Made by a program: the position numbers and the translations under genes. From positions 62,001-126,000 of IMG/VR virus record IMGVR_UViG_3300018080_008188: 64,000 nucleotides of DNA; one strand, given 5' to 3'. The notes beneath the pieces are model-generated. The model was not told where the DNA came from and ran no database searches. It was given only the letters and a program-made list of their open reading frames with translations. Positions within the stretch are counted from its first letter, which is position 1. The number at the start of each line of letters is the position of its first letter. The stretch is from a virus. Shown here in pieces: positions 1 through 64,000 of this stretch.

Positions 1-2
1 AC

Positions 3-776
3 GGCGCCAATGCGCTCATAATCGGCAACAGGATGCGAAGCTGCGACTGGGGAGTGTATCCGTACGGGGCAAGCCACAACATGTCCGTTGTCGGCAACAT
101 GGTTGATACGCATGCCGAAATAGCGTATGTGATAGACGGTCTTGAGGACTGCCTGGTAATAGGAAATACATCGGTCACTCCGGCCGATGCTGCCGCATAC
201 GGAATATACGGACCGACTGCAAACAGTTCGATGGTTGTAGGAAACAGGTGCGAGGGAACAGGCGGAGGTGCCATATACTCTCTCGGAACCGGAGTCGTGG
301 ATTCTTTCAACAAGGGGCAGTCATACGAAGTCACCCTTGGAGCAGCCAGTGCAGCAGTGGAAAGAACAGATGCCGGGGCGTCGACATGGGACAAGGTGAC
401 CGCGGAGCTTTCTGCCACCAATGTCACTTTCGAGCCGTTTTACTACTCCGTGGTCTGGGAGTTCGGAAACGAGTCTGTTCCCATTGGGGCGACCATAGAT
501 CAGATTGAAGTTGAATATTCCATTTCTGTAGGAGCGGTTAACGACCTCAACATGTCGTGGACCAGCGACAAGGGATTTGGGGCTGCCCCAGTAACTGTGA
601 ATGCACAAGGCGCAGTAGCTGCCACTGGCCTGAACAAGACCGAAACCATGACTCCGGATGTTCCTCCGGCTATCATGGAAAGGGGGCAGTTTCATCAGGT
701 TTTGTGCATAGCCATGAATGTTAGCGGTGCCTGGTCGATGAAAATACATGCGGTCAGGCTAACATACACACTTTAA
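3..776 (+). CDS. Tail fibre/spike protein, C-terminal part (5' end outside window)
   Basis: The reading frame is open from the window edge (first full codon at base 3), so the gene starts upstream and only its last 257 residues are visible. The visible start is short turns rich in G, N and V (IIGNRM, VVGNMV, VIGNTS, VVGNRC), spaced as in rungs of a right-handed beta-helix. From about residue 105 a globular domain begins that resembles the end of the 1797-residue fibre at 1906-7299. Shared features are FGNESVP versus FGNDSVP, the stretch IGATIDQIEVEYSISVGAVN versus PGALLERIELSFQISPGTVN, and the ends LTYTL and VYYTL. A host-binding or trimerisation role in the tail is inferred from this architecture. 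An internal ATG at base 33 is not a credible start because the beta-helix pattern runs through it. Confidence 0.75.
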   Translation, partial: GANALIIGNRMRSCDWGVYPYGASHNMSVVGNMVDTHAEIAYVIDGLEDCLVIGNTSVTPADAAAYGIYGPTANSSMVVGNRCEGTGGGAIYSLGTGVVDSFNKGQSYEVTLGAASAAVERTDAGASTWDKVTAELSATNVTFEPFYYSVVWEFGNESVPIGATIDQIEVEYSISVGAVNDLNMSWTSDKGFGAAPVTVNAQGAVAATGLNKTETMTPDVPPAIMERGQFHQVLCIAMNVSGAWSMKIHAVRLTYTL

Positions 777-790
777 AAGCGGAGCCTTTC

Positions 791-1138
791 ATGCCAACCA
801 AATTTGAGACGACAAGACTGTATGTCCAAGACGGATATGAAGAGGGCGGCGACGGCGCGCCCGTCATGGACGGATACGATGTGGTGGAAACGGCTGACGG
901 CTATGATGTGTCGTGTTTTCATGTGCCATTGCACCATGCCAAGAATCTTCGCATGTTTCTGTACAGGGCGAACTTTTCCATATACATGGGGGAACAGGGG
1001 CTGTACAGCCATTCGGCCAGCCATCTTGCTTCTCTGATAGACAGCAGGGAGCGAATGAAGAGGCTTCTGCAGTCCATTGATGAATCGTCGGAAGACGAGC
1101 CGTACGACAAGATCATAGACAGGAATATTTTCAGATAG
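791..1138 (+). CDS. Hypothetical protein rich in DGY motifs
   Basis: A 115-residue protein of unknown family. Its first 40 residues hold three Asp-Gly-Tyr triplets (QDGYEEG, MDGYDVV, ADGYDVS), a tripeptide that recurs in the tail proteins of this window. The rest looks helical and charged and ends in an acidic tail (ESSEDEPYDKIID). A ribosome binding site with GGAG lies a few bases upstream of the ATG. It sits between a fibre gene and a coiled-coil gene on the same strand, so it is probably a small late protein, perhaps a fibre accessory or chaperone. That role is inference only; no catalytic motif, signal peptide or membrane segment is visible. Confidence 0.6.
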   Translation: MPTKFETTRLYVQDGYEEGGDGAPVMDGYDVVETADGYDVSCFHVPLHHAKNLRMFLYRANFSIYMGEQGLYSHSASHLASLIDSRERMKRLLQSIDESSEDEPYDKIIDRNIFR

Positions 1139-1151
1139 GAAGGAGGCAAGA

Positions 1152-1544
1152 ATGGAAAAGGAGACTTTGCTCGGTCTTATAAAAGAACAGCGCGATGTGG
1201 TGAAAAGAGCTCAGAAGCAGCTCGACAGCCTGCTTGATCTTGCCAGCGACATGGGAATGGATGTCCAGGGAGCCGGCATGGCACAGGAGCATTCATCCAT
1301 AGCTGACAAGGTCAAATCCGAGATAGGGAAAAAAAGGCGCGAAATCATGGAGCAGGTCAGGCGCATGAGGCAGGACGCAATGGACCAGATGGAGCAAATG
1401 AAAACGGAGTTCAATGCGATTGAAACAGGCGCGCCAGGCATGGCTGGAGTTGGCGGATTCGGAGCCGCGCCTGGAGCTGCCGGATGGGAGGGCAGGCTTG
1501 CTGGTCTTGTGCCTGCCGCAACAAAACATCCAAAGGGGGCATGA
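1152..1544 (+). CDS. Small coiled-coil protein
   Basis: A 130-residue protein preceded by a very strong Shine-Dalgarno (AGGAAGGAGG). Residues 1-30 and about 55-90 are long amphipathic helices (for example KKRREIMEQVRRMRQDAMDQ), giving a probable coiled coil. The C-terminal 35 residues are Gly/Ala/Pro-rich (GAPGMAGVGGFGAAPGAAGW) and look flexible. No enzyme motif is seen. It ends one base before the ATG of the two-segment membrane protein, so the two are probably co-translated. A virion accessory or fibre-assembly role is possible, but I do not recognise the family. Confidence 0.6.
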   Translation: MEKETLLGLIKEQRDVVKRAQKQLDSLLDLASDMGMDVQGAGMAQEHSSIADKVKSEIGKKRREIMEQVRRMRQDAMDQMEQMKTEFNAIETGAPGMAGVGGFGAAPGAAGWEGRLAGLVPAATKHPKGA

Positions 1545-1545
1545 A

Positions 1546-1887
1546 ATGAGCAACCACGGCGAAGAGACAGTGTATGTGCCGGAAAAGAAAGCTGACCAGA
1601 AGCAAATGTCCCGCAAATGGGCGCTGGCTCTGCTTGTGGTGATTTTGGCCACCGTCGGCGCCTTGGTGCCGCCCATGGTAAGCGCATGGGTGTTCGGCGC
1701 TGTTGAGCCGCTGAAGGTTATCACCGGAGCAGAATGGGTGTCGGTCGCCACAATGGTGAGCGCCGCCTACATAGGCGGAAACATCTGGCAGAAACACATT
1801 GAGAAGAAAAGCGTGTCCGCTTCCGGAAACGTAACGCTCGACGCGTCCGTCGAGCTGTCCGCCGACGGAAACGAGAAGGAAGCATAA
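1546..1887 (+). CDS. Small membrane protein with two predicted transmembrane segments (holin candidate)
   Basis: A 113-residue protein. The frame is open further upstream, but the ATG used here follows AAAGGGGG at a good distance and starts right after the stop of the previous gene. After a short charged N-terminus come a hydrophobic stretch at about residues 25-51 (KWALALLVVILATVGALVPP and on) and a weaker one at about 63-80 (WVSVATMVSAAYIGGNIW), followed by basic residues and a polar acidic tail. Size, two membrane segments and location beside fibre genes fit a holin, but no endolysin is visible nearby and other small phage membrane proteins look alike. The holin assignment is a guess; the membrane prediction is firmer. 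Confidence 0.6.
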   Translation: MSNHGEETVYVPEKKADQKQMSRKWALALLVVILATVGALVPPMVSAWVFGAVEPLKVITGAEWVSVATMVSAAYIGGNIWQKHIEKKSVSASGNVTLDASVELSADGNEKEA

Positions 1888-1905
1888 CACCGCGGAGGAG
1901 CGGCA

Positions 1906-4900
1906 ATGTCCATCAATTACCCGGCAGATTTCGACACCGATGCGCAGATTCCCAGGATAGACGACAACATAAGCGAAATCGGCGGAGATGTCATCAATGC
2001 GATCAGGGAACTCCTGTTTGCCATGGAAAAGGAGCTGGGGCTCGAACTGAGCGGTTCGGCCGCCGACCTGGCCGCGCGCCTTGGCGTGTCCATCGACGAT
2101 GCGGGAAACATAAAAGCATCGGCCTTGGCGGCCGCCGGTCTTGTCAGCCTTCCCATCTACAATGGTCAGATTGCGTCAACTGCCGGAATAGAGGAATCGA
2201 AGCTCGACCTGGACTACGGAACGGCTTTTCTCAAAACTGCGCTGGACAGTCTTACGGTGCTGGTACGGTCGATTGAAAGCGCGCTAAGCGCCGACATCGG
2301 CAACATGGCGCAGCATGTCGCACATCCTGGCGCCTATGGGCGTCATGAGGCGGAGGATGTTGACATCGGCTCCGGAATCTACTCCGGGCAAACTGTACAG
2401 GAAACCGTCGACGACATGGCCTCCCGCATCGATGCGCATATAGGAGATGCCGTCGACGCTCACGATGCAAGCGCAATTTCCGTCGACACCAGCAATTTCC
2501 AAACCATACAACAGGAAAACGTACAGGGTGCGCTTGAGGTTCTGGAGACTCTTGACCTTGCCGAGCTTACGCGCCATCGCGATAGGCAGCATGGAAACGG
2601 AATACTTCTTTCCGACGACGTGTTTGTGCCAGACGCTTCGCATGGTCCGGTTCTGGTTGGTCCCGCCTCCATATCGTCTGTTTCAGCTGGCGATTCTTCA
2701 ATATCCTTTCAGTCCGCCCCGCCGGCTGCCAACTTCAACAGGATTGGACGCAACGACCGCGTTGACATCACAGTTAACGGACAAACATTCACCTTTACCG
2801 TGGAAAGCACATCCAGCGTCAATGTGGTAAACTTTTTTGAAAAAATGCCGGCGTCGGCGATTACCGGCACGGCCGTGGTATACTCCAACGCTGAAGAGAC
2901 AACGGCTCCGTCAAACCTGAAGGCGGCAATCAGGAAAGCGGACATTTCAAGCCGCCCAGCCACCATACAGCTAGTGCATCCGGGAGCCCCGTACATTATG
3001 ACCAGCGGATTTCAAGGCAGCCGCCTTTCAGCTTCCGCAAAAAATGTCAGGTTTTGTGCCAACGGCACCGACACGGGAGAGTTGGACCTGTTTGCCAAGA
3101 TGCAGGCATTTTCCGCTGACAAAAGCTCATGGACAGCGGAAAATGTTGCCAAGGTGCTGAACGAGGAGGTGTTTGCCCCTGGCGGAAACACGACGCACCT
3201 TCCCCTTATAGCCTTTGAGCACAATAGCGAATTCGGCGTCGCGCTGGACGAGCCGCTTGAGGACGGCTATGTGGAGATCGGCGATGTCGCAACCGGAAGC
3301 GCATACGACATTTTAGGCCTTGTGTCCGGAGACAGGAACGAAACCAGCGCCAACAGGCTTTTGTACATCGACGGATACCAGATGTCTGGAGGCGTCAGAA
3401 AAGTCCTGGACGCATACGGCTACATACTTACGACAGACACAATCAAGGTTCCTGGAGCGAACCTTTCCGCACTCGGACTGTCGCGAGGATCACTCATACG
3501 CGTAGACGGTCCCGGAATCAGGACTGGCACCTATGTTGTGGAAGGCGTGTCTGCTGATCTCCTTGAGTTCGATCCCGTGGAGGAGCTTGATTTTGGTGCC
3601 GGAAACCTTGGAAAGGGTCTGACCGTCAGGGTCTATTCGGACAGCTTTTCGGTAGATGTCGCGCCAGCTGCGGGGCGGACTTTTTACGAAATGTTCGTAG
3701 ACGGCTATGCCGACCTGCCATCTGTGGAATTGCGTTCTTCTGAGCGGGCTACCTACGAAGACACTCCCGGAGGCGGGTCTCCTCTTGGAAGCGTATTCGA
3801 CCTCGTTGCCGTTTCGCGCGGATTTGAAAATTCGTCCAAACGCTTGTTCTACAATTCCGCCAACAGCACTGTTCTCATAGGAGACCCTGCTGCCGGTCCG
3901 TCGATATCCGACCCGGGCGATGCAGTTTCCCTTCCGACTCCCGCCGCCAACAACCCTGGGAGAAAAATACGAATATTCGACGACTACGGCGCGGAATACC
4001 TGGAGTTCGAAATCGCCGCCCAACTGCCGGCTGCCGACGGATACATGGATATTGAGGTATACAATCGCATCAGTGAAGAAAGGTTCGTACAGGTCGGCAC
4101 CGTTCTACACAACAAGTCGGAATTCAAGCGCCTTGATGATACAAGATTGTTCGGAACCCTTGGCAGGAACGATGTGCGCAGCGACTACACGCGCGACTAC
4201 ATCACATATCCTAGAGCGCTGCTGCGTGGAAACGGCGTTATCTACGGATTGAAGGTCACGAAACTTTCCTCTTCCAAAATACAGGTTAGCGGGGGTCAGG
4301 CGCTTGTTGATGGGGAAATAGTCCTCATTCCAAAACGCGTCCTCGGCATTCCATCCGACGCATCTTCAATCACGCTGAATGTCTTTGTAGACCGCAATGG
4401 CGCATTGCGCATGCTGCCCAATGATGTACAGACGACAACATCCGTCACGCCGTCCACAGAAGAGCTGGTAACCAGCAGCACGAATACCATTCTGGCGACC
4501 GTTTCGACAGACGGGCTTGCCGGAGTCAGCTCTATTGAGGATTATCGCCGGTTCGTCGGCAAAATAGACGACAGGGTGGATCTGATTTGGGAGGAGAACG
4601 ACATAACGCACGGTTCGTTCGCCTCGCTGTCCGCCGCAGTAAGATGGATAGACGCTCATGATGCCGAGGGGCTGCCGGTTCCGCGAACCATTCGCGTGCG
4701 CGGACTTGTGACAGTAGATTTAGCTACCGAAGCCCCAATCACACTTCCAAAGAAAGTGACCTTGGAAGGCAGCACAATGGCCGGCCCTTCCACAACTTCA
4801 GACCCGCGCATTCTCCTACAAAACCAAGCTCCGCAGCACAAGGGATTCATAATTCCACAAGCTGGATGTGTGTTGAAGAATCTGTGTATACAGATGGATG

Positions 4901-7299
4901 CAGTCGGTGCAGGAGCAGACTGCCTTATTGGGACAAATGCGGATTTCATAACTGATGGTCCAGACATTGACAATCTTACAATTGAAAACTGCTCTTTTGT
5001 TGATGTTTCAGGAACGGGTTCAGATGTTTTCCTGATATACGGAGGCGGCATAGGCAATCTTGTTATATCAAATTGTACAGCAACCTTCAACAGCGACAGC
5101 GCCTATTTCATGTATGTCTTGTCGACCATTTATTCCAAAGTAGACAAAGTAACTGTAACAGGATCGAAATCCGTGTCTTTTCTTACATCCAATGGAGTGG
5201 TAAGCAATGTTGCCATCAAAAATGTCGATCTGTATGGAACTACCCTTGGAAACGGTGGATGGATTCTTGGCGCATCGACGATTTCGAATGTAAAAATAGA
5301 AAGCTGCTCCAGCCAAATAGGTGGAGGGGGAAACAGTGCGTTTGTGTATACGAATTCCACGATAGAAAATCTTGCCATGTCCGATTGCCGATTCGATGTT
5401 TTGGGATCATCCGCAGCAGAATACGGAGTAATTTGCGGAAATTTTACACTTTCGGATATTACAAACCTCCATATGACAAACTGCGAACTGGGAAATGTAA
5501 AATACGGAGTGTATGCCGATAACATTGATAGGCTGTGGACTTCTGGATGCAAGCTAGCCACTACGAGTTCAAGCGCGGTTTTTGTCGATGCGAGTGGCAA
5601 CATAACAAATTCGGTGATTCTTGGCAGTCGTTTTACAGGGTCAGGGTCGATTGCGGCAATACGGTCGGCAGGAGAAGCAACAAATGTACACATCGATCAA
5701 TGCCTGATGGAAGGGTTTGACAAAAGCATCCATATTATTTCCGGCGCAAGCATGTTGTGGATAACGAATTGCGTGTTTGATAATACGGCGACTTCGGGGG
5801 TGATTTTTGGGAATTCCACCTCAAATCCACAGGACATATATGTGTGTAAAAACATTTTCTCGAAATCTGGAGCAACAGCTTCAGGTCATTCATTCATAAA
5901 AATCACTGGTGGCGAACGGGTGTACCTAACAGACAACTCCATGATTTGTACTTCCACATCGTCGGAAAATGGAGAAATGATTCTCATAGACGAAACGAGC
6001 AGCATTTTACACATAGAGAACAATACATTTGTGAATACTGCCTCGGATGATCAAGGGTTTGAGAATGTAATAAGCCTAAACGGAGGTGGGGGGGCTGCGC
6101 TTGGCGACCATGTTGATACATACATGGCAAAAAATATAATCAAGAACTTTTTCAATACGGCGCTGACATCCAAAGGCATTTCGGCAATCAATTGTAACAA
6201 CATTCAAATAGTGGAGAATATTGTTTCGCCAGCCAGCCAGCCCATATATATGTACAACTGCCAGGTTGTGAATATTTCCAAAAATGTTCTCGAAAACGGA
6301 ACAGATGCGGGTGCCAAAGAAGTGGTCCTAATAACCGGCAATAGCCCAGCCATGTCGGCGTCATTTCGCGGAAATTTCCTGACCATGACGGAAAATTTGT
6401 TCAAATACATGGGCGACCCTAGCTTGGTTATGCAATCGGCGTCAGTCAAGGTCGAAAATCTTGCCACGGCTTTTGTGGGCGGTGCGGGTCAGTCTGGAGC
6501 AGGAAACATATCGAACAATATATTTTTTGCTATTGCCGCTGGGTCCCAAAGCGGTCAAAGCCTTCTGTCAACCGATTCGACTGCGGACAATTTTTCTGTT
6601 GTGGGAAATATAGTATGGACGGATAGGGGGACTGGCAATGATGGGGATCTTGTCGCATACACTAGCGGTTCGGTATTTGACATTGATGGCGACAATTGTT
6701 TTGTGATCATGAATAATCTTGAGCATGTGTCACTATCCGGAAGCAGCGTTGCTGTTTCGGTCGCCAGTTTAAAGAGCACAAACATTTTGAATAAGGGTCA
6801 TCAATATGCTGTTCATTTTGGAGCACATCAGATGATTGCCAGCTATGACAATTTTGGAAACGCCACATGGTACAGGCTCTGGGCAGATGACACAATCCTC
6901 AAGTCATACATGGCAGCCTCTGATTCGACATACATAACAATGGGTCCACCAGACATGTATTCTGATGTTGTATGCGCATTTGGAAACGATTCGGTTCCAC
7001 CGGGAGCACTTCTTGAACGTATCGAGCTGAGTTTTCAAATATCTCCGGGGACTGTGAACAATCTGCTGATAGGATGGTTCATGAAACAAACATCCGGGCT
7101 TGGATGGGATACAATCTATGCATTTGCCAATCCGAGTTCAACAGGTGGTCTTGTTGGTCCTGTTGTGCCGGAATCCATAGTTCCAGCTTCTCCAACATAT
7201 ATGCTGCCTGGTTCTAGCTGCTATTTTGTTCTGCGTGCCGTCGATTCTGGAACCTGGACTACTGTCATTGCTAAAGTGGTAGTGTATTATACATTATAA
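1906..7299 (+). CDS. Giant tail fibre/spike with right-handed beta-helix
   Basis: A 1797-residue protein starting just after a GGAGGAG ribosome binding site. Residues 1-240 are helical and probably attach to the baseplate. Residues about 240-930 are mixed beta domains with DGY triplets. From about 955 the protein becomes a long array of short repeats such as VSNVAIKNVDLYG, IENLAMSDCRFDV and ITNLHMTNCELGN, the pattern of a pectate-lyase-like right-handed beta-helix of about 20 or more rungs, reaching to about residue 1600. The last 170 residues form a distinct domain also present in the fibre that enters the window at base 3. It is probably the main receptor-binding or glycan-binding spike; no catalytic residues could be assigned. 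The DNA for the beta-helix half is visibly more AT-rich than the first half, suggesting a separately acquired module. Confidence 0.8.
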   Translation: MSINYPADFDTDAQIPRIDDNISEIGGDVINAIRELLFAMEKELGLELSGSAADLAARLGVSIDDAGNIKASALAAAGLVSLPIYNGQIASTAGIEESKLDLDYGTAFLKTALDSLTVLVRSIESALSADIGNMAQHVAHPGAYGRHEAEDVDIGSGIYSGQTVQETVDDMASRIDAHIGDAVDAHDASAISVDTSNFQTIQQENVQGALEVLETLDLAELTRHRDRQHGNGILLSDDVFVPDASHGPVLVGPASISSVSAGDSSISFQSAPPAANFNRIGRNDRVDITVNGQTFTFTVESTSSVNVVNFFEKMPASAITGTAVVYSNAEETTAPSNLKAAIRKADISSRPATIQLVHPGAPYIMTSGFQGSRLSASAKNVRFCANGTDTGELDLFAKMQAFSADKSSWTAENVAKVLNEEVFAPGGNTTHLPLIAFEHNSEFGVALDEPLEDGYVEIGDVATGSAYDILGLVSGDRNETSANRLLYIDGYQMSGGVRKVLDAYGYILTTDTIKVPGANLSALGLSRGSLIRVDGPGIRTGTYVVEGVSADLLEFDPVEELDFGAGNLGKGLTVRVYSDSFSVDVAPAAGRTFYEMFVDGYADLPSVELRSSERATYEDTPGGGSPLGSVFDLVAVSRGFENSSKRLFYNSANSTVLIGDPAAGPSISDPGDAVSLPTPAANNPGRKIRIFDDYGAEYLEFEIAAQLPAADGYMDIEVYNRISEERFVQVGTVLHNKSEFKRLDDTRLFGTLGRNDVRSDYTRDYITYPRALLRGNGVIYGLKVTKLSSSKIQVSGGQALVDGEIVLIPKRVLGIPSDASSITLNVFVDRNGALRMLPNDVQTTTSVTPSTEELVTSSTNTILATVSTDGLAGVSSIEDYRRFVGKIDDRVDLIWEENDITHGSFASLSAAVRWIDAHDAEGLPVPRTIRVRGLVTVDLATEAPITLPKKVTLEGSTMAGPSTTSDPRILLQNQAPQHKGFIIPQAGCVLKNLCIQMDAVGAGADCLIGTNADFITDGPDIDNLTIENCSFVDVSGTGSDVFLIYGGGIGNLVISNCTATFNSDSAYFMYVLSTIYSKVDKVTVTGSKSVSFLTSNGVVSNVAIKNVDLYGTTLGNGGWILGASTISNVKIESCSSQIGGGGNSAFVYTNSTIENLAMSDCRFDVLGSSAAEYGVICGNFTLSDITNLHMTNCELGNVKYGVYADNIDRLWTSGCKLATTSSSAVFVDASGNITNSVILGSRFTGSGSIAAIRSAGEATNVHIDQCLMEGFDKSIHIISGASMLWITNCVFDNTATSGVIFGNSTSNPQDIYVCKNIFSKSGATASGHSFIKITGGERVYLTDNSMICTSTSSENGEMILIDETSSILHIENNTFVNTASDDQGFENVISLNGGGGAALGDHVDTYMAKNIIKNFFNTALTSKGISAINCNNIQIVENIVSPASQPIYMYNCQVVNISKNVLENGTDAGAKEVVLITGNSPAMSASFRGNFLTMTENLFKYMGDPSLVMQSASVKVENLATAFVGGAGQSGAGNISNNIFFAIAAGSQSGQSLLSTDSTADNFSVVGNIVWTDRGTGNDGDLVAYTSGSVFDIDGDNCFVIMNNLEHVSLSGSSVAVSVASLKSTNILNKGHQYAVHFGAHQMIASYDNFGNATWYRLWADDTILKSYMAASDSTYITMGPPDMYSDVVCAFGNDSVPPGALLERIELSFQISPGTVNNLLIGWFMKQTSGLGWDTIYAFANPSSTGGLVGPVVPESIVPASPTYMLPGSSCYFVLRAVDSGTWTTVIAKVVVYYTL

Positions 7300-7309
7300 G
7301 GAACAAAAC

Positions 7310-7831
7310 ATGGCAAAATCGGGAATCCAGATGATAGAGGAAATGCTAGGAAAACTGAGCGTGCTTGACAGGCGCATGGAAGTGCTGGAGCAAACCATGA
7401 AAGAATTGCTCGCTGCGCGAAACGCACAGCCTCAGCCGGTCCAGGTCCAGCAGAAGAAAAGCCTGCCGGAAGGGCTGAGGCTTAACAGCAAGCCGGCATC
7501 CGAAGCCTCAAGCCAATCCACACCTCGCATGGCAGCTGCTGATGAAAAGCCCGAGTTCCAGCCGATTGTGAAAGCCGCTTCGAATGCCAGGGCAATAGGG
7601 CGTGTTCAGCAGGGCGGAAAAGCAGTGCCTGGAGTCAGCGTGACGCTGTTCGATTCGCGAAACCATCCTGTTAAGGAGACGAAGACAAACCGTGCCGGCG
7701 ACTGGATGGCCTTTCTGCCGCCTGGAAGATATGCGGCGGCATGTATGCTGGAAGGAAAAATAAACGAGAATGTCATGTTTGAAGTAAAGCCCGGAGACAA
7801 GATCGTAAGGGTCGGTCGGCCAAATGAGTAG
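7310..7831 (+). CDS. Coiled-coil protein with C-terminal prealbumin-like (carboxypeptidase-regulatory-like) domain
   Basis: A 173-residue protein in three parts. Residues 5-38 form an amphipathic helix (IEEMLGKLSVLDRRMEVLEQ) likely to make a coiled-coil oligomer. Residues 40-90 are a Gln/Pro/Ser-rich linker. Residues about 95-170 have the pattern of a small transthyretin-like beta sandwich: GRVQQGGKAVPGVSVTLFDS, then TNRAGDWMAFLPPGRYAA and a final VKPGDKIVRV. Such domains in phage and surface proteins usually act as stalk or adhesion modules; here a role as a small fibre or decoration protein beside the giant fibre is inferred. It overlaps the start of the zinc-ribbon HNH gene by 8 bases. Confidence 0.65.
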   Translation: MAKSGIQMIEEMLGKLSVLDRRMEVLEQTMKELLAARNAQPQPVQVQQKKSLPEGLRLNSKPASEASSQSTPRMAAADEKPEFQPIVKAASNARAIGRVQQGGKAVPGVSVTLFDSRNHPVKETKTNRAGDWMAFLPPGRYAAACMLEGKINENVMFEVKPGDKIVRVGRPNE

Positions 7832-8933
7832 GGAACTCTGCTCAGGATGTCTTGAAGTGAAAACCATATGCTTCAGGAATAAAGATGGTGCTTTCTGCCA
7901 GTGGTGCCGCAAAAAGATGCGCCGCAAAAAAGAAACATGCGCATCGTGTGGCAAGTCTTTGTATATTGCCGCAAAGGGGATGTGCCATTCGTGCTATAAC
8001 AAAAGCAGGATGGAAACATGCCATAAGTGTGGCAAAAATGCGGTTCCCAAAAAAAGAACAGACAGAGGACCATTATGTCGCAGATGTGCCACAATGTCCA
8101 GGCCATCCATTATCTGTAGCGTATGCTCCAAAAGCAAAAAGAACTGCTTGGTCAGCGGCTATCGGATGATTTGCGAATCGTGCCATGCCAACAGCAAAAG
8201 AAAAAATTGTATCTGTACAGAATGTAAAGAAAAGAAAAGAATTTACTCTTCCAAGATGTGCTTTGCGTGTTTTTCGAAAGAGCGATGGAGCGCGACACCA
8301 TGCGAACGGTGCGGCTCGGTTCCAACGCTTGAAGGGAAATGCCGAACTTGCCGCTTGAAAAAGAAGATTTGTTCAAAATGCGGAGTAACAGCCGTGATGG
8401 CATCAAAAAACATGTGCCACGCATGTTACAGGAAAAGAAGGCAAACCGAACGATGCTCGTCATGCGGCAGGGAATCCACCCCATGCTTCAGAAACAGCGA
8501 CGGAAGCATGATATGCAGGGCATGCTATCGCAAGCACAAACAACCAAAAAAGACCTGTTCGGCATGCGGAAAAACAAGCATTCTGTGCTCAAAGGGAATG
8601 TGTAGAAAATGCTGGATGAAAAGTCCAGACATGATGGCAAAAAGAGCATGCCGCTCGACGGAGGGCAGCATATCCGGACGGAGCTGGAAAAAGCTTATGG
8701 ACAGCCACTCATGGAGATGCTTCTATTGTGGGTCGAAGCTGCGCAGGCAAAACAGGTCCGTGGATCACATAGTTCCCAGGTCCAAGGGCGGAAACAACGC
8801 TTTAAAAAACTTGGTACCATGCTGCAGATCCTGTAATTCGCGAAAAAGGAACAAAGACGCGTTGTTCTGGGCAACGAATGTTTTTGGAGTCAAAAAGAAA
8901 ATGATTCTGCGTATTTTGAGGGCATATCGATAA
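7824..8933 (+). CDS. HNH endonuclease with nine tandem zinc ribbons
   Basis: A 369-residue basic protein. Residues 1-275 hold nine successive four-cysteine units, each made of two CxxC pairs (CSGC/CQWC, CASC/CHSC, CHKC/CRRC, CSVC/CESC, CTEC/CFAC, CERC/CRTC, CSKC/CHAC, CSSC/CRAC, CSAC/CRKC). Residues about 298-350 are an HNH nuclease domain with its own zinc pair (CFYC and CRSC) around the catalytic stretch VDHIVPRSKGGNNALKNLVP. HNH proteins with DNA-binding zinc modules are commonly free-standing homing endonucleases in phages. The gene is squeezed between virion genes with an 8-base overlap upstream and a 1-base overlap downstream, and its DNA is more A-rich than its neighbours, which fits insertion as a selfish element. 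The number of ribbons is unusual. Catalytic residues appear intact. Confidence 0.85.
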   Translation: MSRELCSGCLEVKTICFRNKDGAFCQWCRKKMRRKKETCASCGKSLYIAAKGMCHSCYNKSRMETCHKCGKNAVPKKRTDRGPLCRRCATMSRPSIICSVCSKSKKNCLVSGYRMICESCHANSKRKNCICTECKEKKRIYSSKMCFACFSKERWSATPCERCGSVPTLEGKCRTCRLKKKICSKCGVTAVMASKNMCHACYRKRRQTERCSSCGRESTPCFRNSDGSMICRACYRKHKQPKKTCSACGKTSILCSKGMCRKCWMKSPDMMAKRACRSTEGSISGRSWKKLMDSHSWRCFYCGSKLRRQNRSVDHIVPRSKGGNNALKNLVPCCRSCNSRKRNKDALFWATNVFGVKKKMILRILRAYR

Positions 8934-9706
8934 TGGCTACCGGACACAGGGTATTTTCAGACCTGTTTGATATTGAGCACTTCGTAAAGCAGGTGGCAGT
9001 GTCCCAAGGCAAAAATCTGCTCATCGACTCCCTGCGCGAGCATTTCCGCAAGGACACGTTCTACAGATACGGAACCGACGCCTTCGGATTTCCGCTCACG
9101 CCGGATCTGACCGACCTTCCTCCGGACATCGGCGAGACGCGCACCACGCGCCTTTTCATCGGCGACATCTACAGGATGGACAAAAGATACCTTCCGTCAA
9201 TCACGGTTCGTCAGTCGGGCGGCAGCTACTATGCTATAAGCTTCAACCAGAACGAAACCACGAAATACAGGATCGACCTTGTGCTGGACGGTTACGGCGG
9301 TCGGTCCCTCCTCAAGGTTCCTACGCACAAGGTGTTTGTCGGGGGATGGAACCAGACATTCCAGGTGACAGTGGCTGCTGAAAGCATCCCAGACCGCGAG
9401 GAACTCGCGGACATCGTGTCGTCATACCTGATAGGCGTTACCAGGATTCCCACGCAGGAAGCGGGGCTGTTCATTAAAAACGTGTCGTTCGGCGGTGAAA
9501 GCGAGGAGGACTGGGCGAACGAGAAGGTTTACCTGCAGAACATCAATGTGGAGACATTCTCGGAATGGAGGCGTGAGGTGCCCGTAAGCGGTCTTATAGA
9601 AACAATAAACTTCTGCTTCGATGTTGGAATATTCGGGTCCGATAGCACAGCAAACATCGTAACCACGCTCGGTCCCGAAGATACGACGCTTGAAACCCCG
9701 ATTTAG
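8933..9706 (+). CDS. Probable virion protein preceding the tail sheath (tail terminator or neck candidate)
   Basis: A 257-residue soluble protein whose ATG shares one base with the stop of the HNH gene (TAATG). The N-terminal 60 residues are helical (DLFDIEHFVKQVAVSQGKNL), then the protein turns beta-rich (TTRLFIGDIYRMDKRYLPSI, RIDLVLDGYGGRSLLK). I do not recognise the family by sequence. Its place just before the sheath gene, interrupted only by a minus-strand HNH-like gene, matches where contractile phages often keep tail-terminator or neck proteins, so that is the leading inference. A baseplate or fibre-attachment role is an alternative. Its 3' end overlaps the convergent minus-strand gene by four bases. 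Confidence 0.65.
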   Translation: MATGHRVFSDLFDIEHFVKQVAVSQGKNLLIDSLREHFRKDTFYRYGTDAFGFPLTPDLTDLPPDIGETRTTRLFIGDIYRMDKRYLPSITVRQSGGSYYAISFNQNETTKYRIDLVLDGYGGRSLLKVPTHKVFVGGWNQTFQVTVAAESIPDREELADIVSSYLIGVTRIPTQEAGLFIKNVSFGGESEEDWANEKVYLQNINVETFSEWRREVPVSGLIETINFCFDVGIFGSDSTANIVTTLGPEDTTLETPI

Positions 9707-10200
9707 CCAGACCTTTCCCAATCCCTGACTGCGGCGCAGTTTAGGCATAGCATTTCGTGACCTTCCAGCTCTCTAACCAATCTGTCCCACGACATATTTT
9801 TCGCCCTGCTGAATGCGAAAACCTTTCCTCCCTTCCAAAACCTGAAGACGGGCGACGGAAACATTCCTTGGCAGTCTGCACATATGCCTCCCCACATAGC
9901 GACAGCCGCTTCCACCTTTTCCTCGAATTTTGCCCGCTTGACGCTCTCTTGGCACTGCTTGCAGTAGCTCAGGGGCTTGCCGCTGCTGCGCCTTAGATGG
10001 AATTCTTCCAGGTCTTTTTCGCTGTTGCAGCGAACGCAGTATGCTTTGCCTTCCGGCGGCGACACGATGTACGATCTGCGGTTGTTGCTACCGAACGGTG
10101 AGCAGTCCAGGCAGAACTTTCTGCCAGAAAGCCTGACGGTTTTTCCATCCACATTGATTTGATTGGGGAAATCCTTTCCACAGTTGCTACATTTTGGCAT
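9703..10200 (-). CDS. Degenerate HNH-like zinc-ribbon protein
   Basis: The only convincing minus-strand gene in the window, 165 residues. The frame is open further, but the ATG chosen here follows TAGGAGG and begins MPKCSNCGKDF, the usual opening of a phage and bacterial HNH family that continues with a FCLDCSPFGS motif, also present. Six CxxC pairs (CSNC, CLDC, CVRC, CKQC, CADC, CLNC) make three zinc ribbons. In active relatives the third ribbon holds an HH pair and ends in CANCHR; here these are replaced by FRFWKGGK and CLNCAAVRD, so the metal-binding catalytic histidines are missing. It may be a decayed homing endonuclease or a repurposed DNA-binding protein. It has its own copy of the promoter motif found in front of the sheath gene. 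Confidence 0.75.
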   Translation of the reverse strand: MPKCSNCGKDFPNQINVDGKTVRLSGRKFCLDCSPFGSNNRRSYIVSPPEGKAYCVRCNSEKDLEEFHLRRSSGKPLSYCKQCQESVKRAKFEEKVEAAVAMWGGICADCQGMFPSPVFRFWKGGKVFAFSRAKNMSWDRLVRELEGHEMLCLNCAAVRDWERSG

Positions 10201-10203
10201 GTC

Positions 10204-10235
10204 GAGCCTCCTAATATATGCGCACTTATTGATAG
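10204..10235 (-). promoter_or_regulatory. Putative phage promoter motif for the minus-strand zinc protein
   Basis: Read on the minus strand this holds CTATCAATAA, three variable bases, then CGCATA, followed by TATTAGGAGG and the start codon 25 bases after the first block. The same 19-base pattern stands on the + strand at 10281. Its position directly before a gene start and its duplication in divergent orientation point to a promoter recognised by a phage or phage-modified RNA polymerase, but an operator is also possible. Confidence 0.5.
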
Positions 10236-10280
10236 CATACAGAAAACCTAGCGGTTGCCTATGCCGCCTAAATATAGGTT

Positions 10281-10299
10281 CTATCAATAAAAACGCATA
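10281..10299 (+). promoter_or_regulatory. Putative phage promoter motif upstream of the tail sheath operon
   Basis: Carries CTATCAATAA, AAA, then CGCATA, identical at 16 of 19 positions to the minus-strand copy about 50 bases away. A related copy (CTATCAATA followed seven bases later by CAT) lies at 42866 just behind a terminator. The sheath ATG is about 50 bases downstream. The motif does not match a standard sigma70 -35/-10 pair with good spacing, so a phage-specific late promoter is the favoured reading. Confidence 0.5.
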
Positions 10300-10350
10300 G
10301 TCTTGAGGATTACGAATCCTTGGCATAAATCATGTGGAGGACTTCCCCAA

Positions 10351-12876
10351 ATGTCCAATATACCCGGAATTACAGGATATATTCAACCTGATGCCCTTTC
10401 GCGCACCCGCACCCTTCAGAGGGCGGTTTCCATTCCAGGAGGATTGCGCGTTCTTTGCATCATCGGCGAAGGAAAGCGCGAAGAGGTCCTGGTGGACTCC
10501 GCCATTGGCGGAGGTGCCGATGGGCTGGACCCGACATTCACCAGCGCCGTTGGCGCTGTGGGACGATACTTCCAGACATCTTTTGCACCCATGGTTGAGA
10601 ACAGGACCGAACTGTTCAAAAACGGGTCAACACTCAGAATCCTTGAAGACACTATCGATGCACAGTCGTTCTCGACACAATACGACGCTAGGATAGATCC
10701 AGAAACAGGTCAAATCGAGCTTCAGGGAGCCTCCATTGTGGATCAAGGGGGGTTGCTGTATAGCGCCAGCACAGGAAATGTCGGTGACGGATACCTGTCC
10801 ACTCCTGTCCTTACTGACACAAATGCTCCAGCAGAAACCTGGACTATCAGATGCGCCAGCACCACCAAAGACAGCTATGGCGCGCCCATACGCGGTCAGG
10901 CAACCTTCACGGCGTCCGGAAGCGTAAGCGGGCAGCTGCTTGACGACTACGGACAGGCGTACACCTGGAAAAGCGACGGAACGGCTGTCGACAACGGAGT
11001 GCTGCGCTTTGCAATATACAATCCGACCGGACAGCCGTTTGCGCAGGGCGACAGGTTCACCATCGAAGTGAGCAGCCATGTCCTACAGGACAGGGATTCC
11101 TTGGAGATCAGATATATTCCGGAGCTTGATATTAATGATCCGGAGACCTTCATCGACCCCGCAAAGCTGTACGAGAAGCACGGGCAGCCAAGCCTGACCA
11201 ACACTCTTTCCCTCGGCGCCCAAATGGCGTACGAGAACGGGGCTGCGGCCATCATGGCTCTACAGGCGGCTCCCCCTCTTCCGCGCAGGACGTCCGAAAT
11301 CGTCCTGGCGGCGCGCGATGCGACTACAAGCCTCGGAGGCGCCTCTGGCGGCAGCGATGCTGAAGACTTGATCTTTCCGGTCGAAGCTCCTGGCAAACCC
11401 GACACCGACACCGCTGTTCATTTCTTCGTCATTGGAACGGACGGAGAAGAAACACAGATTTTTCCTAACAAGGTGGACTTCTATGACCCGGACATCACGG
11501 CGGCTTTCGCACAGTATGAAAGCAGCCAGTCCGATACGCTGCTGAAAGCCAGGTTCATGGACCCGGCGCAGACTGGCGTGCCGTATGCCTATACGGTTGT
11601 CAGTGACGATAAAATCGAGCAGGACGGGGCGGACGGATATCTGAACCCGTCTGGTGTGTCCAAGGCGATCTTCACTAGCGCATCCATGCAGCTTACATCC
11701 GACGACCTAGGGAAAAACCTCGATTTTGTTACCGACACTGTCAATGAGGGGCGCTACGAGATTACGACCGTTATCAGCGCGACTAGCGCCGAGGTGACGC
11801 GCGCATCCGGGAGCTTTGCGACCGAGACGACAATGAAGTGGCAGCTTCTTGCCTCCTCCGGAGAATCACAGCGTGTGCTGCTCACCAGCGACCTTGCGCT
11901 GGCTGCGGGGCAGGGTCTCAGAATCAGCTATATTGACTACAAGGACGCAGACTTTTTCGATGCCAACTGGGCCGATGCGATCAGCGAACTGGAGAAGGTC
12001 GAAGCGCAAATTCTCGTTCCCATTCCAACCCAGACATTCAGCGCCATTCAGCAAGCCTTCAGGGTCCATGTCGAGCAAATGTCAACCATCTTCTATAAGA
12101 AGGAGCGCGTCCTATTTACTGGGGCGCAGGCTGGGCTTGATCCCTACAACGTCATCGGAACGGAGCTGGCCGCGGTGGAGGACATAGGAATCCTGGAAGG
12201 CATCCAAGGAGACGACGCCGAAGAAATCCTTGCCGGAAACATCGAGGACCTCGCCAATTACGGGGTGTCCGCGAGCTTCGGCGACTCCTTTCGCGTAGTT
12301 TACTTCTATCCTGACGAGATCGTCAGGGTTGTCAACGGCTCCAGGGAAACGGTCCCCGGATACTACCTGGCGGCGGCTGCTGCTGGAAGGACTCAGGGAA
12401 CGGTCAATGTGTCGATGCCGCTGACATTCAAGACGCTGACCGGATTCACAATCCTGAACAGCAAGCTGTACAGCCCCACGATTCTGAATCAGCTTGGAAA
12501 CGCAGGCATCACGGTCGTACAGCCCATCACGGGCGGCGGCAGGGTCCTTCACGGCAAAACCACCACGCAGAGCGGTGCTGCCGAGGAGGAGGAGATCTCC
12601 ATCGTCTTCATCAGGGACCAGCTGTCCAGGACGACGCGCGCAAGGCTGCGCCCGTACATCGGCCAGCCGGAGGACCCGCTGCAGATTCCGACTCTCATCA
12701 CGCAGATGACGAAACTGCTCGGGGCGTTCAAGTCCCAGAATCTCATCACCAAGTTCCAGAACCTTTCCGTGACGAGGGACGATGTGGAGCCGCGGCAGTT
12801 CAATATTCGCGTTGAGGCGCGTCCGAACTACCCGTCCAACTGGTTCTTCGCGGACATCAGCGTCGGTGCCATCTAA
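10351..12876 (+). CDS. Contractile tail sheath protein
   Basis: An 841-residue protein. An upstream ATG at 10303 is in frame, but TGGAGG followed ten bases later by ATG, and the typical opening MSNIPGITGYIQPD, favour this start. The C-terminal third resembles myovirus sheath proteins: a helix-rich stretch (VHVEQMSTIFYKKERVLFTG), then the conserved core, ending with DVEPRQFNIRVEARPNYPSN, in which a beta strand of the last domain completes the sheath handshake. The middle (about 140-560) holds extra domains with DGY triplets that probably decorate the outside of the tail. It is followed by two tube-protein paralogues, the standard order. It would assemble around the tube and contract on infection. 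At 841 residues it is longer than many sheath proteins. Confidence 0.85.
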   Translation: MSNIPGITGYIQPDALSRTRTLQRAVSIPGGLRVLCIIGEGKREEVLVDSAIGGGADGLDPTFTSAVGAVGRYFQTSFAPMVENRTELFKNGSTLRILEDTIDAQSFSTQYDARIDPETGQIELQGASIVDQGGLLYSASTGNVGDGYLSTPVLTDTNAPAETWTIRCASTTKDSYGAPIRGQATFTASGSVSGQLLDDYGQAYTWKSDGTAVDNGVLRFAIYNPTGQPFAQGDRFTIEVSSHVLQDRDSLEIRYIPELDINDPETFIDPAKLYEKHGQPSLTNTLSLGAQMAYENGAAAIMALQAAPPLPRRTSEIVLAARDATTSLGGASGGSDAEDLIFPVEAPGKPDTDTAVHFFVIGTDGEETQIFPNKVDFYDPDITAAFAQYESSQSDTLLKARFMDPAQTGVPYAYTVVSDDKIEQDGADGYLNPSGVSKAIFTSASMQLTSDDLGKNLDFVTDTVNEGRYEITTVISATSAEVTRASGSFATETTMKWQLLASSGESQRVLLTSDLALAAGQGLRISYIDYKDADFFDANWADAISELEKVEAQILVPIPTQTFSAIQQAFRVHVEQMSTIFYKKERVLFTGAQAGLDPYNVIGTELAAVEDIGILEGIQGDDAEEILAGNIEDLANYGVSASFGDSFRVVYFYPDEIVRVVNGSRETVPGYYLAAAAAGRTQGTVNVSMPLTFKTLTGFTILNSKLYSPTILNQLGNAGITVVQPITGGGRVLHGKTTTQSGAAEEEEISIVFIRDQLSRTTRARLRPYIGQPEDPLQIPTLITQMTKLLGAFKSQNLITKFQNLSVTRDDVEPRQFNIRVEARPNYPSNWFFADISVGAI

Positions 12877-12904
12877 GGCGCCGGCGCCCGCGCGCTGAGG
12901 AAGC

Positions 12905-13504
12905 ATGGCATCCGAATATCCGCAGACAGGAAGCAGAATCGACGACGACACGGTTCGCACCGGCCTTTCCACGCAGATGGTGGTCAAGTTCGACCATGCC
13001 ACCGTCGGCGCGCTTCAGGAGCTTGCGATAAATCAAACGCGGGACATAGCGAGATGGGAGGAGATTGGAACGGACGGAATCGTCGACTCCCATCCGCGCC
13101 ATGCGGCGCAGGTCAATCTGTCAGCAACCCGCATAGTGTTCGACGGCCTCAGGCTTCCGGAAGCTTTCGGAAGAGGATTTGTCAACTTACAGGCTCAGAG
13201 ATTTCCTTTCGACATCCATATAATCGATCGCTCGGGCGGAGAAGGGGAATTCTCAATTGTCCACACATACCACAACTGCTGGTTCAACAGATATTCCACG
13301 CCGTACAGCGCGGGAAACTACATAATCTCCGAAGGGGCGGACATCTGGTGCGAGTTCGTCACTTCCATGCAGAACGGGAAGAATGTCGCCATCGGCGGAG
13401 CATCCGGCATAACGGTTGAGTCGGACAGCGTCGAGAGAAGCACGGACCTTCTCGGACAGCGCGGCAGCCTTGACTCTGCCGGGCTACGCACCATGCAGAC
13501 ATAA
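12905..13504 (+). CDS. Tail tube protein 1
   Basis: A 199-residue protein right after the sheath gene. It is clearly homologous to the next gene: TGLSTQMVVKFDHATVGALQ versus TGLSTQIVIRVGAVTVGAVQ, RIVFDGLRLPEAFGRGFVN versus RLVFDRLRLPEAFERGFIN, and AQRFPFDIHIIDRSGG versus AQRFPFDIQVLDRSGG. Size, beta-rich pattern and position between sheath and tail chaperone identify it as a tube subunit of the Hcp/gpV fold. Two paralogues could form alternating rings, or one could be a specialised ring at an end. A GAGGAAGC site precedes the ATG. Confidence 0.8.
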   Translation: MASEYPQTGSRIDDDTVRTGLSTQMVVKFDHATVGALQELAINQTRDIARWEEIGTDGIVDSHPRHAAQVNLSATRIVFDGLRLPEAFGRGFVNLQAQRFPFDIHIIDRSGGEGEFSIVHTYHNCWFNRYSTPYSAGNYIISEGADIWCEFVTSMQNGKNVAIGGASGITVESDSVERSTDLLGQRGSLDSAGLRTMQT

Positions 13505-13530
13505 AGAAAAAAACCACGGAGGATACGAGC

Positions 13531-14139
13531 ATGACCTATCCGGCAACGGGCTCGACTCTTGACAATGTCAACATTAGCACGGGCCTCAGCACCCAAATAG
13601 TCATCAGGGTTGGGGCTGTCACAGTGGGCGCCGTACAGCAGCTACAGGTTGCGCAAAACCGACCGATCTACAGGGGAGTCGAAATCGGGCTGGACGGCAC
13701 GCTTGAGCTTGTGCCGAACCAGAGGACGGAAGTCACCCTGAACATCACAAGGCTGGTGTTCGACAGACTGAGGCTTCCAGAGGCTTTCGAGCGAGGGTTC
13801 ATCAACATTCATGCGCAGCGATTTCCGTTCGACATCCAGGTGCTGGACAGGAGCGGCGGCGACGGCGAAAACATCGTGACCCATGAATATAAAAACTGCT
13901 GGTTTCAGCAGCTCCAGACGCCGTACAATGCCGACAACTACATCATCCTTGAGACCGCCACCATACAGGTCGAGGCAGCAAGCTCGACAGCCGGCGATGG
14001 AAACAAGAATGTAGCTAACGGAGGCGTTCGCGGGTTTGAGCCGTCCATCGACGACTACGAGCGCGAAGCCGACAGGGGCGAGCGGCGCGGCACGATGGAT
14101 GTTCCAGGCGTCATCGCTGCGGCATTCTCAGAAGAATAG
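13531..14139 (+). CDS. Tail tube protein 2 (paralogue)
   Basis: A 202-residue paralogue of the preceding gene, about half identical by eye, with the best conservation at residues 60-120 (VFDRLRLPEAFERGFIN, AQRFPFDIQ, YKNCWFQ). The C-terminal tail is more charged (DDYEREADRGERRGTMD) than in tube protein 1, so the two differ mostly in the exposed end. It has a strong CGGAGG site. It is followed by a hairpin that may lower transcription into the chaperone genes, consistent with tube protein being needed in higher amounts. Confidence 0.8.
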   Translation: MTYPATGSTLDNVNISTGLSTQIVIRVGAVTVGAVQQLQVAQNRPIYRGVEIGLDGTLELVPNQRTEVTLNITRLVFDRLRLPEAFERGFINIHAQRFPFDIQVLDRSGGDGENIVTHEYKNCWFQQLQTPYNADNYIILETATIQVEAASSTAGDGNKNVANGGVRGFEPSIDDYEREADRGERRGTMDVPGVIAAAFSEE

Positions 14140-14148
14140 CGACCCACG

Positions 14149-14185
14149 GTCCGGCGGAAACTCCGCCGGACTTCTCTTCCCCTTC
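14149..14185 (+). terminator. Hairpin after the tube genes, possible (attenuating) terminator
   Basis: A perfect 10-base-pair stem (GTCCGGCGGA with TCCGCCGGAC) closed by a three-base AAC loop and followed by a pyrimidine-rich run TTCTCTTCCCCTTCC. The run is not a pure T tract, so termination may be partial. It sits between the highly needed tube proteins and the low-abundance chaperone and tape measure, where partial termination or 3' end protection would make sense. Confidence 0.5.
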
Positions 14186-14287
14186 CGCCGGCAGGACGAC
14201 TATGGCAGGCAAAAGCGACCCATCTTCATCGCATAGCGCTACAACAGAAACCGCCCCCGTTCGGGGAAGAAAGGACAAAGGTGTACA

Positions 14288-14854
14288 ATGGCAGAATTAA
14301 GGCATCCGACCATAGGAAAGGTCGGCAGCGGCGCACAGGTGCCGAATCGCTCCGGAAGCGCCGCAGGCGCATATGTATCATCTCCGGCCGGCGACATTCT
14401 TTCCGGAGCCGCAGAGGCTGCGGAAAAGCAGCAGGGGCGCGCGGAAGAAGAAGAACATGCGGACATCACGTCTTCGCATAGCAGAAACGACCTGCAGTCG
14501 CTGGTGGAACTGGGAATGGTTGAAGACAGCATAACCATAGGCGCAAAAACATTCCGCATGCATACGCTTGACGACGATACGCAGGAAAATCTTCTCAAGC
14601 GCGCTTCGGAAGCGGGCGGAGCGGACGGATTCCTGATGCTCAGGCGCATGGTGGCCGCCATGGCAATAGAGACGGTCAACGGAAAGCCTGTCGAGAACTT
14701 CGCCGAAGGCTGTGAAAGCGACGACCCGGCGGACAGAAAAATATTCGTCGTTTCGAAGCTACAGAATGTAGTCGTCAACAGGCTTTATGAGTTCTACGAG
14801 CAGCTGGTCGGTCGCAGCAATGAAAACATCAATCCGGAGCAGGTAAAAAACTAG
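14288..14854 (+). CDS. Tail assembly chaperone (gpG-like short product)
   Basis: A 188-residue protein located between tube and tape measure, the classical site of the tail assembly chaperones. It opens with a Gly/Ser/Ala-rich segment (GKVGSGAQVPNRSGSAAGAY) and then a helical domain from about residue 70 (DLQSLVELGMVEDSITIGAK). It ends in codons gta aaa aac tag, which place a canonical A AAA AAC slippery heptamer immediately before the stop. In lambda-type systems the short and the frameshifted products together coat the tape measure until the tube forms around it; the same is inferred here. AAAGGA precedes the ATG. Confidence 0.8.
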   Translation: MAELRHPTIGKVGSGAQVPNRSGSAAGAYVSSPAGDILSGAAEAAEKQQGRAEEEEHADITSSHSRNDLQSLVELGMVEDSITIGAKTFRMHTLDDDTQENLLKRASEAGGADGFLMLRRMVAAMAIETVNGKPVENFAEGCESDDPADRKIFVVSKLQNVVVNRLYEFYEQLVGRSNENINPEQVKN

Positions 14855-15300
14855 CGAAGGGGCCGTGGCACCGGCTCCGATGGAAGCTCTGCAAAATCTG
14901 GGGAGTGCCCGCAGACGACCCGCGTTTCCTGAGAATAAACAACGCCCAATGGGTCTGGTATAGCGCCCAGATAGCGCAGGACGAGGATGAAGAGTTTGAG
15001 CTGCTGCGCGACATGGCAGAGCACAATGCGATGTTCTGGAACCAGGAAGGCGTAAACCAGGTAAGGCAAGCGAGAAAGCGGACATACAAGCTGAGCGACA
15101 GTGAGTTCGGAACCATGCTTGAATCCACTTTCGGTCGCAAGCTGAACGTGCCAGACGAGAGCAGTCGCATTCCCTTGGCAGTCCCGGCGGAAAAGAGCGC
15201 ACCTTCGTCCGGCGGATGGAAAATGCGCGACGATGTTGATGCTGGAGCATATCTCGGAATGGAGCTTGACGATATTTCATTCACGCCCTTCAAGGAGTAG
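14288..15300 (+). CDS. Tail assembly chaperone, -1 frameshift fusion (gpGT-like)
   Basis: Slippage by one base on A AAA AAC at 14845-14851 joins the 188-residue chaperone to the next reading frame from the cta codon at 14851, giving a 337-residue product. The added part begins LAKGPWHRLRWKLCKIWG and continues VPADDPRFLRINNAQWVWYS, ending at 15300. The downstream frame has no stop back to the slip site. Its only nearby start, a GTG at 14905, has GGGGA almost touching it, so independent initiation is poorly supported. The T-like extension usually contacts tube subunits. The tape measure gene follows after five bases. Confidence 0.8.
14845..14878 (+). promoter_or_regulatory. Programmed -1 ribosomal frameshift site
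   Basis: Slippery heptamer A AAA AAC (14845-14851) in the zero frame, a seven-base spacer containing the zero-frame stop, then a stem-loop: GGGGCCG (14859-14865) pairs with CGGCTCC (14872-14878), seven pairs with one G-U, around a six-base loop TGGCAC. Heptamer, spacer length and stem match well-known -1 frameshift signals in the G/T genes of tailed phages. Confidence 0.85.
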
Positions 15301-15305
15301 CGCAA

Positions 15306-17543
15306 ATGGCTGACCCAAACGATGTGCAGCAAGCCACAATAGAGCGATGGCAAAGGCTCAACCACGAGCTTGAGCAGGCGATAAAAAACCTGGACAGGCT
15401 GAAAGGCACCACTGGCGCGTCGTCCGACGCTGTCAACCGCGCCGGACAGGAAGCTGACGCCGCCTCGGACCGTGTTAGGAAGTTTTACCAGTCGTTGAGC
15501 CACACGGAGCGCATGTTTCTGGATAGCACGGCAGCCGGGCGCAAAATGGAAAAGCAGACGCACGCACTCAATGAAAAGATATCTGACCTGCGAAAGTCGG
15601 CATCCGGAGCTGGCATAGGTCTGAAAAACCTGGCGGGGGGCGCGCTTGGAGCGGCAGCCTCAGCCGCAATCTTCGGAACTTCCGCAAAAAGTGCGTTCAA
15701 CCCCTTGGGCGACACCGCCAAGGTAATGGATCGAATGTCCGGCGCCATGCGAAAACTCGGGTTAAGCAAAAGCATGGTTGCGAGGGGTCTTGGAATGCTT
15801 GGGGCGGCACTGAAGAATGCCAACGATGTGTTTAGGCAATACCATACAACCTTGAGCGTTGCAACCGCCCTTGGGTCAAAGTTCGGAAAAAATGTGAACG
15901 CCCTTCAACCCATTACGGTGGGATTTTCCAGGTCCCTGGAAGACATGTCTGCCGCGTTCGGATTCAGCGTGCCAGAAATAAATAGAGCCGTGGACGCTGC
16001 CAGGAATGTTCCGGGCGTGTTCGAAGAGATGACAAATGCCAGCGAATCAAGCGCAGAAGCCGGAAAAGGCCTTATGGGCGCGATGCTGGCCTTGAAGGGT
16101 GCCGGCATGCCAGCAGCGGAAGCCGGCAGGCTTCTTGATCAGAGATACCAGCAATTCGGAGAAACGGGCATCAAGGTCGTGGAACAGTTAAGCGCCATGG
16201 TGAATGTTGCGGGGAAGATGGGCGTATCCACGGAACTGGCTAGGGAACAGATCACTAGGGCTAGCGCGCCGCTGGCCATATTTGGAAGAAAGTCTGCTGA
16301 TGCGGCGGCATCCTGGAAAACATTCATGTCGGCTCTCGGGAACCAGGTTCCGATACAGGAAGTCAGCAGGATGCTGAGCGACCTGACGGGAAGAATAGCC
16401 AGCATGTCCGTTGAGAATCGCGCTTTCCTTTCGATGGTTTCAGGAGCGGGAAGGGGCATGGGCGCTCTTGGCGGAGCGCTTCGCATGGAGCTTGAGCTTC
16501 GCAGGGAAGGGGGTCTCGAAAAAAGCATAGACATGCTGATGAAAACCATAACGCGTTTTGGCGGGGGACGCGTGGTGACCCTTGAGCAGGCCGCGAGGGA
16601 CCCCGGTCTTGCAATGCAGTTCGAAGTTCAGCGCAGGATGCTCGGACAGCTTGTCGGGGTACAGGGACAGAGCGCGGCAAGGATGCTGGAGGTGCTTCAG
16701 GGGGTACAGCAGGGCGGCGTATCTCAGCTGGAGGCATCCAAATCCATTCGCAATCTGACAATGCGCGGAAGCCGCCTACAGCAGGAAAGCGTGTCGAAAG
16801 GCGACAGGTGGCAGCAAGCGACGCTTCGCACAGCGGACCTCATGGACGAGCTTGTGAAAGTTGAAAGCCATAGTGGAAAAGCCATAGAGGACATGGCTAG
16901 AGACCTCAGGCGGGATGTGCGTGGGGGGGGCACTTTTCTTACCGGCAAAAACATCAGGCGCGCAGCAGCAGGAACCGGAGAAGCTATGTCGGCATTCGCC
17001 GGCGGGCTTCCGGATCTGGCAGACAAGGCTGTGGCACTGATGTCAGATGTTGCCCGCGCCGGCAGGCAAGAGCACCGGCGCGTTGTCGGAGAGCCTGTGC
17101 GCGCGGAGCGTCCGCCAAGGCGAGTTGAGCTTGTTCCGAGAGCCACGGTGGAAGCGCCGCGCCGTCGCGATGCCGGCGGCGGCAGAACTGAACTCGTGCC
17201 AATGCCTGGGGCTGCCGGCCTTTTCACTGGTCGCCGCGAACGAAGCGCGTTTCCCATGTTTCCGGAGCGCAGGCGGATAGATGACACAATGCGGCCGGTG
17301 GCCGCAGCTGATAGGGGAGACATTCTGGCTGGAGATGTCAGGGTGGTCGGGCGCACAGAGGAAGCAAGGCAGCGCCGCGAGTTCGCTGAAAACATGCGCG
17401 CTGCACAGCAGCGCCCCAGACCCGGAGGAGAGCCGGAGCCCATACAGATTGCGATAAACGCGACATGCGCACAATGCAAAAGCGAGCTGGAAAAGCAAAT
17501 CGTTGAAGTAAGAAACAATGCCCACGGAACAGGGCGAGGCTAG
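15306..17543 (+). CDS. Tape measure protein
   Basis: A 745-residue protein directly after the frameshifted chaperone. It is mostly helical: N-terminal coiled coil (residues 1-105), a Gly/Ala-rich hydrophobic stretch at about 108-125 (AGIGLKNLAGGALGAAASAA), a long helical body rich in methionine and alanine, and a C-terminal segment (about 570-745) rich in Arg and Pro. Tape measures set tail length and are expelled through the tube on infection. Taking about 1.5 angstrom per residue, a 745-residue tape would give a tail of roughly 110 nm; this is an estimate. AAGGAG lies inside the end of the previous gene. No lysozyme or peptidase motif was seen. The last residues (CAQCKSELEKQ) hold a CxxC pair. 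Confidence 0.8.
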   Translation: MADPNDVQQATIERWQRLNHELEQAIKNLDRLKGTTGASSDAVNRAGQEADAASDRVRKFYQSLSHTERMFLDSTAAGRKMEKQTHALNEKISDLRKSASGAGIGLKNLAGGALGAAASAAIFGTSAKSAFNPLGDTAKVMDRMSGAMRKLGLSKSMVARGLGMLGAALKNANDVFRQYHTTLSVATALGSKFGKNVNALQPITVGFSRSLEDMSAAFGFSVPEINRAVDAARNVPGVFEEMTNASESSAEAGKGLMGAMLALKGAGMPAAEAGRLLDQRYQQFGETGIKVVEQLSAMVNVAGKMGVSTELAREQITRASAPLAIFGRKSADAAASWKTFMSALGNQVPIQEVSRMLSDLTGRIASMSVENRAFLSMVSGAGRGMGALGGALRMELELRREGGLEKSIDMLMKTITRFGGGRVVTLEQAARDPGLAMQFEVQRRMLGQLVGVQGQSAARMLEVLQGVQQGGVSQLEASKSIRNLTMRGSRLQQESVSKGDRWQQATLRTADLMDELVKVESHSGKAIEDMARDLRRDVRGGGTFLTGKNIRRAAAGTGEAMSAFAGGLPDLADKAVALMSDVARAGRQEHRRVVGEPVRAERPPRRVELVPRATVEAPRRRDAGGGRTELVPMPGAAGLFTGRRERSAFPMFPERRRIDDTMRPVAAADRGDILAGDVRVVGRTEEARQRREFAENMRAAQQRPRPGGEPEPIQIAINATCAQCKSELEKQIVEVRNNAHGTGRG

Positions 17544-17555
17544 GAGGAACTTGGC

Positions 17556-18413
17556 ATGGTCGATATCCCAGTCGACGGCAGCGTTGTTGCCGATCCGGCA
17601 TTTGATGCGCTGAACGATCCCAACCGCCAGTTTAGCATAGTCAGGGAGACGGATCTCGAAAAGCACCCGCTGGTACAGGAGAATCCGGACATGCCCGACG
17701 GCAGGCGCAGGCGCAACCTCATGCGCTGGAGGGTTCCCGGCAAGGGTTTTGTGGACATGTTCATCAACCCCCAGCAGCTGCAGATCCAGGAGCGCAAAGT
17801 CATCAAGCGCACAAGAACAAAAGGCGGCTATGTCGTACAGTACTGGGGCGAGGAGCTTCCTGTCCTGAACATCAGCGGCACCACGGCGTCGGCCGGAGTG
17901 GAGGGAATCAACATCCTGCGCGGAGTGTACAGGGCGGAACAGAACGCGTTTGAGCGCATTGCGCAGAGCCTTGCGGACAGGCTAGGAACATTCACTGCCG
18001 GAGCCGCCATCAGCAGCATCAGCAGCATGATTGCCGAAGGGGTAAGCGAACGCAACCTGGCGTCGAGCATATCGGGTCTCACGAGCGCCGCTGTCACCAG
18101 CTTTCTGGGAGCCGGGCAGTCGGCACCCCTGCATCCAACATTGGCGTCTCTAGCGGTGTCCGCCGAGCTTTTCTACCAGGGGTGGGTATACCGCGGATAT
18201 TTCGAAAGCTTTTCAGTCACTGAAGGCGTAAACATAGGTCCCGGTTTGTTTGAGTATGCAATGGCATTCGTGGCAACCGACATGCGCGGATACCGAAGCA
18301 ATTTCATGCCGTGGCACAGGCATCCTGCCGACCGGGACGAAACGGGCAAGTTCTCCAACTACCGCGCTTCCGATTCCGGAGCGGTGCCGCCCAGCTTCAG
18401 GGAAGAAGTATGA
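17556..18413 (+). CDS. Baseplate hub-associated protein (tube initiator / hub-cap-like)
   Basis: A 285-residue protein after the tape measure. The segment at about 70-110 (FVDMFINPQQLQIQERKVIK then GGYVVQYWGEELPVLNISGT) resembles baseplate proteins of the type INPxxWxIxxxKxIxxxxTKGGxVxxxWG found between tape measure and hub in many contractile phages. A central Ala/Ser/Ile-rich helical region (about 140-190) may be buried in the complex. Such proteins sit at the base of the tube and start its polymerisation or cap the hub. A GGAGG site precedes the ATG, and the last bases overlap the start of the hub gene (ATGA). Assignment rests on the motif and the order. Confidence 0.65.
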   Translation: MVDIPVDGSVVADPAFDALNDPNRQFSIVRETDLEKHPLVQENPDMPDGRRRRNLMRWRVPGKGFVDMFINPQQLQIQERKVIKRTRTKGGYVVQYWGEELPVLNISGTTASAGVEGINILRGVYRAEQNAFERIAQSLADRLGTFTAGAAISSISSMIAEGVSERNLASSISGLTSAAVTSFLGAGQSAPLHPTLASLAVSAELFYQGWVYRGYFESFSVTEGVNIGPGLFEYAMAFVATDMRGYRSNFMPWHRHPADRDETGKFSNYRASDSGAVPPSFREEV

Positions 18414-21400
18414 CCATTCTTCTGTCGACCCAGTCAGATCTGACGGACAGCCGCGGTCTTGGCGGCATCCTGTTTGAAACGGCAAGGGACATAGGCATAG
18501 ACGGATTTCCGGGACCTGGGACGGTTTCAAAAGCCCGCGGCAATATCGAATCGTTCCGCAAGGACGCGGCTGAGATCTTGTCGAACGCCATAGGCGGGAG
18601 CTTGCGCGAAGCCGGAGAGCCCAGCTTCGTTCATAGCGGGAAAAAGACGGTCGTTGGAACGAATGTTCCGGCCGGAGAGGGATACATCCCGCCGCTGGAA
18701 AGCGCGTCAAACCGTACCGTCTATAGCCAGCAGCCGGTGGCAAGCGTGCTGATCAAAAAGCGCGCTTTCTCGTCCCTGAATCACCTGTACGATCCGGTGC
18801 TGATGGACGATTCGGAAAAATGGTTGTTCCGTGCTACGAAGCGCTTGTTCATGAACAAGTGCGCTCAGATGCGCGATTACGAAATGCTCACCAAAATCAA
18901 GAAGCTCGCTGATCTGGGGTCGGAGGCAAGAACCGCACTGCTGTCTTTCATTACGAACTTCGGGGCGCAAATCAAGGAGATAGACTCCCAGTTCTACGGG
19001 GGAGGGACTGCCGGGGCTTCGGATGTGGAAAGGGTTTCAGGCAGATCGTATGACTCCGGATCCAACTGGTTTACTTCCGCCATGAGACTGGAAAGGCTGG
19101 CGAGGGCGAAGGAGCCCGTGGATTTTACCACATGGTTCTTCGAGCCGGACCTTCCGGTCGTCCCGGAACTCGGTCTTGGAAGCGGAGTGTTCGAAACCGC
19201 GCTTGTCACCAGCGCAAGCACAAGCCTGTCCCTTGACGGCTCCGGAACATGCTCCCTCTCTCTGCAGAATCCATACAACATCATGATGATCACGGAAAGC
19301 GACATCGAAGATGCGCTTCGTCAGTCTGCGCTGTCCCCGCTGACCGCCGGCATCGGCAGTGCAGCTTCCCGTGCGCTGTCGTCGGCACAGAGGTCAGACG
19401 GATTTCTGCAGGAAAGTCGCCGCAAGCGCGGCACGAGCGCCATCACTTTCACGGTGAACATCGGAGGCGGAAGCGGCGTGAAGGCCGTGATCGACGCCAT
19501 CGGGTATGAGATATTCTCGCAGGACGGAGAGGACAACTTCGACACCATACCGGACGGACACGACATGACGGACAACGAGCAGGCATGGTTCAAAGACGTG
19601 TACAGAAATCTAGGAGTGTACTCGTCGTCCGTGGCGAACAACATCATAAAGGGCAATCCGGCTTCTTCCAGGAAAGGCAAATACAAGGAGGAGATGAAAT
19701 ATGCAAGGCGGATGCTGAGGCGGTTCTATCTGGGCAGATATGTCATACAGCCGATGGACCAGATCAGCGTCTTCATCGACGGCGGAACAAGAAGACCTGG
19801 GGAGGGAAACTCCATCGGCGACGACGAGTCCAGCGAAAAGGCAGATTGGCGGTTCTACACCGAACTCGGCGGCGGGGCCCTGGCGGATGTTTTCGGGCTC
19901 AAAGAAGGGCACCATGTCGACGACAGGCTTCTCCTGGAAGCGTATAAGCGCAGTGGGCAGCATTTGAAGTTTCATGACTTCAAGAGGCTGGCCGTTTCCG
20001 GGGGAGGCATGCATGTGTTTGGCGGTCTGGTCATGAGCGCAGACGGATCGTTCAACGCCGAAAGCGGAACGCATACGCTCAGCATCAGCGCCGGGTCGAA
20101 CATGGAATGGCTCAAGATTTCCACCTACAATAAGAAGCCATCGCTGAAGCAGACAGACGGGATCGTTTACGATCCCCTTACGCCGTTCACATTCAAAACC
20201 GATCCGGCTTCCGGCCTGCCCATAGGACGCCCGGAGCTTACGGATGTGAACAAGGAGATCCTTGCGAAAGCCACCAGCGTGGTAACCGGCGGAGCAAATG
20301 CCGGAAAGCTCATAGCGTCCAGCAGGGCACCGGAGGAGTTCAAGGACGTTGTTGATATAGGAGGGGCGCTGGTTCCGCTCTACGACATGCCACCAGGCTT
20401 GAAATACAAATGGAAGGAAGGCATTGTCACCACCACATACGACATGTCGACCGTGGACCCCCTGGACAAGAGCAAAACAAACGAGCGGCAGCTGCGCAGG
20501 GACATTGGGCAGTTCGCTTCAAACATGCCGTTTCAGAATATGGATGTTGCCAACATCATATCGTCTCTCGTCACCGGATTTCCGTACAATCCGGCTACAT
20601 TCCTGACGAGCGCATTCAATACCGGTACATTTTCGACGGACACCACATTCAACAGCGGTCTCGACTATTTCCACAGCACCTTGGACTACCAGAAGTCGCT
20701 CAACCTTACGCACGGAAACTGGGCACCTTTCAAAATGCTGTCCACCAACCCAGGCCAGCTTGCGCGCGCATACGAGCTGCAGCTCAGGCTTACCAAGCAG
20801 TCGTCCGAGATACAGACCTTACAGACGCAGCTGGCGGAAGTCGGCGACAGCATTCTCAACAGCGATGCTTCCAGGACATCTCCAATCGGGGACAAGAATC
20901 CCGCCAGGGGAGACCTGTTGCGCAGCCAGAAAGCCCTGAATGAGAAAAAGGCCAGCCTTGAAAGCAAACTCAGAACGGCTCTCCAGAAGTTCGACGAAGA
21001 CTTTACAACGGCAAAGCAGAAGCATGATGTGCTCGGAGTCAGCATGGCAGGGAACGATGTCACATTCGATCTCCGCGGTGCCAAAGATTCCGAGGACTAT
21101 GCCTTCTTGGGAGACGAACTGATATTCTTGTCGCAGCGCCGGCGCGAAAATGTCATGTTCAACAGGGACAAGAATTATCTAATAGTTTCCGACGAGTACG
21201 ACAAGGACTTTGACATACAGGCTTTCAACCTGCAGCTTTCCGGCGCGAGCTTCAACATGTGGAGAAGCAACTGGAGACCGGTGTACGAACTGTGCAGGCA
21301 GGCTGCGGAAATCATAGACTTCGAATTCTTCATAAACACCCAGGGCCATCTTGAGCTGAGACCCCCGCAGTACAACAGGACGCCGGTTTCCGTGTTCACC

Positions 21401-23275
21401 GCCATGATGACATTTGCCAGAACAACCGGAATCAAGCTGTTTCCAGACTTTCTGGAGAAGCTGGTCCTAAGCAGGACGGAAAGCCTTTTGAGAGACATAA
21501 AGGTTCTCGAATACAAGATGCAAAGGGAGATGGCGATACTAAACGATCCTGAAAATGCTACTGCGGAAAAGCTCGGAATCAAGTGGTTTGTCAAAGACGG
21601 TGAAGATTTGCCAAAAGCAATGGCGGAGCAGGAGCCTCTGGAAGAAAAACAGAGATCAAGAATCCTTGAAACGGTAAGAAAGCTCGGGGCAGAAGCCCAG
21701 ACGATAGCAAGCCAACAGTTTGGTCTATTTTCATCCCGTTCTCAGGTGAACCTGATGCGAAGCCTAAAGGACAGTCCGTTTACTATAGCTTCGGAGGAAA
21801 TGTACAACCAGGCTGTCGAGAGCCTGGTCGTGCTCACCGGCAATCCGCGCAGAATATATGGGGAGTTCGAAGATGTAAAGGTGGGTGCCGCGAAGAACGG
21901 CAAGAGCACCCCGTCGAGCGACAGAGCGGCGGCCATTGGCCGCCTTAGCTCCTTTGTAAGCCGCAGGGCCAGGCTTCTGCGGAAGCTCGACAGCCATCTT
22001 GGGCAAGCCGAGGAAATCCTAGAGGTGAACGAGGGCGGGGGAACATCCCTAATAACCGGCGGCAGATGGGGTAGGCACATGCATGGGAACGCCGGCAGGA
22101 AAAACGACTTGTTCGACAAACTGGTTGTGGATGATGCCGCCAACATACTCGGGCACATGTCCGGTCGCCGATTCGTTATAGAAGACGATGTGATAAAGGA
22201 ATCGAGCTTCAAGGAGAGCCAACCGGGCTTTACGCATGTGTCCGTGCAGGGGACGGAGCCGCTCATAGGCGAGAGACTTGGCGGCGCCAGCGCAGGAGTG
22301 CCTATTTTCCTGGCAATAGGCGTGGATTTCGACATGTGGAGGCAGTACGGGTTTCGGTCGGAAAAACCCTTCGAAAAGCCGTTCCTATGGAACGCAGAGC
22401 AGCAGTGCGCTCCGTACGCAAAAATGCTTCTGTCCCGGCAGCGCAGAAACATAGTCACCGGAAACATCAAGGTGATAGGAAACGAATTCTACCAGCTGGG
22501 AGATGTGGTGTATGTAGCGGACAGGCAGCTTCTGTACTATGTTAATAGAATTTCGCACAACTTCGTGTACGAGGGCGATTTCTCGACTTCTCTTGAGCTG
22601 AACTACGGCCATCCTCCAGGAGAGTACATTCCGACGCCGACTGACATAATGGGCAAAAGCCTGTCAAACAAATACGACAAGCAGGCATCCTACCGTACCA
22701 GGCGCTTCGGTCCCGGCATGGGACCGTCTCAGGACATGGTGCTCGGAGCGGTGCTGTTTTCCGAAAGCGGTAGCGATTCGACCAAGCTGGACCTTTTGCG
22801 AAGCGGTTCCGGGCACGGAAGGCGCAACTACGATGTTCTTGTCCGGGCGCTTGCCACAATGCGCAGCGAAGCCGTTTCGGACGACAAGAGCCGCAATCCG
22901 CGTCTTCTGATACTTTCGTTCGGCGACAATTCAGACAAGTCGTCGCAGGAATCGAGGATGAAAAAAGTAAGCGACTGGTTTTTGAATCCAGAATCTGGAG
23001 CGCAGGCAAGCGACATGTCTGTTCCTTCATCTGCCATGTCGGCTGGAGGAAAGTTCGGCGGTATCAAACAGCTGGATCCAGCCAAGGTGGAAATCAGAAC
23101 CAAATTCGTGCCTCAGCTGCTGCCGGTAGGCCAGCTTTCGTCAACCGATCTCAACCTCCTCAGAGAGGGGTCGACAGCCAGTCCGGACGCGCACGCGCTT
23201 GATCCGACGCTGAAAAACGTAATCGAGATAAGGCTAAGAAGACCGCCGCCCGGCGGATGGACGGAGCAGGACTAG
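18410..23275 (+). CDS. Large baseplate hub protein
   Basis: A 1621-residue protein. The frame is open upstream, but the ATG overlapping the previous stop (ATGA), opening MTILLSTQSDLTDSRG, is preferred. Two segments are typical of hub proteins: about 921-995 (FDIQAFNLQLSGASFNMWRS and then AAEIIDFEFFINTQGHLELR) and about 1346-1410, where GNIKVIGNEFYQLGDVVYVA is followed by a strand ending in NYGHPPGEYIPTP. The latter closely resembles hub domains in large Gram-positive phages as I remember them. The first 900 residues hold several unknown domains, including a coiled coil near 790-870. A role as a T4 gp27-like hub with attached extra domains is inferred. The following spike gene starts three bases later. 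Confidence 0.7.
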   Translation: MTILLSTQSDLTDSRGLGGILFETARDIGIDGFPGPGTVSKARGNIESFRKDAAEILSNAIGGSLREAGEPSFVHSGKKTVVGTNVPAGEGYIPPLESASNRTVYSQQPVASVLIKKRAFSSLNHLYDPVLMDDSEKWLFRATKRLFMNKCAQMRDYEMLTKIKKLADLGSEARTALLSFITNFGAQIKEIDSQFYGGGTAGASDVERVSGRSYDSGSNWFTSAMRLERLARAKEPVDFTTWFFEPDLPVVPELGLGSGVFETALVTSASTSLSLDGSGTCSLSLQNPYNIMMITESDIEDALRQSALSPLTAGIGSAASRALSSAQRSDGFLQESRRKRGTSAITFTVNIGGGSGVKAVIDAIGYEIFSQDGEDNFDTIPDGHDMTDNEQAWFKDVYRNLGVYSSSVANNIIKGNPASSRKGKYKEEMKYARRMLRRFYLGRYVIQPMDQISVFIDGGTRRPGEGNSIGDDESSEKADWRFYTELGGGALADVFGLKEGHHVDDRLLLEAYKRSGQHLKFHDFKRLAVSGGGMHVFGGLVMSADGSFNAESGTHTLSISAGSNMEWLKISTYNKKPSLKQTDGIVYDPLTPFTFKTDPASGLPIGRPELTDVNKEILAKATSVVTGGANAGKLIASSRAPEEFKDVVDIGGALVPLYDMPPGLKYKWKEGIVTTTYDMSTVDPLDKSKTNERQLRRDIGQFASNMPFQNMDVANIISSLVTGFPYNPATFLTSAFNTGTFSTDTTFNSGLDYFHSTLDYQKSLNLTHGNWAPFKMLSTNPGQLARAYELQLRLTKQSSEIQTLQTQLAEVGDSILNSDASRTSPIGDKNPARGDLLRSQKALNEKKASLESKLRTALQKFDEDFTTAKQKHDVLGVSMAGNDVTFDLRGAKDSEDYAFLGDELIFLSQRRRENVMFNRDKNYLIVSDEYDKDFDIQAFNLQLSGASFNMWRSNWRPVYELCRQAAEIIDFEFFINTQGHLELRPPQYNRTPVSVFTAMMTFARTTGIKLFPDFLEKLVLSRTESLLRDIKVLEYKMQREMAILNDPENATAEKLGIKWFVKDGEDLPKAMAEQEPLEEKQRSRILETVRKLGAEAQTIASQQFGLFSSRSQVNLMRSLKDSPFTIASEEMYNQAVESLVVLTGNPRRIYGEFEDVKVGAAKNGKSTPSSDRAAAIGRLSSFVSRRARLLRKLDSHLGQAEEILEVNEGGGTSLITGGRWGRHMHGNAGRKNDLFDKLVVDDAANILGHMSGRRFVIEDDVIKESSFKESQPGFTHVSVQGTEPLIGERLGGASAGVPIFLAIGVDFDMWRQYGFRSEKPFEKPFLWNAEQQCAPYAKMLLSRQRRNIVTGNIKVIGNEFYQLGDVVYVADRQLLYYVNRISHNFVYEGDFSTSLELNYGHPPGEYIPTPTDIMGKSLSNKYDKQASYRTRRFGPGMGPSQDMVLGAVLFSESGSDSTKLDLLRSGSGHGRRNYDVLVRALATMRSEAVSDDKSRNPRLLILSFGDNSDKSSQESRMKKVSDWFLNPESGAQASDMSVPSSAMSAGGKFGGIKQLDPAKVEIRTKFVPQLLPVGQLSSTDLNLLREGSTASPDAHALDPTLKNVIEIRLRRPPPGGWTEQD

Positions 23276-23278
23276 AAC

Positions 23279-25555
23279 ATGACCTACGTATCCAACCATA
23301 TCAGGTTTGCCGTCGTAAAAAGCGTAGACTACGATCGCGGCTTGATGCGAACTACATGGCTGGATAGCAACGGGGAGGACGGTCCGGATGTTCCAATTCC
23401 GCACCCGGCCCAAGGGCGCGGGGAGGGAATATTCTCCGGCATAAGGCCGGGAATGCAAATAGCCCTAGACCTTGGCTCGTACGAAAGGTATGTGCCGACC
23501 TCCATCGTGCCCATGCGCGCCTTTACCACCTCGGACATAAGCTATGCCTCAGAAACGCGCGTCGAGGATGTGACGCCTCCGCATGTTGAAGAGGGGGAAA
23601 TCTGCATACAGGGACCGGCCGGCGGCCGGCTGTATTTCAACAGGTTGGCTGATGTCACTTTGGTAAACAGGCATTACGAGGGGCTTGTTTTGGGCGGCGA
23701 TGAGGACAAGGAGCACAGGTGCTCGATACAGTTCGGAGCTCCTGTCGGCTACTGCGTGTCGCAGGCTGGGCTGAAAGCCGAGGGAATCGTCAGAAGGGAC
23801 CTGCGCGACGACGAATCCGATTTTGACACGGCGATAGCGGACCCGATGACGGACATCGACTTCGAGCAGATTCTGGAAGAGGTCGGCAGGGACCCGTCAA
23901 AGGCCATAGCCATGTACACGCGCCATTCCGGGGCGGACAACGAGTCGAACGCCATGTCGACCGACCAGTTCAAAAACCCGCCGTTTGTGGAAAGGCGCAC
24001 GGTCATGAACGAGTTCGGAGCGGACTGGCGCATCGGCACGCAAGACGAGGAAGAGGCGCTGCTGCGGGGCGAGAAGAACATGATTGCCGTGCGGATCGCC
24101 GACGACAGGCGCGAGCGCAGAACGAACATTCTCAGCCTTTCATATGCTTTTCCGAACGAACTGATGGAGTCAGTAGACGGAACGCTAGTGGATTTGTTCG
24201 GAAACCTGCTGGACGCAAACAGGCATGCGCTGCCGCTGCCGAACGACAAGAACGAAAAGCAGTGGTTTGAAGCGGCAATTGAGAACGCCCAGCACACAAT
24301 AGCCATACACCGCGAAATAAACAGCAGGAAAGGATGGGGGTACAGATCAGACGGCCTCAGCCCGTTCAAGCACGAGGTGAACCCGCAGGTGCCGGGCGAT
24401 TCGTCGAACAATGCGCGCGATCGAAGCAGATGGTTTTTAGATGTGGACAAAGAGGGCTTTACGAAGGTCAACATACCGGCCACATCAGAAACGGGAGTTG
24501 TTCCGGTCCTTGCCAGGTACGAAAATTCAAGCACCGTGGTTGTCGACGAGGGCGGAGAGGCCGGAAAAAGTGGAAGGCCGAAAGACGACATTCGCGCCCT
24601 GTTCAGACCTTCGCCTGAGAAAATGGACAGGAGGGATATTTTCCTTGACCAGTTCGGTCCCGGGGGAATTACTGTTTCCGGACAGTCTCCGGGAGGCTCA
24701 AGCAGCCCCGTTCCCAGCAATAGGCTGGCCGGGGAGAAAACCAGCTGGATTGAAAGCAAAGACGGGAGCGCAAGCTCCAGACAAACGCTTCCGGGCATCG
24801 TCCAAGCCGGAACGGCCTTTCATGACATCACCCGGACCGCCGTCGCGCTGCTGAACGGCAGCATCAACAAGTCCTCAGACCAGGCGCTCGGTCCAGCCGC
24901 GATATTGGCAGACCCGCCCGCCGTGTTTCAGACCGTAAATCGAGCGGTTCCTGACAGGAACATTTCTGTCTTGCTGGACAAGTTTGGAAGACCTGTCAAC
25001 GCACCATATGCGGGAGGAAGAAGCCTGCAGGCAAATCTTGACGGTAGCCTGGAAATGTCCGTCGGAGCCAATACGGTCGACCGGCTGTCGCTGACAATGA
25101 ACACTGCCGGAGGAGTGGCTGCCAGGATTGGCAGGGACAGGATGGGGCGCAGCATGGTAATGCAGGCAGACGGAACCATAGCGCTTGAAGTGGGCGGGTT
25201 CGATTTCGTTGGTAGCTCATCTGGCGATACGGTCGACACTAGGTTTTCGGGAGGAGGAGTGCTGCGCAAGGACAGGCTTCCGAAAGATCAGACGGTCTTC
25301 AGGTCCGGCAAGGTGGTTATCCGGGTTCGCCGAAAAAGCCTGACGCAAGACGGTCCGGACGAAAGCGCGGACGACCAGGTAATTATAATCGACGAAAACG
25401 GCATGAGTATAGAGGTGGCGGGGCGCATGAACTTCGTATCCAAGGGCGATATGACATTCAAGACCGGATCGCGCTTCATGGTTGACGCCGAAGCGATACA
25501 GCTTTACAACGGCAACGCTGCCAGGTTTGTGATAAAGAACAACAAGAAGATCTAG
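23279..25555 (+). CDS. Baseplate central spike protein with OB-fold (gp5/gpV-like)
   Basis: A 758-residue protein directly after the hub. Residues 1-80 look like the OB-fold found at the start of spike proteins (FAVVKSVDYDRGLMRTTWLD, then GIRPGMQIALDLGSYERYVP). A long middle region (about 150-560) is polar with few recognisable motifs. From about 560 the sequence turns into short beta repeats (NLDGSLEMSVGANTVDRLSL, DGTIALEVGGFDF, IDENGMSIEVAGRMNFVSKG), a triple-stranded beta-helix pattern of the kind that pierces the outer envelope. No lysozyme domain was seen in the middle region, in contrast to T4 gp5. The ATG follows GGAGCAGG. Confidence 0.7.
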   Translation: MTYVSNHIRFAVVKSVDYDRGLMRTTWLDSNGEDGPDVPIPHPAQGRGEGIFSGIRPGMQIALDLGSYERYVPTSIVPMRAFTTSDISYASETRVEDVTPPHVEEGEICIQGPAGGRLYFNRLADVTLVNRHYEGLVLGGDEDKEHRCSIQFGAPVGYCVSQAGLKAEGIVRRDLRDDESDFDTAIADPMTDIDFEQILEEVGRDPSKAIAMYTRHSGADNESNAMSTDQFKNPPFVERRTVMNEFGADWRIGTQDEEEALLRGEKNMIAVRIADDRRERRTNILSLSYAFPNELMESVDGTLVDLFGNLLDANRHALPLPNDKNEKQWFEAAIENAQHTIAIHREINSRKGWGYRSDGLSPFKHEVNPQVPGDSSNNARDRSRWFLDVDKEGFTKVNIPATSETGVVPVLARYENSSTVVVDEGGEAGKSGRPKDDIRALFRPSPEKMDRRDIFLDQFGPGGITVSGQSPGGSSSPVPSNRLAGEKTSWIESKDGSASSRQTLPGIVQAGTAFHDITRTAVALLNGSINKSSDQALGPAAILADPPAVFQTVNRAVPDRNISVLLDKFGRPVNAPYAGGRSLQANLDGSLEMSVGANTVDRLSLTMNTAGGVAARIGRDRMGRSMVMQADGTIALEVGGFDFVGSSSGDTVDTRFSGGGVLRKDRLPKDQTVFRSGKVVIRVRRKSLTQDGPDESADDQVIIIDENGMSIEVAGRMNFVSKGDMTFKTGSRFMVDAEAIQLYNGNAARFVIKNNKKI

Positions 25556-25563
25556 GAGAAGGG

Positions 25564-27699
25564 ATGACGGCACCGAATCTTCCGGCACAGTTTCCCCTGC
25601 CGAGCAACGGCGGGCAGCCCATGACCTACGCAGAGTTGCTGCGGCAGCTTTCGTGCGTCTGCACCGCCGGCGTGCAGATAAAACCGACGGTTCCGCCCAG
25701 CGCTGCGATTGACCTGGGGGATGTGATAGCCGACTTTTCAAAGTACCTGACCGCATTCACGGCTCCATACAGCGTCCTGACCATCGTCATGCAGGTAATC
25801 GCATGCATCATCGACGTTCTGTGCGCCATTCCGAATCCATTTGCGATAGTTCGGGCGATGATAAGGCTGTTCGGCACATGTATTCCAGAATTCGTGCTGA
25901 TCTTTCCGCAGTTCGCAATACCTGCAAAAGTGCTGTGCGTATTGAAAGTCATAATTGCGATCCTGAGATTCGTCCTTGAAGTCATCGTTCCGCTGATCGA
26001 GGACTTGATTCAGAACATAGAGATTCTCAAAGCTGCCATAGAAGACGGTAACGAAGACGCAAAAGCGGCGGCGGTGTTCAAGATAATCCAGCACATCAAG
26101 GAAATGTACAATATAGTCGAAATAATCGCCGCACTTGAGGCGCTTATCATCATGATCAAGGCGCTGATTTCCGCCGGCATCTCAATTCCGTGCGGCGGAT
26201 CCGGCGGATCGTGCTCCGGATGCGGCGACGACCAGTGCCCGTCCGTAATCAAGCAATATGCTATCGACGGAACGGACGGCATAATGTACATACTGTACTA
26301 CTCGTCCGGAATCGAATACAGGCTCAGATTTGCATCGTCATCCAAGAGAAGCTCGTTTCTGACGCTTCGGGACTTCTTTCCGAACATAGACTATGCGTCC
26401 ATAGACGACCTTGACAAGGTCCCATATGTGCTTGAGGTGGGAGCGGGATCCCAGATGCGCAGCTTTGCCGTCACCAGCGTGGACCGCAGCGGAACGCTAA
26501 ACATTAGGCAGATAGAGAATGCGTATGCCGAAGACGGATACATGTCGAGCGTTTACAACCACATGGGCGTGGCAACTCCGGTGCCGAATCCGGACGACCA
26601 GGTGCGCTTCGGCACAAGCATCAGGACATTCCATGAAGTCGGCATAGATGACTATCTTGAGATATCCGACACGAATGCCAGCGGAAGCGAACTAAACTCC
26701 GGAACTTTCAAGGTCAACCTCGTATATGACGACTACAATGCAAGAATAGAAAGAACCGACGGAAACGGATGGTCTGCCGACGCAACGCTCGATCCGAGCG
26801 GCGGAACCGGTCCCGGAGACCTTCTGGTATGGCGGACCGCGTTAACGGCGCCGTCGTTCTCCGGTCCGCAGCAGTTTTCGCTAAAGATAGACCACGAACT
26901 TCTAATAAAGCACAATCTCATAGGATCAGGGTGCCACCCCGAAGTCAGTGCCGCGGTGGAAGGGATAAGCAGCAGGTTCCCGTTCGTAACAAGCATCAGT
27001 CTGCCGGAGCTTCCGTCAGGAATCGATGTGAACGACGACGGAACAGTCGCTCTCATGCAGTCGTGTATCAGCTGCCTGTCTACCATTGCGCCGAGCGACC
27101 TGGACGAACAGTATGTCCTCGACAATTACAATGTCATGGCTCAGGAGGCGGCTTCGTCCGCCGCATGCCTCGAAAGCGCGCTTTCGTCGGCTGCAGACGA
27201 CCTGTCCGAATATGCCGAAGGCGTTTATCCGAGGCTGTTTTCCTCGGAGCAATCCACGCTTTCTTCCAACCGCGTGGTGCAATATATCGGGGGCGATGTG
27301 GAGATAACCATAACCGCTCTTGACCACTCTGGAAACAGCATCAACGAAACCGTCCCGGAAGGAATGGTTGATGCCGAAATATTTACGACTTTCGGTAATG
27401 TTGGGGAAGTTGAGGAGGTGGTCGGCGACGACGGCCTGCCCACTGGAGAATACAAGGCTACGCTGACAAGCGCGGAAGCGGGCATGGCAGAGGTGACCGG
27501 AAGCGTGGCGGGAATTTTCGTTAGTGATTTTGACGAGACTCCGCTTGACAGAACGCCGCCGGAGCCCCCTGTGCTTGTTCCCAGGTCCTTGGAAATACGC
27601 TTTGTGGAGCCGCCCGAGCAGCGCCGCAAGCATCCTGAAGAGCTTGGCGAAGGCGCCGGCTCCGCCGAGCCGCTCGGCATAGCCAAGACAAGGAGCTAG
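25564..27699 (+). CDS. Baseplate protein with hydrophobic membrane-like region and C-terminal Ig-like domain
   Basis: A 711-residue protein within the baseplate gene run. Residues about 60-205 hold several strongly hydrophobic helices (YSVLTIVMQVIACIIDVLCA; VLCVLKVIIAILRFVLEVIV; EIIAALEALIIMIKALISAG), unusual for a soluble virion protein. A Cys/Gly cluster follows (CGGSGGSCSGCGDDQC). Residues 225-480 are beta-rich, and about 575-660 resemble a bacterial Ig-like domain (VVQYIGGDVEITITALDHSG, then PTGEYKATLTSAEAGMAEVT). It may be a baseplate component that enters the cell membrane during injection, or the helices may be buried in the assembled baseplate. Its presence in the virion is inferred from its position only. 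Confidence 0.6.
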   Translation: MTAPNLPAQFPLPSNGGQPMTYAELLRQLSCVCTAGVQIKPTVPPSAAIDLGDVIADFSKYLTAFTAPYSVLTIVMQVIACIIDVLCAIPNPFAIVRAMIRLFGTCIPEFVLIFPQFAIPAKVLCVLKVIIAILRFVLEVIVPLIEDLIQNIEILKAAIEDGNEDAKAAAVFKIIQHIKEMYNIVEIIAALEALIIMIKALISAGISIPCGGSGGSCSGCGDDQCPSVIKQYAIDGTDGIMYILYYSSGIEYRLRFASSSKRSSFLTLRDFFPNIDYASIDDLDKVPYVLEVGAGSQMRSFAVTSVDRSGTLNIRQIENAYAEDGYMSSVYNHMGVATPVPNPDDQVRFGTSIRTFHEVGIDDYLEISDTNASGSELNSGTFKVNLVYDDYNARIERTDGNGWSADATLDPSGGTGPGDLLVWRTALTAPSFSGPQQFSLKIDHELLIKHNLIGSGCHPEVSAAVEGISSRFPFVTSISLPELPSGIDVNDDGTVALMQSCISCLSTIAPSDLDEQYVLDNYNVMAQEAASSAACLESALSSAADDLSEYAEGVYPRLFSSEQSTLSSNRVVQYIGGDVEITITALDHSGNSINETVPEGMVDAEIFTTFGNVGEVEEVVGDDGLPTGEYKATLTSAEAGMAEVTGSVAGIFVSDFDETPLDRTPPEPPVLVPRSLEIRFVEPPEQRRKHPEELGEGAGSAEPLGIAKTRS

Positions 27700-27702
27700 C
27701 AG

Positions 27703-29376
27703 ATGGCAATGGCACCGATTTTCAAGTTCGACGTCATGGCGGTTGCAAAGGGCATTCTGGATGAAGTGGAGCGCCATCGGTCCTACCTGCCGGAATATGG
27801 CGGAAAGGATGGCACGCAGAATGTAAAGAACCGACCGGTAGAATCGAGGGTCAATACGTTTTTTCGCCTTGTCGGATTTCCATCGATCGTGTCCGTACAG
27901 GCTGTTGACAAGAATTCGGATGTAATTGGGGGAAAGCCTGCTGATGCCAAAGTTCTGACGCCTGGATGGAGCAGATCTTCGAACATTAGGGCACTTAGCA
28001 ACGCAAAGGTCAGAACATCCGAATCGGACAGCATCACCGTGCCAACGGCAGACGGCTCAAGCCGCGAAAAGCTGTCGCAGGCAGTTGTCGGTCGGGAAAC
28101 CACGCTAAGCGTAATAGAGAATTCCATCGGAACATCATTCTTGAATAACGCAATGACGGCGGCTTTCAAGAATCCAATGCCGCTTGCCATGAACTATGTC
28201 AGGGGCTCCAAGGCGCAGACAAAAGGTCAGGAGTCCGCAGGTACGCAAGCAAAGTTCGACAGGGAAATCTACAAAAGGCTGTCTCCGTTTGCCACGAACT
28301 ACATGGTGGTTACGCCTTCGAGCAGAGAGATTGCCAAACCGTTTCTGAGCGATCCGAGGGACGGGTTTCTTGTCAACGATGAGCTGAAGAGGCCGTTCCT
28401 GGAAACCGTTGCGCGAATTAGGCTGGCCAAAGCTCAGCAGAGTGAAAAGTCAGAGCAGCAGGAATATTTCGCGGAGGTCAGGCAAAACCTGACCAAAAGC
28501 ACGGAATCGGCATACTCCAGCAAGGTGGAGCAGATGCTGATTGCCGACCTCGTGCCTGGGCAGGGAAGTCTTGTGGAGTCTTTCGTAGTGGAGCAGCTGC
28601 TGTCCGTAGTTCCCCAGATAGCCAAGAAATGGGTTTCGCTCATAAGGAGATTGGAGGACATCAAAAGGCAGGGAGATTTCATTCTGACGCCGGTTACAGG
28701 CTCTTCCAGGCAGAGCCCGCTCGGCAAGCGCGCAAACACCCAGGCTTCGCTCCAGGTCTCCGGAAACACGGAGCTGAACATGAGGATCAAGCAGATAGAC
28801 GCGCGCGTAGAGGCGTCCAAGGCGCTTGTTGCCCTTCTGCCCATAGAGGAGTCCGTTTCCAAGAAAGACTGGGGATCGGAAGCCTATGCCAGGAATGTAA
28901 TGTCGAACGCTCTTACAAGACCGTTCGTTTTCGTGCTTAGGCAGGATATGGACTACGAGCTGAAAAAGCTCAGCGATGAAAAGCGAAAACTCAACGAGCT
29001 TGTACAGAAGGCCGACAGGCTCAGGTTTGAAATGGAAATGATGACCGGCGAATTTGCCGGCCTATCGGTGGTTGATGTCGTATTCACGATGACGGCTCTT
29101 TTCCTGGTGGACAGGCAGTACATTGTTGATATGTTTGACTCCAACACAGTCGACGAGATGAAAAAGGATAAAACGCTTTCAACAATAGAAGCCAATCCTG
29201 GACCGGCAAAGGCATTGGCTGCGATTGGGGAGGTTGAGTCCAAGGTGAAGGACCTGTACGACCTACTGGATGCGTCGATAGCGTCTGCCATAATCAGGTC
29301 CAAGCGCACGCGCAACAAGCCACAGCATCCGCAGGCAAGGTCGAACAAAATAACCAGGACGGTGGAGGCAAAATAG
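27703..29376 (+). CDS. Unrecognised baseplate-region protein with coiled coil
   Basis: A 557-residue, mostly helical, basic protein whose family I do not recognise. Residues about 405-450 form a coiled coil (YELKKLSDEKRKLNELVQKA), followed by a short hydrophobic patch (LSVVDVVFTMTALFLVD), and it ends in a basic tail (RSKRTRNKPQHPQARSNKIT). It lies three bases after the hydrophobic baseplate protein and one base before the gp25-like gene, so it is co-translated with baseplate genes and is most likely a wedge or assembly protein. No enzymatic motif is visible. Confidence 0.55.
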   Translation: MAMAPIFKFDVMAVAKGILDEVERHRSYLPEYGGKDGTQNVKNRPVESRVNTFFRLVGFPSIVSVQAVDKNSDVIGGKPADAKVLTPGWSRSSNIRALSNAKVRTSESDSITVPTADGSSREKLSQAVVGRETTLSVIENSIGTSFLNNAMTAAFKNPMPLAMNYVRGSKAQTKGQESAGTQAKFDREIYKRLSPFATNYMVVTPSSREIAKPFLSDPRDGFLVNDELKRPFLETVARIRLAKAQQSEKSEQQEYFAEVRQNLTKSTESAYSSKVEQMLIADLVPGQGSLVESFVVEQLLSVVPQIAKKWVSLIRRLEDIKRQGDFILTPVTGSSRQSPLGKRANTQASLQVSGNTELNMRIKQIDARVEASKALVALLPIEESVSKKDWGSEAYARNVMSNALTRPFVFVLRQDMDYELKKLSDEKRKLNELVQKADRLRFEMEMMTGEFAGLSVVDVVFTMTALFLVDRQYIVDMFDSNTVDEMKKDKTLSTIEANPGPAKALAAIGEVESKVKDLYDLLDASIASAIIRSKRTRNKPQHPQARSNKITRTVEAK

Positions 29377-29377
29377 C

Positions 29378-29806
29378 ATGTCGTACGACCTGAAGCTGGA
29401 AAACAACGACCTTTCAATCAATCCGGACGGAACCGTCAAGACGGTCAGGGACAATGAAAAGCTGAAGCAGGATATTGTGCGCGCCATCCTGACGCCCGTT
29501 GGCGCTAATGCGTTCCATCAGTGGTACGGAAGCACCATCAATGCCGGCATCGTTGGAAGCGGCATGAGTGCCGGGCAGATAGAGGCGGAGGCAAAGAGGT
29601 CGATCCAGGAGACGCTCAACAACCTGATCTCTCTGCAAAAGACGCAAGCCAGGATACAGTATGTGTCTCCCGGCGAACAGCTTATGGCGGTTAGGGAAAT
29701 AGAGGTTCTACAGGACGATATCGACCCGAGGCAGTTTCAAGTGACGGTCTATGCCCTTACAAGGCTTCTGACTCCGGTTGAAGAGACATTCACGATGTTA
29801 GTGTAG
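29378..29806 (+). CDS. Baseplate wedge protein, gp25-like
   Basis: A 142-residue protein with the pattern of the gp25/W family: opening SYDLKLENNDLSINPDGTVK, then KLKQDIVRAILTPVGANAFH and a YG (QWYGSTINAGIVG) in the position where family members read G-x-N-x-F--x-YG. The C-terminal half (LISLQKTQARIQYVSPGEQL and DIDPRQFQVTVYALTRL) forms the strands that pair with the neighbouring wedge. In myoviruses this protein initiates sheath polymerisation at the baseplate. It is directly followed by the gpJ-like gene, as in P2 and many other phages. Confidence 0.8.
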   Translation: MSYDLKLENNDLSINPDGTVKTVRDNEKLKQDIVRAILTPVGANAFHQWYGSTINAGIVGSGMSAGQIEAEAKRSIQETLNNLISLQKTQARIQYVSPGEQLMAVREIEVLQDDIDPRQFQVTVYALTRLLTPVEETFTMLV

Positions 29807-29839
29807 GCTTAAGCCACCCCATTTGGAGGGACCGAAAAA

Positions 29840-32800
29840 ATGGTCAGATTCAAAGGATACAACGAAGTCGTCCTTACCATGCTGGAGCAGCTACAGATGA
29901 CGCAGCCACAGCTTGATACAAAGCCGGCATCCGTGGCCAGGGACCTTTTCATCGACGCCCAGGCGCAGCAGGTGTCCGACATCGGCGAGCAGCTCAGGGA
30001 GATAGAGGAACTACAGTCCATTGCCAACATGTCCGGAGAGGAACTAACAAACTTTGGATTCAACTTCGGAGTTACGAGGCAATCGGGAACCAGGTCCAAT
30101 GGGACGGTGCTGTTTACCTTCCAGAGTATCACATCGGACACGATTATCGTGTCGGGAACTGTCACCAGCACGAGAAACGGCATAATGTTTTTGACCATTT
30201 CCACAGTGTCGGTGCTGACATCGGATATCAATTCGCTCAGGGCCACGGCAACAAGATTCAGGGAAGAACTTGATGCCGCAGGCATAACGGACCAGTATGC
30301 GATCGAGGTAAGCGTACAAGCCCAAAATGCTGGGTCGATAGGGAACATTTCGTCTTACAGCATTGTCAACCACAGCGCGCCTGGCGTCAATGGAGTCACC
30401 AACATAGATTCGTTCAGCGGCGGATCTGACCTTGAGACTGATGCGGCGTTCCGCTCAAGAGTTCTGGCGCGGTTCGCAGGAGCGAACACCGGAACAGCGC
30501 TCGGATACAGAAGCCTGGTCCTTGCGCTGTCCGATACCGTAGATGCGCTTGTTGTGGAGCCCGGAGACCCACTTATGACCAGGGATGGATCCGTCGTGAC
30601 GACCAACAGTGACGGGGAGCTGGTTGTGGCGCAACCTGGGACCGGAGGAAAAGTAGACATCTTCGTCATGGGCGAAAACCTGCAGTCGGGCACGGACAGC
30701 TTTATCTACAAGGAGCAGAGCGGGACCGGCGATCCGACGAACTCGCTGAATAACTACATTCTTGGTCAGAGTTCGCTCAGTCCGGATGAATCTCTTACGA
30801 TCAGTACGCGGAGGCTGGCTGTCCTTTCGGAAGGTCAAGCCATTCCCCTACAGCCCGTGTCAAGCATCGTTTCCGTGAGCGGAAGCTCGTCAGGATCGGG
30901 ATTTGCCGAACAATACGAAGATGACGCTGGCGTACTGCATGGAAATTACAAGCTCGTGAAGGACACCGGGTCTGCGGCTGGAAGCCCGTTCGGATTCGAC
31001 AAGCTGGTATGGACGTCAGACCAGATAGACCTTGAAGACGAATCGCGCGTCAAGGGTCCGTTCAACGGAATAGACGCCCTGTCGTTCTCTGATGTACAGA
31101 AAGTGTCTGGCGTCAGCCAGGACACGCGCGTCACAAATGAAAACTCCAGAGTGTCGTCTGCTGACAGGAGTTCCGTGTATCTGACGCACGGACCGGTCAG
31201 GACTGTCAGCAGGGTATACAACTTCACCACGGGAGAAAGGTACACGGTTTCCTCCCAAAACCCGGACGGCACATCGGGGGAACTGAACGAATCCAGAAGA
31301 ATAACCATCAGTGGACGCACTTTGCCGACAGCCAGCGATGTGCTGCAGGTGGACTATGTATGGGCGCGTAGCGCCGACCCTGGCATTGATTTCGACACTA
31401 TGTATCCGGAGCAGGACCTGATCAGTTCGGTCCAGGATTCCATAGACTGGGGCTTTCCTAACTACATCAGGGCTGAAAGAACTCAGACGGACCTCGATTC
31501 GTACGGAAATCTGACGGCCACCGTCACATACGCAGCATCGCGGGTTATGTCTGTCAACTCCTTTCGCGAGGAGATGCTTGTGGTGCAGTCCGGTGCCACC
31601 GCAGGTCGCAAATCTGTTGAAACGACATATGCCGTGACGAATGTCTACAGCGCCATTGATGCCGACCAGAACCAGGCTGAAGTGTTCAATACCAATGAAG
31701 ACGACGGAACTTTTTCAAATAGGCTGATTACCCTTCCGAGCGACACCCTTGCGGAAATAGGCGACCAAGTAACTGTGACATACAGCCTCTCAAACCTGAT
31801 AGACGAGGATGGATACGGTTCCGCGCCTGTTCGCGGAAGGGTCATCACCATCCTTCCTTCCGACGCCGCCGGCGATGCGACGCAGGTTTTGGTCCATTAT
31901 GTGGCTGACTTTTTGAACCTGGTTCCGCAGAGCAGCATATCTGGTCTGCCAATTTCCGGAGACGGATACAATTCGTTTTCCGGAATCGACGGATACCAGC
32001 CTGTCCAGGACCTGTTTTCAGGTCCGGACCCGGTTGCTAACATGCGCAGATCCCCAAGCAGGCTGGAAGTGTCTGTTTCTGGAATTCCCGACCAAGGGCT
32101 GCTGGAGATAGCCGGCACCACGTTTACGAAAATCACTTCTGTGTTCACAGCTACAGCCGACGACAGCATAAACCTTGTCCCATCCATCAGGTCGAGTCTT
32201 GGCCTTGCATCTGGCACCAGCCTTCCCGTCGGAGTGTATTTGGGGCGCGTTGTGTCCATTGAAAAAGTGCAGACGGACATCTACGGAAATGTAACGTCGG
32301 TGGACCATGAATTTGACATGACTAACTATACGCTGTGGAGCAACAGGTTCGACCTGGCCAATGCGCGCCAGGACACATCTCTGGGGCGCGGAAAAGTGTC
32401 ATTGGCAGATGTTGGCAACAACACTTCCAGCCCGATCGTCACAGGAACGCAACTCAGGGCTGTATTCTACTATGCCAATCAAGGCGATTCTGAGCAGCTG
32501 TTCTTTTCCAAATCGGGAGCGGCCATTACCGACAAGGTTTTTGCAAAAATAGGATCCATCAGTAGAATTTCGGGATTTGCGAATTCTGCAGGCACAATCA
32601 GCGGAAGCCTGTCCGTAGATTCCCTGAACCAGCCGGATGTCAATGCGTCATACCTTGCCAGCTACAGCTACACGGCTCCGAAAGAAAACGAGCGCATCAC
32701 AGTTAACTACGAGTATAACAAACTCATACAAGACGCCACATATGCTGTTGAAGACGGAAGACCCATAACAGCCGACGTCCTAAACAAAGAGTCCACGCAG

Positions 32801-33097
32801 GTTGAGGTGGATGTTGAAGCCACAATCATCGTGCTGCCGGCCTATGCGGCGCAGGAAGAAACCGTCCGCCAGAATGTGGCGGACAACATAGCGTCGTCCC
32901 TTACAGCATCGGCGCTTGGCACGACCATCGACGCTTCAGATGTGAGTTCGAACGCATATTCCGTGGAAGGCCTGGACAGAATCACCATAGACAGGTTCAA
33001 CAAGTCAGAATCTTCGGGAACCGTCAAAAGCCTGGCTGCCCAGAAGAACGAGAATTTCGTTGCTGGTTCGGTTGCGGTGACAGTGGAGAGCAGATAA
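29840..33097 (+). CDS. Baseplate wedge protein, baseplate-J/gp6-like
   Basis: A 1085-residue protein after gp25. Its N-terminal third fits the baseplate J family: an initial helical segment (DTKPASVARDLFIDAQAQQV), ELQSIANMSGEELTNFGFNF near residues 53-75 and GVTRQSGTRSNGTVLFTF, then SFSGGSDLETDAAFRSRVLA followed by the ring-forming core at about 195-240. The C-terminal 100 residues (VEVDVEATIIVLPAYAAQEE, then a long helix and a terminal strand) are the usual J-family end. Between them lies a large insertion (about 300-950) of beta domains with DGY triplets. Six-fold ring formation at the baseplate is inferred from the family. The stop is directly followed by the next ATG (TAAATG). Confidence 0.75.
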   Translation: MVRFKGYNEVVLTMLEQLQMTQPQLDTKPASVARDLFIDAQAQQVSDIGEQLREIEELQSIANMSGEELTNFGFNFGVTRQSGTRSNGTVLFTFQSITSDTIIVSGTVTSTRNGIMFLTISTVSVLTSDINSLRATATRFREELDAAGITDQYAIEVSVQAQNAGSIGNISSYSIVNHSAPGVNGVTNIDSFSGGSDLETDAAFRSRVLARFAGANTGTALGYRSLVLALSDTVDALVVEPGDPLMTRDGSVVTTNSDGELVVAQPGTGGKVDIFVMGENLQSGTDSFIYKEQSGTGDPTNSLNNYILGQSSLSPDESLTISTRRLAVLSEGQAIPLQPVSSIVSVSGSSSGSGFAEQYEDDAGVLHGNYKLVKDTGSAAGSPFGFDKLVWTSDQIDLEDESRVKGPFNGIDALSFSDVQKVSGVSQDTRVTNENSRVSSADRSSVYLTHGPVRTVSRVYNFTTGERYTVSSQNPDGTSGELNESRRITISGRTLPTASDVLQVDYVWARSADPGIDFDTMYPEQDLISSVQDSIDWGFPNYIRAERTQTDLDSYGNLTATVTYAASRVMSVNSFREEMLVVQSGATAGRKSVETTYAVTNVYSAIDADQNQAEVFNTNEDDGTFSNRLITLPSDTLAEIGDQVTVTYSLSNLIDEDGYGSAPVRGRVITILPSDAAGDATQVLVHYVADFLNLVPQSSISGLPISGDGYNSFSGIDGYQPVQDLFSGPDPVANMRRSPSRLEVSVSGIPDQGLLEIAGTTFTKITSVFTATADDSINLVPSIRSSLGLASGTSLPVGVYLGRVVSIEKVQTDIYGNVTSVDHEFDMTNYTLWSNRFDLANARQDTSLGRGKVSLADVGNNTSSPIVTGTQLRAVFYYANQGDSEQLFFSKSGAAITDKVFAKIGSISRISGFANSAGTISGSLSVDSLNQPDVNASYLASYSYTAPKENERITVNYEYNKLIQDATYAVEDGRPITADVLNKESTQVEVDVEATIIVLPAYAAQEETVRQNVADNIASSLTASALGTTIDASDVSSNAYSVEGLDRITIDRFNKSESSGTVKSLAAQKNENFVAGSVAVTVESR

Positions 33098-36000
33098 ATG
33101 GCAAACCTAAGGGTCCTCGGGCTTGAGGTAGTGTCAAACACTACGATACACATAACATTCACAGCCGACCTGGCGAGCGAGCTTGGAACTGCAAATGTGT
33201 CTGTCGAAGCGTCTGGCTCCAACGAATCGGACCCGGCGGTCAAGTCCGTTAGCGCATCCGGGTCCACGCTAATTGTGACAATGCGTCCGCTGTATCCGAT
33301 AAAGCAGTACAAAATAACCCTACAGTCTTCGACCGACCAGCCGTTCGCGGGCGCCTCCGGCGAACGCCTTGTGGAGGACGGTCGCACAAATGTACTGTAT
33401 TTCATAGGATATGAGGGTGACAACGAGGTCAGGGACGCCATTATGGACTCCGTCTCCGGAGGCCTCTACAAGACGGATGGCTCCCTGATAAGGGATTCCA
33501 TCAGACCGGGAGCCGATGCCCTGCTTCGCTCCAGGCATGATGCGGGTGAGGTGCGCTCGTCTCGCTTCATCACGGTAACGGCAGAAGACGAAAGCCACGA
33601 GCGCGGCTCGGGACCGACCGACAGGCTGGGCAACGAAGGGGCGTTCCAGCTGCTGCGCGTGGGAAGCAGTGCAACCGGCGCAACTTCGCGCAAAACGATC
33701 GAATTCGATCAGTTTCCGTCAGATCCTGTCAGCCTGCAGCAGAAAGAGGCTGTTGAGGAAGAGGTATCTAACACATCGAACGAATCCAATAGCTTTACTG
33801 GTTTGCTCATTACATTGGCCAACGGACCCGTAATCAAGCTCTCCAGCCTGACCTTGGTGCGCGGAGCGAACGAATACGAGTACGACATAGAAGCGTACAG
33901 ATACGGCCTGTACAACAGCGGATATGACACGGACAACGCATATTCGGCCTTAGACATTAATGAGAACCAGGTGCGCCTCAGCAGCTCCGCGGTGGGACCC
34001 GGCTTTCCGTTGCCTCAGGGAAGCGACACGATAGTTGCTACATACTTGTACAAGCGTACCGGAAGAATTGTGGATTCCGATACAGTTGTGGTGACTTCGG
34101 TCGTTCCCGTCACGCGCGATAGCGTGCCGGCAGTAGCCACTACATTCTTTCTGGAGCACGCTCCGGTGGTTGACTCGTCCGGAGCAACTGCTACAAGCGG
34201 AGGAGTTACATGGCTTGATCCAAGCAAAAATTTCGATCCTATGCAGAAGCATCCAGCGTTCGTAAGCGAAGTGCCGTTCAACGAATCGTCTCTTCCATCC
34301 GCACCCGGAGAATGGGCGGTTGAATACGGAACCGGAAGGGTCGTGGTAGCCGGAGTGAACGGCACAGGAACCGACGGAACAACAACGGTTCCTCCGGTAT
34401 CGTCGTATGATTACCTGAAGACTTTCGAAGAGGGGCTGGATTACAATCTGTTTCCCGACCTCAATGAAATAGCATCGGTTTCCGGCAGGAACCTGGACCA
34501 GTCGGAGCATGCGTCCGAGATATCGTTTGAATATGAAGACACATTTGCAAACGGAACGGACTTTTCATTCTCGTCGCATGTCGAAGTGCTGAACGAGCGC
34601 ATTGAAAGCAGAGCCATAGGTGAAGTCGGCTTGAAGACTCTATACGGTCCGGTTACCAATGTCTTCCGCATATTCAACGAAACTACGGGCGAGGTATATT
34701 CTGTAAGCAGAATAAGCGGAAACCAGGTATACTTCTCGTCTTCAACGCCGCCGGCGCTGATTGGGGTATCGCGCGAAGCCGTACAGTTCGAAAGCGTTTC
34801 GCAGGCTCAGATAGTGGTCACCGACACCATTAACATCATTGGGCAGACATTCGATGTATTCAAGGTGGAGCTTCCAAACGACAGGATAGTCTCAGCCACG
34901 GGTGATTCCATAGGCGCCAGCTTCAACACTTCACTGTCGTTCTCAGACCAGGATGTGTTTGCGCGCGAGCTTTACTACGATCCTGGCGATTCGGTTTCCG
35001 ATAACCTTCTGCGCCTACAGCAGGACGGGGACTACATGGTCGACTATGACGGCGGCATTGCGTATGTGGCCGTGCCGGCGTTTTACGGGACAGACATAGG
35101 GGACGCCTCGTACAAGCGCGCTGCTGCCTATGCCGGGCATGCGCATGTGACTTCTGTGTCCAACATCTACAGGAGTCCGTCCCAGACGGCATCCAATGTC
35201 AAGACATTTGCCTTGGGCGAAATCGGAGACAGGACGGTGGAGATGCCGGACCTTGAAAGCGCCGAGGAAGGCTCCCTGCAGGTAATGTCGTCTTCAGGAA
35301 GCCTGTACATAGAGCCGTCGTACGATCCGATTATCGTCCGCCACATATTCCAGGCGGCGAATCTCAGGCTTTCGGCGGAGCCTGTTGATTTCGCAAGCGG
35401 CGCTTCAATAGGTTCGGATGGAAGCGTTACGCTTGACGCAGACGGAGTCGAGGTCATAGAGCCTGGGTTGGAAATCAAGGACGGCGGAGCAAGAATGTTC
35501 GTGGAAGTGAAGCGACTGTCGACGATCGCCTCAGGGTCCGTACAGTTAGCCTTCCTGTACAATGATGCGTCCGACGCCTTATTCCTATCCAAAAATTACG
35601 CTGTATACGATTCGACCGCCGACTACATGGCAATGGGCTCGGACGGATATGTCGATTCCGCAAGCAACAGGATTGTGCTGCCCAGCGGCGTCGGATCCGG
35701 AGCGGCGGGCATGTCCGTCACAGCCAGGTACCGTGCCAAGCTGGTTGCCGGAGCCACTGTCACGGCAAATTACACGCCCGGAAACATATTCATAGACTAT
35801 ACATACCTGCGGGATGAGATTCTTGTAAGTTACGAATATGGCGATAATTCGCTTGATTGGAGCATATCCGACGCCTTGTCGGAGGGCGAAACATATTTCG
35901 TGACTTACAAGTATGGAGCAATGCGCGATTCCCTGCGAGACAATTTCGGCGTCCTCACCGGCGTGGACGAGCTGTCAACCATACCTTCGTCCGTAGACCG

Positions 36001-39000
36001 CGAAACATACAGAAACATGACGCGCGGAGCCCTACAGAGCTTCCTGAAAGGTCCGACAATACCCGCCATCAAGGAAATAGTTTCCACGGTTACGGGCGTC
36101 GATCCTGAGATCACCGAATCGGCGTTTCTGGAATGGATCCTTGGAAGGGACCATCTGAGCCTCAAAGAGATGGAGTTGTCCGGCTCGCCGGAGCCGCCCT
36201 CGTATGCTCCGGGAAAATTCGGAAACGGCCTTTTGATTGACGGAGATAGCCAAACGGCGCAAATACCAGCCACATCTAACATGAGGTTTGCCGAAGGCAC
36301 ATGGGAGGCGTTCGTAACAACAAAATGGGCCGGACTGGAAAATGACGCGGAACTGACATTTGACTTGCTGTTTGACGGATTGAGGGTGGCGGATCGCATA
36401 TTTATAGGGTCCAGCAACCTCAATCCGGAAACTGTCCCGTTCACCATCGATAGATACGACTCTACAGTGCTGGGCAAACCAACATCGCTCAGGACGACCA
36501 ACGGCTTTTTCATATGGTTTGATGCGGATGCCAACAAATGGCGCATGCGCACTCGTGCGCCGATAAGCGAAAGCAGGCTGTTCACCGGAACAATAACGAC
36601 CAACGGCGGATTCAACGATGTGGCGGAAGCAGTTTCGGTTGACGGATATGCTGGAGAGTCTGGCGGTGGAATAAGCGAAATCAATGACACCCTCATATCG
36701 ACTGACAGTTCGGTGAAGTTCAGCTTTGTAGTCGACGGGTACGATTTTGCGAACATGACATTCGACTCGTACGGATCGGGGGATTATGCAGGATACGACG
36801 GAATAGATTTTCTTTCCGACAAGGTGCGATACCTGTTCGACACGGGTCCGTCAACCAGCAAAAATAGGATGTCTCTGTACAAAGATGGCAAAGGTTTTCT
36901 GAAGTTTCTGGTCAGGGATGCTAACGGGCGCATAAAGTCGCTAAGCTATAATATAAAAGACTGGGAATACGGAGAAACGCATCATGTTGCGACCTCTTGG
37001 AAAATAGGCTCTTTCGAACAGCGCGATGAAATGCACCTGTTCGTGGACGGTCAAGAGGTTCCGAACACTTACAGATTCCGCGGTTCAGTGCCGCCTCCTT
37101 CCGGCGCATTGTTCATGGACGAGGCGGGAGAGGTGCTGGAATCCTCCGTGCCACGACCAGCGATGGGCGGATACGACATGAAGACGACGCAAGGGTCCAA
37201 TGTCGTTACATTGCTGTCCCACGATCTTGTGACGGAAGGGGCGCAAGTCGGCGACCGCGTGGTTATACTGGACGACACGGACGACGGGCTGGCCACGCGC
37301 ACAGCGCCGTATGTATATGTCCTGAGCGTTGATGGAGAGCATGCCCTTAAGCTGGAGCGTGGTCCGGCAGGATCAGGAGTGCCGTACAATGCGCAGTCGA
37401 CGCTTGACGATGTACAGTATTCGGTAAACCAGCTGACGCTCAAGACGAGCGCGGATCCGCAGAATGAAAAGGTGCGCGTGTTTTCCGTCAGGGCGACCGA
37501 TGAAGTTGAACTGTTCGGTCCGGACACCACATATCCCGATTATTCGTTCGAGCGCGACGGCTACGAAGATTATGCGGTCGTCAACAACGGAGCGCCGGTG
37601 GGAACAAGCCTTGTGCTAAGAACATACGGTCTGACGCAGCAGGGATGTAGGCAGCTGGTATACATTTGGCCAAACAAGCAGACGAACCTCATGAGAACAA
37701 TAATGCCGCAGCCGACCGCCGTGTCCAAGATATTTGTGACGCAGCTGATAGCGCAGTCCACAAATGTGGAAAGCGGAATTTTTGCTGTTGTGGCAACAGT
37801 CGTTGGCGGTCATATGATACAGCTGCTGGTATCGAACCTGAATTTTTGCCAGCCGTCCAACACGACACATGGGAGAAGACTGACCGCAACCATCAACGGC
37901 GACAATTTCGACTTCTCTGGAGTGAACCAGCTACTGATTAACGGCACGACATACGATGGGTCCGGCACGGAGACACTTTCCTTCACCAAAACCGGCAGCA
38001 TGACAACTTCAAAGTATTTCACCAGTATAAGCGGTGTCGTCGCCAGTTTCACATCTACGGATATTACAAGACCCGCAGGATATGTCGAAATGAGGGAGAC
38101 CGTTCCGATAACGGAATCGGAAAACGGTGGAGACGCCGCCCTTGTCAGGCTGTCGGTGGAAGAGCAGTCTGGGCTAAACGGAACAGCCTCGGCTGGGCAG
38201 CATACATTGTATGACGGATATGCCAGGTTCGGTTCAAGCGACATCGGAAAAACGATAATAGTTTCGTCTCCGCCAGGAGCTGCCGGCGTATACACGATTT
38301 CCAACGTGGCGCTTGACCCGTCCGGAGCAGTAAGGGATTCCAGCACGGTGACGCTGTCCGGAACAGGGCTTCCATGGTCGTCCTCATACACCAGCATGGC
38401 GTGGACGATGTTAAATACATCGTTTGCCGATTCAGGCTTCGCAAACGGCCTGCTTACATTTGAGATAGAAAACTCCGGAGGCTCACCGTATCTTCTCACC
38501 AGGTGCTGGTACGAAGTCGAATTTCCAGCTTTTCTTGTGGTGCCGTGGGATTCTACGCCCGAAACACTGTTTGTTGGCTCTGACAACTCCGGAAACAACC
38601 AGGCAGGCGCAGTGATCGACGAAATGCGCATTCTCAGCGAAGCTTCCGACGACACCGGAAACGGCGAAACAACTCCGAGTTCTGGAAGGTCGATAACCAC
38701 AGACGCTTTAGCAGTCAGAGAATATTCAACTACGAACCAAGCGCTTGGGCTGTTTCACTTCAACAACAGCGCAGAGAACGAAGCCAGCTTTCTGTCGTCT
38801 TTTTCGCAGGATGTGTTTCAGAGCGAAAACAGCGTCAATTCGCAATTCGGCCAGTCTGCCGTCTTCAATCGCGCAAACGGACATTTGTCTCTGGACAACC
38901 AAGGAATATTCCAAAACAACGCAGGGACCGTAGAGTTTTGGATAAGCCCGCTCATGGACACCTATAACGACCCGACAAGACGCTATTATGTGGACCTGTC

Positions 39001-39952
39001 CCCAGAACGCGTCGCCAGCGCAACAGCCCTGTCGCCCTTGGTAGTTCTTCTTCCGTTCAGGGTGCGGAGCGTCAGCGCCGTCACCATATCAGGGTCGGCT
39101 ACAAACTATTTCACGGGAGGGTCACTGTCGTCTGACGGATTACAGATAATTTTGGGTCAGCCGCTTCCGGCGAACACCAGCACGGTTTTGGCAACAGTCG
39201 TTCCGATAACCAGCCAAGGCGACAGGTTCAGCATATTGAAAGACGAGAATGGAATCCTGAAGCTTTCCGTGTCGGCAAGCGAAACGGATTATCAGATTTC
39301 CGCTCCGGTATATTGGAAAAGAAACACATGGCACCGGGTGTTGGCAGGATGGGACCTCAACAATGAGGATGACCAGGACCGTCTTGTGCTCATGGTGGAC
39401 GGATCGGAAAGGGGAATAATCCGATATGGAACCGGTCTCAGGTACGGAGAGGGACATTTGTATGGCATGCCGACGGTGTTCGGAAGCGCCGACGCCGGAT
39501 CGACAGCGTCCAGGAACATTCTCGCCGACATCAACTTGCTGGACTTCTTCAGCACCGTCAACATAGGCGGAGACTTTACGGGGCAGTACCCGGCAGTTGC
39601 GCGCATGGACAATATGCGATTCTCTAACTCTTTGCGTTCCATACAGTATCTTGGCGGAGACGGACCAGGAAAACTGATAGGACAGGATTTGCTGTACACA
39701 AGCAATACGAACACCGCTTTTCCCGTAATCGAGGATGCCCTAACCACGCTTCTTCTGGACTTCGACAGTGACCAGTCGTCTGTTAGCACGGCAGAAGTCC
39801 GGGACGATGCCACGGGCATCTTCGATTTCTATGTGAACATCATAGACTCTTTCGGCCGCATTCCTAACACGGTTGCGGAAAACATAATAGAAACGCTGAT
39901 AAAGCGACTCAAGCCCGCTCACACGCGCGCTTTCGTCGATTTCGAGGATTGA
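33098..39952 (+). CDS. Giant baseplate/fibre-connector protein: gpI-like with two LamG-like domains
   Basis: A 2284-residue protein after the J-like gene, where gpI stands in P2-type order. Residues 1-90 resemble an Ig-like strand set (LEVVSNTTIHITFTADLASE). Segments typical of gpI-like proteins appear at about 943-1021 (ALQSFLKGPTIPAIKEIVST, GVDPEITESAFLEWILG) and at the extreme end (ETLIKRLKPAHTRAFVDF). Two concanavalin/LamG-like jelly rolls are visible: about 1037-1330 (GKFGNGLLIDGDSQTAQIPA to DEMHLFVDGQEVPNTYRF) and about 1910-2190 (QSAVFNRANGHLSLDNQG to VLMVDGSERGIIRYGTG). LamG domains in adhesins usually bind glycans. It probably links baseplate wedges to fibres and carries extra carbohydrate-binding sites. 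It holds five DGY triplets. Confidence 0.7.
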   Translation: MANLRVLGLEVVSNTTIHITFTADLASELGTANVSVEASGSNESDPAVKSVSASGSTLIVTMRPLYPIKQYKITLQSSTDQPFAGASGERLVEDGRTNVLYFIGYEGDNEVRDAIMDSVSGGLYKTDGSLIRDSIRPGADALLRSRHDAGEVRSSRFITVTAEDESHERGSGPTDRLGNEGAFQLLRVGSSATGATSRKTIEFDQFPSDPVSLQQKEAVEEEVSNTSNESNSFTGLLITLANGPVIKLSSLTLVRGANEYEYDIEAYRYGLYNSGYDTDNAYSALDINENQVRLSSSAVGPGFPLPQGSDTIVATYLYKRTGRIVDSDTVVVTSVVPVTRDSVPAVATTFFLEHAPVVDSSGATATSGGVTWLDPSKNFDPMQKHPAFVSEVPFNESSLPSAPGEWAVEYGTGRVVVAGVNGTGTDGTTTVPPVSSYDYLKTFEEGLDYNLFPDLNEIASVSGRNLDQSEHASEISFEYEDTFANGTDFSFSSHVEVLNERIESRAIGEVGLKTLYGPVTNVFRIFNETTGEVYSVSRISGNQVYFSSSTPPALIGVSREAVQFESVSQAQIVVTDTINIIGQTFDVFKVELPNDRIVSATGDSIGASFNTSLSFSDQDVFARELYYDPGDSVSDNLLRLQQDGDYMVDYDGGIAYVAVPAFYGTDIGDASYKRAAAYAGHAHVTSVSNIYRSPSQTASNVKTFALGEIGDRTVEMPDLESAEEGSLQVMSSSGSLYIEPSYDPIIVRHIFQAANLRLSAEPVDFASGASIGSDGSVTLDADGVEVIEPGLEIKDGGARMFVEVKRLSTIASGSVQLAFLYNDASDALFLSKNYAVYDSTADYMAMGSDGYVDSASNRIVLPSGVGSGAAGMSVTARYRAKLVAGATVTANYTPGNIFIDYTYLRDEILVSYEYGDNSLDWSISDALSEGETYFVTYKYGAMRDSLRDNFGVLTGVDELSTIPSSVDRETYRNMTRGALQSFLKGPTIPAIKEIVSTVTGVDPEITESAFLEWILGRDHLSLKEMELSGSPEPPSYAPGKFGNGLLIDGDSQTAQIPATSNMRFAEGTWEAFVTTKWAGLENDAELTFDLLFDGLRVADRIFIGSSNLNPETVPFTIDRYDSTVLGKPTSLRTTNGFFIWFDADANKWRMRTRAPISESRLFTGTITTNGGFNDVAEAVSVDGYAGESGGGISEINDTLISTDSSVKFSFVVDGYDFANMTFDSYGSGDYAGYDGIDFLSDKVRYLFDTGPSTSKNRMSLYKDGKGFLKFLVRDANGRIKSLSYNIKDWEYGETHHVATSWKIGSFEQRDEMHLFVDGQEVPNTYRFRGSVPPPSGALFMDEAGEVLESSVPRPAMGGYDMKTTQGSNVVTLLSHDLVTEGAQVGDRVVILDDTDDGLATRTAPYVYVLSVDGEHALKLERGPAGSGVPYNAQSTLDDVQYSVNQLTLKTSADPQNEKVRVFSVRATDEVELFGPDTTYPDYSFERDGYEDYAVVNNGAPVGTSLVLRTYGLTQQGCRQLVYIWPNKQTNLMRTIMPQPTAVSKIFVTQLIAQSTNVESGIFAVVATVVGGHMIQLLVSNLNFCQPSNTTHGRRLTATINGDNFDFSGVNQLLINGTTYDGSGTETLSFTKTGSMTTSKYFTSISGVVASFTSTDITRPAGYVEMRETVPITESENGGDAALVRLSVEEQSGLNGTASAGQHTLYDGYARFGSSDIGKTIIVSSPPGAAGVYTISNVALDPSGAVRDSSTVTLSGTGLPWSSSYTSMAWTMLNTSFADSGFANGLLTFEIENSGGSPYLLTRCWYEVEFPAFLVVPWDSTPETLFVGSDNSGNNQAGAVIDEMRILSEASDDTGNGETTPSSGRSITTDALAVREYSTTNQALGLFHFNNSAENEASFLSSFSQDVFQSENSVNSQFGQSAVFNRANGHLSLDNQGIFQNNAGTVEFWISPLMDTYNDPTRRYYVDLSPERVASATALSPLVVLLPFRVRSVSAVTISGSATNYFTGGSLSSDGLQIILGQPLPANTSTVLATVVPITSQGDRFSILKDENGILKLSVSASETDYQISAPVYWKRNTWHRVLAGWDLNNEDDQDRLVLMVDGSERGIIRYGTGLRYGEGHLYGMPTVFGSADAGSTASRNILADINLLDFFSTVNIGGDFTGQYPAVARMDNMRFSNSLRSIQYLGGDGPGKLIGQDLLYTSNTNTAFPVIEDALTTLLLDFDSDQSSVSTAEVRDDATGIFDFYVNIIDSFGRIPNTVAENIIETLIKRLKPAHTRAFVDFED

Positions 39953-39975
39953 TATATCCAGCGGAGGAATTCCCG

Positions 39976-42795
39976 ATGAACCAAAGGCTGTCTGTAGGAC
40001 TAAAAAAAGTTAATTATTTCGACGGAATGAAGGTAACGCTAGATACTGTGTCCGACGAGCAATCACGCCATACGGGCATCGACGCTGCGACCGTGGCAAA
40101 TTTCATGGGCAGCGGAGTCGTAGAGCATGCGGCCGATCCGCTTGTAATCTTCGATACGCAAAGCCTCAATTCGACGCAGCAGGGAATGGCGGACGGCTAC
40201 AGTTTCGACGGCCAAAATGTTTATGTTGGAAGCCCGCTTGTTTCCGTCAGCGATGCCGTCAAAGGCGTACAGCTGGCCGTTGTAATGACGGGTCTTGAGC
40301 TGGACGGTGCGGAAAAATCCAAGGTGGCTATAATAGGCGACAGCTTTGACGATTCGCTTATCCATGACGATCTCACCTTCCATGAAAACGGCACTCAAAT
40401 CACGCGCGGCAGGTATAAAAGCATCAGGGCGATTCTGTTCAACGACTTCGCAGGCAACCTGTTCGGAAGCAGGTTGCCAGCCGTTTCCGACGGATACGAA
40501 TTCATAGGGCGATGCATCATTCGCGAAGCCAAAGCGTTGGAAGTGTCCACGGATACGCTGATGGCATACCAAAATGCGCAGCCGGACCAGTTCTTCAGCA
40601 GCTTTACGCCCTCCGCAGCCACCACCACGCTCAATGGAATGCTACAGGATGCCATAGGAGCTGACAAGTCCCTGTCCGACTTGGGCATAGGCTTTTCTTC
40701 AGTTAGTCAGAGAGAGTTAGTTGCCAGCGATGTGACAACCAGGATAGGGCAGAAATTTCAGGCTGACGGCACAAACATACAGAAGATTTCTGTTCTCCTG
40801 TCAGTCAAGAGAGATGCTACGGCATTGGCCGGTCACGAGTACGATTGGTCGGGACAGATTGTTCTGAGCCTACATGCCCTACAGGCGCAAGTGGCTTGCC
40901 CGGTGGAGCCTGTTCCTGACAATCTTGAGGATTTCGACCCTGAACCGGCGGTGCTTTCGCAGTTGACGCTGGACCGCGGCATGTTGGAAAAACAAGGTGT
41001 AGTTCTGGATGGATATGCACAGAAGGTGGATTTCGTGCTCACTGGGTCTACGATATCCGACCCTCAGAACACAACTCTGGCAAAAGATGCGCATTATGTT
41101 TTAACCGTCGGAAGGTCGGGCAATGCCACAACTGGAACGCTTCTTGTGGAAGAGGCGACTCATACTGCCCCGACGGGATACATGGTTGTATTTGACGGCG
41201 AATCATGGACAAATGTTGTGGAAAGCGACATGTGGTACGAAATACACGGAGACTATGCCAAGGTGTCCGACGGCATTTCATACCAGGACGGCGTGGGGAC
41301 GGAAGTCCCGCGCCTTGACACCGACAGCGAGGGGGATGAAACTACATATGTGAAAGGCTACATTCCCTTGTACTCGTCCAGCAGGTCTGCAGCCAATTTC
41401 GTGCTGGTGGAAACGACCTCGGACTACAGCGACCCGCTCCAGGACCCGCGTACCGGCAACAATGTTTCTTCGCGGGTCAAACCGGACCCTAACATATCCA
41501 TTGTGGGAAGCTCTAGCATTTCCGGACTTGTGGCACTCAGCAAGACGCCAGTGGTGCTTGCTAATATGGAGGATGGCAATCCGCGCGGGAACCCTTCTTC
41601 AATTTCCGGAGAATCAGATCTTCCAGGTCTTGTTTACGGCAACAAAATCGACATTATCGACCCCGATGCCGACCTGAGGAACCATAATCTTGTGGGCTCC
41701 ATATTACAGCCAAACATTGCTACGAGCGGAACATATCGAATTATAAAACAGACGCTGTATGCGGACAGCTACGGAGATGTAAACGGGGATGGCAGCATAA
41801 CAACGAACGATTTCCAAATCGTAAATTCCTGGCTGCCAGGCGGATACGACCTGTCAAACGCCGCGGACCAGCAAAAGATAATGGACGGATATGTTTCCAT
41901 TGAGCAGGTTCTTAGGGCGGATGTCAACGGAGACGGAAAAGTGGACGCTACGGACGCTGCGCTTATCCAGGCCTATATCGACGGCACAATCAGCACGTTT
42001 CCGGCAGGAGGGGGGTTCTCCAGGATGAGGTTGGAAGTGGAAGAACTCACGGACCCGCTGGCATCCGATGCGGACATTCCCAACGACGATTCTGTGTTCG
42101 ACACATCGCCTTTCTCGTCGGTACCTTTCGAAATCGAATATTTCGCAACATGGATTCCGGACAGGATCTCCATCTGCGACATGAGAAGGCTTCTGCCGAC
42201 AACATTCACTTCCGCTCCCAGCTCGACAGCGTCCGATTGTGACGGTGGAGAAAATGATTTCTTCGTGCCCAACGATCTTATGATAGGCGACGGGCAAATT
42301 CTGAACGCCGATGGAACACACCATTCCGTGGATTTTGAGGTTGCGCATTTGACAATGATTATACCGGTGACAGATTCTTTGGGCGCGCCAACATTCATCG
42401 ACGGATATATGGGAGTCAACTTGTTCAGCACATTTGTTGCGGAATCTGCGGACGGTCAGACAGCCGAAGGGTTTGGCGCTATGAAATACGCTGACGGAAC
42501 ATATGTCCAGATATCAGACTTCTCTCTTGGAAAAGTGAAAATTTCAGCAGCTTTACAGTCGCACTCAAACACCTACGGCTCAAGCCCCATAGACGACATT
42601 GTCGGAGTCAACTATGATGCCGCAACCGGTTTGCTCACTTTGTGGATGAAATTTCTGTACGACGACGGGAGCGGAAACATACCAGCTGCCCTGAGCACCA
42701 AAGTGCTGGTGACTGTATTTCTGAAAAAGGCCGGCTTTGCCAACCAACCGCAAACCATTACAGCAGGACAGGTGAGGACTCTTTTTGGCGTCTAA
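39976..42795 (+). CDS. Tail/baseplate protein with dockerin-like calcium-binding module
   Basis: A 939-residue protein. A TTG nine codons upstream is in frame, but GCGGAGG at eight bases before this ATG decides the start (MNQRLSVGLKKVNYFDGMKV). The N-terminal 40 residues resemble fibre-attachment regions of tail proteins. At about residues 598-680 stand two EF-hand-like loops of the dockerin type, DVNGDGSITTNDFQIVNSWL (from 601) and DVNGDGKVDATDAALIQAYI (from 649), each with calcium ligands at the D-N-D-x-D positions. A beta sandwich (about 695-939) similar in layout to cohesin-type or other Ig-like modules follows. The protein has five DGY triplets. It is the last gene before a strong terminator. 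A role as an adhesin or fibre is inferred. Confidence 0.7.
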   Translation: MNQRLSVGLKKVNYFDGMKVTLDTVSDEQSRHTGIDAATVANFMGSGVVEHAADPLVIFDTQSLNSTQQGMADGYSFDGQNVYVGSPLVSVSDAVKGVQLAVVMTGLELDGAEKSKVAIIGDSFDDSLIHDDLTFHENGTQITRGRYKSIRAILFNDFAGNLFGSRLPAVSDGYEFIGRCIIREAKALEVSTDTLMAYQNAQPDQFFSSFTPSAATTTLNGMLQDAIGADKSLSDLGIGFSSVSQRELVASDVTTRIGQKFQADGTNIQKISVLLSVKRDATALAGHEYDWSGQIVLSLHALQAQVACPVEPVPDNLEDFDPEPAVLSQLTLDRGMLEKQGVVLDGYAQKVDFVLTGSTISDPQNTTLAKDAHYVLTVGRSGNATTGTLLVEEATHTAPTGYMVVFDGESWTNVVESDMWYEIHGDYAKVSDGISYQDGVGTEVPRLDTDSEGDETTYVKGYIPLYSSSRSAANFVLVETTSDYSDPLQDPRTGNNVSSRVKPDPNISIVGSSSISGLVALSKTPVVLANMEDGNPRGNPSSISGESDLPGLVYGNKIDIIDPDADLRNHNLVGSILQPNIATSGTYRIIKQTLYADSYGDVNGDGSITTNDFQIVNSWLPGGYDLSNAADQQKIMDGYVSIEQVLRADVNGDGKVDATDAALIQAYIDGTISTFPAGGGFSRMRLEVEELTDPLASDADIPNDDSVFDTSPFSSVPFEIEYFATWIPDRISICDMRRLLPTTFTSAPSSTASDCDGGENDFFVPNDLMIGDGQILNADGTHHSVDFEVAHLTMIIPVTDSLGAPTFIDGYMGVNLFSTFVAESADGQTAEGFGAMKYADGTYVQISDFSLGKVKISAALQSHSNTYGSSPIDDIVGVNYDAATGLLTLWMKFLYDDGSGNIPAALSTKVLVTVFLKKAGFANQPQTITAGQVRTLFGV

Positions 42796-42823
42796 TTATA
42801 TGAAAAATTTAAATAAATAGACC

Positions 42824-42857
42824 AAAAGGGACCGAGACAATCGGTCCCTTTTTTCTT
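42824..42857 (+). terminator. Rho-independent terminator ending the tail operon
   Basis: Stem AAAAGGGACCGA with TCGGTCCCTTTT (12 pairs), five-base loop GACAA, and a T-rich tail (TTTTTTCTTT counted from the stem end). It lies 28 bases after the stop of the dockerin-bearing protein. It is the clearest terminator in the window and separates the tail module from the following operon. Confidence 0.92.
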
Positions 42858-42865
42858 TACAAAAT

Positions 42866-42890
42866 CTATCAATATATTGCCATTGGATAG
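42866..42890 (+). promoter_or_regulatory. Putative phage promoter motif upstream of the RHH gene and glycan cassette
   Basis: CTATCAATA followed by seven bases and CAT, matching the core of the divergent pair at 10226-10299. It stands about ten bases behind the terminator and about 47 bases before the RHH start codon, the expected place for a new transcription start. Confidence 0.5.
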
Positions 42891-42921
42891 AAGTAATCGT
42901 TTTATTTACGGGGAGCATCGC

Positions 42922-43089
42922 ATGACAGGAGAAAAAAAAGAACGCCGTCAGATCAACATTCGACTTGAGCGAGAACTACATGATTTTCTTGTACAATACG
43001 CTCAAGACAACTACAAGACGGTCACGGCAGTTGTCCGCGAAATGATCGCAACGCTTTACAAACAGCAGCGGAAACGAGACGAAGAGTAG
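42922..43089 (+). CDS. Ribbon-helix-helix (Arc/CopG-like) DNA-binding protein
   Basis: A 55-residue basic protein. An in-frame start at 42877 overlaps the putative promoter motif; GGGGAG placed seven bases before this ATG favours MTGEKKERRQINIRLERELH. The strand RQINIRL, then helix RELHDFLVQYAQDN, a short turn and helix TVTAVVREMIATLYKQ, fit the ribbon-helix-helix fold, in which a dimer inserts a two-stranded sheet into the major groove. It is the first gene behind the promoter motif and may repress its own operon, including the glycan genes. This regulatory role is inferred from position. Confidence 0.75.
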   Translation: MTGEKKERRQINIRLERELHDFLVQYAQDNYKTVTAVVREMIATLYKQQRKRDEE

Positions 43090-43128
43090 TTTTCGAATCA
43101 TCCAATCTTCTATAAAAGGATCAAAGAC

Positions 43129-45417
43129 ATGAAGATAAGATGGCATGGAATGCTCGGAACAAATCATTCTTGGGCATTTGTATCTCAGGCCCTTGCAAGG
43201 GCGCAGGCGGACATGGGGCATGAAGTGTTCATGAAGTCCACGAACAGCCTGAAACACTTTCCAGAAGACCTGAAGCGGCACCTGCTTGTGGGGCACCACT
43301 GCCACCCTAAAGAGCAGAATGCGTCCAGCAACGCAACATACCTGGACGAGCACGGCAACATCCGCAAGGAGAAGTTTCCGCACCAAGGGGGACCGCCGGA
43401 TCCGCAGGACATTAACAGGCCGTACGACCTGGAAATGGCCTATACCATCTTTCCGCAAGCGGCTCGCAGGTTTTTCCGCGAGACTCCGTGTAAAATGGTG
43501 ATCTGGAATTTTGAAAGCAGCATTCTCATCCCAGGATGGCATCTGTACCATCACGCTCTCGACTACTTTCTTCCGTCGAGTCAGTTTTCTGCAGACATTT
43601 TCATCAACAATGGCGTTCCCAAAGAAAAATGCCCAGTTGTGCCGCACGGTGTATGCCTAGAGTCGTTCAATCCGGAAATTCCCCCGTTCAAACTGAAAAC
43701 CGATAAGAAGTTCAAGTTCCTACATTGCGCCATACCGCATCACAGGAAACTACATGAACGCGTTTTGGCTGCATACTTGGATGCTTTTACGGGCGACGAC
43801 GATGTGTGCCTGGTGATGAAGACAAAAATCAAGGAGCCGAGTGCGGAAAAGCCTTTTGAGGTCAATGTTGGCAAAATTCTCAACAAGGCGATGAAAGGGC
43901 GCAAAAATCCTCCTGAAATAGAAATAGTCCAGACATTTGTTCCGAACATCGGATCGCTATATACTGCGTGCGACGCCATGGTGAGCATGAGTTCCACGGA
44001 GGGGTTTCATCTTCCCAGTCTTGAAAGCATGGCATGCGGTCTTGCCGTTATCGCTCCGCGCTACGGGGGTCAGCTCGAATTCCTGAATGACGATAATGCG
44101 ATGCTAGTGGATTCTGGTGAAATGCTGGCGCCCGAAAGCATGCAGTATTGGCATTACGACAAAAAAGCTGTCGTTGGAGATCCAAATGTTTGCCACTGCT
44201 CAGAGTTGATGAGAAAACTATACGAAGATCCGTCAGCCGAACGAGCCCGCACTGCAAACGCCCGCGAAAAAACTTTGAAAAAGTTTTCCTGGGAAAACGC
44301 TGCCAGTCAAGTAATGGAAATTGCCGAAGACGCAATAGCGCGCAAAAAATCAACGCTATCGACGCCTCAAAAACGAAGCGTTATGTATGTCATTCCGTAT
44401 TCCATTGCCGGAGGGGCTGAGGTCTGGGTGCGCGAAACCATCAGGCGCCTCGATAGGAGCAGATACGAGCCAAGCATCGCATGTCCGAATGGCATGTCGG
44501 AAAGCCTAAAAAAACTATTTGCGGAAGTGGATGTTCCATGCCTCGATCTTTACAAGGAAGGCCACGGTTTTGCCCTTATGGCCCTGATTGAGTCTCAAAA
44601 GCCGAACATAGTCCATTTTCACAACAGCCTACAAGTATACAATCTCCTGCTAAAAACGCTGTACGACAGCGCCTGGTCCGGAAGGATAGTTGAAACTGTC
44701 CACAGCGATCTCATGTGGAACGACTCTATGGCCAAAGTAGCGTCCAGGAAAAATGTGTCGCTGATTATAGCCGTGTCCAACGACATGGCTCGCAAATTGG
44801 CAAAAAGGGGAAACAAGAATGTTGCGGTCCTCCCGCAGCAGGTGGACTGGGACAGGTTCAGGGTGCCGCGCAGCAGGAACATTCTGGGGGAGGCTGGAAA
44901 GTGTTTCGAATTTGTTTTCGGCACCGTGGCAAGGCTGTCTCCGGAGAAGAACATACCCCTTGCGCTGGAATGTGCAAGAAAAACGCCGGATGCGCTTTTC
45001 GTTTTTGTAGGCGGCGGAACGCAGGAGAAGGTGCTTAGGCAGATGGCTGAGTCCGGAAAGCTGGAAAATGTCATGTTCACCGGAAGGCGAAGCGATGTGG
45101 AAAACTTCTATGCCGCCTTCGACGCCCTTCTGATCACATCGCGCATGGAAGGCATGCCTCTGGTGGCCCTAGAGGCGATGTCGGCAGGCGTGCCGGTGGT
45201 GGCTCCGAAGATCGGCGCGATTCCTGAAATAGTGTCAAGCGGCAAAAACGGCATTGTTGTTAGCAAATACGACCTGCCGAGCTTCGTCTATGCTTTGCGC
45301 AAAATAAGGGAAATGAACTGGAACGACTTGTCGGCCAAGTCGAAGATGCTTGCTGAGCGCATGGAGGACATGGGCAAAAAGGTTGACATAAATAGACTGT
45401 ACGATTTGATGGGGTAA
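43129..45417 (+). CDS. Tandem two-domain GT4 glycosyltransferase
   Basis: A 762-residue fusion of two GT-B fold glycosyltransferases. Domain 1 (1-405) opens IRWHGMLGTNHSWAFVSQAL and carries an EX7E-type site at about 290 (STEGFHLPSLESMACGLAVI). Domain 2 (about 415-762) has a standard GT4 N-terminus (YVIPYSIAGGAEVWVRETIR), PNIVHFHNS, the FGTVARLSPEKNIPLALECA strand-helix, and a second EX7E site at about 671 (EGMPLVALEAMSAGVPVVAP). Two active sites suggest addition of two sugars in sequence from nucleotide-sugar donors in the cytoplasm. No membrane segment or signal is seen. It opens the glycan cassette, 39 bases after the RHH gene, with AAAGGA upstream. Specificity cannot be read from sequence. 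Confidence 0.85.
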   Translation: MKIRWHGMLGTNHSWAFVSQALARAQADMGHEVFMKSTNSLKHFPEDLKRHLLVGHHCHPKEQNASSNATYLDEHGNIRKEKFPHQGGPPDPQDINRPYDLEMAYTIFPQAARRFFRETPCKMVIWNFESSILIPGWHLYHHALDYFLPSSQFSADIFINNGVPKEKCPVVPHGVCLESFNPEIPPFKLKTDKKFKFLHCAIPHHRKLHERVLAAYLDAFTGDDDVCLVMKTKIKEPSAEKPFEVNVGKILNKAMKGRKNPPEIEIVQTFVPNIGSLYTACDAMVSMSSTEGFHLPSLESMACGLAVIAPRYGGQLEFLNDDNAMLVDSGEMLAPESMQYWHYDKKAVVGDPNVCHCSELMRKLYEDPSAERARTANAREKTLKKFSWENAASQVMEIAEDAIARKKSTLSTPQKRSVMYVIPYSIAGGAEVWVRETIRRLDRSRYEPSIACPNGMSESLKKLFAEVDVPCLDLYKEGHGFALMALIESQKPNIVHFHNSLQVYNLLLKTLYDSAWSGRIVETVHSDLMWNDSMAKVASRKNVSLIIAVSNDMARKLAKRGNKNVAVLPQQVDWDRFRVPRSRNILGEAGKCFEFVFGTVARLSPEKNIPLALECARKTPDALFVFVGGGTQEKVLRQMAESGKLENVMFTGRRSDVENFYAAFDALLITSRMEGMPLVALEAMSAGVPVVAPKIGAIPEIVSSGKNGIVVSKYDLPSFVYALRKIREMNWNDLSAKSKMLAERMEDMGKKVDINRLYDLMG

Positions 45418-45423
45418 AATCGA

Positions 45424-48400
45424 ATGAATGATATAACTCAGGGAATGTGGCGCGGACGATCGATTGGATCGAGAAGGGACAGTAGTGGCAAAAGATACAC
45501 TGTTATGCTCGGCAGATCCGCCTTAATGTTCGTTCCTATTAAAGTGGAGCCCAATTCTCAGTACAGGTTTTTTGTTGAAGCCAAGAGAGAAAGCGGAAAC
45601 GGCAAGGCGTTTTGTAACATATATTCAAACAAGAACTTCGATTTCAAGCAGGTGTATTTCGAACTGTCAGAAAGCGAATGGATGCTGTACGAGGCTGTTT
45701 TGTCCACCGGAGAATTTCCGAAATCTATGCCCATGACCTTTAGAATTTGGCGGCCAAAAGACGGTAACGGAAATATTTTCATCAGGAAAATCTCCATGGA
45801 GAAAATTGAAGACAAAGCCGTGGAAAACAGCGAGCCACCGGTTGTGCGCAAGCCTCTTGCCAGTGACCATGCTGTGGCTGTAAAATCTGTTGTAAAAACA
45901 AATACACAAACTGAAAAGCCAGAAGCCGAACCGCAAAAGCGCAGCAAAAAGAGAAGAACAAGACGCGCAAGAAGGATACATGTAGGAAGGAGGGTCGCTG
46001 GCAGGACGTCCCTAGACAAAAACAAGCAAACGGAGCCATGTAAGGTGCTGCTTGTGTCTGGGAACCAAATCTTTCTGAAAAGGCTCGGAACAGATCTCAA
46101 AAAGCTGGGGTTTATTTGCTATGCTGTTTTGCCGAAAGACGGAGTACATACCGTAGCGCAAAACATGAAGCCGGATTGGATACATTTTCATATTGCGGAC
46201 GACGCCACATCAGAATCGTCCAAAATAATGAACGGAATAATCAAGGCGTCTCCAGGCGCTGTCATAACTGCATGGTCCGACATCCCTAGCGACAGCAATG
46301 CGAAGTCTGTACTTTTGCGTGCAGATTTTGCCTTTGCTCCGGAAGAAACGCTTGAGGGCTGGAGCATAAGCGGAATCAACCCAAAGTCATGGGATGGAAT
46401 GAACGCAACTGCCATTGAATCATTCCTAGAGTCGGAGGAATGCGAAATAAAATCACCAAAATCACCAAAATCTGTCAGCTCTGCCAAGCGTGCCAATCGT
46501 GCTAGTCGTGCCAGTCATGCTACAAGCAAAATGGTCGGACGCCGGAAAATTCAACGAAAAACAGTAAAGAAGATTCTGGCCTCCATAAACATCAACGACT
46601 TCATAACCCGACACAATCGAAATGCAGACGGAATTCGGGTTTTATACCTTCCGCTGAATTCTCTGGAAATCGGGCAAATGGGTATGGAGGCAGCCTTCCT
46701 GGAAAACGGATTTTGCTTGCGGGTGTTTGATTTTCGCAACGCCGCTCGCAAATGTAGACTGGTTGACGAGGCTTTTATTCAGCAGGCGAAAGAGTTTCAA
46801 CCTCACTGGATACACATGCAGCTTCAGTTTTCCAACACAATTTCCCCTCTCACCGTGGCAAAAATCAAGGAGATGCTGCCAAACACCGTTATCACCAACT
46901 GGACCGGAGATTGCCGAAAAGAGGCGAACGGATATTTTGTCAATATTTCTGAGAAAGTAGATCTGTCGCTTATTAGTAGCGAAGGTCAGATCAACCTGTA
47001 CAAAAGGGCAGGCACCCAAAATGTGGAATACTGGCAGATAGGAGTGGACCCGGATCAGTTTCATCCTCTTTCTGAAACTGAAAGGGTCGGTCTGAGGCAA
47101 GCCTATTCGCATGATATTGCCTTTTGTGCATCAAAAACTTCCAACAGCTCCTTTCCCGCAAGCTCTCTGAGGACCAGCATTGCCCATGAGCTTAAAAGGA
47201 AATATGGAAAAAGATTCGGTCTTTATGGTCGCGGATGGGGGAGGGGCAACCGCGGCGAAGTGGGTTACTATCGACAAAACGATGTTTACAATGCATCGAA
47301 AATAGCAATTAGCGTCAACCATTTCAACAATGTCCGCATGTATTTTTCCGACCGGCAGCTAATTACCATGGCTTCCGGAGCATTAGTGATTTGCCATTAC
47401 ATCCCAGGCTTGGAGGAGTACTTTGAAAACGGCAAAGACCTTGTGTGGTTTCACACAAAAGGGGAATGCTTTTCGCTGATAGACTATTACCTACAGCATC
47501 CGGAGGAGGCGAAGCAGATCGGGACCAGGGGGGCTCAGAAAGTACTTTCGCAGCATTCGTATTCCTGTAGGGTGAGAGAGCTGGCATTGCGCCTCGGCTT
47601 CGTAAAGTCGGAACGCGGGATAGACGAGTTTCGCCCGCTGTACAGACCCGCAGACAGAAGCCTGCGGGTTATGAGTTACTATCCGAAAGCGACAAGGGAG
47701 TTCCTGTTCCGAAGAGATTTAACGGATTTGGAGCTTCAAGTTGTGCGCTGCGACCTGTTGCGAAATGCGGCTCAGTTCCAGCCCGATTGGCTACACATAC
47801 ATCTGCCAGACGGGCCTTCCGAGCTTCGCGCAAAAGAGGTTCAGGACATTCGCAGCAAAATCCCGGACATGACAATGACAGCATGGCTTTCCGACGACAT
47901 TGGAGAAAATGACAGGCTTCTATCGAAGTTCCTCGACCATGTGTTTGTAAATACGAAAGAGCAGGCTCAGGACCTTCAGGCTTCCGGAGTACAAAGGCTG
48001 GACCAGTGGCCAATGGATATACAGGATTTCAAGAACGCCGCTTTGTTTCATAGGAGGGTGACTGAAATGTCAGAAAGAATTGCCATTGGTAAGCCAAAGG
48101 GAATCCAAATCCGCCGGGAAAACCGTAACGAGCAATTCGACATGAGCATAGTGATGGGAACTTACAACCGTCTTGATATGCTGGAAAACACCGTAAAAAG
48201 ACTTTTCGACAGCGCCGGCGACCGCAAAATTGAGATCATCATCAATGATGCTGGCTCAACGGACGGAACCATCGAATGGCTTGAGGAAAATTCAAAAAGC
48301 TGTAGCATTGTGCCCATTTTTTCAGGAAAGAAGACGGGCATAACAAGAGCCTACAATGACGGTTTCAAGATAGCTCGCGGAAAATATGTGTCATGGTTCA

Positions 48401-49110
48401 GCGACGATGTTATGCCGGTTGGCAACGCCATCAAAAACATGTGCGAACTCATGGACGGGCTTGATCCGGAAGACATGGGCGCATATCCTATCCGGGATTC
48501 AAAGAATGCGCCTTTTCGCGTTCCGTTCCTGCTGGGGTTTCCCGCTCCCACGGTGGCTTGCATGTTCACCAGCACGCTAAAAAAGTACAACTACTGGAAT
48601 ACCGACTACCCGTATTACGGACAGGACAATGAAGTGAACGCCAGGGTGCTTCGCATGGGAGGCAAAATTGTTGTTTGTGACATCGCCCATGTAGACCATC
48701 TTAACAGACAGGACGATCTAAAGCATAAAAATGTAAAATCCTACTCCGCCATGGGTCATGGTCAGAAATTCCACATCATTCATTGGAGATATGGAAAGCA
48801 GGAAGAACTAATGTATCCGAAAGTGCTGCTTGTCCCTTACAATTCGGCTAATGGTGACCATGTGCTGGCGGCACTCGAAAAGCTACGCAAACACTATCTA
48901 AACGCGCACTATTTTGTATCGAAAGAAGTCGACGGAATTTGCCTTGACGAGCACGATATCAAAAACCTGTCCTTGTCTTTGCCCGAATGCGGTCCAAGCC
49001 TATTTGAACATTATGACCTTACCGTAGCGGTATATCCGGACCGCTGCGAAGTTATAACGCCAAATGACCGGGTGCGGAAGATGCGCTTTGCAAAAGAGAT
49101 GTGGAAATGA
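45424..49110 (+). CDS. Multi-domain glycosyltransferase: beta-sandwich, CgeB-like GT with repeated Rossmann units, C-terminal GT2
   Basis: A 1228-residue protein. Residues 1-125 look like a carbohydrate-binding beta sandwich (YRFFVEAKRESGNGKAFCNI). A basic linker follows (about 172-195, KRSKKRRTRRARRIHVGRR). Three copies of a Rossmann-like unit with a shared core appear at about 248 (KPDWIHFHIADD), 457 (QPHWIHMQLQFS) and 783 (QPDWLHIHLPDG), each followed by a P and a T-A/N-W strand. The second copy continues into a CgeB-like GT-B C-terminal half at about 550-735 (YFSDRQLITMASGALVICHY). From about 904 a GT2 (GT-A) domain begins (FDMSIVMGTYNRLDMLENTV), with NDAGSTDGT and a DxD-like FSDDV near 990. 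A short extra domain ends the protein. At least two transferase activities are likely. It overlaps the next methyltransferase gene by ATGA. Confidence 0.8.
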   Translation: MNDITQGMWRGRSIGSRRDSSGKRYTVMLGRSALMFVPIKVEPNSQYRFFVEAKRESGNGKAFCNIYSNKNFDFKQVYFELSESEWMLYEAVLSTGEFPKSMPMTFRIWRPKDGNGNIFIRKISMEKIEDKAVENSEPPVVRKPLASDHAVAVKSVVKTNTQTEKPEAEPQKRSKKRRTRRARRIHVGRRVAGRTSLDKNKQTEPCKVLLVSGNQIFLKRLGTDLKKLGFICYAVLPKDGVHTVAQNMKPDWIHFHIADDATSESSKIMNGIIKASPGAVITAWSDIPSDSNAKSVLLRADFAFAPEETLEGWSISGINPKSWDGMNATAIESFLESEECEIKSPKSPKSVSSAKRANRASRASHATSKMVGRRKIQRKTVKKILASININDFITRHNRNADGIRVLYLPLNSLEIGQMGMEAAFLENGFCLRVFDFRNAARKCRLVDEAFIQQAKEFQPHWIHMQLQFSNTISPLTVAKIKEMLPNTVITNWTGDCRKEANGYFVNISEKVDLSLISSEGQINLYKRAGTQNVEYWQIGVDPDQFHPLSETERVGLRQAYSHDIAFCASKTSNSSFPASSLRTSIAHELKRKYGKRFGLYGRGWGRGNRGEVGYYRQNDVYNASKIAISVNHFNNVRMYFSDRQLITMASGALVICHYIPGLEEYFENGKDLVWFHTKGECFSLIDYYLQHPEEAKQIGTRGAQKVLSQHSYSCRVRELALRLGFVKSERGIDEFRPLYRPADRSLRVMSYYPKATREFLFRRDLTDLELQVVRCDLLRNAAQFQPDWLHIHLPDGPSELRAKEVQDIRSKIPDMTMTAWLSDDIGENDRLLSKFLDHVFVNTKEQAQDLQASGVQRLDQWPMDIQDFKNAALFHRRVTEMSERIAIGKPKGIQIRRENRNEQFDMSIVMGTYNRLDMLENTVKRLFDSAGDRKIEIIINDAGSTDGTIEWLEENSKSCSIVPIFSGKKTGITRAYNDGFKIARGKYVSWFSDDVMPVGNAIKNMCELMDGLDPEDMGAYPIRDSKNAPFRVPFLLGFPAPTVACMFTSTLKKYNYWNTDYPYYGQDNEVNARVLRMGGKIVVCDIAHVDHLNRQDDLKHKNVKSYSAMGHGQKFHIIHWRYGKQEELMYPKVLLVPYNSANGDHVLAALEKLRKHYLNAHYFVSKEVDGICLDEHDIKNLSLSLPECGPSLFEHYDLTVAVYPDRCEVITPNDRVRKMRFAKEMWK

Positions 49111-49742
49111 CACAAATCAAAAAAGAATGGAAGAGCTTTTTTAAAAACTGGTCCGCCATAAACACCGTCAGGATCCAATACTGGTTTTTGAAAGAGATTA
49201 TCAAGGCAACCAATGAAGACAGTTCACTTTTGGAACTGGGAGCAGGAAGCGGCTACACATCGCTTGTTGTGCGATTCTCAAACAGGCCGAATGTTGTAGC
49301 GTCTGACATCGACTCGGAAGTCCTGAAGGGCGTCAGTGATCTTGTGCAAAACACACTGCCCGTCAAAAAGATTAACATGTTTGACACCGGCTTGCCTCCC
49401 CGATCCGTCGACTGCGTTTTCCACCAAGGCGTTCTTGAGCATTTTTCCGACAGTGAAATAGTGGCGCTTCTACATGAGCAAGGAAGAATTGCCAAAAAGA
49501 TCGTTTTTGACGTGCCCAATTCGCGCAGGTTTGACAAAACCCAGGAGCACGGGGACGAAAGATTCCTTTCCGTTCGCCATTGGAAGCGCCTGATCGTGGA
49601 AGCAGGCCTGTCCATCGAAAAGGTTGAAGGCAGAAGAATGCCAAAAATTTTCGGAATTTTACCGGCCTTTTTGGGAGAGTCCCGATGGCTTAGGAAAATC
49701 TTTGGAACATCCAGCATTTTCGTATGTAGGCGGATGTCGTGA
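49107..49742 (+). CDS. SAM-dependent methyltransferase
   Basis: A 211-residue class I methyltransferase. A GTG two codons upstream is possible, but the ATG overlapping the previous stop fits the coupling seen throughout this cassette. Motif I is SLLELGAGSGYTSLVV (about 40-55), the acidic strand end is VVASDID, and motif IV/post-I read FDTGLPPRSVDCVFHQGVLE, where HQGVLEH is typical of small-molecule and sugar methyltransferases. The target is probably a sugar hydroxyl or carboxyl on the glycan made by neighbouring enzymes; this is inferred from context. It overlaps the following GT2 gene by GTGA. Confidence 0.8.
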   Translation: MTQIKKEWKSFFKNWSAINTVRIQYWFLKEIIKATNEDSSLLELGAGSGYTSLVVRFSNRPNVVASDIDSEVLKGVSDLVQNTLPVKKINMFDTGLPPRSVDCVFHQGVLEHFSDSEIVALLHEQGRIAKKIVFDVPNSRRFDKTQEHGDERFLSVRHWKRLIVEAGLSIEKVEGRRMPKIFGILPAFLGESRWLRKIFGTSSIFVCRRMS

Positions 49743-50596
49743 AAGTGTCCATAGTTGTATCCGCATGCGACAACAGGGAAAAGCTGTTTGAGCGGTCTTT
49801 AAGATCCCTTGCAAGGCAAACTATGCCAAAAAGCGAATTTGAGGTCGTAATGGTGGACGATGCCGACCGGAAGGGTTTGCTAGATCTCTGTATGGCGGGG
49901 GCTGAACAGGGCATCAGGATACAATATATCAGAATAGACCCGTCAAAAAGCCATGTTCCGGCTGCTGCTTTTACACCAGCCTTGACAAACAATGTTGGCT
50001 TTCGCCATGCCAAGGGGAATGTCGTTGTAATTACGGGACCGGAAACGATCCATGGAAGAATGAATGTCGAAATCGCATCCCAGGTTCCAGAAAACCGCTG
50101 CGAATACGGACTTGTGTTTCGGGCCGGAAGAAAGTTTGCAGAATGGCTTGACGAACATCCTGAGCGAGCCGACCTTTCCGTCGAAAAGCTGCTAGGAGCA
50201 CCTGGAGCGCAAGAAGACTGCCGAACACGCCTTCCGCACCCTCCGGCATACTGGTACTGGATGGCTGTACAGAAAAAAAATGTCGAGGCTATCGGAGGAT
50301 GCGACGAAGAGTTCATGATGGGCATTTGCGGGGATGATGACGATTTTGCAAATCGCATGAGAATGAGCGGAGTTATTCCAGTTTTCAACCACAAAATGAT
50401 TGGAATACACCAGGACCATTCCGATACCGACAAAAATGATAACCACAGCGTTCGCTTTACCTCGAAATGGAGCGTTTTAAGAAAAATCAATCTTGCGCTT
50501 CTTCGGAAACGACTCCAGTCCGGCGACCCGGTCGCCAATCGCGACCATGTCTGGGGAAGCGCGGATACGGTGGTCAGCGCATTGGAGTTAACATGA
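49739..50596 (+). CDS. GT2 family glycosyltransferase
   Basis: A 285-residue GT-A enzyme that starts with GTG overlapping the previous stop (GTGA). It opens KVSIVVSACDNREKLFERSL, followed by EFEVVMVDDADRKGLLDLC and GNVVVITGPETIHGRMNVE. The C-terminal acceptor region includes AIGGCDEEFMMGICGDDDDF, the usual GG-x-DE-x-F motif with the catalytic-base region. It uses a nucleotide sugar donor; the specificity is unknown. The usual DxD is not obvious (TGPET stands in its place), so metal binding may differ. It overlaps the sulfotransferase gene. Confidence 0.8.
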   Translation: MKVSIVVSACDNREKLFERSLRSLARQTMPKSEFEVVMVDDADRKGLLDLCMAGAEQGIRIQYIRIDPSKSHVPAAAFTPALTNNVGFRHAKGNVVVITGPETIHGRMNVEIASQVPENRCEYGLVFRAGRKFAEWLDEHPERADLSVEKLLGAPGAQEDCRTRLPHPPAYWYWMAVQKKNVEAIGGCDEEFMMGICGDDDDFANRMRMSGVIPVFNHKMIGIHQDHSDTDKNDNHSVRFTSKWSVLRKINLALLRKRLQSGDPVANRDHVWGSADTVVSALELT

Positions 50597-51387
50597 CTAA
50601 GATGTTTTTCGGCTTTGGGCACGGATTCGGAGGAACGCATCTTCTGGCTGATATGCTGGATGCCGTTCAAGGGGTGGATTGTAAGCATGAAAGGATTTGC
50701 CCGGAATCTCCACACGGCATGTTTACGCATTATTTGGCCGTGTATCGCGGCGAAAAAGACCCAAAAGAGATTGTGCTGGAAGAAAGGGCACCACTTGTCC
50801 GTCGAGTTTTGGCTTCGGGGAAAGTTTTCGGAGAAATCAACGGTCAGCTCGGCTTTTATGTCGGGGGAATTCATGATGTGTGGCCGGATGCCAAGTTCAT
50901 ATACATGACAAGGAATCCTAGGGAACAAATACGCACTTCTTTCAACACTGGCATGTTCGACTACGAAAACCCCATTTTCAAAGGCAGGAACCTGTGGTGG
51001 TGGCCGAAACCAAGACCGGACGATCCGTATGCCGACAAATGGGAATGCATGAGTGTTGTTGAAAAATGCGCATGGATGTGGGTTTTTGTAAACGACTTTT
51101 TTATGGAGCAAATGAAACGGATTCCCGAAAATCAGATTTTCCATTACCGCTTTGAAGAAATGATTGCCGGTCGGAATTTTGACGAACTCTGCGATTTTCT
51201 GAATATCAACAGGGCAAACCGGAAAGAGATTACAAGGATCGTTTCGAAAAAAAGGGCAAAAACAGCCATTCGCGCAACAGCTCCGCTCCCCCCATGGGAC
51301 GAGATGGATTCGAAAACCAAAAAGTCGATTGCCGACATAGCCGAAAAAACTGCCACGAAAATTGGATACGGAGGATTACATGCTTGA
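50593..51387 (+). CDS. PAPS-dependent sulfotransferase-like protein
   Basis: A 264-residue protein. The frame is open well upstream, but the ATG overlapping the previous stop (ATGA) puts the 5'-phosphosulfate-binding loop at residues 5-15 (FFGFGHGFGGTHLLADML), as in sulfotransferases. The 3'-phosphate-binding segment is KFIYMTRNPREQIRTSF at about 98-114. The later block (MSVVEKCAWMWVFVNDFF and YRFEEMIAGRNFDELCDFLN) is also typical of bacterial sulfotransferases. It would move sulfate from PAPS to a hydroxyl, here presumably on a sugar, in the cytoplasm. It overlaps the following methyltransferase gene by eight bases. Confidence 0.75.
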   Translation: MTKMFFGFGHGFGGTHLLADMLDAVQGVDCKHERICPESPHGMFTHYLAVYRGEKDPKEIVLEERAPLVRRVLASGKVFGEINGQLGFYVGGIHDVWPDAKFIYMTRNPREQIRTSFNTGMFDYENPIFKGRNLWWWPKPRPDDPYADKWECMSVVEKCAWMWVFVNDFFMEQMKRIPENQIFHYRFEEMIAGRNFDELCDFLNINRANRKEITRIVSKKRAKTAIRATAPLPPWDEMDSKTKKSIADIAEKTATKIGYGGLHA

Positions 51388-52081
51388 ACCGGAAAAGGCG
51401 TTCTCGTCAGAAAACTACCAGAGAGTGAACCGTGCGCGGCTTGACCATCTTGAATCGCTAGGTCTGGATCTTGAATCCAAAACCGTACTTGAGGTTGGAG
51501 CTGGCATTGGCGACCTGACACAATTCTTCATCGACCGCGGATGTTCAGTGACAAGCACGGAGGGAAGACCAAGCAACTATGATGTGCTGAAAAAAAGGTT
51601 TCCAGAGATCGATACCATGGTCCTAGACCTGGAAAACACCCCAAAAACATGCCCGTTTTCGGAAAAGTTCGACATCGTTTTTGCCTACGGAATTCTTTAC
51701 CATTTGGGAAACCCGGCTCAGGCGCTGAAATACCTTTCAGAACTGACTAAAGGTATTTTGTTGGTGGAAACGCATGTGGCATTCGGAGAAATGGACGAGG
51801 TGAAGCAGTGCGAAGACATATTACATGACCCGACGCAAAGCGTAAGCGGCAAAGCGTGCCGGCCGACTAGACAGTGGGTTTTCAACCGTCTGTCAGAAGC
51901 CTTCGACCATGTGTACCTTCCAATTACACAGCCGAATCACCCAAGGCTGTATCCGGAAAATTGGAAAACCATTCCGAAAGGCAAGCCTTTGGCAAGGGCG
52001 GTGTTCGTTGCTTCAAGGGAAAAATTGTCAAACCCGCGCCTTGTAAGTTCTGTTCCCATGGAACAGAAAAGGCTGGGATGA
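51380..52081 (+). CDS. SAM-dependent methyltransferase
   Basis: A 233-residue class I methyltransferase. GGAGGATTAC directly before this ATG decides the start over one six codons upstream. Motif I is TVLEVGAGIGDLTQFFID (about 35-52), followed by VTSTEGRPSN at the SAM ribose position and FDIVFAYGILYHLGNP at motif IV. The YHL and the later ETHVAFGEMDEV stretch resemble FkbM/Methyltransf-type enzymes acting on small substrates. Probably a glycan-modifying enzyme in this cassette. Its end overlaps the next methyltransferase (ATGA). Confidence 0.8.
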   Translation: MLEPEKAFSSENYQRVNRARLDHLESLGLDLESKTVLEVGAGIGDLTQFFIDRGCSVTSTEGRPSNYDVLKKRFPEIDTMVLDLENTPKTCPFSEKFDIVFAYGILYHLGNPAQALKYLSELTKGILLVETHVAFGEMDEVKQCEDILHDPTQSVSGKACRPTRQWVFNRLSEAFDHVYLPITQPNHPRLYPENWKTIPKGKPLARAVFVASREKLSNPRLVSSVPMEQKRLG

Positions 52082-52683
52082 GCGCAGGGACCGTGGAGAG
52101 ACCTATGAAACTACATATCGGATGCGGCACAATTTATCTCAAGGACTATGTGAACATAGACGGCAAAGCCGATTTCATGGCAAACAACTGTCCTGCGGAT
52201 GTCATGGAGAAGGTCGCAACCACTTTGGACAGGTATTACAAGCATCCTTTCGGTCATGGCGCGAAAAAGGTCGTTGTCGACGCGCAGTTCGATATTGGTG
52301 GCGCTTTTCCGTATCAAAGCGGAACAGCTGAGGAAGCCGTAATGATGCATGTGCTTGAGCACTTTCCGCTTTACAGGGTGGGAGGCGTCCTGGAAGAGAT
52401 TCGGCGCGTTTTGAAACCCGGAGGGGCTTTCGTGGTAGCCGTGCCGGATGTCAAGGGAATGGCCAAAATGCTTGCGGAAGCAGAAACGCCAGAAGAGGAA
52501 GATCTTGCCATTCGGTTCATACACGGAACGCAAAGGAACGAGTATGCCCATCACCTGTGCGGGTACACTCCGCGCACATTGAAAAGTCTTCTGTCCGAGC
52601 ACGGGTTTGGAAAATTCCAAGAGCTTCCGAACATAAACTGCTATCCGGCCGTTCACTTGAAAGCGCACAAGATAGGTGACTGA
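52078..52683 (+). CDS. SAM-dependent methyltransferase (Methyltransf_11-like)
   Basis: A 201-residue protein. The start overlapping the previous stop (ATGA) is used; a second ATG nine codons later, preceded by GGAGAG and opening MKLHIGCGTIYLKDYVNIDG, is equally plausible. Motif I is LHIGCG, the ribose-binding acid is in YVNIDGK, motif IV is EEAVMMHVLEHFPLYRV, and the following RRVLKPGGAFVVAVPDVKGM is typical of this superfamily. The C-terminus (CGYTPRTLKSLLSEHGFGKF) is common in sugar-cluster methyltransferases. It is the third methyltransferase of the cassette. It shares a base with the following fucose synthase gene (TGATG). Confidence 0.8.
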   Translation: MSAGTVERPMKLHIGCGTIYLKDYVNIDGKADFMANNCPADVMEKVATTLDRYYKHPFGHGAKKVVVDAQFDIGGAFPYQSGTAEEAVMMHVLEHFPLYRVGGVLEEIRRVLKPGGAFVVAVPDVKGMAKMLAEAETPEEEDLAIRFIHGTQRNEYAHHLCGYTPRTLKSLLSEHGFGKFQELPNINCYPAVHLKAHKIGD

Positions 52684-53615
52684 TGAAAGTTGTTGTAACT
52701 GGAGGAACCGGCTTCCTCGGACGACATTTGGTTCGCGAACTGGAAAACCGCAACATGTACGCCCGTGTCCTGGACAGGGCGGGCGGGCCGGGACTGATTG
52801 ATAAATCGTGGGCGCTTGAGCAAATTGAAGAAGAAAAGCCGGACGCCGTGATTCATCTGGCTGCCAAGTGCGGCGGAATCGGCGCAAACATGGCGAAGCC
52901 CGGAGAGTTCTTTCGCGATAACCTGCTTATGGGCGTCCACCTAATAGATGCCTGCCGGAAGCTCGATGTGCCCAAGACCGTTGTGGTTGGGACCGTCTGC
53001 TCATACCCAAAGTTCACATCGGTTCCGTTCCGGGAGGAAGATATCTGGGACGGATTTCCAGAAAAAACGAATGCACCATATGGAGTCGCCAAGAAGGCAC
53101 TGCTTGTCATGCTCCAGGCATACCGCCAGCAGTATCTCATGAACGGCATCTATCTGATTCCGGTCAATCTATTCGGACCCGGAGACTGCTTCGACCCAAA
53201 CAGGTCTCATGTGATTCCTGCGCTTATTCTAAAATTCTGGCAGGCCAAACAGCGTGGCGACCGGTCGGTCACATGCTGGGGAACTGGAAGCGCATCCAGG
53301 GAGTTTCTGTATGTCGAGGACGCTGCTCAAGGAATAACAGACGCTCTTGAGCAATACGACGGATCAGATCCCGTCAACCTAGGCAACGGACGCGAGCATA
53401 CAATTGCCGACCTGTCCGAGACCATCAAACGCATTGTCGGGTTTAAAGGGGAGATCGTGTGGGACAACACCAAGCCGGACGGGCAGCCCAGAAGGTGCCT
53501 TGACACATCAAAGGCAAAAGAGCTTTTTGGTTTTGAAGCCGCAACTGATCTGGAGGACGGTCTCAAGAAAACCTATGAATGGTTTCTCCAACAACCAATG
53601 GGATGCGGGTGCTGA
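52683..53615 (+). CDS. fcl: GDP-L-fucose synthase-like NAD(P)-dependent epimerase/reductase
   Basis: A 310-residue extended SDR enzyme. It has the GxxGxxG nucleotide-binding loop (VTGGTGFLGRHLVREL), HLAAKCGGIGANMAKPGEF as in GDP-fucose synthases, the catalytic VGTVCSYPKFTSVPFREED stretch with its conserved Cys, the Y-x3-K pair in PYGVAKKA, and a downstream histidine in DPNRSHVIPALI. It would convert GDP-4-keto-6-deoxy-mannose to GDP-L-fucose using NADPH. The GDP-mannose dehydratase making its substrate is the next gene. A related GDP-sugar epimerase cannot be fully excluded, but the pairing is strong support. Confidence 0.85.
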   Translation: MKVVVTGGTGFLGRHLVRELENRNMYARVLDRAGGPGLIDKSWALEQIEEEKPDAVIHLAAKCGGIGANMAKPGEFFRDNLLMGVHLIDACRKLDVPKTVVVGTVCSYPKFTSVPFREEDIWDGFPEKTNAPYGVAKKALLVMLQAYRQQYLMNGIYLIPVNLFGPGDCFDPNRSHVIPALILKFWQAKQRGDRSVTCWGTGSASREFLYVEDAAQGITDALEQYDGSDPVNLGNGREHTIADLSETIKRIVGFKGEIVWDNTKPDGQPRRCLDTSKAKELFGFEAATDLEDGLKKTYEWFLQQPMGCGC

Positions 53616-53616
53616 C

Positions 53617-54606
53617 ATGAAAAAGACGGCTTTGATAACCGGGGTGGCGGGTCAGGATGGGTCTCATCTTGCCGATTTTCTGCTTGAAAAGGGATATCAT
53701 GTTATAGGGGTAATTCGCAGGAATGCGACCAGAAACCTGGAAAATGCCTCCCATCTGGAAAACCTGATCGACCTGGAGGAGGGGGACATCACCGACATGG
53801 CATCCATGCTGCGCATCATTCAGAAAAGCAGACCGAACGAACTCTACAGTCTAGCTGCGATGAGCCATGTACACACCAGTTTCGAGCAGCCGATCGCCTC
53901 GTTCCAGATTGATGCCATGGGCGTTGTCAACATTCTTGAAGCGGTAAAAACTCTTGGATACAGCACGCGCATCTTTCAAGCCAGCACTTCAGAACTGTGG
54001 GGCTCCTCTCCTCCGCCGCAGAATGAGGAAACCATCATGCGCCCGCGCAGTCCGTACGCCATCGCCAAGCTGGCAGCGCATTGGATGGTTCGTCTGTACC
54101 GCGAAGCTTACAACATGTACGCTTGCTGCGGCATTACTCATAATCATGAAGGTTGCAGAAGAGGCCCGTTGTTCGTCACGCGCAAGATCTCAATGGGCGT
54201 TGCCAGATGCTTGAAAGATCCGTCTTTCAAACTGAAGCTCGGAAACCTTGACGCCGCCAGAGACTGGGGGCACGCAAAAGACTTCGTCGAGGCTTTTTGG
54301 CTTATGCTACAACAGGAAAAACCAGATGATTATGTCATAGCGACCGGCGAAATGCATACTGTGCGCGAATTTGCTGAAAAGGCCTTTTCATGCGTTGGTC
54401 TTGACTGGCAAGACCATGTTGAAATTGACCGATTTCTGAAAAGACCGATCGAAGTGGAATCGCTTTGCGGAAATCCGGAAAAAATCAAGAACGAGCTTGG
54501 ATGGGAGCCGGAAACAAAATTCGAAGACCTTGTGAAGCTCATGGTAAAGCACGATTGCCGGCTTCTGGGGGTGTGGCCGGACGATGAGAAAAATAGCGAG
54601 AGGTAG
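53617..54606 (+). CDS. gmd: GDP-mannose 4,6-dehydratase
   Basis: A 329-residue SDR enzyme. The frame is open upstream, but this ATG directly after the fucose synthase stop opens MKKTALITGVAGQDGSHLAD, the standard Gmd start with its Rossmann loop. Other family marks are ELYSLAAMSHVHTSFEQPIA, the catalytic STSELWGSSPPPQNEET with T/E, PRSPYAIAKLAAHWMVRLYR with the Y-x3-K pair, and HNHEGCRRGPLFVTRKI, nearly as in bacterial Gmd. It converts GDP-D-mannose to GDP-4-keto-6-deoxy-D-mannose. No enzyme making GDP-mannose is seen in this window, so the host probably supplies it. Confidence 0.92.
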   Translation: MKKTALITGVAGQDGSHLADFLLEKGYHVIGVIRRNATRNLENASHLENLIDLEEGDITDMASMLRIIQKSRPNELYSLAAMSHVHTSFEQPIASFQIDAMGVVNILEAVKTLGYSTRIFQASTSELWGSSPPPQNEETIMRPRSPYAIAKLAAHWMVRLYREAYNMYACCGITHNHEGCRRGPLFVTRKISMGVARCLKDPSFKLKLGNLDAARDWGHAKDFVEAFWLMLQQEKPDDYVIATGEMHTVREFAEKAFSCVGLDWQDHVEIDRFLKRPIEVESLCGNPEKIKNELGWEPETKFEDLVKLMVKHDCRLLGVWPDDEKNSER

Positions 54607-54608
54607 GC

Positions 54609-55397
54609 ATGGCAAAAGTCGGAATCTACCTTCCGGCATACAATGCTGGAAAGTACATAGAAAGAACAATCAACAGCATCAAAGCTCAGGAAATGCGCGA
54701 CTGGCAGCTTGTCCTGATAGACGACGCTTCGGACGACGACACCTTCGACAAGGCAGCGAAGGCCGCCGAAGGCGACCCGAGGATTTCGGCGCACAGGGAG
54801 GAAGAGCACTGCGGCCTGATAGGAAAGCTGAAAAACAAGTGTATTTCCATGCTGGACCAGAGCGAATACATTTGCCATGTCGGAGCGGAAGACCTGATTC
54901 CTCCGTATTGTCTGCGCATTTTCTGCCAGGCCATGGACGGGTCCCCTCATGTCGGAGCCGCTTGCGGAACATTCGTTGCGTTCGACAACCAAGGAAAACA
55001 GTGGCAGTTTCCGCATGTTGTCAGAGACAAGGGTTTCAGCAGTGAAAGGCTTATGAGATACATGTGTATGTATCCGCATAGGTTTTACCGCAGGGCAGTT
55101 GTGGAGAAAGTCGGCGGATACTCCGATGAGCTTTCGTCGGCCGTTGATTACGATCTGTCTCTGAGGCTGGACGAGACGACAGCTATCATGCGCCTTGAAA
55201 AACCCGTGACATACTATTACCGGCAGCACATGGAACAGGTGTCGCGCAGAGACCGCGTTCAGCAGGATGCCAATGCAAAAAAAGCCCTGCAGGATGCGAT
55301 AGATAGGCGCGGGCTTGATTTGAAAATACAGAATGACGCCCCTCCGTTCGTTCTTTCCAAAAAGCAGCCTGAGCATTTCATATGGGGAAAGAAATGA
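54609..55397 (+). CDS. GT2 family glycosyltransferase
   Basis: A 262-residue GT-A fold enzyme opening MAKVGIYLPAYNAGKYIERT, then WQLVLIDDASDDDTFDKAAK, the classic GT2 nucleotide-binding start. HVGAEDLIPPYCLRIF stands at the DxD position (AED), and RAVVEKVGGYSDELSSAVDY with DYDLSLRL is the acceptor-side motif with probable catalytic base. It is about the length of single-domain GT2 enzymes and has no membrane segment. Fucose or another sugar may be the donor; this cannot be decided. It overlaps the SDR-like gene by ATGA. Confidence 0.85.
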   Translation: MAKVGIYLPAYNAGKYIERTINSIKAQEMRDWQLVLIDDASDDDTFDKAAKAAEGDPRISAHREEEHCGLIGKLKNKCISMLDQSEYICHVGAEDLIPPYCLRIFCQAMDGSPHVGAACGTFVAFDNQGKQWQFPHVVRDKGFSSERLMRYMCMYPHRFYRRAVVEKVGGYSDELSSAVDYDLSLRLDETTAIMRLEKPVTYYYRQHMEQVSRRDRVQQDANAKKALQDAIDRRGLDLKIQNDAPPFVLSKKQPEHFIWGKK

Positions 55398-56221
55398 AAA
55401 AGAAAATTCTGGTGTGCGGATCCGCCGGGTTCCTGATGTCGAATTTTATGAGGTACATGATGTATCGAGACAATCAGCGGCAATACGACTTCGCAAGCGT
55501 CGACTGCCTTGCGGAACCGGCAGACATCAAGCGCGTTTACATAAACAGAAGACACAGTTTCCACATAGGCAATGTGCGCGACAAAGAATTCATGGAACGC
55601 GTCATGTATGTCGAAAAACCAGATTTCATCGTGAACGGCGTTGGCTGCGCAAAAGGCGAGGTAGACATCGCCCGCTCAGTCTTCAAATCTACATTTTCAC
55701 TCTTGGAATCATGCCCAGAAAATGCCATGGTTGTACAGGTTTCTCCTAGGAAAGACATGCAGCGCATAGGGCATGAAGCCATGGACTATTGGGATATGAC
55801 ATCGTCGATCGTACAGAACAAGAGAGGCGCGAACATGCGCATTCCAAGATCGTTCGGCTTCAGAGACAGGCATGGAATGCTGGCGAATGTAATCAAGGCA
55901 GCCCTAGCTACAGAAAAACCGCAGTTTTTGAGCAACAGCAAAGAGCCGATGGCGTATGCGGAGGATGTGGCATCCAGAATCTGGTTCATTATAGAAAACG
56001 CAATGCGCGGAGAAATTAACATGCCGAGTTTGGGCTTGGTCAGCAGTGAGCAGATGTATGCTTTGTGTAACAAGGAATCTGGAATCCATGATGTTGAGTA
56101 TGATAAAGATTTCGGGTGTGCTGAAAAATCTGACGACGGATGGGCAGCTGATTCAGAAAGCGTAGAACATGCTCTTATAAAAACAATTAAGTGGTTTAAC
56201 ATAAACAAATGGGCTTTATAA
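55394..56221 (+). CDS. SDR-fold nucleotide-sugar epimerase/dehydratase-like protein with altered active site
   Basis: A 275-residue protein. ATG overlapping the previous stop and preceded by GGGGAAAG is chosen; an ATG four codons upstream is also possible. It opens KKKILVCGSAGFLMSNFMRY, a GxxGxxx loop in which the third glycine is replaced (GSAGFLM), then FASVDCLAEPADIKRVY and VEKPDFIVNGVGCAKGEVDI as in dTDP-glucose dehydratase relatives. The usual Y-x3-K pair is not found; DYWDMTSSIVQNKRG occupies the region. Later segments (RIPRSFGFRDRHGML, YAEDVASRIWFIIENAMRGE) keep the family layout. It could be a sugar enzyme with different chemistry, or an inactive partner. It is the last gene of the cassette. 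Confidence 0.65.
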   Translation: MKKKILVCGSAGFLMSNFMRYMMYRDNQRQYDFASVDCLAEPADIKRVYINRRHSFHIGNVRDKEFMERVMYVEKPDFIVNGVGCAKGEVDIARSVFKSTFSLLESCPENAMVVQVSPRKDMQRIGHEAMDYWDMTSSIVQNKRGANMRIPRSFGFRDRHGMLANVIKAALATEKPQFLSNSKEPMAYAEDVASRIWFIIENAMRGEINMPSLGLVSSEQMYALCNKESGIHDVEYDKDFGCAEKSDDGWAADSESVEHALIKTIKWFNINKWAL

Positions 56222-56325
56222 AATGTTATTATATACTACTATGTACAAACCCCCCTTCCTCCCGGCTGGCTTTAAAAAAATATCCGGTGTGCGCGAAAAT
56301 GTCAAGGGTTTAAGGAGAAAAAATT
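56222..56325 (+). promoter_or_regulatory. Intergenic region with possible promoter before the tubulin gene
   Basis: A 104-base gap, one of the longest in the window. It holds an AT-rich block GTTATTATATACTACTATG with a TATACT hexamer at 56232-56237 that could be a -10 element, though no clear -35 hexamer is seen at 17 bases. A C-rich patch and an A-run follow, then TTAAGGAG as ribosome binding site. The CTATCAATA motif is absent, so if this is a promoter it belongs to another class. No clear terminator for the glycan cassette is visible. Confidence 0.35.
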
Positions 56326-57762
56326 ATGAATGACAAAAAACCCGTTAATCGAGTGGTGGTTACGGATGCGATCGGCGAAGTTGAAAGAGTAAAATCCGAT
56401 GCTGAAATTATCAGGGAAAACGAAGAGCTTGAGGCATCCCTCAAGGGCGGGGATAAAAAGGAGGCACCCTTGGACCCTGAAGTGCTTGCTAAGCTGCGTG
56501 AAAAGCGGGAAAAGAAGGAGGATGAGCAGATGACCAGGGCCGTTGCCAAGCGGGACAGGAGCCTGTATTTCGGAGTGGTCGGGCTGGGTCAGGCAGGATC
56601 GCGGATAGCCGAGACATTCTACGAGATGGGATACGAGGCGTGCGCCATGAACACGGCTACGCAGGATCTGGAGTTCATAGAGCTGCCCGAGAACCGCAAG
56701 CTGTTTCTGCCGTACGCCCTGGGCGGCGCAGGCAAGGAACTCGACAACGGGCGGGCGGCCATCGAGCAGAACGCTGATGCTGTGACGAGCAAGATGGGCG
56801 AGATTTTCGGAGACGACCAGGAGGTGTTTATCCTGGCTGTCAGCGGCGGCGGGGGAACCGGAAGCGGCGGAGCGGAAGCCATGGTGAGCTTGATGTCGCA
56901 GATGGGAAAGCCGGTTTGCGTCATATATGTGCTACCTATGGATTCCGAGGACTCGCTGAGCAAGCACAACGCGGTGACGACGCTCGGGAAGCTCGCCAAG
57001 ATGGCTAGCGAGAACATCGTGTCCACGCTGATAGTGGTGGACAACGCCAAGATCGAGCTGATCTATCCGGGACTCAGCAAGGCGGAGTTCTGGAGCACGG
57101 CCAACAACGCCATCGTGGCTCCGCTCCACCTGTTCAACCACCTGTCAGCCATGCCTACGCAGTACGACAGCCTGGATTCCATGGATTTCGGGCGCCTGTT
57201 CCTGGGCGGCGACTGTTCGGTCTACGGGATGATCGAGGTGGAGAATTACATGGAGACTACCGCCATCGCGGAGGCCGTGCTGGAGAACCTGAAGGGCACG
57301 CTGCTGGCAAGCGATTTCGATCTGAGGGAGGCGCGCCTCGGAGGCTTCATGGTGACGGGAAGCCCGGAGGTCCTCAGGGAGCTTCCTGCCGAGAACATCC
57401 ATTACGCCCAGAACATGATCAGCGAGGAGTGCGATTACGCCCAGCTGGTCAAGGGCGTGTACGAGCTTCCGATCGAGGAGGACGTCGTGCGCGTGTACAC
57501 CATGTTCAGCGGGCTCGGGCTTCCGTCGGCGCGTGTCGACGCCCTGAAGGACGAGGCGATGCAGCAGATGAGCCATGTGCGCGAGAAGGAAAAGACCCGC
57601 GCGTCGAGGATGTCGGTGGACTACGGAGCCGGCACCGAGACCCAGAACAAGGCTCAGGAAGTGCGCAGGATGATAGCGCAGAAGAAGTCCAGTTTCGGCA
57701 AGCTGACCACCAATGCAATGAAGCGCAAGCCAAAGGGAGTGGTGGATCGGAGAAAGCGATAA
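56326..57762 (+). CDS. Tubulin/FtsZ-family GTPase
   Basis: A 478-residue protein with AAGGAG eight bases upstream. Residues 1-78 are a charged extension predicted helical. The GTPase core starts at about 80: LYFGVVGLGQAGSRIAETFY (the FtsZ T1 region), ACAMNTATQDLEF (T2-like), then the tubulin signature SGGGGTGSGGAEAM at 173-186 (T4 G-box). VVDNAKIELIYPGLSKAEFW corresponds to the NDxL region and helix H6-H7. SLDSMDFGRLFLGGD (about 282-296) matches the FtsZ NxDFADV T7 loop, with D287 as the probable catalytic acid. The C-terminal tail is strongly basic (KLTTNAMKRKPKGVVDRRKR), unlike the usual acidic-hydrophobic FtsZ tail. Likely a phage filament for positioning DNA or replication sites (PhuZ or TubZ-like role), by analogy only. 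Confidence 0.85.
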   Translation: MNDKKPVNRVVVTDAIGEVERVKSDAEIIRENEELEASLKGGDKKEAPLDPEVLAKLREKREKKEDEQMTRAVAKRDRSLYFGVVGLGQAGSRIAETFYEMGYEACAMNTATQDLEFIELPENRKLFLPYALGGAGKELDNGRAAIEQNADAVTSKMGEIFGDDQEVFILAVSGGGGTGSGGAEAMVSLMSQMGKPVCVIYVLPMDSEDSLSKHNAVTTLGKLAKMASENIVSTLIVVDNAKIELIYPGLSKAEFWSTANNAIVAPLHLFNHLSAMPTQYDSLDSMDFGRLFLGGDCSVYGMIEVENYMETTAIAEAVLENLKGTLLASDFDLREARLGGFMVTGSPEVLRELPAENIHYAQNMISEECDYAQLVKGVYELPIEEDVVRVYTMFSGLGLPSARVDALKDEAMQQMSHVREKEKTRASRMSVDYGAGTETQNKAQEVRRMIAQKKSSFGKLTTNAMKRKPKGVVDRRKR

Positions 57763-57783
57763 ATGCCGACATAGGGAGTAAAA

Positions 57784-58017
57784 ATGAGCAGGATAGAATT
57801 TTTTCGCACGCTTCGGTACGATTCGACACAAAAATACCGAGAGGGCGATCTACTTTACCTCGCCAAGTGCGATACATGGAATGGACCGCAGCTGACAAAC
57901 AGGGGTCCGGGCATTCCCATTGGTCATGTTTGCCGCGTTCCTATAAATCCAGAAAATGGCGGAGATCCAACCATAGGGGTGTCAATTATGGATTGGGTTG
58001 ACTGGGAGAAGATTTAG
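57784..58017 (+). CDS. Small hypothetical protein
   Basis: A 77-residue protein with GGGAG eight bases before its ATG. It looks beta-rich (YREGDLLYLAKCDTWNGPQL, GHVCRVPINPENGGDPTIGV) and ends in an aromatic-acidic stretch (MDWVDWEKI). No family is recognised and no membrane segment is present. It lies 21 bases after the tubulin gene and ten bases before the helicase gene, so it is probably part of the same transcript. Confidence 0.6.
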   Translation: MSRIEFFRTLRYDSTQKYREGDLLYLAKCDTWNGPQLTNRGPGIPIGHVCRVPINPENGGDPTIGVSIMDWVDWEKI

Positions 58018-58026
58018 CTTTGTATC

Positions 58027-60579
58027 ATGGATAACACCGCTGTTATAACCGTCAATAATGTATGGTGCCGCCTCAGCGGCGTGAAAAACCTGGAGATAGT
58101 GGATGCGCTAGACGCAGAGCTTAGCTACTTCGTCGAAGGGCACAGGTTTATGCGCGCGTTCCAGCAGGGGTGGTACGACAAAAAGACGGAGCAATGGCGG
58201 AGATGGGACGGCAAGAAGCACCTGCTGACGCAGCGCATGGTGTTTCCGGCGGGCCTGCTGGAACGGGTGCGCAATTTTTTGGATTTCAACGGGGTGATTT
58301 ACGATATTAATGACAAGCGCGAATCGCCGCGAGGCAAACCGTTGAAAATCACTGCTTACAAGCCCAGACCATATCAGAGCGAAGCTGTGGAAGCGGCCAT
58401 GGCAAAGGGGCGCGGAATCATTCGGGCCGGCACGGGCGGGGGCAAATGCCTCGGTGTTGGAACACCTGTGTTGAGGTTCGACGGATCCATCTGTAATGTT
58501 GAAGATGTGATGGTCGGAGATCTTTTGATGGGACCAGACAGCCAGCCACGTGCGGTGTTATCAACGACATTGGGGCGCGGTCCGTTATATCGCATAGTGC
58601 CCAAGCGTGGAAATTCGTGGATATGTAATGATGTACATGTTTTGACTCTCGCACACACTGTTACGGGAGAGGTTGTGGACATTCCTCTCGACAAATATCA
58701 AAGACAGAATGGCAAATTCAAGCATGTTCACAAGCAGTTCTCCACGGGGGTAGATTTTGCGGCAGCAGAAACGCTCCCTTTGGATCCTTACTATCTTGGT
58801 CTGTGGTTCGGTGATGGGAGCAAATCTCTACAGAAATTCGCAGATGGCAGTCGCGCGGTTATGACCGCTGAAATATGGACCGAAGATTCAGAAATACGAG
58901 AGGCGGTTGAGAAGGCTTCTGAATGTTTTTATGGAATGAGAGTGACTATCAGAGATCCAGATCGTTGTCCAGGATATGCTATAGTGAATAAAAAAAAGAG
59001 CCAAAGCAATCCATTTCTTGATCTTCTTCGATCTGTTGTTGGTCCGTGTGTCAGGGTACCGTCGCAATATCTGACTGCCTCCAGACAGGATAGGTTGGAA
59101 TTTCTTGCTGGGTGGATCGATTCCGATGGGCATTTACACAATGGGTCGTATGATATTGTCCAAAAACGAGAAGACTGGGCCAATGCTGTTTGTTTTCTCG
59201 CTCGTTCCTTAGGATTTCGAGCCCTCAAAAGTGAAAAGTGGGTCAAAGACGGACTTTACCATCGGGTTTCCATTTCAGGCGAAACATCAACAATTCCTGT
59301 TCGGATACCCAGAAAAAAAGCAGCATTGCGTCGGCAGAAAAAAAATGCTCTTCGTACGGGATTTGATATTGAGTTCGTAGGTGAAGGGGCGTATGCTGGG
59401 TTTGAGTTAGATGGTGATGGGAGGTTTTTATTAGGAGATTTTACTGTCACTCATAATACGCTAATATCTTCAATGATCATCGCTCAATATAATGTGCCGA
59501 CTATGATTTATGTCGTGGGCAAAGATTTGCTCCACCAATTCTACGAGGACATGGTGAAATGTTTCGGACCAGACGATATCGGAATTATAGGCGACGGCTA
59601 TTGCGACGTGCGAAGATTCAATGTATGCTCGGTCTGGACCGCAGCCAAGGCGTTCGAGCTGAAGAGCAAGGTCTCGCTGGATGATGAAGATTGGACTCCG
59701 GATGTTGTCGATTTGAATTCCGCCACTAAGGGCTTAATCAAGGGGGTCGTCCAAGGTGCGCAGCTCGCCATTTTCGACGAGGCGCACTTTCTGGCCTGCG
59801 ATACGATACAGTCAATATTCAAGGCGGGCAAATCGTGCAGGTACATGTTCGGCTTGACGGGCACGGACTGGCGCGACGACGGGGCCGACCTGCTTCTGGA
59901 ATCGGTCTGCGGTCCGCGCATATTCAATATGCCGGCATCGAAGCTGATCGAAACCGGATACCTCGTGCCTCCGAAGATTGCGATGCTGGAGGCTCCGCCG
60001 CGCGGCGACATCACCAACAGGATGTCGTGGCCGCAGGTGTACAGCAGGTACATCACCAACAACGATGTCCGCAACAGGATGCTGGCGGATTCTGCGCGGC
60101 AGCTTGTCAGCATGGGAAGAAAGGTCCTTATCCTGGTGCGTTACCTAAAACACGGAAAGAATCTTGTCGACATGCTGGACGACATGCCAATCTATTTCGT
60201 AAACGGGGAGATGGACGGCTCCGAACGCAAGGATGTCAAGGAGCGGTTCGAGGCCGGCGAGTTCAGCTGCCTGGTCGCATCATCCGTGTTCGACATAGGA
60301 GTCGACATCCCCAGCCTGGACGCGCTGATACTGGGCGGGGGCGGAAAGTCGACCGTCCGAGCGCTGCAGCGCATAGGGCGCGTCATACGCCTTGGAGACG
60401 AAGGGAAGAAAGATGCCATTGTCGTCGACATCATCGACAACGCAAAATATCTCGACAAGCACTCGGCAACAAGGATCGCCGTCTACGAAACCGAGCCGTT
60501 CTTCCAGATCAAGTTCCCACGGGGCTTCGACCGCCGCCGCCTCAAAAGGCCGGAAAACGTCCAAGCGAAAATCAAATAG
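58027..60579 (+). CDS. SF2 helicase (UvsW-like) interrupted by an intein
   Basis: An 850-residue precursor; removing the 337-residue intein leaves a 513-residue helicase. N-terminal 110 residues resemble the UvsW substrate-recognition part (VEGHRFMRAFQQGWYDKKTE). Motif I is split: GTGGGK at 135-140, intein, then T478. Motif II is DEAH at 584-587 (LAIFDEAHFLACD), motif III FGLTGTDWRDD, motif V ASSVFDIGVDIPSLDALILG, motif VI QRIGRVIRLG from 781. In T4, UvsW drives branch migration and resolves R-loops, moving replication toward recombination dependence; a similar job is inferred here. The helicase lies near the DnaB-like helicase and its loader. The start has only a weak Shine-Dalgarno. Confidence 0.85.
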   Translation: MDNTAVITVNNVWCRLSGVKNLEIVDALDAELSYFVEGHRFMRAFQQGWYDKKTEQWRRWDGKKHLLTQRMVFPAGLLERVRNFLDFNGVIYDINDKRESPRGKPLKITAYKPRPYQSEAVEAAMAKGRGIIRAGTGGGKCLGVGTPVLRFDGSICNVEDVMVGDLLMGPDSQPRAVLSTTLGRGPLYRIVPKRGNSWICNDVHVLTLAHTVTGEVVDIPLDKYQRQNGKFKHVHKQFSTGVDFAAAETLPLDPYYLGLWFGDGSKSLQKFADGSRAVMTAEIWTEDSEIREAVEKASECFYGMRVTIRDPDRCPGYAIVNKKKSQSNPFLDLLRSVVGPCVRVPSQYLTASRQDRLEFLAGWIDSDGHLHNGSYDIVQKREDWANAVCFLARSLGFRALKSEKWVKDGLYHRVSISGETSTIPVRIPRKKAALRRQKKNALRTGFDIEFVGEGAYAGFELDGDGRFLLGDFTVTHNTLISSMIIAQYNVPTMIYVVGKDLLHQFYEDMVKCFGPDDIGIIGDGYCDVRRFNVCSVWTAAKAFELKSKVSLDDEDWTPDVVDLNSATKGLIKGVVQGAQLAIFDEAHFLACDTIQSIFKAGKSCRYMFGLTGTDWRDDGADLLLESVCGPRIFNMPASKLIETGYLVPPKIAMLEAPPRGDITNRMSWPQVYSRYITNNDVRNRMLADSARQLVSMGRKVLILVRYLKHGKNLVDMLDDMPIYFVNGEMDGSERKDVKERFEAGEFSCLVASSVFDIGVDIPSLDALILGGGGKSTVRALQRIGRVIRLGDEGKKDAIVVDIIDNAKYLDKHSATRIAVYETEPFFQIKFPRGFDRRRLKRPENVQAKIK
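58447..59457 (+). mobile_element. Intein with LAGLIDADG homing endonuclease
   Basis: In-frame insertion of 337 residues (141-477 of the precursor). It starts with Cys at CLGVGTPVLRFDGSICNVED (splicing block A), contains NDVHVLTLAH as the block B region, and ends GDFTVTHN with the block G His-Asn, followed by Thr as the +1 nucleophile. Two LAGLIDADG helices of the homing endonuclease are LGLWFGDG (257-264) and LAGWIDSDG (360-368), both with the acidic catalytic residue. Insertion directly into the Walker A lysine-threonine junction is a favoured intein site because it is highly conserved. The DNA is more AT-rich than the helicase exteins, fitting later acquisition. Confidence 0.92.
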
Positions 60580-61270
60580 GCCTGTCTGTCGTGCGTGCGG
60601 CGCGGGTAAGGAAGTTGGATATTCCGGAAGCGGGGTGGAATACCCCGTTTTTTCATGTCCGAACTGCGGTCCGGATCCGGTCAACGAGTGGGAGAAGTGG
60701 TGGGACAGGTACAGCGGCTTGCACAGGGACCCCGAGAAATGGAGCCACAGAAAGCACGGGCTGGCATGCCTGGTCGGGTTCATGTGCAAGGCGTATGCAG
60801 ACTTCTACGGATGCCCGTACAGGTTCTCGTACACCTCGGCGGTGCCGTTCAAGGACAAGGACTTTGTCATGGCGCGGCGCATATTGGCGATGTTCGATGG
60901 AAATGCCAAGATAGCGCGCAACTATGTCATATGGGTATATAAGTTCAAGGTGCGCACGGTCAAGTACCAGGTCACCAGCTTCGGATTTTTCGCGTCGCAA
61001 AAGTTCGTCAACGAATACAATCAGGCGAGGGCGCGCGCTGCGGTTCCGCGCCGCGCTGCGCGGCTTCCGGCTGATTTCCTGTCATGGTGCCTGGAGAGCG
61101 AGCCCGAAATTTTCGATCTTCAGGAGCTTGGGACCTGGAACGACCTTAACGGGCTTGTGACGCATGTGAAATCGTACGGACCGGAAGGTCCGGAGGGCCG
61201 AGTGGTGTCCGAGGCCGTAAGGCGCGGGATGCTGCCTGCCGGTCCGGAGCATAGGAAACTGGAGGATTGA
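60413..61270 (+). CDS. Zinc-ribbon protein of unknown function overlapping the helicase gene
   Basis: A 285-residue protein if read from the ATG used here, which follows GAAGGGAAG inside the helicase gene. A further ATG at 60392 and a GTG at 60635 are alternatives. The clear protein-like part begins with a four-cysteine zinc ribbon (CRACGAGKEVGYSGSGVEYP, then CPNC) encoded from about 60587, just after the helicase stop; no start codon lies close upstream, so either a long overlap or a +1 frameshift at the helicase end supplies the N-terminus. The body (WEKWWDRYSGLHRDPEKWSH; RRILAMFDGNAKIARNYVIW) is helical. The family is not recognised. A role in replication or late transcription is suggested only by position. 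Confidence 0.55.
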   Translation: MPLSSTSSTTQNISTSTRQQGSPSTKPSRSSRSSSHGASTAAASKGRKTSKRKSNRPVCRACGAGKEVGYSGSGVEYPVFSCPNCGPDPVNEWEKWWDRYSGLHRDPEKWSHRKHGLACLVGFMCKAYADFYGCPYRFSYTSAVPFKDKDFVMARRILAMFDGNAKIARNYVIWVYKFKVRTVKYQVTSFGFFASQKFVNEYNQARARAAVPRRAARLPADFLSWCLESEPEIFDLQELGTWNDLNGLVTHVKSYGPEGPEGRVVSEAVRRGMLPAGPEHRKLED

Positions 61271-61274
61271 TTCC

Positions 61275-61706
61275 ATGAATCTGGAAGATCTTGAAGGCAG
61301 AATGAGGGAGCACGGTGCCATCGTGTCTCTTTCAAACGGAGAGCAGGTGATGGGCGTGCTAAGCGAAGTCTTCGAGGCGCAAGGCAAGGTTTTTTGGGTA
61401 CTTACGGGACCAGACCAGTTCGAGAAGGTCGATGTGGAGTTCATCGTCAACACGGACGAGGTCTGCTATGTCAAGACGAGTGCACAGAAGCGTGATGACC
61501 AGTACGATCGCATACCGGGCTACCGACGCGGGGCTCCGGAGCGCCGACCGAGCCAGTATGCGGAACGCATAGCGGTCGCGCGCATGCGTTCGACCAACCA
61601 AGATCTGTCCATGCGCTATCCGGAGGCGGACGGCTCGGAACTGAATGTTCCTACGCTTGAACGCAAAAGGTACCGGCCCACCATTGTAGACGGCGAGGAA
61701 GAATGA
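61275..61706 (+). CDS. Hypothetical protein with small beta-barrel-like N-terminus
   Basis: A 143-residue protein with GGAGG before the ATG. Residues 8-60 alternate short strands (AIVSLSNGEQVMGVLSEVFE, KVFWVLTGPDQFEKVDVEFI) in a way that resembles an SH3/Sm-like barrel. The rest is charged and probably flexible (YDRIPGYRRGAPERRPSQYA), ending in acidic residues. No enzyme motif. It overlaps the helicase loader gene by ATGA, so it is translated with it, and it may belong to the replication module. Confidence 0.6.
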   Translation: MNLEDLEGRMREHGAIVSLSNGEQVMGVLSEVFEAQGKVFWVLTGPDQFEKVDVEFIVNTDEVCYVKTSAQKRDDQYDRIPGYRRGAPERRPSQYAERIAVARMRSTNQDLSMRYPEADGSELNVPTLERKRYRPTIVDGEEE

Positions 61707-62383
61707 TAGCGCCCAAGAGAATAGAAGTGGAGAAGGCGAGGGTGGTGCGCGAATGCCCGTCATGCGGCGGAGCGTCCTGTCAAGCATGCCTGAAGTACTG
61801 CTGGTTCATAGACAAAATGGCGGAGACCGGCGTGCCGGTCGATTACTGGTTCAGGGAAATGAGGGGGTTTTACGGCGACCAGAGGTTCAAGGAGGCGGTC
61901 CTCAGGTATGCCGGTAGCCTGGAAGACGAATATGTCGGTGGAGGCGTGCTATGCCTTGTCGGGCACCGCGGCACGGGAAAAACGATGGCTGCATGCGGGA
62001 TCCTGAAGGCGGCGATGCTGGATAAGTACACTACCCATTACACGACGCTCGTGGAGGCGGTAGGCCTGCTGACATCCAGGGAGGCGCATGTATACAGGCG
62101 CAGCCTTAAGATGTGGGATTTCGTGGTGATAGACGAGGTTGACCAGAGGTACTTCGAGACGCCGGCCAGCAGGAGCCTGTACGGCAACCAGTTCGAAAAC
62201 ATCCTGCGTGCGCGTGCGCAGAACAGGCTTCCGCTCGTGTTCTGTACCAATTCCGAGGATATAGGGCAGATTTTTGACGGCGAGTTCGGTGAGTCTTTCA
62301 GTTCGTTGGGTTCCCAGTTCTTCCGTGTGCTTCGTGCGGGCGGCAAGGACGCAAGAAAGGGCGAGGAGAAGCATGGTTCCTGA
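61703..62383 (+). CDS. DnaC/DnaI-like helicase loader (AAA+ ATPase)
   Basis: A 226-residue protein. It opens with a cysteine cluster (CPSCGGASCQAC, about 18-29) that could bind zinc, as in DnaI-type loaders. The ATPase core has Walker A GHRGTGKT at 87-94 and Walker B FVVIDEVD with D144 and E145. The sensor I region is LPLVFCTNSEDIGQIF, and FSSLGSQFFRVLRAGGKDAR includes the likely arginine finger and sensor II end. It would load the DnaB-like helicase encoded by the next gene, which starts inside its last codons. The pairing of loader and helicase strongly supports both assignments. Confidence 0.85.
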   Translation: MIAPKRIEVEKARVVRECPSCGGASCQACLKYCWFIDKMAETGVPVDYWFREMRGFYGDQRFKEAVLRYAGSLEDEYVGGGVLCLVGHRGTGKTMAACGILKAAMLDKYTTHYTTLVEAVGLLTSREAHVYRRSLKMWDFVVIDEVDQRYFETPASRSLYGNQFENILRARAQNRLPLVFCTNSEDIGQIFDGEFGESFSSLGSQFFRVLRAGGKDARKGEEKHGS

Positions 62384-63797
62384 GTTAGACATAAGGATGC
62401 TTGCGTACGCGCTGCAGGACGACAAGACGATGCTGTCCATGGCGTCAGCAGTCGAAGGCAAGTATTACCACCCGGATTGCCAGGCTTTCTGGAAGCTGGT
62501 GCTGAAATGCTTCACCAAGTACAAGGAAATACCAACTTCTAGGGTTCTTGAAACAGTATCAGGCTCAGCCTGGAATCAGGGGCTTTCCGACCTGTACGAG
62601 CAGGCATCTGTGTTGGAGATAGATCCGCGCGAATATCCCATGGATCTCGAAAACATGAAACGCAGGCACAACGAACGGGTGCTGCTGAAAGCTGGCGAAG
62701 CTGTTTTCAAAAACAATTTCGACGGAAAGGGCTTTGCGAACCTTGAAGAGGCGAACAAGGTTATGAAAAACCTGAGCGTCGACATAGACCGTATCTATTC
62801 CCAGGAATCGTTTGAAGAAGGGTCTGCTGCAGACTGCGCTCAGGATGCTTGGAACGCATACTGTAGCAGAAGGGACAATCCTCAAGAAGCAGAGGGAATC
62901 CATGTGGGGTTCAAAGAATTCGACCGCATCACTAACGGTCTGCAGAAATCGGAGCTGATGCTGATAGGCGGAGAAAGCGGCGCCGGCAAATCCGCACTGA
63001 TGATGAACATGTGCGTCAACGCATGGCTGGGAAAAAACAAGGTTCCCACACGGCTCGATCAGAAGGTTGGCGAACTGCGCAAGGGTCGTAGCATCGCGTA
63101 TTTTTCTCTGGAGATGCCGTTCGAGGCATTTCAGAGAAGGCTACATGCCTGCGTGGCGGGAGTGCCGCTGTATGGCTTGCGCGACGGAAATCTTACTACC
63201 GATGAGACGGAACGGTACAGGGCGGCCCTGAGATTTATACAGAAATATCCACACCAATTCTATATCATTGACATACCGCGCGGGGCCACGATGCGCCATG
63301 TCGAGGTAAAGTATCTGGAATTGTGCCAGATGTATCCGGGCTTCGAACCGGAACTGGTAGGAATTGATTACATAACCCTTATGAATACGCATGGTTCTGA
63401 CGAAAAGGAGCAGGATTGGATAAAGCTCGGGAGGCTGTCGGAACAACTGCATGAGTTTGGCAGAGTATATGGTGTGCGAGCCATGTCTCCTGTACAATTA
63501 AACAGGCCTCCGAAAAAGGGAAGCGAGGCATGGCAGAGGCCGGATCAGGACAGGATCGCCAGAAGTTCGATGATGAGCCAGAATGCCAATATTGTCATAA
63601 CTATAGAGAAGAGAAAGGATGAGCATCTGCTGAAGGATATGCGCGTACACATTATAAAGATGCGCGATGGCGAACAGAGCATTCTGGAGCTTCAGAAGAG
63701 GCTGGACGTCATGCGCTTATATGATAGTATGGTCGATTGGTCACCACAAACCTATGCCGACGGTTATGGGCGGCAGGAGAAGCAGGATGCCGCATAA
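62373..63797 (+). CDS. DnaB-like replicative DNA helicase
   Basis: A 474-residue protein. The frame is open upstream, but GAGGAGAAGC before this ATG and the opening VPELDIRMLAYALQDDKTML fix the start. Residues 1-150 form the helical N-terminal domain, followed by a linker. The RecA-like domain begins GIHVGFKEFDRITNGLQKSE. Walker A is GGESGAGKS at 199-207; IAYFSLEMPFEAFQRRL is the DnaB H1a motif; LVGIDYITLM with D332 is Walker B; MSPVQLNRPP is the sensor-like motif H3; and IARSSMMSQNANIVITIEKR is the region near the arginine finger. It unwinds the fork ahead of the polymerase as a hexamer. It has an insertion with NKVPTRLDQKVGELRKGRS after Walker A. Confidence 0.9.
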   Translation: MVPELDIRMLAYALQDDKTMLSMASAVEGKYYHPDCQAFWKLVLKCFTKYKEIPTSRVLETVSGSAWNQGLSDLYEQASVLEIDPREYPMDLENMKRRHNERVLLKAGEAVFKNNFDGKGFANLEEANKVMKNLSVDIDRIYSQESFEEGSAADCAQDAWNAYCSRRDNPQEAEGIHVGFKEFDRITNGLQKSELMLIGGESGAGKSALMMNMCVNAWLGKNKVPTRLDQKVGELRKGRSIAYFSLEMPFEAFQRRLHACVAGVPLYGLRDGNLTTDETERYRAALRFIQKYPHQFYIIDIPRGATMRHVEVKYLELCQMYPGFEPELVGIDYITLMNTHGSDEKEQDWIKLGRLSEQLHEFGRVYGVRAMSPVQLNRPPKKGSEAWQRPDQDRIARSSMMSQNANIVITIEKRKDEHLLKDMRVHIIKMRDGEQSILELQKRLDVMRLYDSMVDWSPQTYADGYGRQEKQDAA

Positions 63798-64000
63798 TAT
63801 TGAGGTTGCGAGACTGCTTAACAGGACCTACAACAGCAAAACGGGTCGCCTGCTTTTAACTTTTGAGGTTACGGATCCGGCGATGAAGAGAAGGCTTCTG
63901 CGCGACGATGTTATTGTAAGGCTTGTTTTGGAGGAAAAAGAATGCCGATCTACGAGTACGAATGCCAAAAGTGCGAACACAGATTCGACCAATGGGCTCG
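63787..64000 (+). CDS. Hypothetical protein, truncated by the window end
   Basis: Begins with ATG inside the last codons of the helicase gene, with CAGGAG eight bases upstream. The visible part reads MPHNIEVARLLNRTYNSKTG and continues with KRRLLRDDVIVRLVLEEKE; it is basic and beta-helical in mixed pattern. The frame stays open to the window edge but overlaps a convincing zinc-ribbon gene start at 63942, so it probably stops shortly beyond the edge. The family is unknown. Confidence 0.5.
   Translation, partial: MPHNIEVARLLNRTYNSKTGRLLLTFEVTDPAMKRRLLRDDVIVRLVLEEKECRSTSTNAKSANTDSTNGL
63942..64000 (+). CDS. FmdB-type zinc-ribbon protein, N-terminus only
   Basis: The first 19 residues are visible and begin MPIYEYECQKCEHRFDQWA, almost exactly the start of the FmdB family of small zinc ribbons (MPIYEYxCxxCGHxFE). 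TTGGAGGAAAAAGA precedes the ATG as a strong ribosome binding site. FmdB-type proteins are small putative nucleic-acid-binding or regulatory proteins; the function here is unknown. The rest lies beyond the window. Confidence 0.7.
   Translation, partial: MPIYEYECQKCEHRFDQWA

What the first reader, a model, noticed from the sequence alone, without database searches (positions are those of the whole stretch)
43129..56221. Eleven-gene glycan synthesis and modification cassette inside a phage genome
Seen: eleven consecutive + strand genes, most joined by ATGA, GTGA or TGATG overlaps. They encode four glycosyltransferase polypeptides with at least six transferase domains, three methyltransferases, one sulfotransferase, the Gmd/Fcl pair and one SDR-like protein. 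Known: Gmd and Fcl make GDP-fucose. Inference: the phage builds a methylated, sulfated, probably fucose-containing glycan. Likely targets are its own tail or capsid proteins (the cassette follows the tail genes and starts behind the same promoter motif), or host surface polymers to block superinfection or change host binding. No flippase, polymerase, priming membrane transferase or signal peptide is seen, which argues for cytoplasmic glycosylation of protein or nucleotide-linked acceptors rather than classical capsule export.
Basis: partly seen in the sequence, partly recalled or inferred. Interest (0 to 1): 0.85.

Follow-up and report, generated by a model that had tools for sequence, protein, structure and literature searches.

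The report
Glycan-building island behind jumbo-phage tail genes
This giant bacterial virus carries, right behind its tail genes, its own set of enzymes for building a methylated, sulfated, probably fucose-containing sugar chain; the same slot is filled with different sugar enzymes in dozens of related giant phages, so it most likely decorates the virus's own tail.

Summary
All 11 plus-strand genes at 43129-56221 are real. Pfam, motifs and a fold match support four glycosyltransferase (GT) polypeptides with at least six domains, three methyltransferases, a PAPS-type sulfotransferase, Gmd, Fcl and an SDR that lacks YxxxK. A twelfth gene, a ribbon-helix-helix regulator at 42922-43089, was missed. 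An intrinsic terminator and a promoter-like motif precede it.

The window is part of a 134-kb fragment of an uncultured jumbo myovirus. In close relatives (301-340 kb) the same order recurs: terminal tail protein, motif, regulator, two-domain GT4, variable sugar genes, tubulin. One relative has homologs of all 12 genes, as diverged as the tail genes. As an independent test, contigs were found with the tail protein as bait: all 40 with at least 5 kb downstream carry the GT behind it, often 10-90 bp away. Islands run from about 3 to 40 kb. Two relatives encode APS kinase (PAPS supply). No flippase, initiating phosphoglycosyl transferase or cassette membrane protein was found.

Best explanation: a lineage-wide, hypervariable cytoplasmic glycosylation island that decorates the virion tail, working like chlorovirus glycosylation. 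The acceptor is unproven. Phage sugar clusters are known (cyanophages); this fixed, tail-linked form is a new variant.

The parts
39949..42795 (+). Terminal tail protein ('tailB', 948 aa) with a dockerin-type Ca-binding repeat pair; conserved left border of the island; candidate acceptor
   Evidence: Pfam Dockerin_1 E 2e-11; homologs in 61 viral contigs; dockerin loops kept in most homologs
42824..42852 (+). Intrinsic terminator ending the tail operon
   Evidence: 12-bp stem with 6 GC pairs and T tail
42864..42874 (+). Promoter-like motif ATCTATCAATA
   Evidence: AAATCTATCAATA just upstream of the RHH gene in G000, G004, G005 and G006; CTATCAATA also upstream of the tail sheath at 10281
42922..43089 (+).
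   Evidence: 56-71% identical homologs at the same place in G004 and G005, 60% in G006; RHH assignment from the sequence pattern, no NCBIfam match
43129..45417 (+). Two-domain GT4 glycosyltransferase; its first domain is the only cassette part found in the whole lineage
   Evidence: Pfam; 51-60% identical in G004-G006; N-terminal domain in 40/40 testable relatives
45424..49110 (+). 1228-aa protein: N-terminal carbohydrate-binding-module-like beta sandwich, GT4-like domain, C-terminal GT2
   Evidence: Pfam; model of residues 1-152, pLDDT 84, Foldseek CBM16/CBM4; two separate genes in G006
49101..49742 (+). SAM methyltransferase 1
   Evidence: Pfam Methyltransf_11; 51% identical in G006
49739..50596 (+). 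GT2 glycosyltransferase
   Evidence: Pfam Glycos_transf_2; 44-54% identical in G004-G006
50593..51387 (+). PAPS-dependent sulfotransferase
   Evidence: Pfam Sulfotransfer_3 E 1e-8; fold match to TPST2 with PAP, E 2e-6, probability 1.0; 51% identical in G006
51380..52081 (+). SAM methyltransferase 2
   Evidence: Pfam Methyltransf_23; 54% identical in G006
52105..52683 (+). SAM methyltransferase 3
   Evidence: Pfam Methyltransf_23; 50-53% identical in G005 and G006
52683..53615 (+). Fcl/GMER-like GDP-4-keto-6-deoxymannose epimerase/reductase
   Evidence: Closest solved structures are GDP-L-fucose synthases, E 2e-62; C106, Y133, K137 and H176 invariant
53617..54606 (+). GDP-mannose 4,6-dehydratase (Gmd)
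   Evidence: PDB GMDs E 2e-98; TSE, YxxxK and RR motifs invariant
54609..55397 (+). GT2 glycosyltransferase
   Evidence: Pfam Glycos_transf_2; 50-55% identical in G004-G006
55382..56221 (+). Degenerate SDR without YxxxK; last island gene; RmlB-like with STDE and YxxxK in several distant phages
56326..57762 (+). Phage tubulin/FtsZ-like GTPase; conserved right border of the island
   Evidence: Pfam Tubulin E 7e-15, PHROG PhuZ; found in 10 of 13 virus records searched

Best explanation
This is the glycan island of an uncultured jumbo-myovirus lineage, a fixed genomic slot between the last tail-protein gene and a tubulin gene. Shown: slot, borders, gene content and conservation. Inferred: the pathway. 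The cassette is expressed from its own phage promoter under an RHH regulator. Host GDP-mannose is turned by Gmd and Fcl into a GDP-6-deoxyhexose, most likely GDP-L-fucose. The lineage-wide GT4 starts or completes a core sugar on a virion protein in the cytoplasm, most likely the neighbouring tail protein. The CBM-carrying GT4/GT2 protein and the two GT2 enzymes extend it. Three methyltransferases cap it and the sulfotransferase adds sulfate from PAPS. The conserved GT plus a swapped set of outer-sugar genes gives each phage a different virion coat, comparable to a serotype locus.
For: Tail-protein-first test: 61 viral contigs, and all 40 with at least 5 kb downstream have the GT behind tailB, 10-90 bp away in many distant relatives, so probably one operon there. 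Tubulin is the right border wherever it was found near the island. The motif-RHH-GT head is conserved in four phages. The motif also stands before the tail sheath gene. G006 has all 12 genes at 34-65% identity against 54-57% for the tail genes, so they diverged together. G006 and G004 encode APS kinase (G006 copy confirmed). No flippase or initiating phosphoglycosyl transferase in 11 records, with positive controls, and no TM segment in the cassette. The chlorovirus precedent has Gmd/GMER, soluble GTs and cytoplasmic capsid glycosylation (PMC5408694).
Against: No direct evidence of glycan on any virion or of which protein accepts it. No recognised protein-glycan initiating enzyme family. Cytoplasmic GTs could also act on host lipid-linked precursors and use the host flippase. 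In this window a terminator separates the cassette from tailB, so it is not simply the tail operon. Cyanophage clusters with similar enzymes were interpreted as host-surface genes. Shared position could reflect a tolerant insertion site.
Confidence: 0.58

Rival explanations
1. The enzymes remodel the infected host's surface polysaccharide, using the host's own lipid carrier and flippase, to block superinfection or change adhesion.
For: Standard reading of similar jumbo- and cyanophage clusters (PMC7824862). The variety of deoxy and amino sugars resembles O-antigen loci. G004 and G005 add RmlA, RmlB and aminotransferase homologs. Absence of export genes could mean that host ones are used.
Against: No flippase, polymerase, initiating enzyme or membrane GT seen. 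Invariant position behind a tail protein in 40/40 and the promoter-like motif shared with the sheath gene fit virion assembly better.
Confidence: 0.28
2. The island is a passenger: sugar genes collected at a tolerant site, of little use to the phage.
For: Contents vary from about 3 to 40 kb. LPS clusters in cyanophages were discussed as possible 'stuffer DNA' (PMC3037559).
Against: All ORFs open and homologous at about 50% identity in G006. Regulator, promoter, GT and borders conserved. Divergence equals that of the tail genes. APS kinase kept elsewhere in two genomes.
Confidence: 0.06
3. The transferases glycosylate phage DNA (base hypermodification) against restriction.
For: Phage GTs commonly do this, and it was suggested for GTs of 'moraphages' (PMC12619734).
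Against: Thymidylate-synthase-type base-modifying enzyme only in G004 among the phage records (other routes not searched). Sulfotransferase, Gmd/Fcl and CBM-GT do not fit. Tail linkage. This record is incomplete, so not excluded.
Confidence: 0.05

Closest known systems
Cyanophage LPS/glycan clusters (P-SSM2, S-SSM7, S-SM2, ACG-2014f)
   Same: Gmd, nucleotide-sugar epimerases, GTs, a methyltransferase, an annotated sulfotransferase and a neighbouring tail fibre gene in ACG-2014f NC_047713
   Different: Sporadic and placed near hli03/phoH (PMC3037559). The sulfotransferase here has no phage-collection match and neither does tailB. No tail-tubulin slot or RHH head is annotated there.
Chlorovirus PBCV-1 capsid glycosylation (virus-encoded GMD/GMER, soluble multidomain GTs, methyltransferase)
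   Same: Self-contained cytoplasmic toolkit: GDP-fucose enzymes, soluble GTs, methyl capping (PMC5408694)
   Different: Eukaryotic NCLDV, capsid target proven; here a tailed phage with sulfation and an unproven tail target
Mycobacteriophage virion glycosylation (Freeman et al. 2023, cited in PMC12619734)
   Same: Glycans on capsid and tail tube subunits (as stated in PMC12619734)
   Different: Primary paper could not be read here; from general knowledge, no such large sugar-synthesis island there
Moraphages (PMC12619734)
   Same: Jumbo aquatic myoviruses with four core GT orthogroups and variable islands
   Different: No tubulin, epimerase or sulfotransferase mentioned in the main text; membership of this phage could not be tested

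Membership tests
Phage-encoded glycan biosynthesis cluster | Several GTs plus nucleotide-sugar and tailoring enzymes, contiguous in a phage genome | tested here: met
GDP-L-fucose pathway | Gmd with catalytic TSE and YxxxK | tested here: met
   best NCBIfam model is gmd, but 372.6 bits lies below the equivalog cut-off of 415
GDP-L-fucose pathway | Fcl/GMER with Cys, Tyr, Lys and His active-site residues | tested here: met
   best NCBIfam model is GDPFucSynFcl, but below cut-off; product not assayed
PAPS sulfotransferase | Sulfotransferase fold and PAPS-binding motifs | tested here: met
   Foldseek to PAP-bound TPST2; 3' phosphate-binding type motif R-x-P-R conserved with G006, 5' loop (GHGFGGTHLL) atypical
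Wzx/Wzy-type capsule or O-antigen locus | Flippase (PF01943) and initiating phosphoglycosyl transferase (PF02397) | tested here: not met
   0 of 11 records, controls positive
Cytoplasmic virion glycosylation (PBCV-1-like) | Soluble virus-encoded GTs and sugar enzymes | tested here: met
Cytoplasmic virion glycosylation (PBCV-1-like) | Glycan shown on a virion protein | not testable with these tools
   needs purified virions
DNA hypermodification | Base-hydroxymethylating thymidylate-synthase-like enzyme | tested here: not met
   only G004 among the phage records has a Thymidylat_synt match; own record incomplete
Moraphages | Placement in TerL, MCP and PolB trees | not tested
   reference sequences not available here

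The most novel reading that the evidence does not exclude
A whole lineage of jumbo myoviruses encodes an autonomous cytoplasmic pathway that puts a methylated, sulfated deoxyhexose glycan on its own tail. A lineage-wide core transferase and a swappable 3-40 kb outer-sugar island act as a virion serotype locus, the bacteriophage counterpart of chlorovirus capsid glycosylation.
Probability: 0.42. Interest if true: 0.82.

Novelty: new variant of a known kind. Interest (0 to 1): 0.62.

Why it matters
Sugar-gene clusters in phages have been left open as host-surface modifiers or stuffer DNA. A fixed slot tied to the tail in all 40 testable contigs, with conserved promoter, regulator and core transferase and swappable outer genes, is strong evidence of function and points to the virion. 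It turns the old question into a direct mass-spectrometry test, and it suggests antigen-like variation and sulfated coats in phages, relevant to host recognition, defence evasion and phage clearance.

Tried and rejected
Nucleotide search of the phage collection: no match. First tubulin-based scan of viral contigs: nothing confirmed. Recent host passenger: rejected by synteny and equal divergence. Export-type capsule locus: rejected, no flippase or initiating transferase. DNA glucosylation: thymidylate synthase only in G004. Cohesin partner for the dockerin: none found. Sulfotransferase: no PDB hit by sequence, resolved by fold; no phage-collection homolog; a viral-contig scan found only G006. 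Host: one related contig sits in a Chitinophagales MAG, but this may be binning, so no host is claimed. tRNA and Rfam scans of the window were empty.
Full report
WHAT THE WINDOW IS. The window is bases 62001-126000 of a 134,081-bp IMG/VR virus record without end repeats, probably a fragment. The record encodes portal, major head protein and a head-protease-like protein, tail sheath, tape-measure-like protein and a baseplate wedge, so it is a myovirus. Relatives of its tail genes sit on contigs of 300-340 kb. The annotated phage collection holds only weak tail matches (25-34% identity over 14-28% of the protein) and none for the terminal tail protein. So this is a jumbo-phage lineage without a close relative in that collection.

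OBSERVATION. Eleven + strand genes run from 43129 to 56221 with overlaps or very short gaps. Gmd aligns end to end with solved GMDs (E 2e-98) and keeps TSE, YxxxK and RR. Fcl is closest to GDP-L-fucose synthases with C106, Y133, K137 and H176 invariant. Both score below NCBIfam's equivalog cut-offs, so GDP-L-fucose is likely but a related GDP-6-deoxyhexose is possible. The sulfotransferase is weak by sequence, but its model (pLDDT 76) matches PAP-bound tyrosylprotein sulfotransferase and other PAPS sulfotransferases with probability 1.0. The first 130 residues of the 1228-aa protein form a beta sandwich like carbohydrate-binding modules. The last SDR lacks YxxxK in this phage and in G004-G006.

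A 55-aa ribbon-helix-helix-type gene (42922-43089) heads the cassette. A strong terminator (42824-42852) ends the tail operon. A promoter-like motif AAATCTATCAATA follows it. The same motif-RHH-GT head stands in G004 (302 kb), G005 (340 kb) and G006 (318 kb). CTATCAATA also lies upstream of the tail sheath gene. Inside this window alone the motif count is not impressive (2 against 0.41 expected); positional conservation is the evidence.

THE ISLAND. Using the first GT as bait, 12 viral contigs were found, and in all 12 it lies behind homologs of the terminal tail proteins. Because that bait could bias the result, the tail protein alone was used as bait next: 61 contigs were found, and all 40 that reach at least 5 kb downstream carry the GT (a few are near-identical phages). 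In many distant relatives the GT starts only 10-90 bp after the tail gene. The right border is the tubulin gene. GT start to tubulin start is 13.2 kb here and about 14, 17, 18, 18.5, 22, 34 and 40 kb in others. The smallest islands, about 4 to 6 kb from tail gene to tubulin, hold a GT4, often a GT2, a protein with a hydrophobic N-terminus, one further gene and an SDR that still has STDE and YxxxK in several phages. This suggests that the degenerate SDR here is a relic of an ancestral dehydratase. A 383-kb contig binned with a Chitinophagales genome shows the tail protein, GT, small cassette and helicase in the same order, without tubulin there.

CONSERVED AND VARIABLE PARTS. G006 has homologs of all 12 cassette genes, at 34-65% identity, in nearly the same order, while its tail genes are 54-57% identical. 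The cassette has therefore diverged with the phage backbone and is not a recent import. G004 and G005 keep the head and tail of the island but add homologs of RmlA, RmlB, a sugar aminotransferase and (G004) a FdtA-like isomerase, plus other GTs (RmlA and aminotransferase models; the RmlB and FdtA readings are by inspection). More distant phages carry other sets, including Gmd at 45-50%. G006 and G004 encode APS kinase elsewhere in the genome (the G006 copy passes the NCBIfam cut-off), which would supply PAPS. G006 has the sulfotransferase; G004 has a sulfotransferase-like P-loop protein by inspection only, and PF13469 did not score in it.

MECHANISM. Shown: gene order, borders, conservation, family and fold assignments, absence of Polysacc_synt flippases and Bac_transf initiating enzymes in 11 records with positive controls, and absence of TM segments in this cassette. 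Inferred: cytoplasmic glycosylation of a virion protein, most likely the neighbouring tail protein, started by the lineage-wide GT, extended by variable GTs, methyl-capped and sulfated. The chloroviruses give the working model (PMC5408694). The main rival is remodelling of the host surface with the host's own export machinery, the usual reading for cyanophages (PMC7824862). The position argument favours the virion but does not prove it.

NOVELTY. Phage sugar clusters are not new. ACG-2014f cyanophages have Gmd, epimerases, GTs, a methyltransferase and an annotated galactose-3-O-sulfotransferase near a tail fibre gene, and P-SSM2-type clusters were described as possibly functional or stuffer DNA (PMC3037559). 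Moraphages have four core GT orthogroups (PMC12619734). A 2026 jumbo-phage review does not mention glycosylation or glycans (PMC13282480). New here are the fixed tail-linked slot across a lineage, the conserved regulator and promoter head, co-divergence with tail genes, PAPS supply, and the swap of outer-sugar genes around one conserved transferase.

LIMITS. The host is unknown, the own record is incomplete, only two proteins were modelled, and no phage of the lineage is known to be in culture, so the acceptor and sugar identities are predictions.

Noticed in passing
58027-60579: The helicase gene has an in-frame insertion of about 350 aa (roughly residues 126-476) absent from the G005 homolog, placed at the Walker A region; looks like an intein.
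   Followed up: partly
L073:693-2879 (G004): The G004 Gmd gene is interrupted by about 390 in-frame codons near the TSE active-site motif; part of the insert resembles a segment of a 901-aa protein of the window's record; looks like an intein in a Gmd.
   Followed up: partly
39949-42795: The terminal tail protein carries dockerin-like Ca-binding repeats, kept in most homologs; no cohesin was found in the phages searched.
   Followed up: partly
L099:6581-7885 (G006): An adenylosuccinate-synthetase-like gene lies near the phage APS kinase.
   Followed up: no
L147, L149, L152-L155, L161, L163, L168: The minimal islands all hold a protein of about 330 aa with a hydrophobic N-terminus and no clear Pfam match.
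   Followed up: no
L096-L098 (G014): The 40-kb island also holds GlmS-like, asparagine-synthetase-like and other non-glycan genes, judged by eye.
   Followed up: no
56326-57762: A phage tubulin gene is the right border of the island in most relatives; phage tubulins are known from nucleus-forming jumbo phages.
   Followed up: partly
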